Positions 1-64,000 of a DNA stretch of 64,000 bases are shown piece by piece. Both the position numbers and the translations under genes were made by a program. Under the pieces are notes generated by a model, which was not told the DNA's origin, ran no database searches, and saw only the letters and a list, made by a program, of their open reading frames with translations. Positions within the stretch are counted from its first letter, which is position 1, and each line of letters starts with the position of its first letter. The stretch is from Daucus carota subsp. sativus (taxonomy: Eukaryota; Streptophyta; Magnoliopsida; Apiales; Apiaceae). The DNA lies in contig NC_030385.2 of NCBI RefSeq assembly GCF_001625215.2, positions 44,975,598-45,039,597 on the forward strand. Direction: 5' to 3'.

Positions 1-1165
1 CAAGGGATGCAGTTGTTTCCAATACGGGACTAATTACTAATTTCTCTCACTTTACCATACTCAAACCTTAGAAGTCCACCGGCTATCTTTTATTACTTTT
101 TCATTCATTTGAGGAGGATTACTTATTTATTTGATACCACCCTCTCAATCAGTATTATTAGTCCAATTAAATGAACCATGTGGTGATAAATTGTAGACCA
201 TGGATCAACTTCAGAAAAATAAAGTCCAATATTCTGGGGATTTGGGATTATCCTGCAATCTAACAATGAGATGATAATGTAATTATATGCTGTTCCCAAC
301 CTAATGTAGCACATTACAACAGAACACAACCATTAACCACAGTTCTCAATATTGGCATCAGTAATCCTAAAATAGAATATTGCACATTATTTTTCATTAT
401 AAAAATTATTCTGATACTGGCATAAGTACCAATACCCAATATTGCCAATATATTTATTAAAATTTCATGAGCAATACTGTGTCAGGAGAAGGTTACATGT
501 CCTGTAACTGACAGGCTAATTGCAGAAACAAACCCAACAACTGAACACATACCCAAATTTCCTTTCTTTCGTAGTAAGTTCTCCAGAAAAAAGAGCTGCT
601 TTGCTTTTAAAAGAGCTTGTTTAGGATGTAAAAGATGAATGCCGAACCTATATAATCAAATATAAAATAAAACAAAAACTGGAAGGTCAGTAAAATATTA
701 CAGCAATGGTAATACTAACTAGTAAATAGTAATTGAATCAAAAAGTACTAGACAAGTGCTAGAAAGTAACAGCGAGGAGAAGCCTGCTCGGGATTGAAGA
801 CCACAGTTATAATAGATATTATCAAGTTGAGATTTATGAAAATAGTGGGAAGGCAGATACTGTTGCTTTATATAATCTGTTGCTTGATGAAAGAATGATG
901 ACCACAGCAAGGACATATGTATATGAGATATATACATATATATACACACACACATATTTATATTGCTGATATGAGAATCTAACGAGTATGGCACATGGAC
1001 TGACAAATAGCATAGTTCATATGTATATTTAAGACTACATACAACAATAAAAAATGCACACCAAAATACTTAATCAGTCTCGAACCAACTAAAGAAAGAA
1101 TTTATAGTTTTACAACTTCGTGGTTTGCTGAATATAAATTCTTATCAGCTTTTAAACTTGCACAG
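1..1165. other. non-coding AT-rich stretch
   Basis: No open frame here resembles a protein. If the SNF2 fragment that begins at 1166 came from a complete gene, its N-terminal exons should lie here, and I see none. A short TA/CA-rich microsatellite-like run lies at about 917-962. Confidence 0.6.
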
Positions 1166-2532
1166 GTGACTGAGCAGCCTTCTATGCTTCTGGGTGGAGA
1201 ACTCAGTGCATATCACCTGGAAGGACTTGAGTGGATGCTTAATTTGTTCAATAAGAATTTGAGTGGAATATTGGCTAATGAGATGGGGTTGGATAAGACA
1301 ATCCAGACCATCTCCCTGATTGCTTATCTAATGGAGAACAAGAATGTGGCTGGACCGCACTTGATTGTGGTCTCAAAGGCTGTACTATCATATTGGATGA
1401 TTGGATTCAGTACTTGGGTTCCTAGGTATGCTTATAGATAAATAATGTTATGCTTTTTTGTCAAACTGTATGTAAATTGCTTTTTGTATAACTTAGTTTC
1501 ATGTTCCAGCATTATTGTTGTTCATTATGATGGCCGTGTGGAGGAGAGAAAGGTACTGAGGGATGCATATTCAGGAAAGGAGAAATTTAATGTATTGATC
1601 ACTGACTTTGACATGGTTATGAGAGATAGAGCATATCTTAAAAAAGTTCAGTGGCAGTACATGTTTGTTGACGAAGGACATAGGCTAATCACTTACGAAT
1701 CTTTTGCAAGGGCTGTCAACTCGGGGTAATTCTGACTGCATCACAACTTAGTCTCTTATTTACTTCTTATTTATTTCATACCTGGTGCTTGTGCATAAAT
1801 ATGTTTGTTTATTAAGGATATGCTTCTGAAGGTGGAAACAAGTTATTGTTAGTTAAAGTGTATAAAGAGATAGATAGAAATAGATATATAACTATTTAAC
1901 TTGTTTAAGATTCGTGTCATATGCAGTTTTAAAATACGAAGGAAAATTTTGCTGAGTGGAAACCCAGTTCCAAATAGTTCACAGGAGTTATGGCCACTGC
2001 TTAACTTTGTCCTACCAAACATCTTCAATTCAGCTGAGAATTTCGAGCTGTGGTTTAATGATCCCTTTGCAGAGGGATGTGATGTTTCTCGTACAGATCA
2101 AGAGAAGTTAAGGGTCATTTGTCGTTTGCAACATGTGAGTGTTACGTAATAGTGTATCATTCTATATATCATGTTACAAATCTGACATGATAATTATTTG
2201 TTGAATGTCAGGTTTTAAGGCCATTCATGTTGAGTAGGAAGAAAATGGATAATGAAAGGCCAAAAGAGAACAACAGACCTCGACTCATGGAAGAAAACGA
2301 GGTACCAGAATGGGCATATCCTCAGCCTGACCTAAATAACACCGGGGATTATAAAAGTGCCAATGTCAGTGGAAAGAGATGCTGGGAGCCGGTGACATGG
2401 AATATTCACAAAAGAAAGAGGTCCAGCTGCATTTATATGCCTCCGGTGACATGGAATATTCACAAAAGAAAGAGGTCCAGCTGCATTTATATGCCTCCTC
2501 ATGCAGTTCTAGGTTCAGCAAATGTTGTCTAG
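1166..2532 (+). pseudogene. SNF2-family chromatin-remodelling ATPase fragment (CHR12/CHR23-like), second helicase lobe deleted
   Basis: Four exons join in one frame: 1166-1425, 1510-1725, 1927-2134 and 2212 to the TAG at 2530-2532, all with GT-AG borders. They encode the first lobe of a SNF2 ATPase of the plant MINUSCULE type: [20 protein letters not shown], then [45 protein letters not shown] and VLRPFMLSRKK. Normal family members have MGLGKT at the ATP-binding P-loop; here the second glycine is aspartate, which should abolish ATP binding. Straight after SRKK the frame jumps to KMDNERPKENNRPRLMEENE followed by VPEWAY. In family members that segment lies beyond the Helicase_C lobe, so lobe 2 is missing. 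The 5' exons are absent too. The last exon carries a 54-bp in-frame tandem duplication and ends shortly before a transposon remnant. This is a decayed or at best inactive paralogue. The family call is strong; loss of function is inferred. Confidence 0.85.
2389..2496 (+). repeat. 54-bp tandem duplication, two identical copies
   Basis: Copies lie at 2389-2442 and 2443-2496. The unit starts CCGGTGACATGG and ends TTATATGCCT. Because 54 is a multiple of three, the SNF2-fragment frame stays open and repeats an 18-residue segment, PVTWNIHKRKRSSCIYMP. The two copies look identical, so the duplication is recent. Confidence 0.95.
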
Positions 2533-2559
2533 TGATCTTGATTATCATTTGGAGATGCT

Positions 2560-2619
2560 AACTGTTTTCACCGGTTTCGGTTACGGTTTCGGTTTCAATT
2601 CGGTTTCTTGCTCACCCCT
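2560..2619. mobile_element. relict end of a hAT-like MITE
   Basis: A run of CGGTTTCGGTTACGG-type units ends in GGTTTCTTGCTCACCCCTG. This matches the subterminal repeats and the CTCACCCCTA terminus of the complete element at 29016-29740. Only one end is recognisable. It sits just after the stop codon of the SNF2 fragment. Confidence 0.55.
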
Positions 2620-3331
2620 GCTTAATACTATCAATATTAATATGCCTTGTATGCTTATTAGAAGCAGATCTTGCCATAAGCATGGTAAATATCATAGCTA
2701 CTTCAGCTTATACTGAGAACCACATATGCAACCAATAGCAAGACCAAAATATTGATAACCATTGTATATTGAAGGAACTACACCGCAGATCTACAAAATT
2801 ATTAATAAAGTTGAACAAGTAAAACAAAATTTTTTGCTTCAAAAACAAAATTTTAATGAACAAATTGAGCTACAAATGGATGGGGGGATAACATATGGCG
2901 ATCAATGGGGCAAAGAACTTAAGAAAATTAAAACAATTCACAGTTGTGGTTGAAAAAACAAGTTTCCACTTGAATCCTTTTTCCCCACATCAATTCACCG
3001 TTGCTAAATTTTATCGAAACAGCAATGTAGAACTGACTATAGCTCACAGGCAGTGCATAACAGTGACCATTAGCATATATATTCACATTATGCTGCTGTT
3101 GTTCATGTGAGCAAATCATAAAATTGGATGTACATGGTGGAGGAATGTATACCTATCCCAACCCTTAACTTGTGCTAATTTGATTCAGATGCTGACAGAA
3201 GAAAGTATGCCGCTGGTGGAGGAATGCATCCCTATCCAAACCCTTTACTGGTGCTGATTCGATTAGCTTTATGGTATCATTCTCCTCCAATGCATAGAGT
3301 AACTTGGTATACGAACAATTCTTCAATGTCA
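2620..3331. other. non-coding spacer
   Basis: No convincing coding sequence on either strand. A near-repeat, GGTGGAGGAATG followed by an A/CCCTATCC segment, occurs at about 3137-3170 and again at about 3215-3250. Confidence 0.5.
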
Positions 3332-4600
3332 TTCATCTTATTGCTATGGTAAGCTTACACTTGGAATTGAATATTGTATCTGTGCAATTTAAACTACACA
3401 GTTTCAACAACTCTGCTGACCGTTGCTTTAGTAACGGATTGCACCCGCTCTGAATAACAAGAAGCAGCTTCGCCGCTAGGCCTGCATCAACAGCCAGTGC
3501 TCAAATATTGCCCACAAAATTGATAACGCTAGATGAGTACAATTCTTCGAAATCTTCATCAACAACTTGACAACTATTGGAATGGTGTTGGGACATTCCT
3601 TCAAAGCCAGCCTACCCTTTGGAAAGGATGAACAAGACTTCAAGGATGTGCAATGCTAACTCTAAAGATTCAGCATTCAAAGTGGGCAACATCTCAACCG
3701 GTTGAGGAACAACCCCAATACTCACCACCGAGCTTCTCAAACCTTCATCTGAACAAATCTTCTTCAATAACCGGAGTCCAGATAATACACCATTCGGGTA
3801 TCTCTTATCCTTCACTAGCCTCAACAACCCTACCAAAATACTCAGACTTGAAACAACTTCTGCCTTAGAATCCTTACCCTCAATCAACATTTCAATCAAT
3901 TTTGTGCAATTCATCTTCGTATCAATCGACCCCTCATTCAATATATCCACAATCAAAGATATCTTAGTGGGTTGAATCAAATTACTAATTGCATCCGAAT
4001 TGAGTTCCAAATTTACCAATATCCCAATTACATCAGACCCAACAGCATGAGTAGTAAAATTACCCAATAAACCAGATAAAAAGCTTACCCCACCATTCTC
4101 CACAACTGTCTTCTTTGCAAAATCATGCGTGATTACAACTTGCTTCAGCTCCCTCAAAGAATGAACCCTAGCTTCACCTTAACCTTCTTCAATGTTTCCA
4201 AAATCTCTAAACCCTCCCTTGCACATCCTCTGACCTCTTCTTGATAGCCTCATACTTCTGCGAAAACCAACTATAACTCAACTGATACAAAGTACTACTA
4301 GGAGTAACAGAATCATCCCAAAGCACCTGCATTATAGTAGGACAAGTAAAATGGCCTAAAGAGAACCATTTCAAAATATTAGACCTTTCATAAGTCTGAC
4401 CTGTACAAAGGGTCACAGGATCTTGCATTGGCTCCAAAGAAATAGGAAAAATAAACACAGGTGGAGTCTCAATTGAATCCAACTCTTCAATCATCTTACC
4501 AAGATCCAACTTTTCTCCAGCCCCACCACCATTCACAACCAACCCACCTCCCAAGATCCCATCTTTCCCTGCAGTTCCAAGATATATCACCTGCCCCCCA
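3332..4600 (-). pseudogene. U-box/ARM-repeat E3 ubiquitin ligase pseudogene (PUB30/31-like)
   Basis: Read leftward, the sequence follows an intronless plant U-box protein from near its N terminus to its last residues. The Gly-rich start (LGTAGKDGILGGG) is followed by the U-box (FIFPISLEPMQDPVTLCTGQ, TYERSNILKWF, CPT) and then the ARM-like part (LRELKQVV, LIEMLIEGKD, GLRLLKKICSDEGLRSSVVS). The C-terminal tail survives to about 3340 (SKCKLT). The frame is broken at least three times. After SEDVQGRV (about 4207) a lost T makes a stop; around 4165 an A is missing from a LKKVKGEAR-type segment; at about 3612-3617 an extra G stops the frame after LSKG. A segment corresponding to a conserved Pro-Glu-Glu-Cys stretch near 3455-3470 is also deleted. 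In function such proteins transfer ubiquitin from an E2; this copy cannot make the full protein. Confidence 0.9.
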
Positions 4601-6563
4601 CCACCATTACCCTCTTTGTCTATGGAGTTTCCTCTTTCTAGGATCCTTCTGGGTTTGATGCGGAATGAGTACTGGGGCTGGAACCTTCCTCAAAGGCGCG
4701 TCCTTTGTTTTGGGCTTTTTCTGCTTGGAACCACAAAGGCCAAAACCTTTTGGAAGCTTGTCTATTTCTGCAACAATAAAAGGAAGAAATATTTAAAAAT
4801 AGAAGAGGATGAAGTTATGAAAGCAAAAAAAAGTATTTTATACGGACATGAAAAAACAGTAGCAACAAAGATGTGTATTTGGTAGATAGAAAAGGGTTTT
4901 AGGGTTTATGTAGGGTTTAGGGTTTTAGTTATGTATTATTTGTTGAACATCTTATACATTGATATAAACAATAGTCAGAGGGAGGCAAAACACAAGAGCA
5001 AGAGAGCAGCACAACATTCGCTGATGCTTTGTCAGGTTTACTGGTCATGCATACAGTTTGGGTATTAATACATACTAGTATATTATAAGATATTCAACTG
5101 AATTACGATTACCTAAATGCCAAGTTGGCACTGCAGACCACTAAGACTGGAATTAATTTATTGCATACCCAGGAGATTGTTGCTTCCCTAAAAAACACTT
5201 ATCAATTTATACCCATTTGTTTTGAGCTGATGGGAGATGAATGATCTGACTCTGACTCGGTCATATGATTCAGCTCATTTGAGGCCAATTTTTATCACAG
5301 AGAATGGATCAGAATTAACTGACTCGCGCAGCTTCAAAATCCTATCTGAGCGAATCATGTAATTGCATGTCATCTTGTTTAGTTCTTCTCACCCTCTTTT
5401 AATTAATAATAATTTTTTGCAAAATTGATTTAAATTTTAAACCGAGTATATTATTTATTAAAGTATAATATGAATTTCAGAATTTTCTCAAAATATTTTG
5501 AAAATAAAACAATAATTATAAATATTGTCAAAAAACTTTAAAAATTATAAAATAAGTATATCATGTGACTAGGTGATATAGTATAGATCCTTAAAAAAAC
5601 ACAAAATATTCATTTTAGAATTTATTTACACATTTATTATTTTTATGTAAAATATATAAAATTGTATGTCGAAAAAAATCATTCAGATAATTTAAACATA
5701 AATACTTAACAAACAGTATTTTTGATTCAACATTCAGACTGCTTATTGATTTGATTCATTCAGATGTATTAATCATTCAGTTCAAATTTGCCAAATGACC
5801 CCTAAGTTATTGTAATTATGCAAAATATATGTAGTATATGTACAACATGTGAATTCAACCCACATTCCAAAACCAAGCTCATGCCCAGAATGCTGAATGG
5901 TATGATAATGGAATTTTAAGGAAACAGATTAAAAGCTAGAACCCATACTAAAATCAGCACAAATAATTATCATAACAACTATCGATATGAAACAGTCGAT
6001 CAAACAAGAACAGAATAAATTTATGATTCTTTACTAACTACTAAGTAACTGCAAATTCCAAAACACACCATAAATCATGAAATTAATATAATCAGAATTC
6101 ATACCAATCATTTAGATAATTAAATTGGAAAATTCATCACACACCCCAGATCCACTAAACCAAAACCCAAATGCAATAGAAACAATTTTTAAATCTGCCA
6201 TAATGATAGATGCTGCAGTAGCACAGATATATTCCATGCTGAGCAGCTCAAATTGCATACTCTCAATAAAGCAGCAAAAAAACAACCAATCATATCATAT
6301 TTATATAATATCAGGCAATTAGCAATCAAAATTAGCATACAATTACTAAACTCCCAGAATTTCAAACCCCATCTCCCCAAAAAACTCACTTTGTAAAGAA
6401 AACATCAAAACAATCAACCCCCAAAAAATTAATCTGCATTACACACACATACACACACAAGATCAAAATCAACCGATTTTACCATATAACAGATTAATAC
6501 ATTCATATATCAACTTCAAGAACATATTTTAACATTAGTATAGTATAAAAACGTGAAATTTAC
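4601..6563. other. gene-poor spacer with a possible coding relic
   Basis: At 4640-4760 the minus strand gives a lysine/proline-rich stretch (KLPKGFGLCGSKQKKPKTKD and onward) that looks coding but that I cannot assign. The rest, especially 5400-5820, is very AT-rich. I found no further SAP30-like exons here, although they would be expected downstream of the exon at 6564-6758. Confidence 0.4.
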
Positions 6564-6758
6564 CAGCCAATGCCAGCCACCAAGACCAACAGCTTTCTTG
6601 ACAACACCATGAAGACCAACAAGCACAGACATGGTCCTATTATTCCCAGTAACAACCTTTGTATGTCTTGGTAAGACAGTTAGTTCTTCTTCACTGCTGT
6701 CCCCACAACTCTTTAATTGATGTGAATATCCAAAAGAACTCTCCACTGCTTCAACCAT
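6564..6758 (-). pseudogene. orphan first exon of a SAP30-like (AFR1/AFR2-type) histone-deacetylase complex protein
   Basis: The exon starts with a true ATG at 6756-6758 and reads 65 codons to a good donor (GGCTG then GTAAAT). It ends VGLHGVVKKAVGLGGWHWL, preceded by LPRHTKVVTGNNRTMS. I recognise this as the conserved N-terminal block of a plant protein family related to SAP30, which tethers SIN3 and histone deacetylases. The following exons, including the SIN3-binding domain, should lie between about 4.9 and 6.5 kb on this strand, but I see nothing like them. Family members usually read NRTKSVLVGLQG where this copy has NRTMSVLVGLHG. It is either a fragment or the 5' end of a rearranged gene. 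The family name is from memory and moderately certain. Confidence 0.6.
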
Positions 6759-8177
6759 TACATATCTTTTTCAAAAAATTATCAATATTTATGCAAAAAA
6801 TGAATCATTAGGTGTAGAACTTCGAAGAAATGGAAAGATTAAAGAGATGGGGGTTGAAAAGATGGGATTTTGGTGGGGTTAGATTGAGAAAACTGTGTAA
6901 ATATGAAGTTTTTCAGAGGGAGAAAAAACCCTGGTTCTCTTTTGTTTCTTGCTATTGTTCAGAGAGAGAGAGAGAGAGGAGAAGCCATGCAACCTATGAA
7001 GAGCTTGAATTTATTCCCAAATAAACAGTGTAAAGCTCTAGAATTTGATTCCCTCCCCCAACAAATATTTAATATAAATCAACCACCAAAAAGAAACTGC
7101 AGTAAACAAAACAGGTATGTTTCGCTACAGGACTAAAAGGATGTCGACATAATCAGACCATTGCCCTGCTATTGACATCAACTGTCAACACAACTATCAA
7201 ATCTTTTCACCTCATAATCATCATCAATTCTTTATTGTGTGAGTAATGATTATAGAAAAACGGTAGTCCAAGAGCATAAACTTTACATTGTAAAGGATAT
7301 AGCTTAATCTGATGCCAAAGATTCACTGATAGCAGTATTAAAGGACTTTTTAACGTCCATACAAATCCAATCTCAGTAATATCTGGGAATGGTTCAAATC
7401 CAGATATGCAGAACGACAAACAATGCATCCTTTAGACAACTTGGCCATAAATAAAGTAGTCCACAAACAAAAGGCTGATCCCTCTGAAACAATTACAAAC
7501 CAATGGTAGAAAGATTGTTTTGAAAAGTACAAGATAAAAATGACAAAAGTTGAGATTGTTCAGAAGTAGAAGATAAAACAGAAATAACTTAGATAATGTT
7601 GGCCCCAGGATTTCCAAGTCCGCAATAAATAAATTAGATAATGCTGGCCCTGCAAACATCCATCATTTCCAAGTCCGCAAATGTATTGGATTTGTGTTAA
7701 GCCTGGCATTCAAAGAGGATCTAGCCCTGTTACAGAAAGACAGGGTAAAGGCTCTTATAAGAAGCAATGGCTTCCCAAGCTATGAAAAGGAAGCTAAAAG
7801 CACATAATCCCAAACAAAGAAAAACACAGGAGACAGAATTTCAGCTTTGCACAAAATCAAGTACATACACCGTTGGGTAACATCGACAGTTTAACAGCAT
7901 ATCAATTGCAAGCTGAATCGTAACTAAAAGTAAAAATCAAATTATAACAGATAAATTTCAGACTTCCAATAATTGCCTTGTTTGTGAATCACAATAACAA
8001 GAAACAAAAATAACAAGTGAACCCCTAATAAACTAGAAGGAATATAAACATTCTTAAGCGGTCAAAGCTAAGAGTGAAAGTTATAAAAAGGTGTAAACAG
8101 AATCTCATTTCTTGTTCAGCACAAACAGAGATTTCAAGCGATGACAAAATACCTAAGTGTACTGACTGAACATACAT
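6759..8177. other. spacer: GA tract and region downstream of the fusion gene
   Basis: An (AG)n run at about 6961-6980 may belong to the 5' leader of the SAP30-like exon. At about 7589-7679 two diverged copies of a TAGATAATG(T/C)TGGCCC plus TTTCCAAGTCCGCAA segment follow one another. 7.7-8.17 kb is probably the 3' UTR and flank of the NOP56-fibrillarin gene. No protein-like frame was seen. Confidence 0.45.
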
Positions 8178-9221
8178 CTAATACTTCACCCTGCGGTAAC
8201 CGCCAACAACCATGGCATGCCCTTTCCCTATAGGTTCCAACATGACATGTTCGTATGTCTCGAACTCCATCCTCATGAAGTTGGGAAGTTTTTCGTGGTC
8301 TGCAAATGGATCTTTAACTTGGCTAGTCAAATTGATGTTTCTTGCCTGTAATTCACACAAGTAGCAACACGATTCAACTCCTAAAGACATTATTACGTTG
8401 CAGACTTAATACAACAAATATCATAAAAGAAAATATACCCGTGTGGAGATCAAGTAATGACCACCAGTTTTAAGATGTAAAAGAGCATACCTAGCTATAT
8501 AATTCACCTGCTCAACACAAAACCACAATCACAAATATTTTAGAAACATTACATCTAAGAAAAATATAACAAAGTACATGATTTTATCTCTAATGCAATC
8601 ATGAAGAAGTCACCAAGCATCAAATATAAAATCTTCAGTTCCCATTGTAAATTCAAAAATCACCAATAATCCAAAATTTGAAAACCACAAAACTATACCA
8701 CCCATCAAGTCTTAAACGGTACTCCATAAGCTAAAATTGGCGGGGATGATAAAATAACCAAAACCAAAAATGGAATAATGAACAATACAGGAGAAGATCA
8801 TAGAGCATTTCAAAATATCAATTTATAACCATAGCATTTAAACCGAAACTGTGCATTAAGATCTAGGTAAATGAGCAAGTTCATTACCGTGCAACTTGCT
8901 AATTTTCAATTGGCTCACAAGCTTAAAAACATTTCCAGATAAACACTTGTATTGTGTAAAACTTTCATACCAATTTACACAATTAGTCATGTTACGGAAA
9001 ACTGACATGGATGTTGACACACTAAAACAGATTTTGATGGCTAATTAATCACTCAACTTTGTACCAGTTTTCAGTTGGGACGTTGCTAATTTTATTTTAA
9101 ATTAATTAAATTTAAATTTACCCTAATACCTATTTAATCCATATTTTTAAAAGACTAACTTATAAGCCGTGCAAAGCACGGGATACTTTTATATATTTTA
9201 TTATTATTATATAATTATATC

Positions 9222-9255
<34 letters not shown>

Positions 9256-12200
9256 ATTATATTTGATTTATTTATTCTTTTGATAACTTTTTTAAGATTA
9301 GATTTTAACTTTATTTATTTATATCTTAGAAGCTAATATTATAAACGTTTAAATATAAGATGATGTTGGCGAGATTCGAACTTGAGACCTTTTTATAGCA
9401 TAACTTATACTATTTAATCTAAGGGTTCTCGTCAATCTGGCTAAAAATCTAATAGTTGTGATTTAAAGAAAAACCAAAAATGGAGTGTTAACCAAATTGC
9501 AAATTATCCCATATTTTGCTTATTTTAGTATAATATAGATACCACAGTTTTCACTCCAAAATTTCTTCGATACTGATGATTTGTATCAACAATACAAATT
9601 TTTTGAATATTTAAATCTTTTCCAAATGATAACACTTTATCGAAATTCAACATTGTACAAACTCATTCGATTCGTATGCTTATAATTAGCTTGCTTATTA
9701 AAAAAAAATAGTGGACATCATATTATGGGTGAGAAAGAACCTGCCAGGAGGGATCGGGATAAACGATATCACCAAGGATCACATCCACCATACCAACAAC
9801 CATGCGGTAATCCATACCAACATCCATGCGGTAATCTCTATCATTAATCACGCTATAATCCTTACGAAAGAAATAATTTCCAGGAAGTGTTACAACATTT
9901 GACCTCTCCTCCACCGTGTTTGCAACAGCATCTGACAACCCAATTACATAGACCAAACCATCCTGCAAATGAAACATATGTTCACAACTAGTACTAAAGC
10001 ATATTTAAACAACTAGGCTATGAATAAATGAACGCACCAAATGACTTACCAAGCCAACAAGATCAGACAATTGTAAAACTGTAATTCCACAAACATCTCC
10101 TAGGTATAAAACGTGAGAGCCGGGTTTCTGAAAAACATAAAACAGAATAAATGAAACAATAAATATAAATTAATCAATTGCATAACTCATTTGCTATTGT
10201 ATATTTATGATATATGATAATACTTACAACCCATATATTAGAAAGACCCCCTAGTACTGCAGCAGCCAACTTTGACACATGTGGATTCCACACTCTGTAC
10301 TCAACTTCAGTTCTATCATCCTCATTCTGAAATAAGACAATTTATATATATATTGTATCTCTAAAAAATAAAACTAGGTCACACATTTCGTCAAAATGCA
10401 ACAAAAAAATGTTGTGTTATTGAGTGTTTAACATTTGATAACACTATAAAAAGGATCATTTGGCCATAACCTACACTTCTAAACTTCTAAATGCTTCAAT
10501 ATTTTACAATTTAGCCCTTTAGTGGCTAAATGTTATAATTGCTCAATCTTTATTTGCAAATTAACACAATGTCAAATCAACACATGTTTAGACAAATACT
10601 AACCATACATAAATTGGTAAATTAATTCACCTGAATGGATATCAATTGGTCATCGTAAAGAAGTTTACCAGGTACTAAATTTTTAGTACAGATAAAATTC
10701 TTTTTACCCAAACCCTTGGTGATGAAAAGTCCTTCAATTTTATGTGGCTCAACCACAACTTTGTCTGCAACAACATTGTGAAAACTTCTTTGAACTTTGG
10801 AACTTCCTTTGCATGCAAAACTATGTCTACGAAAACTGCGTGCCAAATTAAATTGAGCCATTTTCAAGTCCCCAATCTAGCGAAAAGAAATCACCGAATT
10901 AGTTAGCAGGGATCATATATAATCTACTACAGAATATTTTTTGGAAGGAAAGTAAACGCAAACCTCCAAGCCGACGATGAGTTTGTCAATTTTCACCCGC
11001 AAACCACGCATGACATGATCGATTATTTGACCGGCTATGACATTTTTCCTTGTTGCAAAACTTATAGTTTGTACCAACGTTGGATTTGAAACTGCAAGCA
11101 CATAACCAGATCTTGGTTCTGGAATATTATCCGCTACGAAACGTTTCAGCTCCTTTGTCACGGTTGCTGCAAACAATATATGAGATATTACATAAAAGAC
11201 ACACATGGAATAGAATATAAGAACACATAAATAAATCAATAACCACTTCATTTATTCACTTACAGTTGCATATAGCCTTCATTTGAACGAGAGCGTCACT
11301 AGGAGATGGAAAGCGATAAAAAGCTCTAAGCGTAAATGGGTTGTTATTGAGATACTTCTCAGCTATTTTGAAATTGGTCAAAGCTCCAGGATATTTATTC
11401 ATTCCACGAGCATCGAAAAGAGCATATCCCAAAGCCAGTTCAAAAAGAAAAACATAATGCTGGAATTCCTCCTGATCTGTCTACATAAATTAAGAAATAC
11501 AAGTTAGTTGCATTGCAAGAAGTGGTAAGTATATTAATTGGTGCTTATGGGGTGTTTGTGAAACTTTTTTGAAAAAGAAAGAAGTTCCAAAATGGTCCCT
11601 ATTTATGGGTCCAATCCAATACTTTAATATTGTAAAAATTACACCAAAAGAATAGTGACACCAAATTTGGTATCAAAAGTACATTTGGAGTAATTTTATA
11701 CAAAATCTGGCATGTCTTTCATAATCCTACAATGCCCAAGTGTTTGTAAACAAAAAAAAAAAAAAAAATTATCCCTCCATGTCCCATTTATCCTACTTTA
11801 TCCCAACAAAACACTTACTTTTGAAAATTTGAGAACAATATGTTTTCCTTTGTTTTGAACTTAAGATTTAAATTATGCACACATTTTTTTAATTTCAAAA
11901 TATACATTATAAGGACCTGTGCGCACATGCTCAGTCCCGGCTCTATGGGTCAGAGATGGTCCCATTACAAATCTATATCACTCTTTGAAATAAACGACCC
12001 CTAATTACTTTGAGAATAATAAACAAAAAAAACAAAACATAATTTACCATATTGCACATGGATGGCTCTGGTGCATCACCATCTACTCTTAATCCTGCTG
12101 GAGCAGGGGCCGGGGCCGGAGCTTTACTCTAAATGAACAAAGTAGCTAATGAAGCAATTCTCTAAAATTACAATTACAAAACAATAACACGAGAACAAAA

Positions 12201-12778
12201 TAAATAATTTACCTTACTACCCGGTTTCGATGTAAATTTATCTTCAACTGCAGCACGACCTGATTTCTGCCTTAAAATATCAAGACGACTATAAAAACGA
12301 TTTTTCGAATATTCCTCTTCAACACGGCGACGATTTTCCATCAATTTTAATTTTAATTCCAAATCCTATGATTGGAAAACACAAGAATTTCAATTCACAG
12401 TTTGACTGGTATATCTGAAAATAAGATTTTGAATAGGAAAAAAAATCAAAAACACTTACCCTATTGCAAAAGGTCGTCCCTGCATCATCTACATTAACTT
12501 TTTTCCGCGGAGCCGAATCAGGAGCAGCATGAGCTTTTCTCTGAATGGACAAAAAAAATGAAGCAATTCCCTAAATTACAATCAAAATAATAACAAAAAA
12601 ACAAAGGATAAATTAAACAATTTACCTTATTTCCGCCTGGTTTAGATGTAAATTTATCCCCATCAGGACCTGCTTTCTGCCTTAAAATATCAGGCCGACG
12701 AGGAACACGGTTTTTCAAATATTGCTCTTGTACTCGGCGACGATTTTCCACCAACTTTAACTTTAATTTATCATCCAT
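8178..12778 (-). CDS. NOP56 N-terminal domain fused to a fibrillarin-like methyltransferase, with a duplicated basic N-terminal module
   Basis: Twelve exons, all GT-AG, give one uninterrupted frame of 589 codons: 12626-12778, 12460-12540, 12213-12365, 12048-12128, 11264-11480, 10964-11166, 10631-10876, 10228-10326, 10050-10127, 9741-9962, 8439-8507, 8178-8345. Residues 1-156 are two copies of a basic 78-residue module (KLKLVENRRRVQEQY, DILRQKAG, DKFTSKPG) that I do not recognise. Residues about 165-318 match the NOP56 N-terminal domain (ELALGYALFDARGM, SPSDALVQ, LAVSNPTL, VMRGLRVKIDKLI, GDLKMAQFNLARSF). Residues about 335-589 match fibrillarin from KVVVEPHKIEG through EYRVWNPHVSKLAAAVLGG, KPGSHVLYLG, YRMVVGMVDVILGD, LKTGGHYLIS and LEPIGKGHAMVVGGYR. 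The usual Gly-Arg-rich fibrillarin N terminus is missing, as are the NOP56 coiled coil and Nop domain. Several cofactor and catalytic residues differ (G-D-V-C-G-I-T in motif I, Glu to Gly at 445, Lys to Arg at 534; Asp502 and His577 kept), so methyltransferase activity is doubtful. Expected location is nucleolus or nucleus, by inference. Confidence 0.88.
9154..9539 (-). mobile_element. small Helitron-like element inside an intron of the fusion gene
   Basis: Read on the minus strand it begins TCTATATTATACTAAAATAA and ends with the hairpin CCCGTGCTTTGCACGG followed by CTTATAAGTTAGT. A TC start plus a GC-rich 3' hairpin is the Helitron pattern; the final CTAGT is imperfect. It lies in the 1.2-kb intron between the two last fibrillarin exons but one (8508-9740). 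Inside, at 9363-9400, is AGTTCGAATCTCGCC, a tRNA B-box-like motif, and a TTA microsatellite lies at about 9196-9250. Confidence 0.45.
9789..9836 (-). repeat. 24-bp in-frame tandem duplication in the methyltransferase domain
   Basis: Units at 9789-9812 and 9813-9836 differ at one base. They repeat the eight residues DYRM(D/V)VGM (residues 480-495), just before the conserved VDVILGD strand. Fibrillarins normally carry this YRMLVGM segment once. Confidence 0.9.
12048..12778 (-). repeat. tandem duplication of a two-exon unit
   Basis: Exons 1 and 2 (153 and 81 bp) and exons 3 and 4 (153 and 81 bp) have identical lengths and phase, with similar protein: LKLKLVENRRRVQEQYLKNR against LKLKLMENRRRVEEEYSKNR, and both DKFTSKPG. 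The short exons end FCNR and MCNM. A genomic block with both introns was evidently duplicated. Confidence 0.9.
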
Positions 12779-12910
12779 AACTTAATAAATATACAAAGAG
12801 AATGACCAGAGAGAGAGATTGTGTAGATGCGTTGATAGAGATTGTATAGATAGGGAGATATATACAGAGAAAGAGAGAGACGGGGGAGCCGGGAGAGAGT
12901 CAGGGAGAGA
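12779..12910 (-). promoter_or_regulatory. probable 5' leader of the fusion gene
   Basis: Upstream of the ATG the transcribed strand is CT-rich (forward-strand GAGAGA tracts at 12805-12905). Such pyrimidine tracts are common in plant 5' leaders. No clear TATA box could be assigned. Confidence 0.35.
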
Positions 12911-12978
12911 CTACGGTACTCGTGCCCAATAAAATTATTAATATTTCAGTTTTAATAAAATAATAATAATAATAATAA

Positions 12979-13381
12979 GAGTAAAGTTCCATGGAGACCA
13001 TTTTTATTGGAGACCGTGGAGACCACTTATGTTCAGCAAGTGAAATATTGCATAAAAACATTGCAAAACGTATAGTTTTGCACATCATGTTTTACAAAAT
13101 CATTATTTCACTTTAAAATCTTGAATATCATATAAGTTTCGCATGTAGAACATTACAAAATGTTATATTCCACGAAATATATTTAGTTTGCAGGACATTG
13201 TTCAACTTGCAGAACATACATTATATACTTATGAAACATAGATGATCTTCAACAATTTTAATGAATACATGATATTTGTTGAACATACTTCACAAAATAA
13301 TGTATTTTATAGTGTTTTGATTGCAGAACATAAATGGTCTCCACGGTCTCCAATAAAAGTGGTCTCCATAGAACTTTACTC
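12979..13381. mobile_element. inverted-repeat MITE about 200 bp upstream of the fusion gene
   Basis: Left end GAGTAAAGTTCCATGGAGAC and right end GTCTCCATAGAACTTTACTC are inverted repeats of at least 50 bp that contain a further GGAGACCGTGGAGACCA palindrome. The element sits in a TAA microsatellite, so the target duplication cannot be measured. Its location makes it a candidate promoter element for the gene at 8178-12778. Confidence 0.75.
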
Positions 13382-13688
13382 ATAATAATAATATATAAGA
13401 GTTTTATATTTGGAAGATTTTGATTGGTGTGGTGATTGTATATGCGGGAGGAGTCTACCATTATTAAGATATGAGAGTCAATAAAATTGAGTCAAATTTA
13501 TAAAATTCCGCGTTTATCATGTGTCCATTGACACACACTAGAAAAATTGTATATAGTATAGACACACACTAGAAAAATCGTATGTCAACATATGTATAAT
13601 TTGTAATTCAAAATTTTGGTTAGTATAAAGTAATCAACAAAAACGGAACTCGGTACGAATAACTCGTACAACAGATTAGCAATCCACA

Positions 13689-14920
13689 ACTATACTATTA
13701 TATACTTATATATAATAAGCGTAAGAGAGATAATTTGGTTGCATGGTCGCATGATTGTCTTACTACCCTAAGTTTATCATCCCTTCGATCGTATCCTGAA
13801 CAAATAAATACCATAAGATTTAAACAAAATTATGTTGTATTCTATAAGGCAGCTGATATCTACTTGCATATTTATAATTTCTTTTCTTAATCCAAAACAA
13901 ATTCTATCTTTCACGTGTTTATGATTTTTTTTAATCCAAAATAAATATTTCCTACTAGTTTTAATTGTAGAAACATATAAATCACACCGTCAAAAAATTA
14001 TTTTTATTTAATATATTTTCTTAAACAACATACTAAACAAAGATAATATTATGCACGATATTAAAATTAATAAGTCGAGTTTATGTTAGGAACGAACACA
14101 AAAACCTTTTCTTAATCCAAAACAAATTCTACATTTTGCTTACATTATAATTCCTTTTCTTAATTTAAAACAAATTATGTTTACCAATTTAATTCTAGAA
14201 CCATATAAATTTTTTGAAAAATAAATAAATCACATTAGGTATCATAATTTTAATATAATATACATTTATAAATATAATCTGATAGAAGTTGACATCACAT
14301 ATATAGAACATTGCTACACAAATACATATCAACTAAAAAATTAAAATAAAGACGGGAATTTATCGTAATAGAAGTTGATATTACATACAAAATTCTCTCA
14401 TACAAATACAAATTAACTAAAAATATTATACATAACATCCGGGACAACACCAAAATCTTTCAAATATAAAACTGGCCAAGATCTTAAACATAAATCACTC
14501 TACATATGCTCACTAATTTCTCCTCTCATCTTTGAAAAAATTGTTTTGTAAAATTTTGTTAATATCAAAATATGAATATATCATAGGAATTAAAGACGAG
14601 CATACGATTTCATGAAAAAAACTTTAAAGATACGTAGAAGAATAACAAAGAGCTGATCATAATAAATAAAGTTGCGAACAATATAACAATGCTACTAAAC
14701 AAACACGAAGACAAAGGTCAAAATTAAGACGTGACCAAAAGGACCAGACAAGATATAGTATTGCACAAATAGTTTTGTCTTAAAAAACAATATAATTTCA
14801 TATTCTATTTTTATTTAATTAAAATTATGATTTATTATTGATAAATAAATTTTTTTAAATATATTAAGGATAAAATTTTATAAAACAATTAAAAAATCTC
14901 GTGCATGGCACGGGCTGTAA
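13689..14920 (+). mobile_element. candidate non-autonomous Helitron
   Basis: Begins near CTATACTATTATATACTTAT and ends with the hairpin CTCGTGCATGGCACGGG followed by CTGTAAGTC. The two ends resemble those of the element at 9154-9539, read on the other strand. Inside are several copies of CTTAATCCAAAACAAATTCT (near 13880, 14110) and variants. No coding capacity. Exact ends are uncertain. Confidence 0.4.
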
Positions 14921-15429
14921 GTCAACCTCGGTTAATTTGTTATCCAAAATTTTGGTTAGTTTTTTGGTTTAGTCATGTCCCATCATACCTACAAGTTTGT
15001 CACACCTAGAGTTCTTTCACTCTTACATCATCAAATTATACAGTTTAAATTACAAACACTTATGATGTACTACAAATAAAAATTCCACCGTTATTTTTTA
15101 AAATATAATTTATAGTTACTTAAAAAATAAAGAAAGTAACCTATAATCATTAAGATATATTAATATAATAAAATAATTAAAAAGACAAATTGGAAGTCAA
15201 ATAAAAATTTTACGTAAATAAATGTGAATCTTCTAAATAGATACAATAATTAAAATATTTATTATTTACACTGCCGATTTAGAATATAAATATATATTAT
15301 AATAACTAAATTTGTAAGTGCAAATATAATCAAACGGTTCATATGATTTCACCCAATTTCAATTCATTATCATAGAATTGCCTATTTTAAAAAGTTATGA
15401 CATCTAATAATATTAAATAAATAATAAAA

Positions 15430-15983
15430 GGGTTAATTATCAAGTTGGTCATTGAAATAGGTTTAATGTATCAAGTTGGTCACTGAACTCAAAACGGTAT
15501 CAAGATGGTCACTAAAGTCACCATAAATATCAAATAAGTACCTTGAAATACGAGTTCAAGTAGTAAAAATATTATTTATAAAGTTTTACACATTATTTTT
15601 AAAAGTTACCACAACCAACTAAAAGGTTATGACTTCTAGTATTTAAAATAATATATTTATATTTTATCAAGTTTATTTATTATTTATATTTTATTATATA
15701 GTTATTTTCTTTGTTTTAATTAAAAATAAATAATAAATAAACTTAATAAAATATAAATATATTATTTTAAATACTAGAAGTCATAACCTTTTAGTTGGTT
15801 GTGGTAACGTTTACAAATAATGTGTAAAATTTTATAAATAATATTTTTACTGCTTGAACTCCTATTTCAAGGTATCTGTTTGATATTTATGGCCACTTCA
15901 GTGACCATCTTGATACCGTTTTGAGTTCAGTGACCAACTTGATACATTAAGCCTACCTCAGTGACCAACTTGATAATTAACTC
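15430..15983. mobile_element. Mutator-like foldback MITE with 10-bp target duplication
   Basis: The termini GGGTTAATTATCAAGTTGGT and ACCAACTTGATAATTAACTC are inverted. Inverted similarity extends about 250 bp from each side, so nearly the whole 554 bp folds back. AATAATAAAA occurs directly at 15420-15429 and 15984-15993, the 9-10 bp duplication expected of Mutator-like elements. No transposase. Confidence 0.9.
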
Positions 15984-16039
15984 AATAATAAAATAATATT
16001 AAAAAAAATTACAAATAATAAATTTTGATATATATAGTC

Positions 16040-16071
16040 ACCCGATCTTTGCACGCATTTAAGGCTAGTAT
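16040..16071 (+). mobile_element. possible decayed Helitron 3' terminus
   Basis: CACCCGATCTTTGCACGCAT and a following CTAGT resemble a degenerate hairpin plus the CTRRT end of a plant Helitron. Only this end is visible, and the foldback MITE at 15430-15983 may have inserted into it. Confidence 0.25.
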
Positions 16072-16104
16072 TATTAAAGCCGAAACATTAAAAATAACAT
16101 TATA

Positions 16105-16332
16105 CTCCATCTGTCCCATCAGGTTGTTTACGTTACTTTTTGACACTTTGAGACTCTTATAAAATATAGTTTCATAATATTTTTTTAATTTATTTTTCTC
16201 TGAACAAAAAATTGGCGTTTAAATTTTTATTCAAAACAAAAAAAATTTAAAAACTTTACGGTACTATACTTTACAAGAGTCTCAAAATGCGTGCAAACAG
16301 TGAACGTAAACTATATGGCGAGACGGAGGGAC
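16105..16332. mobile_element. Stowaway-like MITE
   Basis: Ends CTCCATCTGTCCC and GAGACGGAGGGA form the Stowaway-type inverted repeat, with TA at the left border. The interior is an AT-rich hairpin: GACTCTTATAAAATATAGTT on the left pairs with ATACTTTACAAGAGTC on the right. Confidence 0.6.
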
Positions 16333-16578
16333 TACAACATAGCAGCTATTTTTTTAACTAAAACACAGTATATTTTTCAAATTCTTAACTAAATAACCTA
16401 TTTTCTAAAAATGACACATGTAACATACATATAAAAAAGATAATATTATTATATATAATTATTAATATACAATCGATGATATATTTCAACTAAATACTAA
16501 TGTTATTTTTAATTATTTCATGGTATCACTTTAAAAGTAATATGATAGATCTATACTGTCTATTTACACTATATTATA

Positions 16579-16580
<2 letters not shown>

Positions 16581-16643
<63 letters not shown>
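16581..16643. repeat. (TTA)n microsatellite
   Basis: About 21 uninterrupted TTA units. Likely polymorphic between individuals. Confidence 0.95.
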
Positions 16644-16644
<1 letters not shown>

Positions 16645-19600
16645 TCTATTGAAATTGAAATATTAATAATTTTATTGGTCATTCGAGTTTTATCAACCGA
16701 TCGGTATTATTCTAATTAATATATAACGTGTTCAAATAAACTTTTTTATTATCAAATAAACCAAAGCATTTAAAAGTTGCTATGTTATCCGATGTTCTTT
16801 TTAGAAAATTGAGTTTTTTTATTTAGGAAATATAAAAAAGATAATAGTTTTAGTTAAAAAGGATAATTGATTACATAAAAAGGCCAACAATTCGGCTCAA
16901 ACCGACCAAATTTTTAATGTTTCGCTCAATGTCTTCTCTCATGTGTCTAAGTTTTACATTGAATATGCCCAGCCATTCATCCATATCCTCCACACAGTTT
17001 GACGCAGCCTCGAGACCCTGTAGTACCTGCAGGATAATAAACATATATTGAAGGATAACACAAATTACGATAGTAATCAATAATAAGCTGTCTAAAAATA
17101 AACATCATTCACTAGAGTAAAATAAAAATTCTGAAAGAAGTACAAGGTTAAAGCATTTTTTGTTAGTGTTGTATTTGCTGATCTATAGACATATAAAGAA
17201 TGTGCTGCCTAAAGTCGACATTGTGTGCCCATGCACAATCACTTCAACTCCATTAATCATGATGCGCGCATGCAAGTTGAGATATAGTGTGAGTGTCATA
17301 CTCCTACCCTTCATAGATAATTTGCTGCTACATGCCCCACTTATATTCCGGTGACAGTAACTTTGTTTTTTACATGTACTTAAACTGACACAAGCGGGTT
17401 AAGTTAACTAATTTTAAATTGTGTGGATTCACCAGTTTATCAGCGACATATTTATAGTAAGGCATGAGAAACCGCAAAGCACTACAGATTGAAGCTAACA
17501 CAATAAGCTACTGTCTTATTCTTTATTCACTTCATTCCACAAACAAGTCTCACACTGGCCTTTTAAAGTCGATTTCTTAAAATCTGAAATATGAAACAGA
17601 CATTATTTATGGCATTTTCTAATATTATATATGTTCTTGATTAGTAGTCAATCACAGTTATATCACTCAAATCAAATGAATATCCATTTATCCTGGATTT
17701 CAGAATTTCACGGACTGATTATAAACTCTTAATCAGGACTCAACAGAATACAATTAGTCTTCCACTTCATATCAATCACAAATTGAAATGAGAAACTGAA
17801 CTCTAACAAACTTAATAGACAAGATAGGTTTCTAAGAGATGACTGCGGACTGGTAAACACCTGATCAGTCACGTACCCAAAGAACTGCATAGAGAAGATT
17901 CAAAGGACCAGTAATATTACCTACCTTTAAATAAGTGTCATTCATCAAACATAGGCAGTAAGATCATGTATACATATATTTATAATGAGGAAGGACTAAG
18001 TGATTACCTCGCCTATCAAAGGTTCACTCTCCAAAATTGCATGCACATTTGCAGCTTCTAAAGCTTGAAGCTCTCGCTTTAAACGCTCTGAAAAAGCCTC
18101 GGCTTCACCGATACCCATGACATAGCTGCAAGCAATGACATGCACAGGATCATCATCATTATTTGAAGTATTGCAATAATATGTAACATAGGCAAACCAC
18201 TTCGCAACTAGGCAATTAAGAATTTAAGGGAAATCATGTAGGACGAGTGCTGGGGTTAAAAATTTGGGATCTCTTCCTGGATAATTTCTCAAAAGAGACA
18301 ATTCCTCACAAAGAGAACACGGTTTATTAAATCAATTCATATTCCAAATCCCATAACTTACAGGTATTACAATTTTACAATAGTCTATTTAGAATTTCTA
18401 TGACTTAAGAATGAAGTACATTTTGAATTAAAGGAAAATTAAATTTTATCTATATCAACTTACCAATACTAATCCATCACCACAACTGAGTAAAGGCACC
18501 AACTCATTTTGTTACGCTACCACCATAATCTAGAAATTCCTAAAAAGTCTACTTTTCGCATATTATTAAAGTTTATAATATATTGCATTACAAATAATTC
18601 CTTTAGAATTTCATGAAATACATAAAAAGTTAAGCTTTTATTATCTTGCTCCACACCCGACAATAAATTGAAGATGGGAGAAAAAATCAAAGCCCACACA
18701 GCAATTCTCCCTGGGAACTCACTTGCGAACTGCATCAAGTATAGCATTATTATATTATAGTCTAATTTGAGTTCATGATACTCCACGTACATGTGACATG
18801 TCATAAGCTTCATATGGAGAAAGAAAATACATACGTGCCTAAAAGAGCCTCCATGTCATCTTCCTCCGCTTGAGACACGAGCTCTCTTTCAACAGTCACT
18901 TTCCTGTCGCTTTCTTCCACCCCCACAACTTTCTCTACCTGGGATCCATTTTGAGCATTCTGCTGATTGGAGACGGCAGGTGTATTATCCTGTATAAAAT
19001 TTAAATAGGCATTTCAGGTTTAGTCAGCATATCACCAGCAATCACGATCAAGTAAAAGTTTTAATATATATCTACAAGACTCAAATATGAAATTGGGAGT
19101 AACTTTTAGAAGAAAAAAACATATTAGTCTGATAGTCCATAATTCAGCTGTAATAAAAAGGGTAAAAATAGTCTCTGCATTTACATATGTCCAAAAATAT
19201 TCTGTTGATATGTTTATTATAACTTGTATGATAGGCTCATATCTGTGCAGTGGGACCACTAAATTATATACATGAGAGATTATACATAATGACTGTATTA
19301 ATAATAACTGAAATCGAATATTATGATGTAAAACCATGGACAAACATCATAAAATGTATTGATACCGCAAAAGAAGGTAGATGATATACAACAAGAAAAA
19401 CTTCCTCACCTTCGCCCAAAGAGCCATCTCCACAACGTCTATGCCAACAACTTTAGGGAGACGACCTAATACATCTTTGCAGATGTTAAAGATGCACATT
19501 ACAAGACGGTTTCTGCACCACAAAAATTCAAATATACTCCATGTATTATTAAGAAAATATAGACGCAAAATAGTATGTATCAACAATCTAATGTAACAGT

Positions 19601-19949
19601 AGAAGTTAACATAAAATTACCTGTCATCAATATTACGCATGGTCCAATGAGGCGGAGCAACACTTTGGCTTCTAAGGTTATCAAATCCCTACAGGGAGTT
19701 GGTCGATCAGTTTCCTCACTTTTCTTAGTATATAGCTACTTAGATTTCTATACACTGCATATCACTAGAATAATAAACATCTCAAATGCACAGGTGAGGA
19801 AAAAGCAATACCAGAGTAAATGTACATCCACTTGGGTCATTACCCACAACCTCCACCTTTGTGAGATGTTTCAACTTGTATATTTTTGCAGGCTGAAAAA
19901 GGCAGAACATGAGTTAAGCTGCTTATATTATGCGAATAACTAGTACAAT

Positions 19950-20278
19950 CAGAGGCTGATATAGTAAAGGACAAGTAGGGCTATGTCCCTAACTCAATTT
20001 TTAGTTAGTGCAAATTTATGTGTATAATCTTTAAACATTTGAACTGGTGTTGTTATAAAAAAGGTTTTCTCGCACGAATATGTAAATAAATTCTTATCTT
20101 TCTCTTAATTCTGTGATTAAAAATTTAAAAGCTTTTCTAAATGTCAGCTTGTTTTCTATTTAATCTTAATATTAATTGATTACTAATTATAACTCTCATC
20201 TACTTTATTAAATTTATCCATCTAATCAGATCGAAAATTCTAACCCCCACTCATCCAAATTCCTAGGTCTGCCCCTAA
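19950..20278. mobile_element. possible degenerate hAT-like MITE
   Basis: The left part starts CAGAGGCTGATATAGTAAAG and the right part ends TAGGTCTGCCCCTAA, loosely inverted and similar to the ends of the element at 63272-63457. No clean target duplication was found. Confidence 0.3.
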
Positions 20279-20320
20279 ATGCAAAACTTTTCCTCTACAA
20301 AACTAGCTCCAAAGTATTTA

Positions 20321-20684
20321 GGTACCGTTTGGGGTTGCTGTTGCAGACAGCAACAGCAGCTTTTTGCTGAAAAGCAGGTGAAAAACTGTTTGGTAAATCT
20401 AAAAGCAGCTTTTCCGAATAGCAGCTTTTAGCTGAAAAGCTGCTGTTGGAGAAAGCAGGTCCTCCCATGCTTTTGGAAAAAGCTGCTTTTCAGCTTTTGC
20501 AGAAAGCTGTTACAGATTTCATTATCAAATCTCATCAAAAACATTATTTTTTTAATATTATAACTCAAAATAAGCAAATATCAAAAAATTACCAAACAGT
20601 TATCTGATTTCTACAACAGCACTTATTTTACCAGCACTTTTTCTGACAGCACAGCAATTTTTAACAGCACTCCCAAACAGACCC
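20321..20684. mobile_element. Harbinger/Tourist-like MITE with TTA duplication
   Basis: The left end GGTACCGTTTGGGGTTGCTG and, inverted from the right, GGGTCTGTTTGGGAGTGCTG are terminal repeats. TTA flanks both sides (20318-20320 and 20685-20687). The interior is built from repeated AAAGCAGCTTTT / CAGCTTTTAGCTG palindromic units. It lies within an intron of the SEC3 fragment. Confidence 0.75.
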
Positions 20685-21162
20685 TTAATGTGGCTATGTA
20701 TCAATAACAATGTCACTACAGCAAGCTAAAAGCTTCCTCGCTTCACAAAGACATCATACCAAACATACAACGATGAAGGTGTAAACTAGGATATTACCTC
20801 GAGAACTCCACCGGTTGAATACTTCAGGACTCGAAGAAAAGCTTGAACTCGCTGCCCTTTTGACTTTGCTGCATAAACACATCATAATGGGGAATGTAAA
20901 TAGAGAGACTAGACTACAATCATGCATGTTTAAATATGTGTCAATAAATTTTGCTAATTTAATTAATTAACAGACACCATCTACAATATTGCATGATATT
21001 TGAACCACGAGATCAAGATTTTTGCTAGTGAGACTGATATCTATCCTTAAGTAGGGGGCGGCAATTCCTCCTCCTATGCTCCATTCTTTGAGATGTTTCA
21101 TGATGTGATGATTCTCACTACATAGGTCAAAGGCACTTTACTAATTTTTTAAAAACATAACA

Positions 21163-21492
21163 TTAAGACAGAGAAGGGTTCAAATTCCCGCCCGACTTCT
21201 TCGCCACAGCTAACTCGTGAGTCTTCTGAGTCGCGACTTCCGAGTTGCTCAATTGACTCGGTTTGCGACCGATTCTCGAGGCCTCGAAAAATAAGAGTCC
21301 GGCGGCCGGAAGGAACAGTAACACCGGCCACCATCGACGGAGCAGCCTGAAGATTCGGCGAGCTGATTCGGATTTTCCGCGGGGCCAAGATTTCTTCCGG
21401 TTTTTTCGGAGTCGTAGTTTTAGTTTGCCGGAAACGTCGTCGGAATCTTCGTCGGAGACGTTGATTGCGATGCTGCTGCTGTTATTGAACAT
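21163..21492 (-). CDS. lone exon: N-terminal membrane anchor of an unidentified protein
   Basis: From ATG at 21490-21492 the minus strand reads 109 codons (MFNNSSSIAINVSDEDSDD at the start) to a stop near 21163. It has an acidic patch, then a strongly basic stretch (KLKLRLRKNRKK, RRIFRLLRRWW), then one hydrophobic segment, PVLLFLPAAGLLFFEAS. This is the layout of a type II Golgi membrane protein such as a plant glycosyltransferase, but I cannot name the family. GC content is clearly higher than around it, which supports real coding. No catalytic domain follows. It lies 300 bp upstream of the SEC3 fragment on the same strand, so it could be the first exon of a chimeric transcript or just another broken gene. 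Confidence 0.5.
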   Translation of the reverse strand: MFNNSSSIAINVSDEDSDDVSGKLKLRLRKNRKKSWPRGKSESARRIFRLLRRWWPVLLFLPAAGLLFFEASRIGRKPSQLSNSEVATQKTHELAVAKKSGGNLNPSLS

Positions 21493-23011
21493 TGATCCGA
21501 GAGAATGTGATAATATTGGCGAGTAGTTGTCGTTCAACTCGGGTCTGATTCAGTATTCACAACAAGCAGTTTTCGATTTTAAATTTTATTTAATAGAAGC
21601 TTGATTTTCTATTAAGAAAATAACATCACCTGTTACTATTTAATGAAAAAAATCCAAAGTTATTCTATATAAAAAGCAAGTGGTTACTTTTTTCCAGCAT
21701 TTAAGAGGAACATATTATTAGATTAATTTTTTTTAAAAAAAATGGTTATTTTTTCCCCATCATTTGTCTGATTATTCGACCAAAAATTAAAAAAAAACTC
21801 TTAATCCTATAATTACATATATTTTTTTAGTAATTTAGCAAAATAAAAAAATTGTTATTATTGAGTATTGACTATTAATTTCCCAAACATGATACTCCTT
21901 GGATTAGATTTTTAATATTTATTACCTGTATTTGTGATACTTTAAAAAATATATATCCACTAACAATTTTTTTAATGTACAATGGGTTTTTGTTAGGGAA
22001 TGATAATTGCATTAGCAACCAATGTTAGAGATTTCATTTTTAAACACATTACCCATAATGATAATACAAGTTTCAAAAAATATCTAATCTCAGTACAAAT
22101 AACATCTTTTTTCAGCTGCTCTTCCAGTATACACTGATACACATCTTGCTACCTGAATACTGCCTTTACAAGCAAAAGTTCTGCGGTGGATGTACAAAAA
22201 CAAACCTGAACATCATCCAAGAAAAGGATAAGTAAACAAAAGTAAGAAAATAACCTTTCCTGTAGCAGTACAAATTGACAGAAAACAGTTCCCAGATATT
22301 GCGATTTTCAGGTTTTAATGTCCATGATCAGGGAACAAGTATATGAAGAAAGAAACCTTGCTCTACTTCTAGACCTTAGAGAGGCATTTAACCAAGGAAG
22401 TATGAAGGCAAGAAACCTTTTTCTAATCCTAGACCTTAGAGAGGCATATATGATATAACCAAGGAAATATGACTAAAACTCGTGATTCTGGTGGATTTTA
22501 TACAGATTACAGGCTCTGCAGATTTAAGAATATAATACCCAAATGCCATATCAAACTTGCCACAATACTCTATACATAAGCCCCTCCTAACTTGACTGGA
22601 TGCTGCTTGTTGCAATTATGTATAAATGTTACTTTCATTTGTCAAAGTCTGTTGTTTGAGATTCATCTCACAATTTGTTGGCAAATACTGCAAAATTACC
22701 ATAACAAAATGTTGCAAGTTCGGTAGGGTAAAAGGGAACTACATGTATAAGTATAACAGATAATTAAGACAAAGCACGTCAACTGTCTCTGGGACTATGC
22801 ATAGCATTGCAAACCAGAGCACAAACTTCTGAAGACCAAATTGAGGTACTCATCTATGAACAATGGCAGAAAACCAAAATACAAGTTTCTTCAGGTAGCT
22901 CTTCAAGCTACTGATCCACAACAAAGTTGACTTACAAAAAAATATTCTAGAGCTAAGAGTCTAAGACAGACAGCTCAACAGGGGCTAACAATCAAGTATA
23001 AAATTCTAACC
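21493..23011. other. spacer with a 60-bp diverged tandem repeat
   Basis: AT-rich to about 22100. At 22345-22465 an AGAAACC(T) ... CTAGACCTTAGAGAGGCAT unit of 60 bp occurs twice with a few changes. 22.6-23.0 kb is probably the 3' UTR and flank of RPS9. No coding seen. Confidence 0.5.
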
Positions 23012-25012
23012 TTAACGCTTGGAGAATTGTGGGGCTTTTCTGGCTTTTTTGAGTCCCACTTTCTTCCTTTCAACTACTCTTGCATCCCTGGTGAGAAGAC
23101 CCTCCTTCCTCAGGGGTACTCTGTGGTCCTCACTGACCTTAAGTAAAGCACGGGCAATACCAAGAGAAATTGCTTGAGCCTGGCCAGAAAGACCGCCACC
23201 GTGTGCCTTAACAAATACATCATAACTACTTTCATATCCCAACGTCGCTAAAGGAACTTTAACATATTGAATCCACAGTGGATTTCCTTGAAGGTATTCC
23301 TGCATGACGCATTAAAGGAGATATAATAGCTTAGATTCGTTGTAATAACTCGACAATTCAACAATCATATGTTTTAGCAAACCATTTATAATGATCCTAC
23401 AAAAAATTAGTCTAGGGTACTTTCACTTTATCAAATATCAGGTGCTCCAGGAGCTAAATGCCAAACTTGCAATAAATAGTATCTAGGTTACTGCAGCTCT
23501 TTCTTTCACCTCAAATGCTCATAACAGACATACAACACTTGGTTTGGGCAAAAAGCAAATAAAAAAAAAATTGCCAAGCACGACAATTTGACATTTAACC
23601 ATATTAAACACTTAACCACTTCCTATAGAGAGTAAAATAGGATCATATGTGTGTCAATCTATATGCCAGAGATGATAACACCACATTAGAAGGAACTTTC
23701 TACCACCAACGTAAAGAGAGACTATGTCAGCTAGAAAATAAATGCAAACCCATTTATGACTTTAGGTTGAAACGTCTTGTTTGTGAATCATGTATTAAAA
23801 TTAGCTTGTCAGAGTGTCAACATACCAGAGGAGAGCATATCTAGTGATATTGGCGAAATATTTATGTCGTTTTTGGCTGGGAAGAATAAAATGGAATGAG
23901 TGAAAATAAAGAAAAACAATGGAAGTGGGAATGGAGATTGGAATCAAATTCTTGAACATTTACCCTTGATACAGTTTAAACCTCATTTTATTCCTTCCAA
24001 ATTCATTCATTCCAACCAAACACAACATTATTGTGAACACGAAGACGTGCAACCTTGTACCAGTTGAATTGCAGGCACATTTCTACAATTACATCTATAG
24101 AACTGTTTTAAAGTTATATCCAATACGATTAGTTTCTTTTTATCTGAATTAATAAGCCTCCAAGCTAATCATGTCAATGAATATCAGCTATTGATCTATG
24201 TCATTCCTTTCTAAAGGGTCAGACATTAATTTTGTATCACTTAAAGTGCAGCACAAAAGATGAGCATATAAAAGTTCGGTTGTAAGACTAAGGACCACTA
24301 TAATTTTCTATCTCTCCAAATTTGTACTTAAGATAATCATATAGGCTTCATTAAGCTTTTAACCTCACACGCACCTTGAGAATAACCATAAGTCTATGTG
24401 GAACACAATACCAATACAAAAAAACCTTCAAAGTTTCTATACACATTACATACCGCAACACTACTACTAACATGTACACCGTGACGGACTCTCTTCCTTT
24501 CAATGTCAATACTTACATACACACTATTAGACGAAAACTAAAATCACATCCCTGTACACACCACATTTCACAATCCTACTAGTATCAGTTAAACCGAAAT
24601 CAATTCCACAACATATATCGCCTGAATTCGAACAAAATCACCAAAATCAATTCAAAGAAAATAAGAAGCTAAAACACCACACCTTCGCATCGCGATAATT
24701 GATGATAACTTTTCCGGTCCCTTCCTTGAGAACGACACGAGCAATTGCCGATTTCCGGCGGCCAGTTCCCCACAGCGTCTGCGCGGCGAATCCGCCGGGA
24801 AGCGTGGCCTTGACAAACTTCTTCAGGTCCTCCGTCTCTCCGGCGACGGCAGCGGCGTTCGCGGCGACGACGAGCGGCGAGTGCCTCTTCACGAGAGTTG
24901 AGCAGTTAGGTTTGGCGAAAGCGAGGGAGATTGAGTTAGGTTTCTGCGAGATTTGAGAAGTAAAGGAGAGAGACGCGAAGGAGGATGTTAATGAAGACAT
25001 TGTAATCGCCAT
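23012..25012 (-). CDS. RPS9: plastid 30S ribosomal protein S9 precursor
   Basis: Two exons, 24683-25012 (110 codons) and 23012-23299 (95 codons plus TAA), give 205 residues, close to the usual length for plant plastid S9 precursors. Residues 1 to about 50 are rich in Ser and Thr with few acidic residues, as in a chloroplast transit peptide ([20 protein letters not shown]). The S9 domain follows: [48 protein letters not shown], and the typical basic end [14 protein letters not shown] that reaches into the ribosomal P site. The intron donor is GTGTGG and the acceptor CATGCAG. A second in-frame ATG at codon 5 could also be used. The protein is part of the small subunit of the chloroplast ribosome. 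No damage is visible and it looks functional. Confidence 0.96.
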
Positions 25013-25132
25013 TATTGTTGCAGAGCTATTTGTTTTTTAATTTTGAGTGGAAATTTTGGGGCTTTGAAGAAGATGAGATGAGGGAGTGTGGATAATGTTC
25101 AGTGACTGTTTGGCTGTGTTACTAGAGTTTAG

Positions 25133-25263
25133 AGTTCGAATATCAAGTGTTAAATTCTTTTTTGTTTTTTCGATCTTGGCTCGCTCCGAGAGTTTCGTAG
25201 TTCGAATATCAAGTGTTAAATTTTTTTTGTTTTTTCGATCTTGGCTCGCTCCGAGAGTTTGTA
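25133..25263. repeat. 66-bp tandem duplication upstream of RPS9
   Basis: A unit starting AGTTCGAATATCAAGTGTTA and containing CGATCTTGGCTCGCTCCGAG occurs at about 25133-25198 and 25199-25263 with only small differences. It lies 120-250 bp upstream of the RPS9 start codon, in the likely promoter or leader. Confidence 0.85.
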
Positions 25264-25780
25264 GAACAGATACTCATTTATAAGGTTATAAGTCATTTTG
25301 TGAAAACTAAAGAAGATTTAGAAATTCGATATCAATTCTCTTTTATGAAATGCTGTTTATCTTGATAAATTTATTAATAAAATTTTCGATTTAATTTAAA
25401 CACACTTCGCGGACTGCAGTGTACTGGATTTTGACTTGTACTATATTTTATTGAGCGTTCGTCTTCATTTTCCAATGAAATTCTAAATTCATTTTTATCT
25501 GAAATTAGGATACTGGGGGTTTCAATGCAAATTTGAGTTTGTATTTTAACCAAAGGTGACTTCTACCAAAAAAAACTTAGAAATATGAGTTCTCATTACT
25601 ATAATACTTTATCACCAATATTTTATCAGTAGCTGGTTCAGAATACCAATGATATTAGTGTACCTCCAGAGAAGAAAAGTCTTGAATGTAAAAAGTGAAA
25701 ACCCTCCCCTGTATATATATCAAAAATTAGAATTAAACTGCACAATTCTTTTTTTCCGCTAAACTTACGCTAACTACTAA

Positions 25781-26175
25781 GAGCAACTCCAATGCAATGC
25801 TATACTTGGTTCTATTGCTATATTATAGCATCAAAAGTAAAAAAACTCAACTCCAAAGGGGTGCTATATTTGGATGCATCCATGCATAGATGCATCCTTG
25901 GTTCTATATTTGAAACCAAGGATGGATCCATCCATGTTGCCACATCATCAATAAATAGAAATTGGAAACTAGTTAATGAGTTGATGAGTTAGGTAAAAGT
26001 TAAAGAGTTGGTTCTATATAGAAGTTAGGTAAAAATTAATGAGTTGGTTAAATTTGAAACAAGTTATAGAACTTAGCATTGGAGTGCAAGTTTTATTTTA
26101 GCACCAAAAAACACTTTTTGGTGCTATATTATAGCAATAGCAATAGATATATAGCATCTAGCATTGGACTTGCTC
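25781..26175. mobile_element. Tourist-like MITE, 395 bp, TAA duplication
   Basis: Ends GAGCAACTCCAATGC and GCATTGGACTTGCTC are inverted repeats. TAA lies directly on both sides (25778-25780, 26176-26178), the PIF/Harbinger target. Subterminal copies of TGCTATATT / TATAGCA add further inverted symmetry. No coding. Confidence 0.9.
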
Positions 26176-26232
26176 TAACATATGTATGTAAAACATGAGG
26201 TACCCTATATTATCATCCACCAAGTTTAATAT

Positions 26233-26673
26233 TGGCAGAAAGTCTGATGGAAAGCTTGTAGTTGGCAGAGGTTGTTGTGTTTCAGCCACATCACCTTTAC
26301 AATCTGAGCTAATTGCTATTCGTGAAGCTTGTTTAATCATAAGGCATCATCATCTTTTTAATGCCTGCATTGAATCGGATTGCAAATCAGCGATTAGCTT
26401 CTGTTCTACTGAGTCAACACCGCCATGGGATTCTACTGTTCTTATTGAAGATATCAGATCAATAGTGGCTACTTTTCATATTAGGATCCTTTTTGTGCCT
26501 CGATCTTGCAATCGTGTTGCTCACTGGGTTGCTCATCAAGCTTGTTTGAAGAATCTGCCTCCCAACTGGGTGTTTGATCCCCCTGATCAGTTGTCCTCTC
26601 TGCTGAGGAGTGATTCCGTTTCTTGTTCCTGAGTTGGTTTTCCAACTCTTGATCCGTCAAAAAAAAAAAAAAA
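26233..26673 (+). mobile_element. 5'-truncated LINE with reverse-transcriptase-linked RNase H domain
   Basis: An open frame to the TGA at 26630-26632 encodes the plant LINE-type RNase H domain: GRGCCVSATSPLQSELIAIR, ACLIIRHHHL, IESDCKSAI and VPRSCNRVAHWVAHQA. A poly(A) run follows (26659-26675). The 11-mer AAGTTTAATAT occurs at 26222-26232 and again after the tail at 26674-26684, which is a target-site duplication. This is therefore one insertion of about 440 bp by target-primed reverse transcription, heavily truncated at its 5' end. Acidic residues typical of the RNase H fold (E in SELIAIREA, D in ESDCK) are present. The methionine at 26195 that opens the frame lies in flanking DNA, so the frame is not an independent gene. 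Confidence 0.88.
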
Positions 26674-26903
26674 AAGTTTAATATCAACCACAGCAAAAAA
26701 AAAATACCCACGAGAATTCAAAATTGATTAGCTGAATGCTGACTTGCAAATCAAACATCACAAGTTCCAGGACAGTTGTTCAGTTAACAAAAGAACTGTT
26801 GCTATGTCTTCATAGCACCCAAAAGATGATGAAAGACACAAGCAATGTACTGACACCAGATGTATTTTCATTTCCATTACAAATACCAAGTTACTGAACA
26901 ATC

Positions 26904-28683
26904 TTATGGGTCAAGGTATATGATTTCGGCTCGCACTGAAGCTCTTCTGAAACGCAGCAATTCTTTTAGCAACTCGCATCCACCAATAGCTGCAGCAGGT
27001 TTGATGGTCATCTTCTCCAACACAGGTGAATTTGCGAGCAGAAAGTTGACAAAATTTAGTTCCTGCTTAGCATAAGATATGCCAACCAATTTCACAAGTT
27101 GCAGTTGATTGAATGGGCAATTATGGAAGTACTCTTCTGAAATGCGTGCATCTCTTCCATCTACAGCCTGGTCATCTGGGCGCACCTGCATCAAGTAAAT
27201 TGAAGAAGAGAGAATAAATCAAGGCACAATTGTCCAGACTCCAGAGACAACTGTTGCCTACAATCAAATTAAATATGAACTCGATGATTATTATTTATGC
27301 ATTTACTGTTACAACAACTCACTAAAATCTCAAGTTCTTGCAGGTTAGGTGAGCTTCGAAGTATACAAAGAGCTCCCAGACTCTCTGCACGGTCGCAGAA
27401 ATTGATGCGGAATGATAGGTAATTAAGCTCAATGCAAGGAGTTGGAAGTCTTTCTGGAACTTTACCAGCAGCCAAATACTGCAGACGAATATAGAAAAAA
27501 GATGTGTGACATTAGCAACATATATAAAGAGAGTTTAATACTTGTATTGATACTGAAAATATAAAACTATATTGCAGCAACGGTTACAAGACATGGAACT
27601 TTGCTTATTTGATAATGTAGAGAAACTAAATATGTGAATCTTCACCGAGAAACCGTATTGTATTTAGTAGAATGTTTGGACAGAAAACCTTTAGTAACAG
27701 GGAAATACTTAACTATGATGAAAACAAGAATTACTTTCATATGCAACCATATAAAATTCAAAGTGAACTATATACACCCTATCTGGCTATCCTAATAATT
27801 AGTTGCAACCATATAACATCAATCAAAATGAAGTATCTAAACCCTGTCCTAAAAGTCACGGATATGTTACCTTTAAAAAGAAACTCTGCACCTCAAGCCT
27901 TTGAATACGAGGCAGAGGAGCAAAAAACTTGATCATATTTCCAGTACTGCCAAGAGCCGGATTTTGGTCATATCCAGCAGTTGCATACAAGCCAATGGAA
28001 ACAATAGCAAGATTATTAGTTGCATTAAAATTGACGTCTTCAAAAACACCTCCAATATCGAAGAACAGGAGATAAGGAGCATGTATGTTAAGTTGTGAAA
28101 ACCCATCAAAATTCATCAAAGTAAGCCGCTCAAGTAGTGTACAACTAGATATCAGATTATCAAATACATCTTGTTCCATAGTAATGTGTTGAAGATCAAG
28201 GCTCTTCAAGTTCTTAAACCCATTAAATGGTGTAGGAGGTCTTATCATGCAGTTGAAAATTTCCAGATGAATCAACTTCTGGCAGGAGTATAAAGAAGCT
28301 GGTAGCTTGTACCGATGACCCTTCCATATTTCTAAAATGAATTCCTTCAATGATCCTCTTGACAGAAAAAGAATCCATCTATCGATGTCATTTACACCTT
28401 GAAGATCTCGGTGAGAAAGCTTGAACTTTTGTATGGGACCAGAGTGGAGTAATAGGACATGATCAACAATGTTAATAAGTTTATTTCTAATGAGTGTTTG
28501 ATCTTGAGAAGAAATCAAGAGAGACTGGTTATCAAATACAAGTTGTGGAAGACTAATCCACTTGTATCTCCATTTTCTTGAAAGTATACTTGTCCTCACG
28601 GCATCCCTCAGCGATAAACACGACAAAATTTTGTCTGTAATATGCTCTGGTAGATTGCTGATATAGTCTATATCCATTTCCAT
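26904..28683 (-). CDS. F-box/LRR/FBD protein (At1g13570-like)
   Basis: Three exons, 27871-28683, 27323-27478 and 26904-27185, give 416 residues. The F-box is at residues about 6-50: ISNLPEHITDKILSCLSLRD followed by AVRTSILSRKWRYKWISLP. Leucine-rich repeats follow (KLIHLEIFNCMI, NLKSLDLQHITM, LLERLTLMNFDG), and the C-terminal exon is an FBD-type tail (NQLQLVKLVGISYAKQELNF, LLANSPVLEKMTI). Such proteins are substrate receptors of SCF ubiquitin ligases; the target is unknown. The frame stays open upstream of the chosen ATG (KRRDPPKVPCK) up to an AG acceptor at 28717-28718, so the true start may lie in an upstream exon, as in relatives that begin MRKRREPPK. I see no damage. Confidence 0.88.
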
Positions 28684-29015
28684 TTTACAGGGGACCTTCG
28701 GCGGATCTCTTCGCTTCTAAAAAAATTTAGAAAGAATCATTTCTCAGCAACCAAAGGATACATGTACCAAATTTGCAGATTAAACAGTTATTTGGAGCAG
28801 ATGCCAAAGTTCAAAGAGACTAATATAGACTCCATTGATTATCTGTTATCAGTGCAGGCTATCAAACATGACTCGGGGTGTCAAATATCAAGAGATGGGA
28901 AATACTTTTTATGTTTTAGAGCATGAAAATTCAGAGTTGAGTTCTAAAGTTGAAGTCAACACTATAGGAAACTGTATATAATTTTATTAGAAATGCTGAA
29001 GAGGGTGGTTTTGAT
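28684..29015. other. upstream region of the F-box gene
   Basis: Contains the candidate acceptor at 28717-28718 and otherwise non-coding sequence. A 5' exon of the F-box gene may lie further up, around 30.5-31.1 kb, but cannot be placed. Confidence 0.35.
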
Positions 29016-29740
29016 TAGGGGTGAGCATTCGGTTAACCGAAACCGAAATCGAAATTTTTTTCGGTTAACCGAAATCGAAATTAGTAAAAAATAGCTACCG
29101 AAAACCGAACCGAACTTTTTTCGGTTTATAACCGAAACCGAAATTATTATTTCGGTTATTACCGAAAACCGAAATTAATAACCGAATTTTTTTTTAAACT
29201 AATATCTAATGCATATGATGGTTGGTGCTGGATTGTAAAACTCACTGTCCGGTCTAATCCTCCTTTACCTGGATGCTGATCTGGGAGCTAAAGCTAATCA
29301 CCGAGAAGTGACAAGTTACAACCGCGCCTATTTTGTTGCAACTCAGATCATGAACACTGGTTGCTTAGACATTCTCAAATGCAGCGCTACTTGATTTGTC
29401 TAATAACTAAACAAATGCTCGTATAATTAACTGTGTTTTGTTACGCTGACCGACTGCTTCATAGTATAACAAAGATACTAGCTATTAACAATATAAAAAC
29501 TACATGTACTTAATTAATATATATATATTATTAATAATAAATATTATTAAATATTGGAAATTCGGTTAACCGTTCGGTTTTTCGGTTAACCGAAATTAAA
29601 AACCGAATAACCGAAAAACCGAATTTTAAAATTTTCGCTACCGAAAACCGAACCGAAATATATATTTTGGTTAACCGAACCGAAAAAATTTCGGTTATTC
29701 GGTTCGGTTTTCGGTTAACCGAACCGAATGCTCACCCCTA
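29016..29740. mobile_element. hAT-like MITE, 725 bp, with 8-bp target duplication
   Basis: Ends TAGGGGTGAGCATTCGGTTA and CCGAATGCTCACCCCTA are inverted. GTTTTGAT lies on both sides (29008-29015 and 29741-29748). Subterminal arrays of CGGTTAACCGAAA-type units face each other on both sides, a pattern seen in hAT elements. The middle (29215-29510) is more complex, non-coding sequence. Confidence 0.92.
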
Positions 29741-31200
29741 GTTTTGATTTATAATGAACTTTGAAATTCTTGTTTCCTTTATGGTTTTTTTAGCCTTTTT
29801 CTTATATGTTAAAGACAATGAGCTGTTAAAAGAAGGTACCGACGATAGATTTTTGTACTTAATGGAGCTTTGTTGTCTTAATATAAATTCTACCTGCCAA
29901 AAAAGAAAGTGAGGCATGTCTTACTAAGTTTCTCTTTGTCCGTAGTAAAAGACGTAACATTACTTGTTAATACATGTAAGACAACAATAAAGTTTAAAAA
30001 AAGTCTCTTACTCGGCTAGGAGTACTTTAATAGCATAATGTCGTGTGTACAATATTGAATCATTCTCTCGTTAAAACAGCCATTCAGTGTCATGTACACC
30101 CAAAATATCAATGTTAAGTTGTATTGTTGGTTAATATGGTTTAGTTTAGAGTATTTTATATCAACTCTGTTTGTCTTTTTAACACTTGGGCACTTCAATA
30201 TTCCATCATACTCCATGGTATCAAACCCCATGGTGTGAACATGGGTCTAAATCCTATCATTCATGTTCTATAATTCCATCCATAGGTAAAATAAAAAGCA
30301 GTGCCTAAGGTCACACTTAACTGTTTAGGAGTAAAACTTGTGAAGAACTTGTTTTACAGTACTCACACATAAATTATACTCTAATCAGGTACAACGAGTT
30401 TATTCTTCAGCAAACTATTTTCACATACACATTATCACCTTCTCTTTCGTAAAAAAGATAAAGACAAACTTACCATAATATATTTAAACAGTTTGATGAT
30501 GATATTAGAACCCCCACTTGATGCTTCACAAGTTGAAAACCATACAAGTTCGGCCGTCAAAATCTGATTCAAACAAAACGAAGAAACATTACTCCTCCCA
30601 GCACCCTAAAAACATCACAAGTACTTAACTAGTATAAAAGCCACGAGAATTAACACTCCCGATCACCCTATCTAACTAAACAATCTCCGCCTTGCAATGT
30701 AAACCACAATCTAAACCAAACAGACACATACAGTGCTGTTTTGCGCTATTGCAATAAGTTTTCCGACAAATCCCAATATTCCGACACATTCAAATTTATC
30801 TCTACATTCCTTATATCAGTCTAATCAAAACATAACAGCAATAGAAACACAAACACAAAACCTTGAAAAACATTACAATCGAAATACACAATTGATCTGT
30901 ACCAAAGAAAAAACGTAAACTAACGATGTTCACAACAATACATAACACGATCAATTAAAAATTAAACTACGAGAGATGATAATAAGGGGGCAAAATTGAT
31001 AATTGAGATTGTATGTATATGAGCAGAGATACGTACAGTGGATGGTGGAGATTGAATATTGTGGAGCTTTTCATTGTGAAACCCTAATTAAAAAATTGTG
31101 AAAAGAGATTGTAAAGATGAAAGCGTTTACTGTTTAGAAATGTGGATGGCCTGTATGTATGTAGACACTGGGTGACAGATGGCGAGTCCGAGGGGGATAA
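29741..31200. other. non-coding spacer
   Basis: No protein-like frame. 30.4-31.1 kb is low in repeats and could hold 5' untranslated exons of the F-box gene: on the minus strand, sequence around 31030-31065 ends in an ACTGTACGT donor-like motif. Confidence 0.35.
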
Positions 31201-31595
31201 GAGCATCTTCAACGGCGTTGGGTATAATCGTTGGCTAAATTGGACCTGTAAGACATTATGTAAAATTTGCTGAACCCGGAAGACATTTTGCTTCAATTGT
31301 ATTGGCTATATTGGTTGGCTATAATTTAAAAATAGTATGTTATTAATATTTTAAATTGTTAAAATAGAATATATCAGTTCAATATGGTAATAGATGATAT
31401 GCAATCTTCCTACAGATTTTCTTACAGACCTGTAGAGGTTCGACAAATTTAGCCATCCATAGGAGGTTGGCTAAATTTATAAACAACAGCTGAGCGTGGT
31501 TGGAGTTGAGTTTTTCGAACTGTTGGCTAAATTTTTCTATTTTAGATATGCCAACTCATCTTTTAGCCAAGGGTTTTCGATGGTCGGAGATGCTC
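31201..31595. mobile_element. Tourist-like MITE (GAGCAT family), TAA duplication
   Basis: Ends GAGCATCTTCAACGGC and GATGGTCGGAGATGCTC are inverted repeats. TAA flanks both sides (31198-31200, 31596-31598). Inner GTTGGCTAAATTT / TTTAGCCAA motifs are also inverted. It shares ends and interior with the element at 33150-33522. Confidence 0.85.
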
Positions 31596-32091
31596 TAATA
31601 ATAGGATTTTTAACCGGTTTGGCTCACGGGTGGATATTCTGAACCGGTATATGCGAAATTTTCGCTAGTTTATCGGGATTTAATATTATCACGCTATTCA
31701 TTCTGAATTCTGATGTACTCTATATGTTTTCAAATATTTGACATTTGATTTTTTGGCACACAATTTTAAGAATTTTGACTGTATACGTAGAATTATTATT
31801 TTTAAAATTTTCTTTTTTTTAATAAAAATATTAATCTTATACTATAATTCATAAAAAGAAAATTTTAAAAATATTAATTCTAGCTATGCAGTCAATGCAC
31901 TTAAAAGTGTGTGCACAAAAGTCAAACGTCAAATATTTGAAAACAGAGAGAGTAATATTTAATTAATCACTTTTGGTTTTTAATGATCAAATTCATCATT
32001 TTTTATTCAAAGATTAAGGATTGTTTTTTCTTATTTTGAAAAATTAAAAATTATATCTTAAAATATATTATATGTACTTTGTAATAAAATA

Positions 32092-32594
32092 CTCACTCCG
32101 TCCCCAGTATTTACATTAAGATTGGACACCGTCTCAATACTTTTCATATTTACCTTTATCACGTTTGTCAATAAATACTTTTAATCATTAATATCTTTAA
32201 TTTCGTATTAGTATTAAATATTGAAATTTCATCCTATTAAAATACTCATGAATATGAATTTAACAAGATCACTCGTGACTATATTTGGTCTTATAAATTA
32301 TGTGTAAATTAGTAATTTTTCCTATGTCGTGAACAGTTCCGACATATGAAAGGAGAAACGTAAAGAGAACCAGAAGGGGTATAAAAATAAGTAAGGAAGA
32401 GAAAGAAAACGGAGAAAGTGGTCGGACACATATGTATTTAATGGATAAATTTGATAAAATAGATAAAAATAATGGGTGAGATTGGGTTTTATATTAACAT
32501 AAAACTTCGCTGTTTTTGAAAAGTTTTGTAATATAAAGAAACAAGTGAGATGTCAAAAAAAAAACCCGTAAAGAACGCGGTTGGACGGAAGGAG
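32092..32594. mobile_element. Stowaway-like MITE, about 500 bp, TA duplication
   Basis: CTCACTCCGTCCCCAG at the left and TTGGACGGAAGGAG at the right are inverted, with TA on both sides (32090-32091, 32595-32596). CTCCGTCC is the usual Stowaway terminus. Confidence 0.75.
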
Positions 32595-33149
32595 TAGTTC
32601 TTTTAATAATTTCAATTATATTGTAAAATTAAAGTTCATTTAAATTTTGATCAAATTGACTATTGAAATTCAAAATTGGACAATTAAAATTATTGTGTAT
32701 ATATATATATCTATTAAGAATTTAAAAAAAATTGTTAGACTATATTGGTTTCGTCTTTTTTTTTACAAACATACAAGCACAAAAATAAAATCTCGGATGA
32801 ATTTTCTTTAACCAGGAAAAATTCATCATCTAACCAATTAATATGCATGATATCCATGAAATTTTGGACAATGAAATTTCATTATAATAAAAAGTCTAAA
32901 ATGGATCAATTAAAGATATATTAAGAGATGGCACCAAAAATAAATCAAAGTAAAAATTCCCTATTTAGCATGGTATGATCTGATGGAGTGTTTGGTCGAG
33001 TTTATAAAACATAAGTAATTTATTTGTTCTGACTTGGATAACGAATAAGTGAACTTCTGCTTAAAAGAAAATTTCGGAAAATTATGGTACGTAGGATTGA
33101 TGCATCTAGATTATGGTACATGTCACGGGAGTTTCGATTGACATGCTTA

Positions 33150-33522
33150 GAGCATTTCCAATGAGGTTGGCTATAACCTGTAACACATTCGATAGTATTG
33201 GCTATGTTGGTTGGTTATAAGTTAAGAATAATATGTTATTAATGTTTGGATTGTTATAAATAGAACATATCATCTGTTTAATATGCTAATAAATAATTTG
33301 TAATCAGCGGGAAGAAGGAAAATAAACTACAGGAGATGACGTGAAATTCATTACAGATCTGCATTGTTTCGACAAATATAATCATCCACGGGAGGTTGAC
33401 TATAATTATAGATTAGGGTTTACTACAGATGGAGTGCTGTTTTTCTGGGCATTGACTATAATTTTTAATTTTGTATGTTAATCAGACTTCTAGTTAAAGG
33501 TTTCTCATCGTTGGAGATACTC
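33150..33522. mobile_element. Tourist-like MITE (GAGCAT family), TTA duplication
   Basis: Ends GAGCATTTCCAATGAGGTTG and CATCGTTGGAGATACTC are inverted repeats, with TTA on both sides (33147-33149, 33523-33525). Interior motifs such as AATAATATGTTATTAATGTT match the element at 31201-31595, so these are two copies of one family. Confidence 0.85.
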
Positions 33523-35891
33523 TTATAAACGTGTATTTTACGAAAAAGCATGCCCAAATGGCATGTCATTTTCAGTTAAATATATATTAAAAACTGTTGC
33601 ATTATTATAGCATTGCTACTAAAATGTACTTATGAATATTGGGCTAATAATTTAATTGGAATTAGGAATCGGGCTTGATGATATAGTTGGTTATATTAAC
33701 TTATAATTATGATGAAGATTATATAACTATCCTGAACTATATTTAAAAGTCTTAATATCTATAAGATATAATATTTATATAAAATTTATATTATTTATAA
33801 TATAAATATAACATAAAAAATTAATAAAAAACATGCTAAATAAATAAAAGACATACTTAGCTCATGGTGGGGATAATGACACGATCCCATGCCGAGATGA
33901 ACCTAATCTAGATTCAAAGTTAAGCCCCCATCAAATTCAAAATCTCACTTCCAAGAAACATCATATCAAACCACGTAACAACTCCACACAACACCAAGCA
34001 AAAGAAATCGTAAAAACAAGCCGAGTGGACCAACCGATATAACCAATGCCGCATTGCCAACCGTGTTGTCACTTCTTACACTTCTTTGACCATTGACTTT
34101 TACATTTGTTGTTCATGTAATAAATTAAATTAAATTATAATAATAATCAATCTTTTTATAACACGACCAGTTGTAATATTTGTACAACAACAAATTACAA
34201 ATTTATAAGCTATCAAAAGGGTTCAAAACCCACTTTTCACAACTAATCAAATCTTCTCCATCTTCTCTGCTCACAGATTTCTTCTCCCCTCTTTATCCAT
34301 TCTTTCAGTCCAAAGGGGTATGCTTGTATTTATTTATAATAAATTTGATTCTATTTATTTATTCGTGGTCTTGTATTATGTTTCTTGTTGTGTTGTATAT
34401 TTATATTTGCTTAAGCTTTACGCCGAATTGGGTCGAGTTTTTTTCTTGATTTTGTTGTAAAGATTGGATTTTTATGGTTGGAATTTAGCTTAGGATTAAT
34501 GGGTTTGTGCTAGAATTTGTCGATACGTGTTGGTGTATGAAGTATCGTGGTTCTTGTAAATTGTTGAGGAAGCATGTGTTTGTCTTGATGATAGATTATG
34601 TTTAGTACAATTGATTATGGATACATTATGATGTTTAGTTGATGATAACTTGATGAATTTGTGCACCCATTGCCATGTTTTTCGAGTTTTATGCTCTGTA
34701 GATTACTGTTTTTGTTGATGAATTTGTACACCCATTGCCATGTTTTATGTGTAGATTACTAGATTACTGTTTTGTTGATGCTGTTTTCTTGATGATAGAC
34801 CATTTTTTTTGCTTTCTGGAGATGCTCTTGCATTTGCAACATTTGTGGTTATAATGAAGAAAGTTTTTTATTTTTTTTAAAGAAGATGAGTTAGTTAATG
34901 AAAGAAGTGCAATCTATATTCTATCTAATTAACAACAATGGCTCTGATTGATATTTTCTTTGATCTAGTATTCCCATGTATAATGTAGATACGTTTCAGC
35001 TCATTATCTTATTATTGAACAGCTCTGGTTGCTAATTTTTGTCTGGGCTGAAAGATATTGAAGGCAGAGCTGATTGCTTCTTATCTTGAGCAACATTCAT
35101 TTTGGATAAATATACTTTGTGTGCATAACATTCTCAGTGACACTAATCAACACAATTCATTCGAAGAGATTTCTAATTACTTGAAGGTGAGCCATTATTT
35201 GTCATTTTTTCCAACGTATTAGGTTGGTGTTGAGGCTTGATGTTATTGGTGTGGTATGCATCTTTGAAACATAATGTTTATATCGTTAATAAGATTTTTG
35301 TATTACTTATTAGGATTGATCCGATAATTGCACTACCATTGTAGATATTTATGATATTATGATTGTATATAATTACTGCATAGTCTCGAATGTCTATATA
35401 ACGGCTCCTTCAATTAGAGCTACGCTAATACCTTTTTGTTTATTTTTTCTTGAAATTCTCATAAAACTTCCACAATGTTCCTGACACTAGAATTATTATG
35501 ATAAAATATTGTCTTGGCTTATAATTCGTCAATTAATATTTTACTGTAGAAGCAGCTTTAGAATATTTGTTAAAATTTAGATCATCGTGTTTTGCCGATT
35601 ATTTTAACAATTTATAGAACCGAGAAACGACCAATTAAAGTTCTCGACCATAATTACTGTGCCACAACCGAGTACAGGGAGAAAAAAGCATGTTAATGAA
35701 GTAGGAAATGCTCTTCTGATGATTATAGTGAATGGCTATAGAGCTAACAACTCTTCTACTCTTATAGTTGGATGACATAAAAACGTGAAAATTTAAATTA
35801 ACATATAAATCATATTGAAGTTCCGGTGATCATTTTATTTATTTTCTTGCAGGTAGAACTTGAGGTACTTGATGAACTAACATTTCTCATT
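33523..35891 (+). promoter_or_regulatory. promoter and 5' untranslated exons of DA1
   Basis: A CT-rich segment at 34250-34318 ending in a GTATGC donor looks like a 5' UTR exon. A second possible untranslated exon lies near 35053-35186, before GTGAGCC. The coding exon opens at an acceptor CTTGCAG at 35847-35853. The 34.6-34.8 kb part of the presumed intron holds an imperfect repeat, GCACCCATTGCCATGTTTT against ACACCCATTGCCATGTTTT. Confidence 0.45.
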
Positions 35892-38800
35892 ATGGGTTGG
35901 CTTAGCAAGATTTTTAAAGGCTCGAGTCATAATGTCTCAGAAGGCCAATATGATTGGAGATATAGTGCAAACTCTAATGAGAATTACCCATCTACATCAC
36001 AGGTCACTACAGTTGATATATATGGAGATGTCTTTGCATTATCAGTTTTTTAGTTTTTTTAATTAGCTTCCTTCTTATGCTATGCTGTTGCATTGGTATC
36101 TTTAATCACTATAAGTAATATTGCCTTAACCTTCTTATTGTAATTCTGGACATGCAGGATGCATGGTCAGACACAGAAGATATCGATCGTGCAATTGCTA
36201 TATCCTTGTCCGAAGAAAATAAGAAAGGAAAACATGTAATTGGTGTGTAATTTAGCCATTTAGTCTGCAAAATGAATACTCTTCTCAGTGACAATTAAGT
36301 AGGAAGTTAGTTCACACTTGATGCTAAATTGTTGATAATTTCTTGCTAAACCTGGATATCTTGACTTCTAATGATATTAGTAGTAACTAACCGCAGATAA
36401 TTAAATTTGTGAATTAAATTATAGATTTTCTGTTATAAATATGCGAGTTCTTTGTTGCTATCTTTGTTTTGGTTTCAGTTAGAAATTAAATCAGTTCAAT
36501 TTTTGCATCACATATACCCTGGTTTATGACAAACTAAGTAGTTCTCTATGTTTCCAGTAGCTGATGAATCCCAACTGGAAGAAGATGAGCAACTTGCTAG
36601 AGCTCTACAAGAAAGCTTAAATTTTGATTCTCTACCTGAGAATGGAAACAGAAATGGTAATGTGGGCGGAAAAGGAAGAAGAAAGGAACATGTTAGCGGA
36701 AACGGGACAGGAAATGGATATGTGAGCGGAAACGGGACAGGAAATGGACATGCAAGTGGATATGGGAATGGGATAGGAAACGGACATGTAAGCGGAAATG
36801 CAATGGGATATGGAAATGGTTCTGGAATGGGATTGGGCAGTGGAAATTTTTATCAGCCTATACCTTTTCCTTATTCTACTGGCTTCAGGTATCATAACTC
36901 ACTATCTTGATTATGTTTTTGGTCCCTTCATTTATGGTCAACATACTTTGCTAAGAAAATTGCTGGTTATTGAGCTGTTTTTGATAGGACCCACCTACAA
37001 ATATTTGAAGGTACTGTGTAGTAATATATTTCGCGTTACTTTTAATCTGGGCTTAAAAGTTTTCAAAACATCTTGTAAGCTGTATGATATTGAGAAACTA
37101 AAAACATGCTTTAAAGTTTTTCAACCAGATTTACTAAATCTTGTAAGAAACTCACTTAATGCCAAGAGTTGGTAGGAAGTACTTTGTTGAACAACTTATT
37201 ATATTTTTGTGATTTTATATGATAAGAGTTAATATCATCATTCAAACGGGATATAGTATCAAATCTATTTTTCTTATTATATTTTCCATAACTCATAAGT
37301 TTTCCATAAATTCAAAATCACCCTGACAACTTTAACTTTGCACTTTTCACTTTAAGTCGTATGTCATAATTTTAATTTTACCCTAACGAGCTTATGATCA
37401 AGCATTTTTAATACTAAATTTTCAGACACCTACCCCAGTACGTCATTAAATAGAAATTGTTTTATGTTTCCATTTGCATGCTGCATGCATAATGCGTTAC
37501 AATTTTTGTAACACTAGATGGGACATAGGAGAGAATTACACCTACCCCCCTGCTTTGCATGTTGCTTTAATGCAAACATGGGCCTTTTTTGCTCAGAACT
37601 TTGTATATTTGCTACTATATCTTTTCTTAGAGAGATGTCTGGGTAAGTTTCTTTCACCCTTTAGTCGATTCTAGAGTCCGAGTTGCACCTCTAAATATTA
37701 GATTTAACAAATTTTTGGTTACTGGTGTATACCTTGGGTCTTTTAAATCATTATGCATAAGATAGTTCAAAGATAGTATGTTGATCCCAACTTCTCCTGT
37801 GGTAGGATATGTGCTGGTTGCAATGTTGAGATTGGCCATGGGCGATTTTTAAGTTGCATGGGTTCAATTTGGCACCCAGAATGTTTCCGATGCCATGCTT
37901 GCCACCAACCAATAGCTGATTATGAGGTAGTCACTCGAACTGATACTTTGTTGTGCACCGGCACTTTTTTACTATTTCTGTCGCACCAAAATCCTATCTT
38001 TGCAAGCCCATTTGCAGATGAAAACCAAAAAAAAAATGGCTCTGATTAAAAAGGAATCAATTTAGATTTTGATAAATTTATTATTGTATTGGCAACTCCT
38101 TTTATTTTTCGAGATATCTACACTTCATTTGTACCCTTAGAGCATCTCTAACACAGTCACCCTTTAGAGGTGCAAGACTTGTCCCAACTCATCATAAATA
38201 ATAATTTTTGAATTTCTTCTCTATCCAAGTCATATATGGCTACCTCTAACTCCATTAGTTGGCACCCAATATAAGGCGCCAAAATGGTTCCCGAACAGAT
38301 GATAAAGAAACTAGATACAAGAAAATATGTAAAATGATATATACTTTCAAGACAAGTATTTGTACATTATCCAATTAGAGGGGGTGCCTAGAGGGTGCCA
38401 AAAGTTGGGAACTTATTTTGTCACTCTCTGGGCACCCTTGTAACTCCAATAAGGAGGCACCCAAGTGTGCCATTCCTCAGATTTTGGCACCCCTCTTGGC
38501 ATCCCAATTGAAGATGCTCTTGGAATGATATTCAGGCTGTTGGATGCCTAGTAGTACAATAATGATTTTTGAGTGTAACACATATCCGGCATGTGGTGGT
38601 AGAGTAATGGCAAAACAAGTTGTAGTGCTGTAGAGGGGGTGTTATTTTGTTAGATTAATAGATGTTACCTTCTCTTGTGATAATTTCTTCCAAGTCTGTA
38701 TATTACTATATCTTTTTATAGTTTTTTTTTCTTTTGCAGTTTTCTATGTCTGGGAATTATCCTTATCACAAGTTTTGCTACAAAGAACATTATCACCCAA

Positions 38801-39882
38801 AATGTGATGTTTGCAATCACTTTGTAAGTATCTCTTAGTATAATATATAAGCATATATGTTTAGAGTTGTTCTGCATATATTTTCTCCCAAGCTAATCCT
38901 GCATATTTGGCATTCACTTTAATGTGATGGCCTATCTAACGCCCATTTCTAAATGAGTGATATATGTGTCTTTCTGTGTATAAAATGACCATGATGACTA
39001 CCAGCGATAGCTGAGTTCGTATCAACTTAGCTGAGTTTGTATCAACTTGTAGTGGTAAACGCTGACTGTTTTTTTACACATCAATGATGGTTATCAAAGT
39101 ATTAACTGTCATTATGAGTTCTAAAGTACTGTGCATGTGCCCTAATAGTTTCAACTTTCAACCAAGTGAGGTCTTGAGTATGACTTAAAAGAATGCTGGC
39201 AAAAATTAGTTAGTTTCAGGTCTCTTAAATGCTGTCTCAACTAATAGTCTTCCTGTTAACAGTAATGTCCTTGACACCACCTTGTTACAAAAAGTTATTA
39301 ATTGGAATAAGAGCTGGTTTGGGCACATGATGTTTTTGTGGAATTACACCTGGCACAAAAAAATTTAAAATCTTGTGTGTACTGTGAGGAAGTATATGCC
39401 ACTCTTGCAGTACAATTTAAAAGCTAAAATGTCTTCTTCAATGCCAGAGACCTGTGCAAAATTAGTGGATTCCACAGTTGCACAATGCTTATGCAGAAAT
39501 AACTGGAAATACTAGATATTCTCAAAGATCTCTATCTATTCTTTGTGCGGACAATTGCCTTGGAAGCTAAAAAAAAAAAATGCATCAAATTACATGCTGT
39601 TGAACCTTCTTAAACTTTTCTGCATTTACGTAATCATATTCACATATCTGTAATATTTTTCTTCTTTTACTAGTTTGAAAATATAGTGTAACGTCTGTTT
39701 AAACACATTTAATTTTTCTGCAGATTCCAACGAACGCAGCTGGTCTAATTGAATATAGAGCGCATCCTTTTTGGGCCCAAAAATACTGTCCTAAACACGA
39801 GCATGATAGAACTTCGCGGTGCTGTAGCTGTGAGCGAATGGAGGTTATTTTGATAGCTTACATAACTTTCATTCTTGACGGC

Positions 39883-39940
<58 letters not shown>

Positions 39941-40929
39941 TATTTAAGTCTGATTTTGCTTTTTAACTTTTGTATGTAGCCACAAGACACCAAATATGTT
40001 GCCCTTGATGATGGCCGCAGCCTTTGCCTAGAGTGTCTGGATTCTGCAATTATGGACACTGACCAGTGTCAACCTTTATATCTTGATATACGAGAATTTT
40101 ATGAAAGTTTAAATATGAAGGTGGAACAGCAAGTGCCACTACTCTTGGTTGAGAGACAAGCTCTTAATGAAGCCATGGATGGGGAGAAGAGTGTAAGACA
40201 TTATAATAGGCTGACACTGCCATAAATATATATTTCTGTAGCCTTTATTTGACGGGTTGTCAATTTAAGGGTAATGAGCTTGTTTTTTCTAAAATGAAAA
40301 TCTTCTTTAACAGGGTCATCATCACATGCCCGAGACCAGAGGACTTTGCCTTTCTGAAGAACAAACCATCAGCACTGTAAGGACTTATAAATATTCCTGC
40401 TTCTTTCTTTGTCCTTCTCATCTCTTAATTAGTTTTAATTACCACGAATTGCGCAAACATCAGGTTTTAAGGCGACCTAGAATAGGAGCAGGAAATCGAG
40501 CCATGGACATGAGAACAGAGCCATATAAGCTGACACGTCGCTGTGAGGTGACAGCAATTCTGATCTTATATGGCCTTCCCAGGTATTGTTATACACTTTC
40601 TGCAACAGATGTAGTAGATATGTATTGAGTAATTTAGTCCATATTGTTACGACATAGTAGTATTGAATCAAGCACCTGTATCTTTATGTAACCCCTCCAA
40701 TGGAAGGTAAAACAGATATAATATATAACATAGTTATTTAAAAAGAAACTAGTTTTCTATTTTATTGTAATTGATTCTGAATCCGCTGAAATAATATTGT
40801 AGGATAAGGAATAATCTATAAAACCCTGAATAGATCGAAGCAAGGTCTTTGCTCCTAATCTGACTGAAGGTCTGATAATATAGATACAGGAGGTGGTTGA
40901 TTTATCTGTGAACACTGAAAGGGACCCCC

Positions 40930-40960
<31 letters not shown>

Positions 40961-42234
40961 AAAAAAAACAAGGAAGAAGAAAAGATAACAATTAATAATG
41001 ATAAAAACAAGATAAATAATAATAATAATATACACTCTTTATTAATAAGCGAAACTCTTTTAAATGGAACGTATGAAGTACCAAATACCAAAGTACTAAT
41101 GAGTATGATGCCCTGTTATTCCTGTGCAAATTAATGACCTGCAAAGTCAAAGACAGTGACTCCAAACCTGCAAATTAATTGTGATCTTTCGGTTGAAGCA
41201 GAAGGATATTGAAATTCTGAAAGCACTTTTTTGTAGTATAAAAATATCTCACACAGTCGTCAAAAAAAAATAAAATATCTCACACAAGTGCAATGCAAAC
41301 CCAAGAGAATTATGATCTCTCAAGTATTTAAAATGGCAGCAGTTAAAAAGAAATTTTGCAAGGAAAGAATACTTTAATTTTTAAGCACTTTTGTGTATAC
41401 GCGATATCTCACACATGTGCAGCGTAAACCTAGAAATTTGTAAATCCCCTTACCCTGAAAAAAAAATTCTAGGTAAGTTAACATTAGACGCGTTAGTCAT
41501 CTCTTGTGAGATTCAAACATGGGACGCAACGCGCCTCCACCTTACTTTACTGGCTGAGCTATTCCTCTGGTTCACTTACTATCTGAACAGTGTAATGCAT
41601 TATGCATATATGGTCTGCACTTTGCACAAAACTTTATGTGGACAGTATGTTATCTTTCAGTGTGGTTAAGTTGGAACAGTCTGTTCGTTTAAAATCTTTA
41701 ACAACAAATAATCTTTCATACAGATTGCTGACTGGATCTATTCTAGCTCATGAGATGATGCATGCTTGGATGCGACTTAGTGGTGTGTTTCTTTACACAT
41801 ATTCAATGTATAGTGATTATAACATTAATGATAGTGCTCTATATTTTACGATTATAACATCAGAACACCTAAATCTTACAACTAGTTTGCGAATTACTAT
41901 GATTTGAAGTTTATGGTGAACAACCACATGACTTGAATTTATGCATCTTTGACATTAAGGTTATCGGACCCTGAGCCCGGATGTTGAAGAAGGTATCTGT
42001 CAGGTGCTAGCTCACATGTGGTTAGAATCGCAGAGAGCTTCTGCTGAACAATCAAACCAGAGGACTAGTTCTCCATTTGATAAAAAGCTCGGTGAGTTTT
42101 TCAAACACCAGATTGAATCCGATACGTCACCGGTTTATGGAAATGGCTTTAGAGCCGGGAATCAGGCAGTGCTTAAATATGGTCTTCAAAGGACCCTGGA
42201 CCACATTCGGTTCACAGGGACCTTTCCATATTGA
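35892..42234 (+). CDS. DA1: DA1 family ubiquitin-activated peptidase
   Basis: Eleven coding exons (35892-36002, 36158-36242, 36558-36888, 37806-37926, 38740-38823, 39724-39843, 39980-40192, 40314-40376, 40464-40582, 41724-41782, 41960-42234) give 526 residues, near the usual DA1 length. Two ubiquitin-interacting motifs come first ([16 protein letters not shown], about 43-58; [14 protein letters not shown], about 71-85). The LIM domain starts at [14 protein letters not shown] (about 177) and runs through [10 protein letters not shown] and KCDVC. The conserved DA1 C-terminal block holds the zinc-peptidase motif HEMMH at 425-429 and the downstream [12 protein letters not shown] helix. DA1 is known to limit the period of cell proliferation in seeds and organs by cleaving growth regulators after ubiquitination. 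Residues about 90-165 are an unusually long Gly/Asn repeat. The first donor, CAG then GTCACT, is weak. No damage seen. Confidence 0.95.
36660..36840 (+). repeat. in-frame Gly/Asn-rich minisatellite in DA1 exon 3
   Basis: Units of about 30 bp, GTGAGCGGAAACGGGACAGG then AAATGGA(T/C)AT, repeat two to four times with drift, giving VSGNGTGNG(Y/H)-type peptide repeats. They lie between the second ubiquitin-interacting motif and the LIM domain. Confidence 0.9.
38140..38519. mobile_element. Tourist-like MITE in a DA1 intron
   Basis: Ends GAGCATCTCTAACACAG and CCAATTGAAGATGCTC are inverted, flanked by TTA and TTG (one mismatch). The interior has facing copies of GGCACCC / GGGTGCC. It lies in the intron between the two LIM exons. 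Confidence 0.75.
39883..39938. repeat. compound (CT)n(AT)n microsatellite
   Basis: About 13 CT units run straight into about 15 AT units, inside a DA1 intron 40 bp upstream of an acceptor. Likely length-variable. Confidence 0.95.
40925..40968. repeat. C26-A18 double homopolymer in a DA1 intron
   Basis: Twenty-six C bases are followed directly by eighteen A bases. On the minus strand this reads T18-G26, a strong G-quadruplex-type tract. Assembly error is possible in such runs. Confidence 0.9.
41480..41590 (-). repeat. tRNA-like (SINE-type) segment in a DA1 intron
   Basis: On the minus strand, AATAGCTCAGCCAGTAAAG resembles a polymerase III A box, and about 45 bp later GTTTGAATCTC resembles a B box. 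It is too diverged for a working tRNA gene; a tRNA-derived SINE head is more likely. Confidence 0.4.
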
Positions 42235-45164
42235 AATTTTGGGTCAGCCTTTTGATAGTTGTGTATCATTTGGTTTCATCTTAGGATTTTAAGATGGCCT
42301 AAAGAAAATATACTGTTGATAGGAGAAGAGACATACATATATATTCCTTGTAAATTTATTCTTTTTGTGTACTGCTGATTACGTAATAAAATTATTCTTG
42401 TTTTAAAAAAATATAAATAAATAATCAGCTCGTCAACAATATCTCTACCGCGTTTAGTCAAACACAAACAGCACCACAGAAGGTAACTTAAGTTCACTTC
42501 CTAATGCAAAATTTGATATTGTAAAATCTAAAATATTTGCAACTCGAATATAAGATAAAGATACAGTTTTAAGTGAATGATGCACCATCTTTATTTTTTA
42601 TTCTTTCTTTATGTATTAACCACGAATACTCGTCAAAGACGGTTGATTTTGTTCAATTGGATGATGAGAAAAATACGCATCCAAATTATTTTGAAATTTT
42701 GATGATTTAAAAAGTATTATTTCAATAAATTTGTCGGAATGAAGTAAGTTATGGTAAACAAATATATACTCACTTTGTCTCTCTCATTTATTTACAGTTT
42801 TTTTCACTGCTCGACACGTTAAGGCTCTTATAAAACATAATTTTGTAATTTATTTTTGAAAATTTTTTTTGTGTATAAAAATTCAAATATAAAATATTTA
42901 TTCAAAAGAAAAAAAATTAAAAAATAAATTACGGAACTATGCTTTTGTGATTAACAAGATTTCTTTTCTTCCGTTTCTTGTGTGGTCAGGTATTTAGAAG
43001 AGCATATCCGGTGCCTGTGGGCCAAATATGAGCATTACTAGAAAATAAGTGCCAATAGGGTGCGAGTGTGATATTGTAAGTTGGTGGCATATGTTTAGGT
43101 AAAATAAAATATTAAATATATTGAATTTTAAAATTTTAATATATAACAGTATTATTATGAAAGAGTCGAAGCTTAATATATAATAATAATCAATATATAT
43201 AAAAAGTGTTATTAAATTAACACAATGATCCCCTTACAAAATTAATGGTTAGTAAATAGCAATTGATTATTATTAAAGTAGATTAATTATTTTAATTAAC
43301 TGATTAAGCACATCTAACGAACAGTTTGAATTAGTTGTTTTATTTGAAATTATTTGATAAATAATTACTATTAAATTAGCTTTTTATATATTGACTCAAT
43401 TTGAATTAGCCTTTTATATATTAAGTAGATATAGGTCGGTGTTTTAACTAAATAATTCATATGAATAATTTCTTCTAAATCACTAATTAATCTAATTAAT
43501 TATCAGATATCAATATTAAAGTCACGTGATTCCTTTGATCAAATATCTAGCTCAACCAGATCTCTTAATTTTACTAAAAAGTTTAACGAGCTTCTGAATA
43601 GGATCATACACTTTCGAAAACAAAGTCCACATCACTTATAAATATTCCGTGATGAATAATTGTTACCAAGTACATTTCATAATTTCTGTATATATTATCG
43701 ATAATGTTTTCTTGTGATATATTACATTAATATTAAACCAAAAATAAAAATTGTATACACATATGAGATATGGTATATAAGTTTTATTAATTCTGACTCA
43801 AAATAATTTGATCTCAAAATATGTTATCGAAAATTCAAGTAAATTAAAAATATTGTGATTATTGATATATATATTTAAATTTTTATTTTTTTTGACAGAG
43901 TCGTTTCGATTCTTTGAAATAACTCAGATAAATTTAATAAGTTTTTTTTAAAAAAGACCCGATAGCTCTAGATCAAACTTATCTGACATCACCCGTTTAG
44001 ATAAAAACCTTATCTGACATCAAAATATATATATCAGAAACTCAAGAAAAATTGGAAAAAAAAAGGTTATATATAGAGGTGGTGGAAAAAAGAAATAGAG
44101 CGACCAAACACAGAGCACAAGACAAATAGGATGAGAAGAGAGTTCTGAGAGAAGTGGATCAGATCTAAAACAACACAAGAAAAGAAACCCACTTCCCCAT
44201 AACCCTCATGTCTCTGTACTATGTTATCACAACATAACTCCACTTCTATAAATGAACAACAAAACATAACCCCTCCGTTGTTTATCATAACTCTACTGGT
44301 ACGTAATTCTTGATTTACCCATGTTTCTTTGTCTTTTTTCTTACATCTTTGTATGAATAGATGGATTTGTTTCCTTTTATATATGTCAATACTAAATACC
44401 CTTCATGCAATTTTAACTGTAGTGTCTTTTTGGTTCTTGCTATTTCAAGAACATGATGTGCCTAGTTTTTGTTTTTTTACTGTTCCATTGATTTTTGAAT
44501 GATCCTGATCCTTTTTTGTGTGATTTAGATGTGAAATTTGTAGTCTTTTGTGTGTAATAATTGTGGAGGTAGTGTCATGAAGAATTGTTTTGTATTTTAT
44601 TTTATTCTGTTACAATGCATCTGACCTAAATTGAGGATGTGTGTTTATATATATATTTTTGTTTGTGACTGGAATTTAGAATGTAACAGATACTATAGAC
44701 AAGAATTGGTTATGATTATGATTATGTTTGCGCAATAGGGATATAATACAGGTTCTGTGATAAAATTAGTGTGCGTATGCTTACAAACTTTGAAGAGAAA
44801 TTCAATTGATCTGATAGGACTACATCTTGAATATGAGAGTTTTTCGTTGGCATTGTTTTTAATTAGGTTGTACACCTTTAAACTTCCTGGAAACTTTTAC
44901 CTTAAGTTATAGAGCAATTGTCATAATGAACATATAAAATAAGTTTTTGATTGTGATTCTCCTGATTCAAACGAGGCAGGTTAAGTCTACTAATAAGGCT
45001 CTACTATTCTCTCCCATCTTGGCCATGTACATCTCTTCCCTGCTATTGAGATCTAGAGGTTACATTGTTATGCTCTTGTGATGGTTCTAAGGATCTTTTT
45101 TAAAAATCACAGATGCTACAGTGACTTATTGGGGGAGAGTCAAGGCCACTGCATTTGGAAGAAG
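42235..45164. other. spacer between DA1 and LPAT, with a Stowaway relic and the LPAT leader
   Basis: At about 42770-42965 a Stowaway-like relic shows CTCACTTTGTCTCTCTCATT and, facing it, GGAACTATGCTTTTGTGA-type sequence similar to other copies. 43.0-44.0 kb is AT-rich and featureless. 44050-44300 probably holds the LPAT 5' untranslated exon, ending near CTACTGGTACGTAAT, with an acceptor ATCACAG just upstream of 45112. Confidence 0.4.
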
Positions 45165-47323
45165 ATGGAAGCATCAAAGACCCTCAGCACAACTGGACTA
45201 AAGCATAGACCATTGACTCCATTCAGGATATTGAGGGGTTTGATATGTTTAGTCATATTTCTTTCTACGGCATTCATGTTTATGGTTTATTTTGGACCTG
45301 TGTCTTTCCTGTTGTTGCGCCTTTTCAGCATTCACTACAGCAGAAAAGTAGTGTCATTCATTTTTGGTCATTGGTTGGCTTTGTGGCCCTTCTTGTTTGA
45401 AAATATTAACGAAACTAAAGTTGTCTTTTCTGGAGAGACTGTTCCACCTGGGGAACGTGTTTTGCTTATAGCGAACCATAGAACTGAGGTTGATTGGATG
45501 TATCTATGGAATCTTGCTTTCCGAAAGGGGTCCCTAGGATACATTAAGTATGTCCTCAAGAGCAGTCTGATGAAATTACCTATCTTAGGTTGGGGGTTTC
45601 ATGTGCTTGAGTTCATTTCAGTCAAGAGGAAGTGGGAAATTGATGAATCAACCATGCACCAGAGGCTTTCGACTTTCACTGATATAAGGGATCCACTATG
45701 GCTTGCTGTATTTCCGGAAGGGACTGATTTTACGTAAGGCACTACCCCTTGTACTGTCTTTTTAGTATTTGATGTTACGTTTGTCAAAATGGATTACCTA
45801 CTGAAGAATGTGCTCCTCCCATATTTGATGTCTGCATACAGACAACAGAAGTGTGAAAAGAGTCAAAAGTTTTCCGCGGAAAATAGATTACCTATACTGA
45901 AGAACGTGCTTCTTCCTAAAACAAAGGGTTTTCATGCTTGCTTGGAAACTTTAGCCAACTCCTTGGATGCAGGTATAATTTCTTTACTCGGCATATTATG
46001 ATGTATAAATTGACCATTAAGTATTGTAATTAGGTGTTTACTCGGCGAACTTGTGTCTGATGTATTCTAATACTGACAGACCTGTATATCACTACATTAC
46101 TGTTATATCTTTTCATCTTTAGGAAAGGATTTGTATGCCTTAACTGAGACTTCTAGCTGCCAAAGTTTGGTGTTCCTTCCATTTTTTTTTCAAAGTGTCG
46201 AGTTCATGTTTGTTGGTTGATCAACATATTGTCTCTTTACCTAAGAAAAAATTCCATGCGTAGATTGAGGCATTTAACTGCCCAAGTTTGATGTTTCAAT
46301 AAACTCTGTTTCAATAAGAATATTGTGTTGATAATTTGCATGTATGGATATTGGATAGTCATGGTACTAGTTATTGCATGTAAGAGTCTCATGTTGATAC
46401 TCTATAAACAGGGTCTTGTGTGTAGGAGTTTAGTTGACGAGGTTCTAGTTGAGAGTTTAAAATTCTTATAGAGAGCTGAGAGGTGGTATAAGAGGGTTTG
46501 GAGATAAGATTGTGTTGGTAAAGTTGGGTGTGGATTAGGTCATTGAGGACAAAACCCCTTGCATGGTTCCATATCTTTTTATGTGTGTTATAAATTTTTT
46601 TTGTTAATTCTGAACAGTTCCTTAGCAGTGATTTTTACTTCCCAATCTCCCATATATAAGTAGCAAAGAAAATAAGACATGCAGCTGCTTTAATTAGATG
46701 GAAATAATTCTTCCAAGAATAACAGCATCTATAACATTTTCTCTACCTATTTTTGGTTCAAGTTGCACAGCATCACATGTGTAATGAGACTAAGACCAGT
46801 TAGTTTAGTTGCAGCATCACGTGTAAATTGATGTTTTTAGTCCTGTTCTTGGATTCTCAAGTGCTCTCAATGTGTCTCAGTTTACGATGTGACTATCGCC
46901 TACAAATATCAGTGCCCCCATTTTCTGGACAACGTTTTTGGTGTGGATCCTGCAGAAGTTCACATTCATATTCGACGTATACCTGTTGCCGAGATCCCCT
47001 CTTCAGAAAGTGAGGTTGCTGATTGGTTGATGGATGCTTTCGTTCTTAAGGACCAGTTGCTCCAAGATTTCAATTCTCGAGGTTACTTCCCTAGTCAGAT
47101 AACAGAAAAAGAAATTTCAACATCAAAAAGTTTGGTAAATCTCACTGTAATTGTCGCCCTGACTGTTGTATTTACATATCTGACCCTTTTTTCATCTTTC
47201 TGGTTCAAAATATACATAGTTCTCTCTTGCGTATCCCTTGCTTCTGCCACGTATTTCAGTATTCGACCAACACCAATACTAGATTATGTCAAAGCAGCTG
47301 TATTTCAAAGGAAAGACAAATAG
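45165..47323 (+). CDS. LPAT4/5-type 1-acylglycerol-3-phosphate acyltransferase
   Basis: Exons 45165-45733, 45842-45972 and 46881-47323 give 380 residues, the normal size of plant LPAT4/LPAT5. An N-terminal hydrophobic pair ([20 protein letters not shown] and the next segment) precedes the PlsC domain. The catalytic motif NHRTEVDW places His105 and Asp110 in the H-x4-D box; the substrate motif FPEGTDFT is at about 183-190. A conserved FHACLETL block and a C-terminal hydrophobic segment ([18 protein letters not shown]) follow. The enzyme adds an acyl chain to lysophosphatidic acid in the endoplasmic reticulum membrane to make phosphatidic acid for phospholipids and storage oil. The start is set by an acceptor at 45111 and the first ATG of the conserved protein; the frame is open further upstream. 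It converges with the protease gene at 48470-57193. Confidence 0.94.
45790..45835 (+). repeat. partial exon copy within the first LPAT intron
   Basis: ATTACCTACTGAAGAATGTG then CTCCTCCC lies in the intron just before exon 2 and closely resembles ATTACCTATACTGAAGAACG then TGCTTCTTCC inside exon 2 (about 45887-45917, encoding [10 protein letters not shown]). It looks like a small local duplication. Confidence 0.7.
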
Positions 47324-47632
47324 CATAGCATAGGAAAATTCATGGCCAAAGTGCTAAAAAAGGTACTGGCCTTTTGTAGTTTCTAGGACCACTATTGCTT
47401 GTAAATCCCAAAACATTGTTCAGTATATCGCTGTGTTTAATTGTTCTGTAGTTTGCTGGTTTTCACAACTTCACTTTGATTTCTTATTATGTAATTACAC
47501 TTTCATGTCTTCTTAGAGATGAATGATTGTCCTTTTGTTCATTATAGCATTCTTTCTTTCGGAACAATCTAGCGGCATGCTTCATTTCAAGGCATAGAGG
47601 AATCGATGTACTTCAAATAATTTGACATCGAA

Positions 47633-47738
47633 TTTAATAATTTTCGCCACAATTCTAGTTAAGACTGCAAATACTGCAAGCAGTGTTTAATAATTTTCGC
47701 CACAATTCTAGTTAAGACTGCAAATACTGCAAGCAGTG
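47633..47738. repeat. 53-bp perfect tandem duplication downstream of LPAT
   Basis: Copies at 47633-47685 and 47686-47738, unit starting TTTAATAATTTTCGCCACAA and ending CTGCAAGCAGTG. The copies look identical. Confidence 0.95.
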
Positions 47739-47767
47739 CTTAGACCGTAAATAAATCATCCTCTCCG

Positions 47768-47912
47768 TCCCACTCATTTCTATAAGCTTTTTTTTCAATG
47801 TTAATGCTCCCCACTTATCTCTATATGTTTTTTTTAAATGTTCGGCACACACTTTAATGCTTCCGTGAAACATAACTCTGTGACTTATAAGATTTTAGGA
47901 CGGAGGGAGTAT
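47768..47912. mobile_element. Stowaway-like MITE, short
   Basis: The left end, near CTCTCCGTCCCACTCATT, faces AGGACGGAGGGAG at the right, the usual Stowaway ends, followed by TA. About 145-150 bp with an AT-rich interior. Confidence 0.6.
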
Positions 47913-48469
47913 ACGTTTGGACTAAACAATTATCAAATATCAAATGCCAACATTTCTTGTATTTCCTTCTTTAGTTAATAACAGACCAAATGATATCACA
48001 TGTAAACTCAACAAATACCAGAACTACAATTTGATTTGCAATAAATCACCCAAGGAGCTCCCACAAAAAATATAAAAGCTCACCATAGTGAAGATTAACA
48101 TTCAGCGATACATGAAGCTTGCTGCTTTTGGTTCAGGCCTTCGGCCTAAACCTCATCTTCACTCCCCTCCTTAAGTCTATCCTCTTGTTTTGTATTTTCC
48201 CTATTTCCATAGTATTCCACTCTCTACAATTTGACTTTCTATCTTTGATAGGCTAGTTGTTATTTTTCCCACCTATATGAATCTTGAGTTGATTCCCGGA
48301 CTTTACTCAATTTCAACCTGCACGTGTACTTGTGCAAACCTGTCTTCTGGCCCAGCCCTCCTCCCCCGCCCCTTCGAAGAGAGCAAAATAAGAATAGATA
48401 AGCCAAGGGCTGATTCTGGCTATAATTTACAGCAATTCCCTTCAGAATTATTGCTAGCCTGATGTTGCT
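47913..48469. other. convergent intergenic region
   Basis: Holds the presumed 3' ends of the LPAT and protease transcripts. No coding seen. Confidence 0.45.
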
Positions 48470-51400
48470 TCAGAAGACACTAAAGCCATCATCTATTTGA
48501 CCATATCCGGTGCACAGACCGCCACCCTCATTTTCATTACTGAAGAGAGTTTGATCTGAACAATCAAGTGTCGCTCCGCACGCCTTGTTATATGATTGGC
48601 AGACCGAGTGACACACCCTCAGCCTATTATCCCCATCCCCGTCACACTTCTGAATGGAAATCTGTAGTAAAGAAGTCGATGAAATATGATTAAATTCAAG
48701 GCTAAATGTGTAAAAGCCAATATGGCTTTTCAATGAATGAAACACCAGCTACAAAAATGAAGCAGCCTGTGGAACATTTTAGTCATGGATATGCAATCCG
48801 TAAACAATTTAATGTGGAGATGCAGCTTTTTCAAGCTTACTTTCCTCAGCCAAGAGTACAGGCTCTCTATGATTGTCAATTATTTCTTAAACTTGGCTAT
48901 CCAGGAAAAATTAAGACTTTATGCAACTAAATAGAGTTTTCAAACCAACAATTGCAGCATTTTTTATCAGAACACCTTCAGTAACATATCTGCATAACAA
49001 ATGCTGTCATATTTATGTAAAGACAGTTGCAAAGTACATCCATCATCTGAACAAAAGTCCTGGCTTAGTATGACTTGACCTTTGGCAAGTAATTATGATT
49101 TTTGTACTCCACTGAGACAATTTATGTCCAATAAGAGGCCTTAAGTTCAATGTTTTCGCCAGAAGTGTTATGTTAAAGAAGTGGCGGTAAGAAAACAAAA
49201 TAGATAATAAATAATTAGTTATGCAGCAATTTTGTTGGAGAACCTCTGGGTATGCTATTATTATAGCATTCACCAATCAGTTAAGAGTTGGGGGTAGTAT
49301 GTTGGGCTTTGTCCCACAGGAAAAAGAAGTAAAGCATAGTTAAATAAGCATAAAAGGAATATGATCAAGATCAGGCTTTCCTTCAAGGAGTATACAAAAT
49401 TAAGGCAACATACCCAGCAAGCTAGCCGCCTTGCAGCTCCATCACAGTCCCCGCTTCTGAAGTAATTGAAAATCTTCCGAGGACCACCGGGAAATAAACG
49501 GTGGTAGTTGGGTTTGACAACGACTTCTTCCAGTTGCTGAAGTACACTCAGTTCACCAGGCGCACAATGTTGAACAGATGCATCTTTCCCTAGCACATCT
49601 TTACATATTAACAGACTGGAGGAAATAGTGGAGCTATTCCGGCATGTGTAACCAGCATAGTCAGAACAACGGAACTCGCAGACTCCATTATCACAGACTC
49701 CTCCATGAAGGCTGCATTGTTCATCACAAACAGCTGCATGCCAATACATGTTGAGCAAAATTAAGTTGAATAATCAAGAAAATTGAGTAACAGGTCTGCA
49801 TGCCTAAAGAACTCTTTGATGCATTAAGAGGGCATTTCAAAGCCTCCCTATTTGAATGTTGTGTCAGATCCAGCACATTACTTAAAAGTGAGGCAAATGT
49901 TGATTTTTATAATTTAGAAAAACTAACAGAAGGTAGGTAGCATTAACATTAATACACATATAAAGATTAAAGAGAACCGCACGCAATGTAAAGTCCAAAA
50001 GAGAGTATCGAATATCATACCATGATGTATCATCTAAAAAATGTTCATTAGCATCCACATTAAAAGTGCCTAGATGCTTAAATACTAAATATGCTCCTAT
50101 ATCAGAAACCCTGAAACCCCCATGCCCATTAATCACCTAACTAGCTAATCTGCATCTGGCCACTTGAGAATATAGTTTCATCTTTTCTTTTTCCTTTACT
50201 TTTCCATGGTTATGACTTGTTGTAACACATTAGTAAATATGGCTTTCATCATTATAACTTGTCTTGTTGACTGAGTACCGACAACTATCTAAATTTGTAA
50301 TCGTTTGAACAATTGAAGAACTCAAATTATGGCATGCTGATTGCTGTATGAAAAATACGAATTCACAGAGCAACACTTGCAGAGAAAAAAGTTACCAGTA
50401 GAGCAATCAATTCCAGTGTGACCATTATCACACTCACAGATGCCATCCACAAGGCACTTTCCATGCCCGTTACAATTGCCTGGGCAAGAACCTGCAGAAA
50501 AGATTTTAATAAGAATCTGAAGAGCAGGATACTGGAATTCAGAATATGAGATTGATCAAGGTAGAGAGGCGAATTGAAGCTAAGGAACTTACGTTTGCCA
50601 CAATCGTGGCCCCTGAAGCCAAGAAAGCAACGACATCTCCCATGAACACAGTCTCCGTTGAAATGGCAAGAATTTGGACACTGACCAGACACAGGAACTG
50701 GATCTGTGCTACACAGTTCGTGATAAGCTGGGCAGACCAGATCGCCTGGAAAGCATAAAAGAAACAGATCAATAACAAAGAAGTCTCGAGAATGCATAGA
50801 ATGGGACATTGACTAGGATCGAGGGAAGATGATTGGTTAGTGAATTACCATTGAATCCAGAAAACTGAATTGGTCCACCTGCCTCTGGGCATACTTTCCA
50901 CAAACCATCAACAGCAATCTAAAACAAGCACATTTACAGCAAGACATGAATGAGTAGAGGATAAAAGAACATCTTTTATTGTATGAACATGTGCAAACAA
51001 ACAGCATGCATATTCAGTTGCTGTACATTGTAATCTTACGGCTTAGGCGCTTAGGGCGGGTTCAATCATCTGTACTGACATGTATTCAACTATACAAGTA
51101 CTGATGTAATGCACATTGACTAGTTACCATTATAAAAGAGATGTCTGGTCATTAAGGAACACAAAAGAAACCTTAAAAAGACAATGATCAGAATTCAGAT
51201 TATGGAGGGCAGGAACTGCACAAAAGGTAAGGTAATATACTTTCCAAGACCTGGGAAACTCCTTTACCCTTTTTATTTGATACTTGACAAATATAACTTC
51301 CTTTTCCAAGGCAAAGAGTGTGTGTTCCCCTTTTCCACATTCCCGCTTACCTACTATTGAGTATTTCTAAGTGGGCGTCTTTTCTTACTATTTTGATTTT

Positions 51401-54400
51401 CTTAATGAAAAATACAGAGAAAGCAGAGTAATTAAGATGGCATCTTAATCCAGCCCGCAATACCATGAAGTTGAATGATATTTCTTTTAAAGAACTGTTA
51501 CGATTCACAGCATAGATGAGTACTACAGTTAAAATATAAGCTCGAGCCCTGTCAAATTGTGGGTTTAGTGAGCCTTCACTAAGTAGCCATGGAATATATA
51601 AGAGCCTTAGATATTACAATTGACAAACACAAAACTGCATGCGGGTGCACAATCACACACTGGAGTTAAGAGAGATTACCTCTAATGAGTTGTTTCTGCA
51701 CCTGTGCTGATAACATCCATTCCCTTGAGCACTAGATCCCCTTACAAACCCGGCACGGACTAATGATGAGGCCATACACCTACAGAGATCATAAACATAA
51801 TAACTATCAAAACAAAAATATAAATCTAATCCATATATAAGATCCTAGAGCAAAACTTACCTTGAGCTGCTTCCCCTTACTTCACCCAACATCCTATCCG
51901 GTGGCCTTGCACTGTTAACATCTGTACATGAACCATCTGAATATGCTACAAAATAAGTGCAATAATCGGCCAAAGACGATTGTCCACCTGTGATGATACA
52001 AGTTTGAAAAGTCTTAAAGTCAACAGCTAGTCAAACATATTGCATGCTTCAAGTTGTAAAATATATAAATAATCATAACGATCATTCCAGAAACATGCAA
52101 CTCAAACATAACCTGTTCATCCCAATCAGAATAAAGCGGCTTTTTTTATGAAGATCCTCGGTAAAATATATAACTGATGCATATTGAATGATCTTGAAAT
52201 ATATCCTAGAAGTAATCACAAAATTTGTCTAAAAGTTCTACTCCTTACTCCTTAGAAACTAGAAAAAATGGTCCACAATCAAATTATTCAGTCCTGCCAA
52301 ATTAATTTGCATAAGATTGTCTGTTAAACTAGAAGAAATAGACGATATATCATATCCGCCTGCCCCGATGTTTTTCTCTCTCAAAAGTCTTCAATAAAGG
52401 GGGTGAAAAGCTTGTAACTTCAGAAGATATGACTTGTCTTATAAAGCTAAGAATAAATTTACCAAATTGAAAATACAATAAATTTTAATGCAAAATCTTT
52501 CTAATTTCTTCACAGGAAAGAGTTTAAAAACATATTGAAAACTACCAAAAGGCAAAGATAAGTCATTAAGTGTGTCATATATTGTAGGTTGGTGAATTAT
52601 GTGTTCTTTTACTCTTTTTTCATAAAAATTTATTAATGTCTGTGTATTCATCATTTAAGTCGATTCAGAACAGAATACTGCACTAAAAATCATGAAACAT
52701 CACAATTAATGTATTTAAGTTCAATAGAATCTGACCAAATATGTAAGCCCTTGCCCTATTTGGAAATCAGCAACTGTAGGAAAAACTTTAAATATAGAAC
52801 ATACCTTTGTTAGCTTGTGGAAAATAACGAGCCCAGTGAGGAAGTTCTCCATTGTAATATACAATTGGGCAGTAACCTTCAGCCTCCCTGTTATATGTAC
52901 ATCCAGATGATTGTGTTGTGTTGCAATGATATGCTCCCTTCCACAGGTTGCAAGGAGAGGTAACAAAGTCAGTCCCTTGATTGCGTCCCCAATCAAGCCG
53001 GTCAGCCATATTATAATTAGCTTGGTACCACCCACTATCCTCTAGCAGAGCCAGTGTCATTCTTGAAACAACCGACCTTGTATCCACAGAGCCCGTCATT
53101 ATCTCGTTCATCAGAAGCCTCTTTTCCCAATGGGATCCTGTGGAACATAACGAACTTCCAGTTAGTAGATGCAATTGCAAATATAACCATGTTGATTATG
53201 TTATATTTTGTAATAACCTGCAATCAAGTCATTATTCTCTATTAATCTATAAAAACTAAAACAGAAATTCATATAAACGATGGTAACATCTTGACAAGTA
53301 ACTAAAAGATTATATGAAGAATAAAACAATGTGTATAACCAACCTGACGTTCCACGGCCTCCACCGTCTTCTAATTCTAGACCAGTAAAATTCGCAGAAA
53401 AGGTCTGCATTGAGCACATAGTGGAAGCAATGTTATGCCCTCAACAGAGCAATTAATAAGCCTCAATATGTCTAGTTTTGGAAGAACTGAGAGGTTCTGC
53501 TTTAAAGAATATATAAAACGTTCAGTGTTGTGTTTTTTTTCTTAGCTTTAAAAATATCTGGAATGACCTCAAGTTTTTAATGGAGCTACATATATTTTAT
53601 TACTGAGTAATGTTTATGTTATTATCTAGGACTCCAGCGTGTTCCTCAGTTATGGTGTTGGGCGAAACTCAAACACTGATTTTTGTGAACTGTAAAGTTT
53701 TGCACTTAGTGGTCAACATATCATGTATTTGTCGAGATCCAAAGTGCCATGATACACAGAAAATAGGATGAGAAAAGGAATTATATACCCCAAAATGATA
53801 GCGTGAATGCATGACAACACGAGGAAGCACCACACGTGTTACCATCCGTCCAAGTTTCTCATCCATCGCGTATTCAGTAACCTAAGAACCAAAAATACCA
53901 AACAAAGATTAACATTTAGCAAAATTGTACAGGGAGCATAATTATTTGGTATATTTAACTCAAAAGGATATGCCAGAGAACTAATTAGACTGTCATAATG
54001 ATCAGATAAAGCCTTGTAATACTAATACCAGAAAAAACAGTTTCACAAGTATAACCAAATGCTAAGAAGTATGTGCAACTTTATCAACATAATATAATGT
54101 GATATTTGGAGAAGTCAGAGATGGGGATGAAGCAGAATATAAATCTTAAATATAGTAAAATAATGAACAAAGACCATCTGTACAGCATATGGTCTCTTAA
54201 AGAGTAACCCTTTCCTTATTCATTTTTCAGGCTTGATTAGACAGGCTTTTACCAATTAGGTTATAATAATAATAAGACCAAAGGACAATCGTCTTTTCTA
54301 TACTTTAATCAGTATGAATGATAGAAGCCTTCTCTTTTTTCCATAGAAGGAACAGCAAGAAAAGAGCGAGAATACTCCTAAATAGCCATGATGGTTAAGG

Positions 54401-57193
54401 AAAAGAATTGTAGTAAAATTTCTTTTGCACATTAAAGATAGATTTAATCTGGTCGATTTTAAAAATAAATACATAAGACTAACAGCCATTGCCGGGATTT
54501 CACAGATTGATGATGTTTTTAATTTGATTTTCTAATATTGCCAAATCAGAGTACATTATAGGGTGGATTTATTAATTCATACAAAAGTCTATACCAAGTA
54601 GGAAACAATCAACATATACCAGGTGTTACAAAACAATACACAGTCCTTATTGTTTGATTTAAATGGAAAAATTTTGTGATTAAACATATTTTATAATTCA
54701 TCTAGGTAACAATCCAGGAAATTCATACATCATTTCGATATTCCATCACTGTCGCAAAACATTATGTCATACAGAAATCTAGATTTCAGTACATGATTAA
54801 TGCTAAGTAAATCATAAGATTAAACAAATTATGAGTTATGATGTATGAGCACAATTGAACTTACTTGGCTACGCCGTCTTTTTCTTTCATCCCTAAAATG
54901 TGCAAAGGCATGAGGATCGAATCCAAGAACATGCATCACCTGGGTAAGCTCTACATTTATTAATCTAACCAGCAAAAGTCAGTATAAGAAGATATTTTAT
55001 ACCCTAATCATAAGACAAACTCACTTCATGTATAAGTGTGGCCGAAAGTAAGGTTTCTGCCTCAGCAGTCAAGTGGCGAGGAGCAACATTCACATGACCT
55101 GAATACAGAACTAAAGAAATTAGCTTTTTCGCACTTGAGAAGATGCCAAAAATTAGTTTTATTCATGAAGAGGTACCTGCAATGGCACGACCCCATTGAT
55201 CACGCTCACATGCCACTGCCCAGGCTAAGGTGTTGCCTGTTGTAGGTCTAGTGGTTACCAAAAGAACTAAGTCAGCATCAGCAACACCCTCTGGAGAATA
55301 CATACACAATAAACAGTGAAGGATCAATTTGGGACATAATGACAAAGACATTAATGGGTGTTTATGGGGAGTGTGATCTAAACAATATAGGTGGGAAAAA
55401 GAGGAAAAGTGATAGGAACTTAGGAAGTAACAAATATAAATTGATGCATTTAATTACCTTCTACATACTCCCTTGGAAGCTGTACACCACCATCTTGTCC
55501 ACATGCAGAATATCCACTCAGCAACAAATTCCCTCTAACACGTTCAACTGCTAAGGCTTTACTAAACCACTCTGCTGTCTGCCCTAAAGCCTGAGCATTT
55601 ATTTTACCAAAAACTTAGAGTATGTAATCAAAAAGCACTGTCACACTTGTAATAGCATTCATACATGCAAAGCATTCATAAAAGCTTCCAGGATTAAACA
55701 GCTGACAATGACGTACTACATTATGCATGTGCCGAGTAGCTACACATTGTACTATCGTGTCGCTGATCGTTTTGTTTTGGCATGACAAAACACCTCATAG
55801 TATCAGTGTATGACGTTGTAGTTGTTAATGTATGATACTTTTCAGCACCACACAAAGATTTTAAAGGAAGATGTATAGATTAACTAGCAACATGCACCTT
55901 AGTACCTTACGAAGACGATATTTTTTGTCTTCCCCGGCTAGATCAGCAAGAGTGCAATTATACCAGCAGTCACCAGAGATAGGAGGATCGCCATGAGGAT
56001 TGCACGAAGGTGTTTCCGTATGAGAAGTTGCAAGAGGTTCTCCAAGCTAGATAAAATTCAAAAACAAATGCATACTTATGTTTGTTATGATCCATGACCC
56101 TACTAGAATTTTATACTAGATGATGACACGATAATACAAACCTTCACTACTTCACCAACATTACGGCAGTCCCGATCAGGTGAATGACCAACAGCATCAT
56201 AATTCAAATAAATTCTGATGGGTTGCTTTGCCTCGTCTTGCTGACCTGAAAAGGGGGAAGCTTCAAGCAATTCCCTTCCTCGTTTGTGAATAGGTTTAGA
56301 AACAGCAGGCTTCTCGTAAACCTGTGGGGTCACAGAATAAACCTTGAATCCTGGTCTTTTCCTTTGCTCAATAATCTGATCATGAATACATGAATGGGAT
56401 ATAATGCTCTTTGTTTCCTTTTCTGGGCTCTGCCGCTGCAGTCCATGTACGTGAGATATCACATAACTAGATTCAGACCACGCCAATATCAATAAAATCT
56501 GGAAGACACAAAAACAGTAAGTAAGCCAATACAACAAATTACTGTTAAAAGTTGAGTACAATCTACTAGACCCGTGTTAGAGAAAAACTTCAAGCCCGAA
56601 CAAGAAGCACGACATATGCTATTGACCTCAATACAAATTAGCGAATCTAATTACAATGCTTAAGCAAAGTAAGCAAAGAGTATATCCCACTCCAGACCAA
56701 TTCCAAACATGAAAACACATTCTGTTCTACCTAAATGTCGAAAGAACAACAATAGTAAAATTGTCCTTCCAGTCTATATACATAAGCTACATCAAAACAA
56801 AACAATATTTCTCTCTCGGGTATTTTAGCTTATGTACCAACAATAGAAACCAAACCAGGGATGTTGACAATCAATCAGCACAAAATCTCGAAGATTGGCT
56901 AAAACAGAAATTCAGTATATGAAGAACACAAGTGCCAGTTCCAAAACCCACCCATTATCAGAAACATCACACCAACCAAAACCATAATCCAGCTCAATAA
57001 TACCATCAAACCAATCTCTCAATTCAACAACTAATCACAAGAACTAGTGAACATTACACAACTACACTCCAAATCAAAACAAAAAACAAAAAAAGGGCCC
57101 ACATACCTGAACAAAAAACAAATTAAATCTCACTCTAGTCTTAAAAGCTGTCATATAAACACATTTAGCCCTCAAAATCCTTAAAAACTCCAT
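48470..57193 (-). CDS. leishmanolysin-like zinc metalloprotease (peptidase M8) with EGF-like modules
   Basis: Seventeen GT-AG exons join into 841 residues: 57107-57193, 56142-56498, 55906-56046, 55458-55590, 55177-55290, 55025-55098, 54865-54939, 53789-53881, 53344-53404, 52805-53137, 51861-51987, 51680-51779, 50849-50918, 50593-50745, 50396-50491, 49414-49733, 48470-48661. A hydrophobic N-terminal segment (FNLFFVQILLILAW, 24-37) suggests secretion or anchoring. The zinc site is HEVMHVLGF (His301, Glu302, His305), with the third ligand probably His381 in GSHWEKRLLMNEIMTG and a Met-turn just after. Cys-rich EGF-like units follow (CPNSCHFNGDC, CPGNCNGHGKC, CDEQCSLHGGVC). The C terminus ends GQIDDGFSVF. 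Plants usually have one such gene, and its substrates are not known to me. The ATG at 57191 is the first in frame; intact throughout. Confidence 0.94.
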
Positions 57194-58914
57194 GAAATGC
57201 AAGAGATTGAAGACACTAACAACATGGGGTCCATCAAATCCTGCCCAAATTCCCAATCACACAATAAAAATGCAGTCTTCCCCACATTATATATGATTAC
57301 ACACACAACTATTTATATATGTGTGTAAATTTTTGATGGAGATAGATAGAGAAATGAAAAGGGGTTTATCTTTTTGCACCAAAGAGTCTAGAAATGCTAA
57401 AAAGGAGCAAACTTTACAAGATTTTGAGTGGCGGAAATGCAAAGTGGCAGCTAAAAATGATGGGTTTTGTGAAAAATGTCAAGAAATGAAGAAAATATAT
57501 AAATGGTCTGTGTGTGTTTTTTCTGTGTGTGTGTGTGTTTGTTTGTTGGGGATAGATGAGAAGAAAATGCAAGTAGCAGAAGAAGAAGAAGATGGTGAGA
57601 GAGTGGGTGGAGTTTTGGTGAAATTTGTGAGTAAAATAATTATTATTTAGCGGAAGATGATAATTGGGGGGTGTTAATATTTTTCAAATAAACATGGCTC
57701 AGCGGAAAATCTGTATCAGATGTAGCATGGTTTCAGACTTTGAGGAGCAAACTTAGCATATTTTATTTCGGATTGAGAATTGTTTGAAATGCTCTGAAAT
57801 GAACTTGTATATATTCTTATTTCAGAAAATGATTTAATATATATTTTTTTTATAATGTAACTCTTGTCTGAGGGGAGGAATGAATAGGATTTAGTCGAAT
57901 AACTAATTAAACATGTTTTGTGGATGAGAACGATAGGTGTGGGTTAAAACTCATAACTAATTTTGAATGATAAGTTTAAATTAATCATTTATTAAATATA
58001 AAAGAAATATTGATGCTTTCCGACTAAACTTTCCAAAATTATATACTGGTGTTTATGTAATCGCTAATCCTCACAAAAAGATGATGAAATTATGCTAAAC
58101 TTACCACCATAGTTGTTACAATCTTGACTACAGTGGTATTATAATATTTTAAAGCAGTCATATCGAACTATTCGGCGGATTATAAAAGCCACTGTTTTAT
58201 TATATAAAGTTGTGTTCAATTCATAATATATAAATTTAGGACAGAAACTTAATAAGTTAATATTGTACTTGTACCTATTTCACTTGTTTTATAAAATAAA
58301 TTACTTATTCAAAAAAATATACTTCAAAATTGAATTCATCTTCATAAATTTGGAGGTTTCAATGTCATTCTAAATTTTAATTCTTAAAATACGTACACTT
58401 ATTATTTCGGCTAAAGAATTTGCCCAGATAAGGGCATAGGGCATAATTGAGAATCTGAGATAGCGATCTCAAAAATAGGTCATTTAAATTGTTTATTAGG
58501 ATAAAAAACTAAAATTATTTATAAAAAAAAATCAAATAAATTGGTGCTTCGGCAACATTCTCAGAATTACACGGTAGAGATTACGTGAATTGAAGTGTTG
58601 GTTAGGAACTAATGCTATCCTTCTTTTATCCAAAGGGGCAACACGAAACTTCACTAATTATGTTATTTGTTTAGGTACAAGCCAAAGATAAGAATATTGA
58701 ATCGACGTTTTGTTTGTTTTCGATTAACTTAATTAAAATAAGTAATTAAATAATAAAATTATTATTATAGCATGAACCGCTAATGCTAAATTACTAATCA
58801 CCACCAATTGTTTCACACGGAATTCAAATCATTTGTCATTATTGTCCTTCAGCCAAGTTGACCTCTTGCGCCGAATTATTTTCAATTTTCAAGAGACATT
58901 ATATAATAATTTTA
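57194..58914. other. upstream region of the protease gene and spacer
   Basis: 57.2-57.65 kb is probably the protease promoter and leader. A GT/GA-rich frame on the plus strand here is low-complexity and not convincing. 57.7-58.9 kb is AT-rich and non-coding. Confidence 0.4.
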
Positions 58915-59298
58915 GAGTATATCCAAGAGCCTCTTTATTTAGGCTCCTAACTTGAGATTTAAGAAGGGAGAAGAAAAATGTTAGTTCAAGAGACTCTTAA
59001 GTGGTTCTTAAATCAATAAGAGCCTCTTGTTTCTCTCTCCTCTCTCCTCAAAGTTAAGAGCCACTACATTGCTCCTAACTTATTTTTTTCACAATAAAAT
59101 AATCCTTCCCTCCAATTCACCTCCATCTTTCCATCTCTTTTGTTATAATGGAGCCCAATATATGAATAAAATATGAAATAGAGAAGAGATGTAGAGAGTA
59201 TTGTTGGAGTTTACACTCTTAACTTTGTCCTAAATTACTAAGAACTACATTTTTTATATTATATTTAGAAGTCAACAAAGAGGCTCTTGGAGATGCTC
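58915..59298. mobile_element. Tourist-like MITE, TTA duplication
   Basis: Ends GAGTATATCCAAGAGCCTCT and AGAGGCTCTTGGAGATGCTC are inverted, with TTA on both sides (58912-58914, 59299-59301). 384 bp, no coding. Confidence 0.9.
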
Positions 59299-60078
59299 TT
59301 ATTTATCTAAAATATTATGCGTGAATTATTTAATTGAACAATCCATCATTATCCAGTCTTATACTCCGGAGCATATGTTAAGCAACAGGTCACCATTATA
59401 GTTATTTAGGGAAAATTAATTTAAAGGTCTCTGAACTATTGGTGTTTTATTGTGTAGGTCCCTGAAATAAAGATTCCAATATCCGGATCACTTATGTTTT
59501 CAGTTTTCTTATTTGAGTCCTTCCGTTAACTAAGATTCTAACGGACGTTAGAATCTCGCTGACGTGGCAGACTTGTTGACACGTATATATGAATTTTATT
59601 TTAGAGGTCCCTGAACTATTAGTAATTTTCTTATCTGAGTCCTTTCATTAATTTAAAATTTATTATGTATTAAGATACTAAAATTTAATAGACTTAGAAG
59701 GTATTCAATTTTTAGTACAACTTAAGCTTTTTAATTCGTAATTATTTTAAAGGTCTAATAATAGATAATATAAAACATTAATATAACACAGTAAAATAAA
59801 CATTAATATATTATTAATATAACACAATAAATATATTAATGTTTATTTTACACAATATTTAAATTAATGTTTACTAATTAATTAATAAATATTATTTATT
59901 TTACTGTGTTATATTATGTTTTAACTCGTGTTTCTATGTATCTTAATTTATTGTTTATTAGTTTTTTTATCATATAATAAATGACATGTAAAAGAGACTT
60001 GCCAAGAACATTGTCATAACAAACACAAAAGTTATAGTCCTATTGTAAAAAAAAAAAAAAAAAACCTCATAAGATATT

Positions 60079-61021
60079 GGTCATGTTTGGAATATAGAGG
60101 TTTGGGCCAAAATTAGAGGTTTAGGGTGGTTTAGAGGTTTGACCACTAAAATCCACTAATATAAGTGTTTGGTAGTTAGCGGATTTAAATAGAAGTTTGA
60201 ACCCAAAAAGCTAATTTTGAAAAAGCTACTTTGAGAAGTTTTTTGGGTTAGAGGTTTTGGTTTGTGTCAGAAAAAGCTAATCAATCCGCTATTAATCAAA
60301 CAGTTTTACGAGAAACAGCTAATTCAATCCGCTAGTCAAAAAATCTATTTCAATCCGCTAGTCAAAACTAGGGCTGTTCACGAACCGAGCCGAGCCGAGT
60401 TTTGACCGAGTCGAGCCGAGCTTTAAATTTTTTCTTATCGAACCGAGCCGAGCCGAGCTTTCTTATCGAACAAAAAAGTGTGTTCGAGCTCGAGCTCGAT
60501 AACTAACGAGCCGAACACGAGCTTGTTCACGAACAAATACGAGCCGAGTCGAGCCGAGCCGAGCTAGAGAAAAATAAGGCCAAACCGCTACTTTACTCTT
60601 AAAATAGCAAGCCAAATAAAATTTTTAGTATGTTTTGATGGTACCATATTATAGTTGATATTCTCATGATCGATTTGATATATTATATGTTGAATTCGGC
60701 GTTCAATAACATATATATATTACGAAATTATTATGAAAATATTCTTTTTTTTCGAGTTTTAACGAGCCGAGCTCGAGCCGAACGAGTTCGAGCCGAGCTC
60801 GAGCCGAGCTCGAGCCGAACATACTAAAAGCTCGGCTCGAGCTCGTTTTCTTAACGAACAATTTTTTGTGTTCGAGCTCGAGCTCGTTAACTTAACGAGC
60901 CGAGCCGAACGAGCTCTTAACGAGCCGAGCTCGAGCTTGTTCGCGAACAGCTCGGTTCGTTAAACAGCTCTAGTCAAAACATCCGATTCAATCCGCTAAC
61001 AGCTAATCCCCGAACAGGGCC
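60079..61021. mobile_element. second-level MITE nested in the foldback element
   Basis: Left GGTCATGTTTGGAATATAGA and inverted right GGCCCTGTTCGGGGATTAGC resemble each other. ATT lies on each side (60076-60078, 61022-61024). Repeated AATCCGCTA motifs sit toward the right. It is itself split by the hAT element at 60369-60972. Confidence 0.6.
60369..60972. mobile_element. hAT-like MITE, third level of the nest, 8-bp duplication
   Basis: Ends TAGGGCTGTTCACGAACC and inverted TAGAGCTGTTTAACGAACC match. GTCAAAAC occurs at 60361-60368 and 60973-60980. Subterminal arrays of GAGCCGAGC / GCTCGAGCTCG units give heavy inverted symmetry and raise GC well above the surroundings. Confidence 0.92.
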
Positions 61022-61570
61022 ATTGTCAAAAACTCTAATATAACAAATCAATTTTGAATTTATTTAACTTTAAAGCCATGTTACAATTCAATATTAATTT
61101 GTCAAATAACTATCGATATTAATTTTGCAAGAATTCCAATTGGTGTTGCACATAATATTATCTATTAGACGTTTAAAATAATTACGAATTAAAAAACTTA
61201 AGTTGTACTAAAAATTGAATACCTTCTAAACCGATTAAATCTTAGTATCTTAATACATAATAAATTTCGAATGATAAAGAAAAAAAGTGCTTAGTTTTGT
61301 TTAAATCAATGGAAGGACTCACATAAGAAAATTACTAATAGTTTAGGGACCTTTAAAATAAAATTAATATACATGTGTCAACAATTCTGCCACATCATCG
61401 AGATTCTAACGTCCGTTAGAATCTCAGTTAACGGAAGGACTCAAACAAGAAAACTGAAAACGTAAGTGACCCGGATATTGGAATCTTTATTTCAGGGACT
61501 CAGACAATAAAACACCAATAGTTCAATGATCTTTAAATTAATTTTCCCTAGTTATTTATGTATGACTATG

Positions 61571-61814
61571 GGGGTGTTTGGGGAGGGCTTAAAAGCCCAG
61601 CTTCTGGATTATAAGTTATAAGCACTTATTCGTACCGTTTGTGTAAGAAGTCAAGAAGCACTTATAAAAAGCTAGGAATGCTAGCTTTTGTTTCAGGACT
61701 TCTGCTTATTTGCCAAACACTCTAACCACTTATAAATCTTAATTTACTTCTAACTTCTGCTCCACTTATTTATTTTAAGCAAAAAACACTTATTTTAAGT
61801 TAACCCAAACGCCC
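61571..61814. mobile_element. small hAT-like MITE
   Basis: GGGGTGTTTGGGGAGGG at the left and CCCAAACGCCC at the right are imperfect inverted ends; ACTATG lies on both sides (61565-61570, 61815-61820). Interior ATAAGCACTTAT-type units are palindromic. Confidence 0.65.
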
Positions 61815-61820
61815 ACTATG

Positions 61821-63271
61821 CATTTCCGCTGGTCATTGTTCTGACTTGTCTAGTCAGCATCTTATATATAAAGTGCTATGGATAATCTGCTACATGATCG
61901 TCCGGAGGGTTTAATTTTAAACAAGTTCTGCCTAGACCCGTACGTAAATCGATTCCGAGTATCCCATGATTTATAGTCGCCTTCAAAATATGTATTTGTT
62001 ACAAATAAAAGCTAAATTCGAATAAAATATGATTTCAGATATGAACATTCATAACTGGTTCTAATTAGATCTCGTATTATTTATTTTTCTTGATATGGTT
62101 CTACTTCAATATCAATTCATCATTCATATTTGATTCGAACTCATATACAGATTATTTATTTTTTTGACGAAAAGCGAAAAATTTAATAAATAACTGAAAC
62201 TCAGCTGAGACAAAATTTCGAACGATGAATTACAACCTAATTAATAAACAAAAAACGAGCTAAACATATAGCTGCTTTGTTTTCAGACCGCTTAACACAT
62301 AAAATATTAATCCGAAAAATATTATGATCAAATCTCGAGCAATTCAACATACATCAACTTCGAACATAATAATATCGCACTTGATCTTCACATAAGCATC
62401 GACATCTGTAGTCCAATATTCAGAATTATAGATTACATCAATGGTATATATATACAGATTATATTCTAATTCATTTACATTTGAAAGTAACCGGACATCA
62501 TATAAAAAATATATATTTTTTAACTTTAAAATCTTCATAAAAGTTTATTTTAATTTTATGTCATTTTCTGATTCATTTATAATTTCAATTCAATTTTTAG
62601 TTTGTTAGATAATAAAAAATTCAGTTTACGACTAAAAAATACCTTAAATTATAAAACCCCAGACAAATAGGCTATTACTCTGCGATCTCCACTTTGTAAA
62701 ATATCTGAACTACCCCAATATAACCGTATGGTATTGGAAGGAATTAAAAGTTATATATATAAGCCAATATATATTTAGAATCTCCCCGTTCATCTTTTCC
62801 TAAATCACTTGGAATCCCTCCTAAATTATTCAGAAAGGACAATTATTTCTGGTATGTAATGAGACTTTCGGACAATAAAGAATATCAAGCCGAAGGATTG
62901 GTTGCTTTTAATTAAAAAACGACGCATATTCATAAAATATAGAAAAAATAAATTGATTGTTCGTTATAAGACTTTTCCCGTCACAATATTTTTCTGAAAT
63001 TTGTTTAGGTTTTTCTAGAAAGAACTTTTCCAATATTAAAAAAATTGATTGGAAAAAATAAAATTTTGCTTGAAAAGAAATTCCTTCAAAAATACTAACC
63101 CTTCACGGTCTCTCTAAATATGTTAAAATATTTTTTTTACAAATTTCATGAAAATTCTGGAAAAATTAAAAGAATCACCAAAAGTGATATAAATTATTTT
63201 GAAAACGGAGATTACAAATGTGTTTGAACGAACCGAGCCGTTGGATGAGAGCACATATTCTGCGGAATGAT
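61821..63271. other. AT-rich non-coding sequence
   Basis: No coding frame or complete element recognised. Confidence 0.5.
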
Positions 63272-63457
63272 CAGAGGCGGATCTTAGAAGGGGTAAGATG
63301 GGGCAACTGACCCCCCTTAATTTTTATTTTTTTTATATTATACATATTTTTAGGTTGTAAAATTGAAATTGACCCCCCTTAATTTTTTTGTGACCCCTTT
63401 TATTTTTATTTTACAAAAAAATTGACCCCTTTAACTTTATAGTCAGATCCGCCACTG
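63272..63457. mobile_element. short hAT-like MITE
   Basis: CAGAGGCGGATCTTAG and inverted CAGTGGCGGATCTGAC are terminal repeats. The flanks GGAATGAT and GTAATGAT are 8-mers with one mismatch. Between them TTGACCCCCCTTAATTTTT-type units repeat. 186 bp. Confidence 0.75.
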
Positions 63458-64000
63458 GTAATGATTAAACAAATAAAATATATCACTGTCTCCAGATATT
63501 AGGTATAACCTAATTTCATTATAATATTTTCATTAGCGAGTTATGCTCGATGACAGATAATTATTTTAACTCTTCTCTGTTTTATAATGCCATGCAGGTA
63601 GACATCTAATCAAACGTTATGTGTATGTGACGAAACCAAACAAGTGCTTACCCACATATTTAAAAGAGGTTTTAATTTTTATATTGTGATTTTTTGAACA
63701 ATTTTTGATTTATTGCATCGTAGTTTTTCGAACTGAATTAACAACCATATCAGTAACGTATTCAATAACCATTCCCATCCTTTAAAATCTTGCACTATAA
63801 TCAAATGAGAGGTATCATAAAAAAGTTCTCGGATAATGCAAACAAAATAATTAACTAAGATATCGGATATTTTTATCGAATTTTTAGACTTGTAACGGAA
63901 GTTCAGAGCGTCTATTACAGTCATAAATGAGATATTCAATTTAAAACAATTTAAAATGATAATAAATATTATTTTATAATAAAATTAATCATTATTATCG
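63458..64000. other. non-coding sequence to the window end
   Basis: AT-rich; nothing recognised. Confidence 0.5.

What the first reader, a model, noticed from the sequence alone, without database searches (positions are those of the whole stretch)
8178..12778. A single gene fuses the NOP56 N-terminal domain to fibrillarin
Seen: one 589-codon frame across 12 well-spliced exons carries NOP56-like residues (about 165-318) directly before a full fibrillarin fold (about 335-589). Known: in archaeal and eukaryotic box C/D RNPs, the N-terminal domain of Nop5/NOP56 binds fibrillarin and places it on the guide RNA. Inference: the gene links two normally separate partners covalently, but drops the NOP56 coiled coil and Nop domain that contact NOP58, the 15.5K protein and RNA. 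The product could be a self-contained capture or decoy module, a competitor of the normal complex, or a nuclear factor with a new role, since plant fibrillarin also acts as Mediator subunit 36. I do not know of a described fusion of this kind.
Basis: partly seen in the sequence, partly recalled or inferred. Interest (0 to 1): 0.95.

Follow-up and report, generated by a model that had tools for sequence, protein, structure and literature searches.

The report
NOP56 arm fused to dead fibrillarin
A carrot gene joins the fibrillarin-binding arm of NOP56 to a fibrillarin that has lost key enzyme residues, and it belongs to a fast-changing gene family whose named members here come from the carrot family, broomrapes, clovers and a flax, which suggests a decoy of the ribosome-modifying machinery that may have moved between unrelated plants.

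Summary
The window is carrot DNA. One 12-exon minus-strand gene (12778-8178, 589 codons) encodes a NOP56/58-type N-terminal domain (residues 167-318) followed by a fibrillarin fold (335-585); no Nop domain was found. NCBI annotates the same gene (LOC108223397) as uncharacterized.

It is not alone. Twelve carrot loci carry both domains side by side (two may be one locus doubled in the assembly), plus one partial, in two orders: NOP56arm-fibrillarin (class A) and fibrillarin-NOP56arm (class B). One class B copy is an intronless retrocopy with an A run and a target-site duplication, so a spliced fusion mRNA existed. Named relatives came from Apiaceae, Orobanche, Trifolium and Linum perenne. In both domain trees they form one clade apart from the canonical genes. 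Intron positions point to plant NOP56 and fibrillarin parents.

The fibrillarin half looks inactive: class A lacks the SAM-binding Glu (0 of 51 rows), class B the catalytic Asp (0 of 13). The gene evolves fast (omega about 0.6, against 0.02-0.1 for canonical genes). Intermixed Orobanche and Trifolium sequences suggest horizontal transfer, though old paralogy with loss is not excluded.

Best reading: a pseudoenzyme mimicking the NOP56-fibrillarin module as a decoy or competitor. Its function is untested.

The parts
8178..12778 (-). Whole coding gene, 12 exons, 589 aa plus stop (LOC108223397)
12626..12778 (-). Exon 1: start codon, basic N-terminal unit copy 1 (helix 2-22 in the model)
12460..12540 (-). 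Exon 2: basic segment, unit copy 1
12213..12365 (-). Exon 3: N-terminal unit copy 2 (same length as exon 1)
12048..12128 (-). Exon 4: N-terminal unit copy 2 (same length as exon 2)
11264..11480 (-). Exon 5: NOP5NT domain
10964..11166 (-). Exon 6: rest of NOP56/58 N-terminal domain
10631..10876 (-). Exon 7: end of NOP56 arm, junction, start of fibrillarin in one open exon
10228..10326 (-). Exon 8: fibrillarin
10050..10127 (-). Exon 9: fibrillarin SAM motif I, altered (canonical LGAASGTT reads LGDVCGIT here)
9741..9962 (-). Exon 10: fibrillarin; the SAM-binding Glu position is Gly
8439..8507 (-). Exon 11: fibrillarin; second catalytic Lys position is Arg (canonical ISIK reads ISTR)
8178..8345 (-). 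Exon 12: fibrillarin C-terminus and stop
10811..11450 (-). NOP56/58 N-terminal domain, residues 167-318 (spans introns; coordinates worked out from the exon table)
8193..10762 (-). Fibrillarin-like domain, residues 335-585 (spans introns; coordinates worked out from the exon table)

Best explanation
The gene is an intact nuclear gene of carrot and one member of a family, undescribed as far as I could search, that fuses the fibrillarin-binding arm of NOP56 to a catalytically degenerate fibrillarin. It arose when the 5' part of a plant NOP56 gene (exons 1, 2 and the start of 3) was joined inside an exon to a plant fibrillarin gene after its GAR region (shown by intron positions and the in-exon junction). 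The two domains probably pack on each other in one chain, as NOP56 and fibrillarin do in the box C/D RNP (inferred; both domain orders occur, as expected if the folded pair is what is kept). Without a Nop domain and with a damaged SAM site it is unlikely to be a guide-RNA methyltransferase by the known route (inferred from lost residues). It most likely acts as a nuclear mimic of the NOP56-fibrillarin module, either a decoy for factors that bind that module, for example plant-virus proteins that use fibrillarin, or a competitor of the normal RNP (inferred). The family has probably passed between broomrapes and host plants (inferred from patchy distribution and gene trees). My own split: real fusion gene 0.97; no normal methyltransferase activity 0.85; at least one horizontal transfer 0.7; decoy or competitor role 0.5, of which pathogen decoy about half.
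For: Gene and domains. Fold: class A model mean pLDDT 76.4, pTM 0.71, with both domains mostly above 80 apart from a dip around 464-480 and another at 537-540; it matches both 6zdt_A (fibrillarin) and 6zdt_B (Nop56 NTD). Class B model (Trifolium P0168): pLDDT 68.8, pTM 0.71. Family in carrot. Two orders: 79 of 185 fetched proteins, isoforms included, carry both domains (64 of 164, 15 of 21; recount), 61 with the NOP56 arm first and 18 with fibrillarin first (two of the 18, P0019 and P0088, are serial repeats). Intronless retrocopy of a class B fusion. Lost residues: SAM Glu kept in 0 of 51 class A rows with a residue there, catalytic Asp in 0 of 13 class B rows, against 19 of 19 and 18 of 18 canonical rows (rows include isoforms). 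Single clade apart from canonical genes: 100/99 in the careful concatenated tree, 98 in the quick FIB tree, 95 in the quick NT tree. Patchy taxa. Tree conflict with vertical descent. Fast evolution. Fibrillarin as partner of plant virus proteins: abstract starts (PMC8483311, PMC5875058).
Against: No interaction, localisation or expression was measured. The NOP56 half has omega 0.87 (0.58-1.50) between the window gene and its C8 paralog L023, so it may be drifting; the pair L017/L018 gives 1.12 (0.66-2.67) and L027/L028 gives 2.2 (0.6-8.1) on very few changes. Some members keep single catalytic residues: the Asp is kept in 33 of 49 class A rows, both Lys in 7 of 53, and the Glu in 7 of 10 class B rows, so loss of activity is inferred, not uniform. 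In subfamily A1, to which the window gene belongs, the Orobanche gracilis sequence falls outside the Apiaceae sequences, as vertical descent would also give.
Confidence: 0.55

Rival explanations
1. Two neighbouring genes or an annotation error that looks like a fusion.
For: No RNA reads could be aligned here.
Against: The junction lies inside one open exon. NCBI has the same model. Relatives in other species have the same order. Five contigs of 1.6-2.0 kb tagged lgn hold open frames of 436-554 aa through both domains, too short to hold the introns, as spliced transcripts would. A retrocopy preserves the spliced class B message.
Confidence: 0.03
2. An active, self-contained 2'-O-methyltransferase with a built-in NOP56 arm that works on some RNA without the usual guide RNP.
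For: The fibrillarin fold is complete. In class A the first Lys is kept in 52 of 53 rows and the catalytic Asp in 33 of 49 with a residue; 7 of 53 class A rows, five of them from Linum, keep both Lys.
Against: In class A the SAM-binding Glu is kept in 0 of 51 rows (47 are Gly) and motif I is changed in all 50 rows with residues there; the second Lys is kept in 7 of 53. Class B lacks the Asp in 13 of 13. The window protein has Gly for Glu, Asn for the second SAM acid (in a stretch with an insertion, so this column is less sure) and Arg for the second Lys.
Confidence: 0.08
3. A decaying by-product: an accidental fusion that duplicates and drifts without a function.
For: High omega overall (0.61), near 1 in the NOP56 half, about 1 for L017/L018; one copy is a broken retrocopy.
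Against: Open frames over 10-12 exons are kept in the three carrot loci that mapped exactly to a database protein (3 of 8 locus-protein pairs tried), and two-domain proteins are annotated in ten named species. Omega in the fibrillarin half is 0.52 with a bootstrap interval of 0.33-0.74. The main class A replacement, Glu to Gly, is shared across genera (47 of 51 rows).
Confidence: 0.2
4. Concerning distribution: the family is old and vertical, and was lost from nearly all other plants, so no horizontal transfer is needed.
For: Several subfamilies each hold Apiaceae and Orobanche sequences, as ancient paralogs would. O. gracilis P0010 lies just outside the Apiaceae A1 sequences.
Against: It would need many losses: the class B search scored all of its 3543 candidates (those sharing words with the query) and its two-domain hits come from Apiaceae, Trifolium, Orobanche and one unnamed source. 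O. hederae P0048 groups with Heracleum P0033 inside carrot P0027 (100/98; 99/96), and O. minor class B lies between Heracleum and carrot+Trifolium; both conflicts are backed by AU tests. P0010 is nearly as close to the window protein (62%) as a carrot paralog (65%) whose dS to it is 0.31, below the 0.66 and 0.83 of carrot's own canonical duplicates; this argument assumes similar protein rates.
Confidence: 0.25
5. A competitor of the cell's own box C/D RNP, tuning rRNA methylation, rather than a decoy for pathogens.
For: It keeps both partner domains of the NOP56-fibrillarin contact and lacks the Nop domain needed for RNP assembly. Basic stretches of nuclear-localisation type occur in the tails of relatives (read by eye in the sequences).
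Against: Fast evolution and many copies fit a conflict better than a housekeeping regulator. No binding data.
Confidence: 0.27

Closest known systems
Eukaryotic fibrillarin with the Nop56 N-terminal domain (PDB 6zdt) and archaeal Nop5-fibrillarin (2nnw, 3id6)
   Same: Same two domains by sequence and fold.
   Different: Two chains there, one chain here; here enzyme residues are degenerate and no Nop domain was found.
Plant fibrillarin (FIB1/FIB2, also named MED36)
   Same: Fibrillarin domain with the same five intron positions, compared by eye with two carrot genes.
   Different: GAR region replaced by the NOP56 arm; altered SAM and catalytic residues; omega 0.5 against 0.02.
Plant NOP56
   Same: N-terminal domain with the same two intron positions and phases, compared by eye with one carrot gene.
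   Different: Stops after the N-terminal domain; no Nop domain (PF01798) found.
Published horizontally transferred genes of Orobanchaceae (PMC6294234)
   Same: Orobanche minor took up host genes with introns; its hosts are mainly Fabaceae, clovers above all, and among others Apiaceae (passages read).
   Different: That study compared Fabaceae hosts for O. minor; 'fibrillarin' does not occur in its main text (term search).

Membership tests
Fibrillarin (PF01269) | Profile match above the curated cut-off | tested here: met
   158 bits against 27, residues 338-585
Fibrillarin (PF01269) | SAM-binding and catalytic residues of a working methyltransferase (residue roles recalled) | tested here: not met
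   Window protein: SAM Glu is Gly, second SAM acid is Asn, second Lys is Arg; first Lys and Asp kept
Fibrillarin (PF01269) | GAR region of eukaryotic fibrillarin | tested here: not met
   Upstream of the domain lies the NOP56 arm; the canonical carrot gene has a Gly/Arg-rich stretch there
NOP56/NOP58 N-terminal domain (NOP5NT, PF08156) | Profile or chain match | tested here: met
   Pfam 25 bits for the whole protein, slightly under the cut-off of 27; 28.8 bits for the exon in the genome search; phmmer to Nop58 chain E 4.9e-8 over 167-317; fold match 6zdt_B. Of 9 relatives scanned, 7 exceed the cut-off, one (P0168) scores 25.8 and one (P0088) has no NOP5NT row
NOP56/NOP58 proteins | Nop domain and coiled coil | tested here: not met
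   No PF01798 match at E up to 1, and after residue 318 the chain goes on as fibrillarin; the coiled coil was not tested by a program of its own
Box C/D RNP component | Binds guide RNA, 15.5K protein, or the partner core proteins | not testable with these tools
   Needs pull-down or RNP reconstitution
Horizontally transferred plant gene | Patchy distribution and gene tree in conflict with the species tree | tested here: inconclusive
   Both seen, but hidden paralogy with loss is not excluded and no flanking DNA from the other species was available

The most novel reading that the evidence does not exclude
A fast-evolving, catalytically dead mimic of the NOP56-fibrillarin core of the box C/D RNP, made in two domain orders, circulates horizontally among broomrapes and the plants they live on, and protects or manipulates the nucleolus as a decoy.
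Probability: 0.3. Interest if true: 0.9.

Novelty: new variant of a known kind. Interest (0 to 1): 0.75.

Why it matters
Fibrillarin and NOP56 are highly conserved nucleolar proteins (in carrot, omega 0.02-0.1 between duplicates). A family that fuses their contact domains, damages the enzyme site, keeps both domain orders and appears in broomrapes, clovers, a flax and Apiaceae would be a natural test of what the NOP56-fibrillarin contact does apart from methylation. It would also be a strong candidate for repeated gene movement through parasitic plants.

Tried and rejected
Mobile-element carrier: the C2 and C7 class B copies share a 26.3 kb block at 99.65%, but the block also holds other open frames and its C2 end abuts a run of N, so it may be a segmental duplication or an assembly effect. 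The C9/C1 class A pair shares only the gene-sized 4.26 kb at 92.6%, and I saw no terminal repeats or target duplication at its ends by eye. No carrier element was shown.

Viral carrier: no relative of P0001 in the viral contig collection, a search that finds close relatives only.

Papers: one search listed 13 papers and one search listed 2, none about such a fusion by title and abstract start; searches returned 0 papers. PMC13192451 (Orobanche genomes; term search only) has neither 'fibrillarin' nor 'horizontal' in its main text. Searches were seen as listings and abstract starts, apart from the two papers searched by term.

Host contamination of Orobanche records: O. minor was grown on Trifolium pratense. 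The class B copies of O. minor differ from the Trifolium ones, and a close copy exists in O. hederae, so I reject contamination for them.

Limits: searches scored only the roughly 8000 candidates sharing most words, and one search listed 120 of 542 hits, so distant fusions in other plants may be missed. The codon filter biases dN down (it gave 0.52 for window-L023 where the unfiltered alignment gives 0.61); the canonical controls used that filter too. Exact mapping of database proteins failed for 5 of 8 pairs and for both canonical fibrillarin pairs. In one search I used 41 of the 79 two-domain proteins; isoforms, fragments and near-duplicates were left out by hand, and two of the three canonical rows pair a NOP56 and a fibrillarin from different species. 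The groups tested were chosen after seeing earlier trees. The viral structure library and VIA-align were not used.
Full report
What is there. The window lies in a carrot chromosome (G000:C5:44975598-45039597; the encoded protein is NCBI's LOC108223397 of Daucus carota). On the minus strand, exons at 12626-12778, 12460-12540, 12213-12365, 12048-12128, 11264-11480, 10964-11166, 10631-10876, 10228-10326, 10050-10127, 9741-9962, 8439-8507 and 8178-8345 join into 589 codons and a stop; all 11 introns are GT-AG, 10 in phase 0 and one in phase 1. NCBI's isoform X2 (586 aa) maps on the locus with the same exons except an acceptor 9 nt later in exon 5. Exons 1+2 and 3+4 have the same lengths (153 and 81 nt), align with each other as protein and both match one profile: a tandem duplication of a basic tail, in the model two helices with long disordered stretches.

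Domains. Pfam: NOP5NT at 168-228 and Fibrillarin at 338-585, nothing else at E up to 1. Solved structures: Nop56/Nop58 N-terminal domains at 167-318, fibrillarins at 335-585. AlphaFold2 on a 40-row alignment gave pLDDT 76.4 and pTM 0.71, with both domains well folded apart from dips at 464-480 and 537-540. Foldseek matched fibrillarin chains (6zdt_A, TM 0.81 by target length) and Nop56 chains (6zdt_B, 0.73). A class B protein of Trifolium gave pLDDT 68.8 and pTM 0.71 on 21 rows.

Origin. The two introns within the NOP56 part (one phase 1, one phase 0) and the five introns within the fibrillarin part sit where a carrot canonical NOP56 gene (L032) and two canonical fibrillarin genes (L034, L035) have theirs, compared by eye. 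The join lies inside exon 7, between the NOP56 sequence ...DLKMAQFNLARS... and the fibrillarin sequence KVVVEPH.... So intron-bearing plant genes were joined at the DNA level, and fibrillarin's GAR region was left out.

A family with two orders. Searches of the carrot genome gave 28 fibrillarin and 19 NOP5NT exon matches, canonical genes included. Among the window and the fetched loci I found both domains side by side at 12 places: the window, L017, L018, L022, L023, L024, L027 and L028 in the order NOP56 arm-fibrillarin (class A), and L019, L020, L021 and L036 in the order fibrillarin-NOP56 arm (class B); L025 is partial. L019 and L020 lie in a block at 99.65% identity, one end of which meets an assembly gap, so they may be one locus counted twice. 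L036 matches L021 in 12 pieces that lie in order and almost without gaps on L036 but are parted by introns in L021; it ends in an A run, carries a 12-base repeat (TCTATCAGTCTC) on both sides, and is broken by stops: a processed retrocopy of a spliced fusion mRNA.

Distribution. Protein searches found two-domain relatives in Daucus, Apium and Heracleum, in Orobanche gracilis, minor and hederae, in Linum perenne, in Trifolium repens, pratense and subterraneum, and in unnamed contigs tagged lgn and jgi. 79 of 185 fetched proteins, isoforms included, carry both domains: 61 with the NOP56 arm first and 18 with fibrillarin first. The other plants listed appear with fibrillarin or NOP56 without the partner domain, with the limits stated under Tried and rejected. 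Five lgn contigs of 1.6-2.0 kb carry open frames of 436-554 aa; I take them for assembled transcripts, which no tool stated.

Trees. The fusion fibrillarin domains form one clade apart from all 19 canonical rows at 98 (quick tree, SH-aLRT); the fusion NOP56 domains form one clade at 95 (quick tree); the concatenated careful tree gives 100/99. Classes A and B separate in all three (class A at only 89). Orobanche and Trifolium sequences are scattered among Apiaceae ones. AU tests reject one clade for nine class A Orobanche rows (p 2.7e-76), for carrot P0027 with Heracleum P0033 (p 6.9e-4), for O. gracilis P0046 with O. hederae P0048 (p 4.7e-4), for four Apiaceae class B rows (p 9.8e-4), and for Trifolium A with Trifolium B (p 8.3e-91). 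Without the two rows with the longest end branches (P0046, P0045) the Orobanche class A clade is still rejected (p 5.8e-6), and so is a clade of the 13 class A Apiaceae rows, tested only there (p 1.7e-4). These tests reject simple vertical descent of one gene; paralogs older than the species splits, with losses, would also fail them. O. gracilis P0010 is 62% identical to the window protein, a carrot paralog (P0006, locus L023) 65%, and that paralog pair has dS 0.31, less than carrot's duplicated canonical genes (0.66 and 0.83, NG86). With similar rates this is too young for the split of Apiales and Lamiales (age recalled). O. minor lives mainly on clovers and also on Apiaceae (passages of PMC6294234). 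Transfer through broomrapes is therefore my favoured but unproven account. The Linum group has no such link in my data.

Enzyme residues. In the alignment of 85 fibrillarin domains (53 class A, 13 class B, 19 canonical; isoforms included) the SAM-binding Glu is kept in 0 of 51 class A rows with a residue there (47 are Gly), the second SAM acid in 9 of 51, the second catalytic Lys in 7 of 53; the catalytic Asp is kept in 33 of 49. In class B the Asp is kept in 0 of 13, the second Lys in 2 of 13 and the Glu in 7 of 10. Canonical rows keep these four residues wherever a residue is present. The roles of the residues are recalled from the fibrillarin literature. The two classes lost different residues.

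Selection. Between the window gene and L023 (484 codons, NG86) omega is 0.61 (bootstrap 0.46-0.82): NOP56 part 0.87 (0.58-1.50), fibrillarin part 0.52 (0.33-0.74). Controls from carrot: canonical fibrillarin 0.025, NOP56 N-terminal domain 0.07. Other pairs from a filtered alignment: window-L028 0.76 (0.52-1.13), window-L027 0.64 (0.46-0.94), L023-L028 0.55 (0.41-0.77), L022-L024 0.48 (0.28-0.94), L017-L018 1.12 (0.66-2.67), L027-L028 2.2 (0.6-8.1) on very few changes. The family evolves far faster than its parents; constraint is visible in the fibrillarin half and not shown for the NOP56 half.

Mechanism. The retention of both domains in both orders, without a Nop domain and with a damaged SAM site, points to the folded NOP56-arm/fibrillarin pair itself as the working unit. 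A mimic could bind what normally binds fibrillarin or NOP56. Two plant virus proteins are reported to use fibrillarin (abstract starts: p26 of pea enation mosaic virus 2 must interact with it for systemic movement; [quoted passage not shown] a competitor of the cell's own RNP is about as likely. A decaying family without function remains possible at about 0.2.

Verdict. I rate it a new variant of a known kind: known partners, in a fused and damaged form that I found described nowhere, with an unusual distribution.

Noticed in passing
window 12966-13394: A pair of 74-nt inverted repeats (89% complementary, 281 nt apart), like a small MITE, about 190 bases upstream of the start codon.
   Followed up: partly
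L036:256-2119 (G000:C2): Intronless retrocopy of a class B fusion mRNA with an A run and a 12-base target-site duplication; broken by stops.
   Followed up: yes
L019/L020 with L037-L040, L043, L044: 26.3 kb block shared between C2 and C7 at 99.65%, with one end at a run of N in C2: segmental duplication or misplaced haplotig.
   Followed up: partly
P0088, P0093, P0019, P0028: Proteins annotated in Apium, Linum perenne and O. gracilis with repeated NOP56-arm and fibrillarin units in series; tandem copies of this sort could explain how the second domain order arose, or they may be annotation joins.
   Followed up: no
P0036, P0056, P0057: Fibrillarin domains annotated together with PF02985, PF07780 or PF00380 domains; possibly gene-model joins.
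   Followed up: no
L029 and L031 (C9, C6): Two diverged NOP56-like loci, 89.8% identical over 2 kb; L029 has an in-frame stop in the matched stretch.
   Followed up: no
window 1016-1441, 3612-4689, 27856-28716, 45057-47323, 49270-53195: Open frames that by eye look like an SNF2 fragment, a U-box protein, an F-box protein, a lysophosphatidate acyltransferase and a leishmanolysin-like protease.
   Followed up: no
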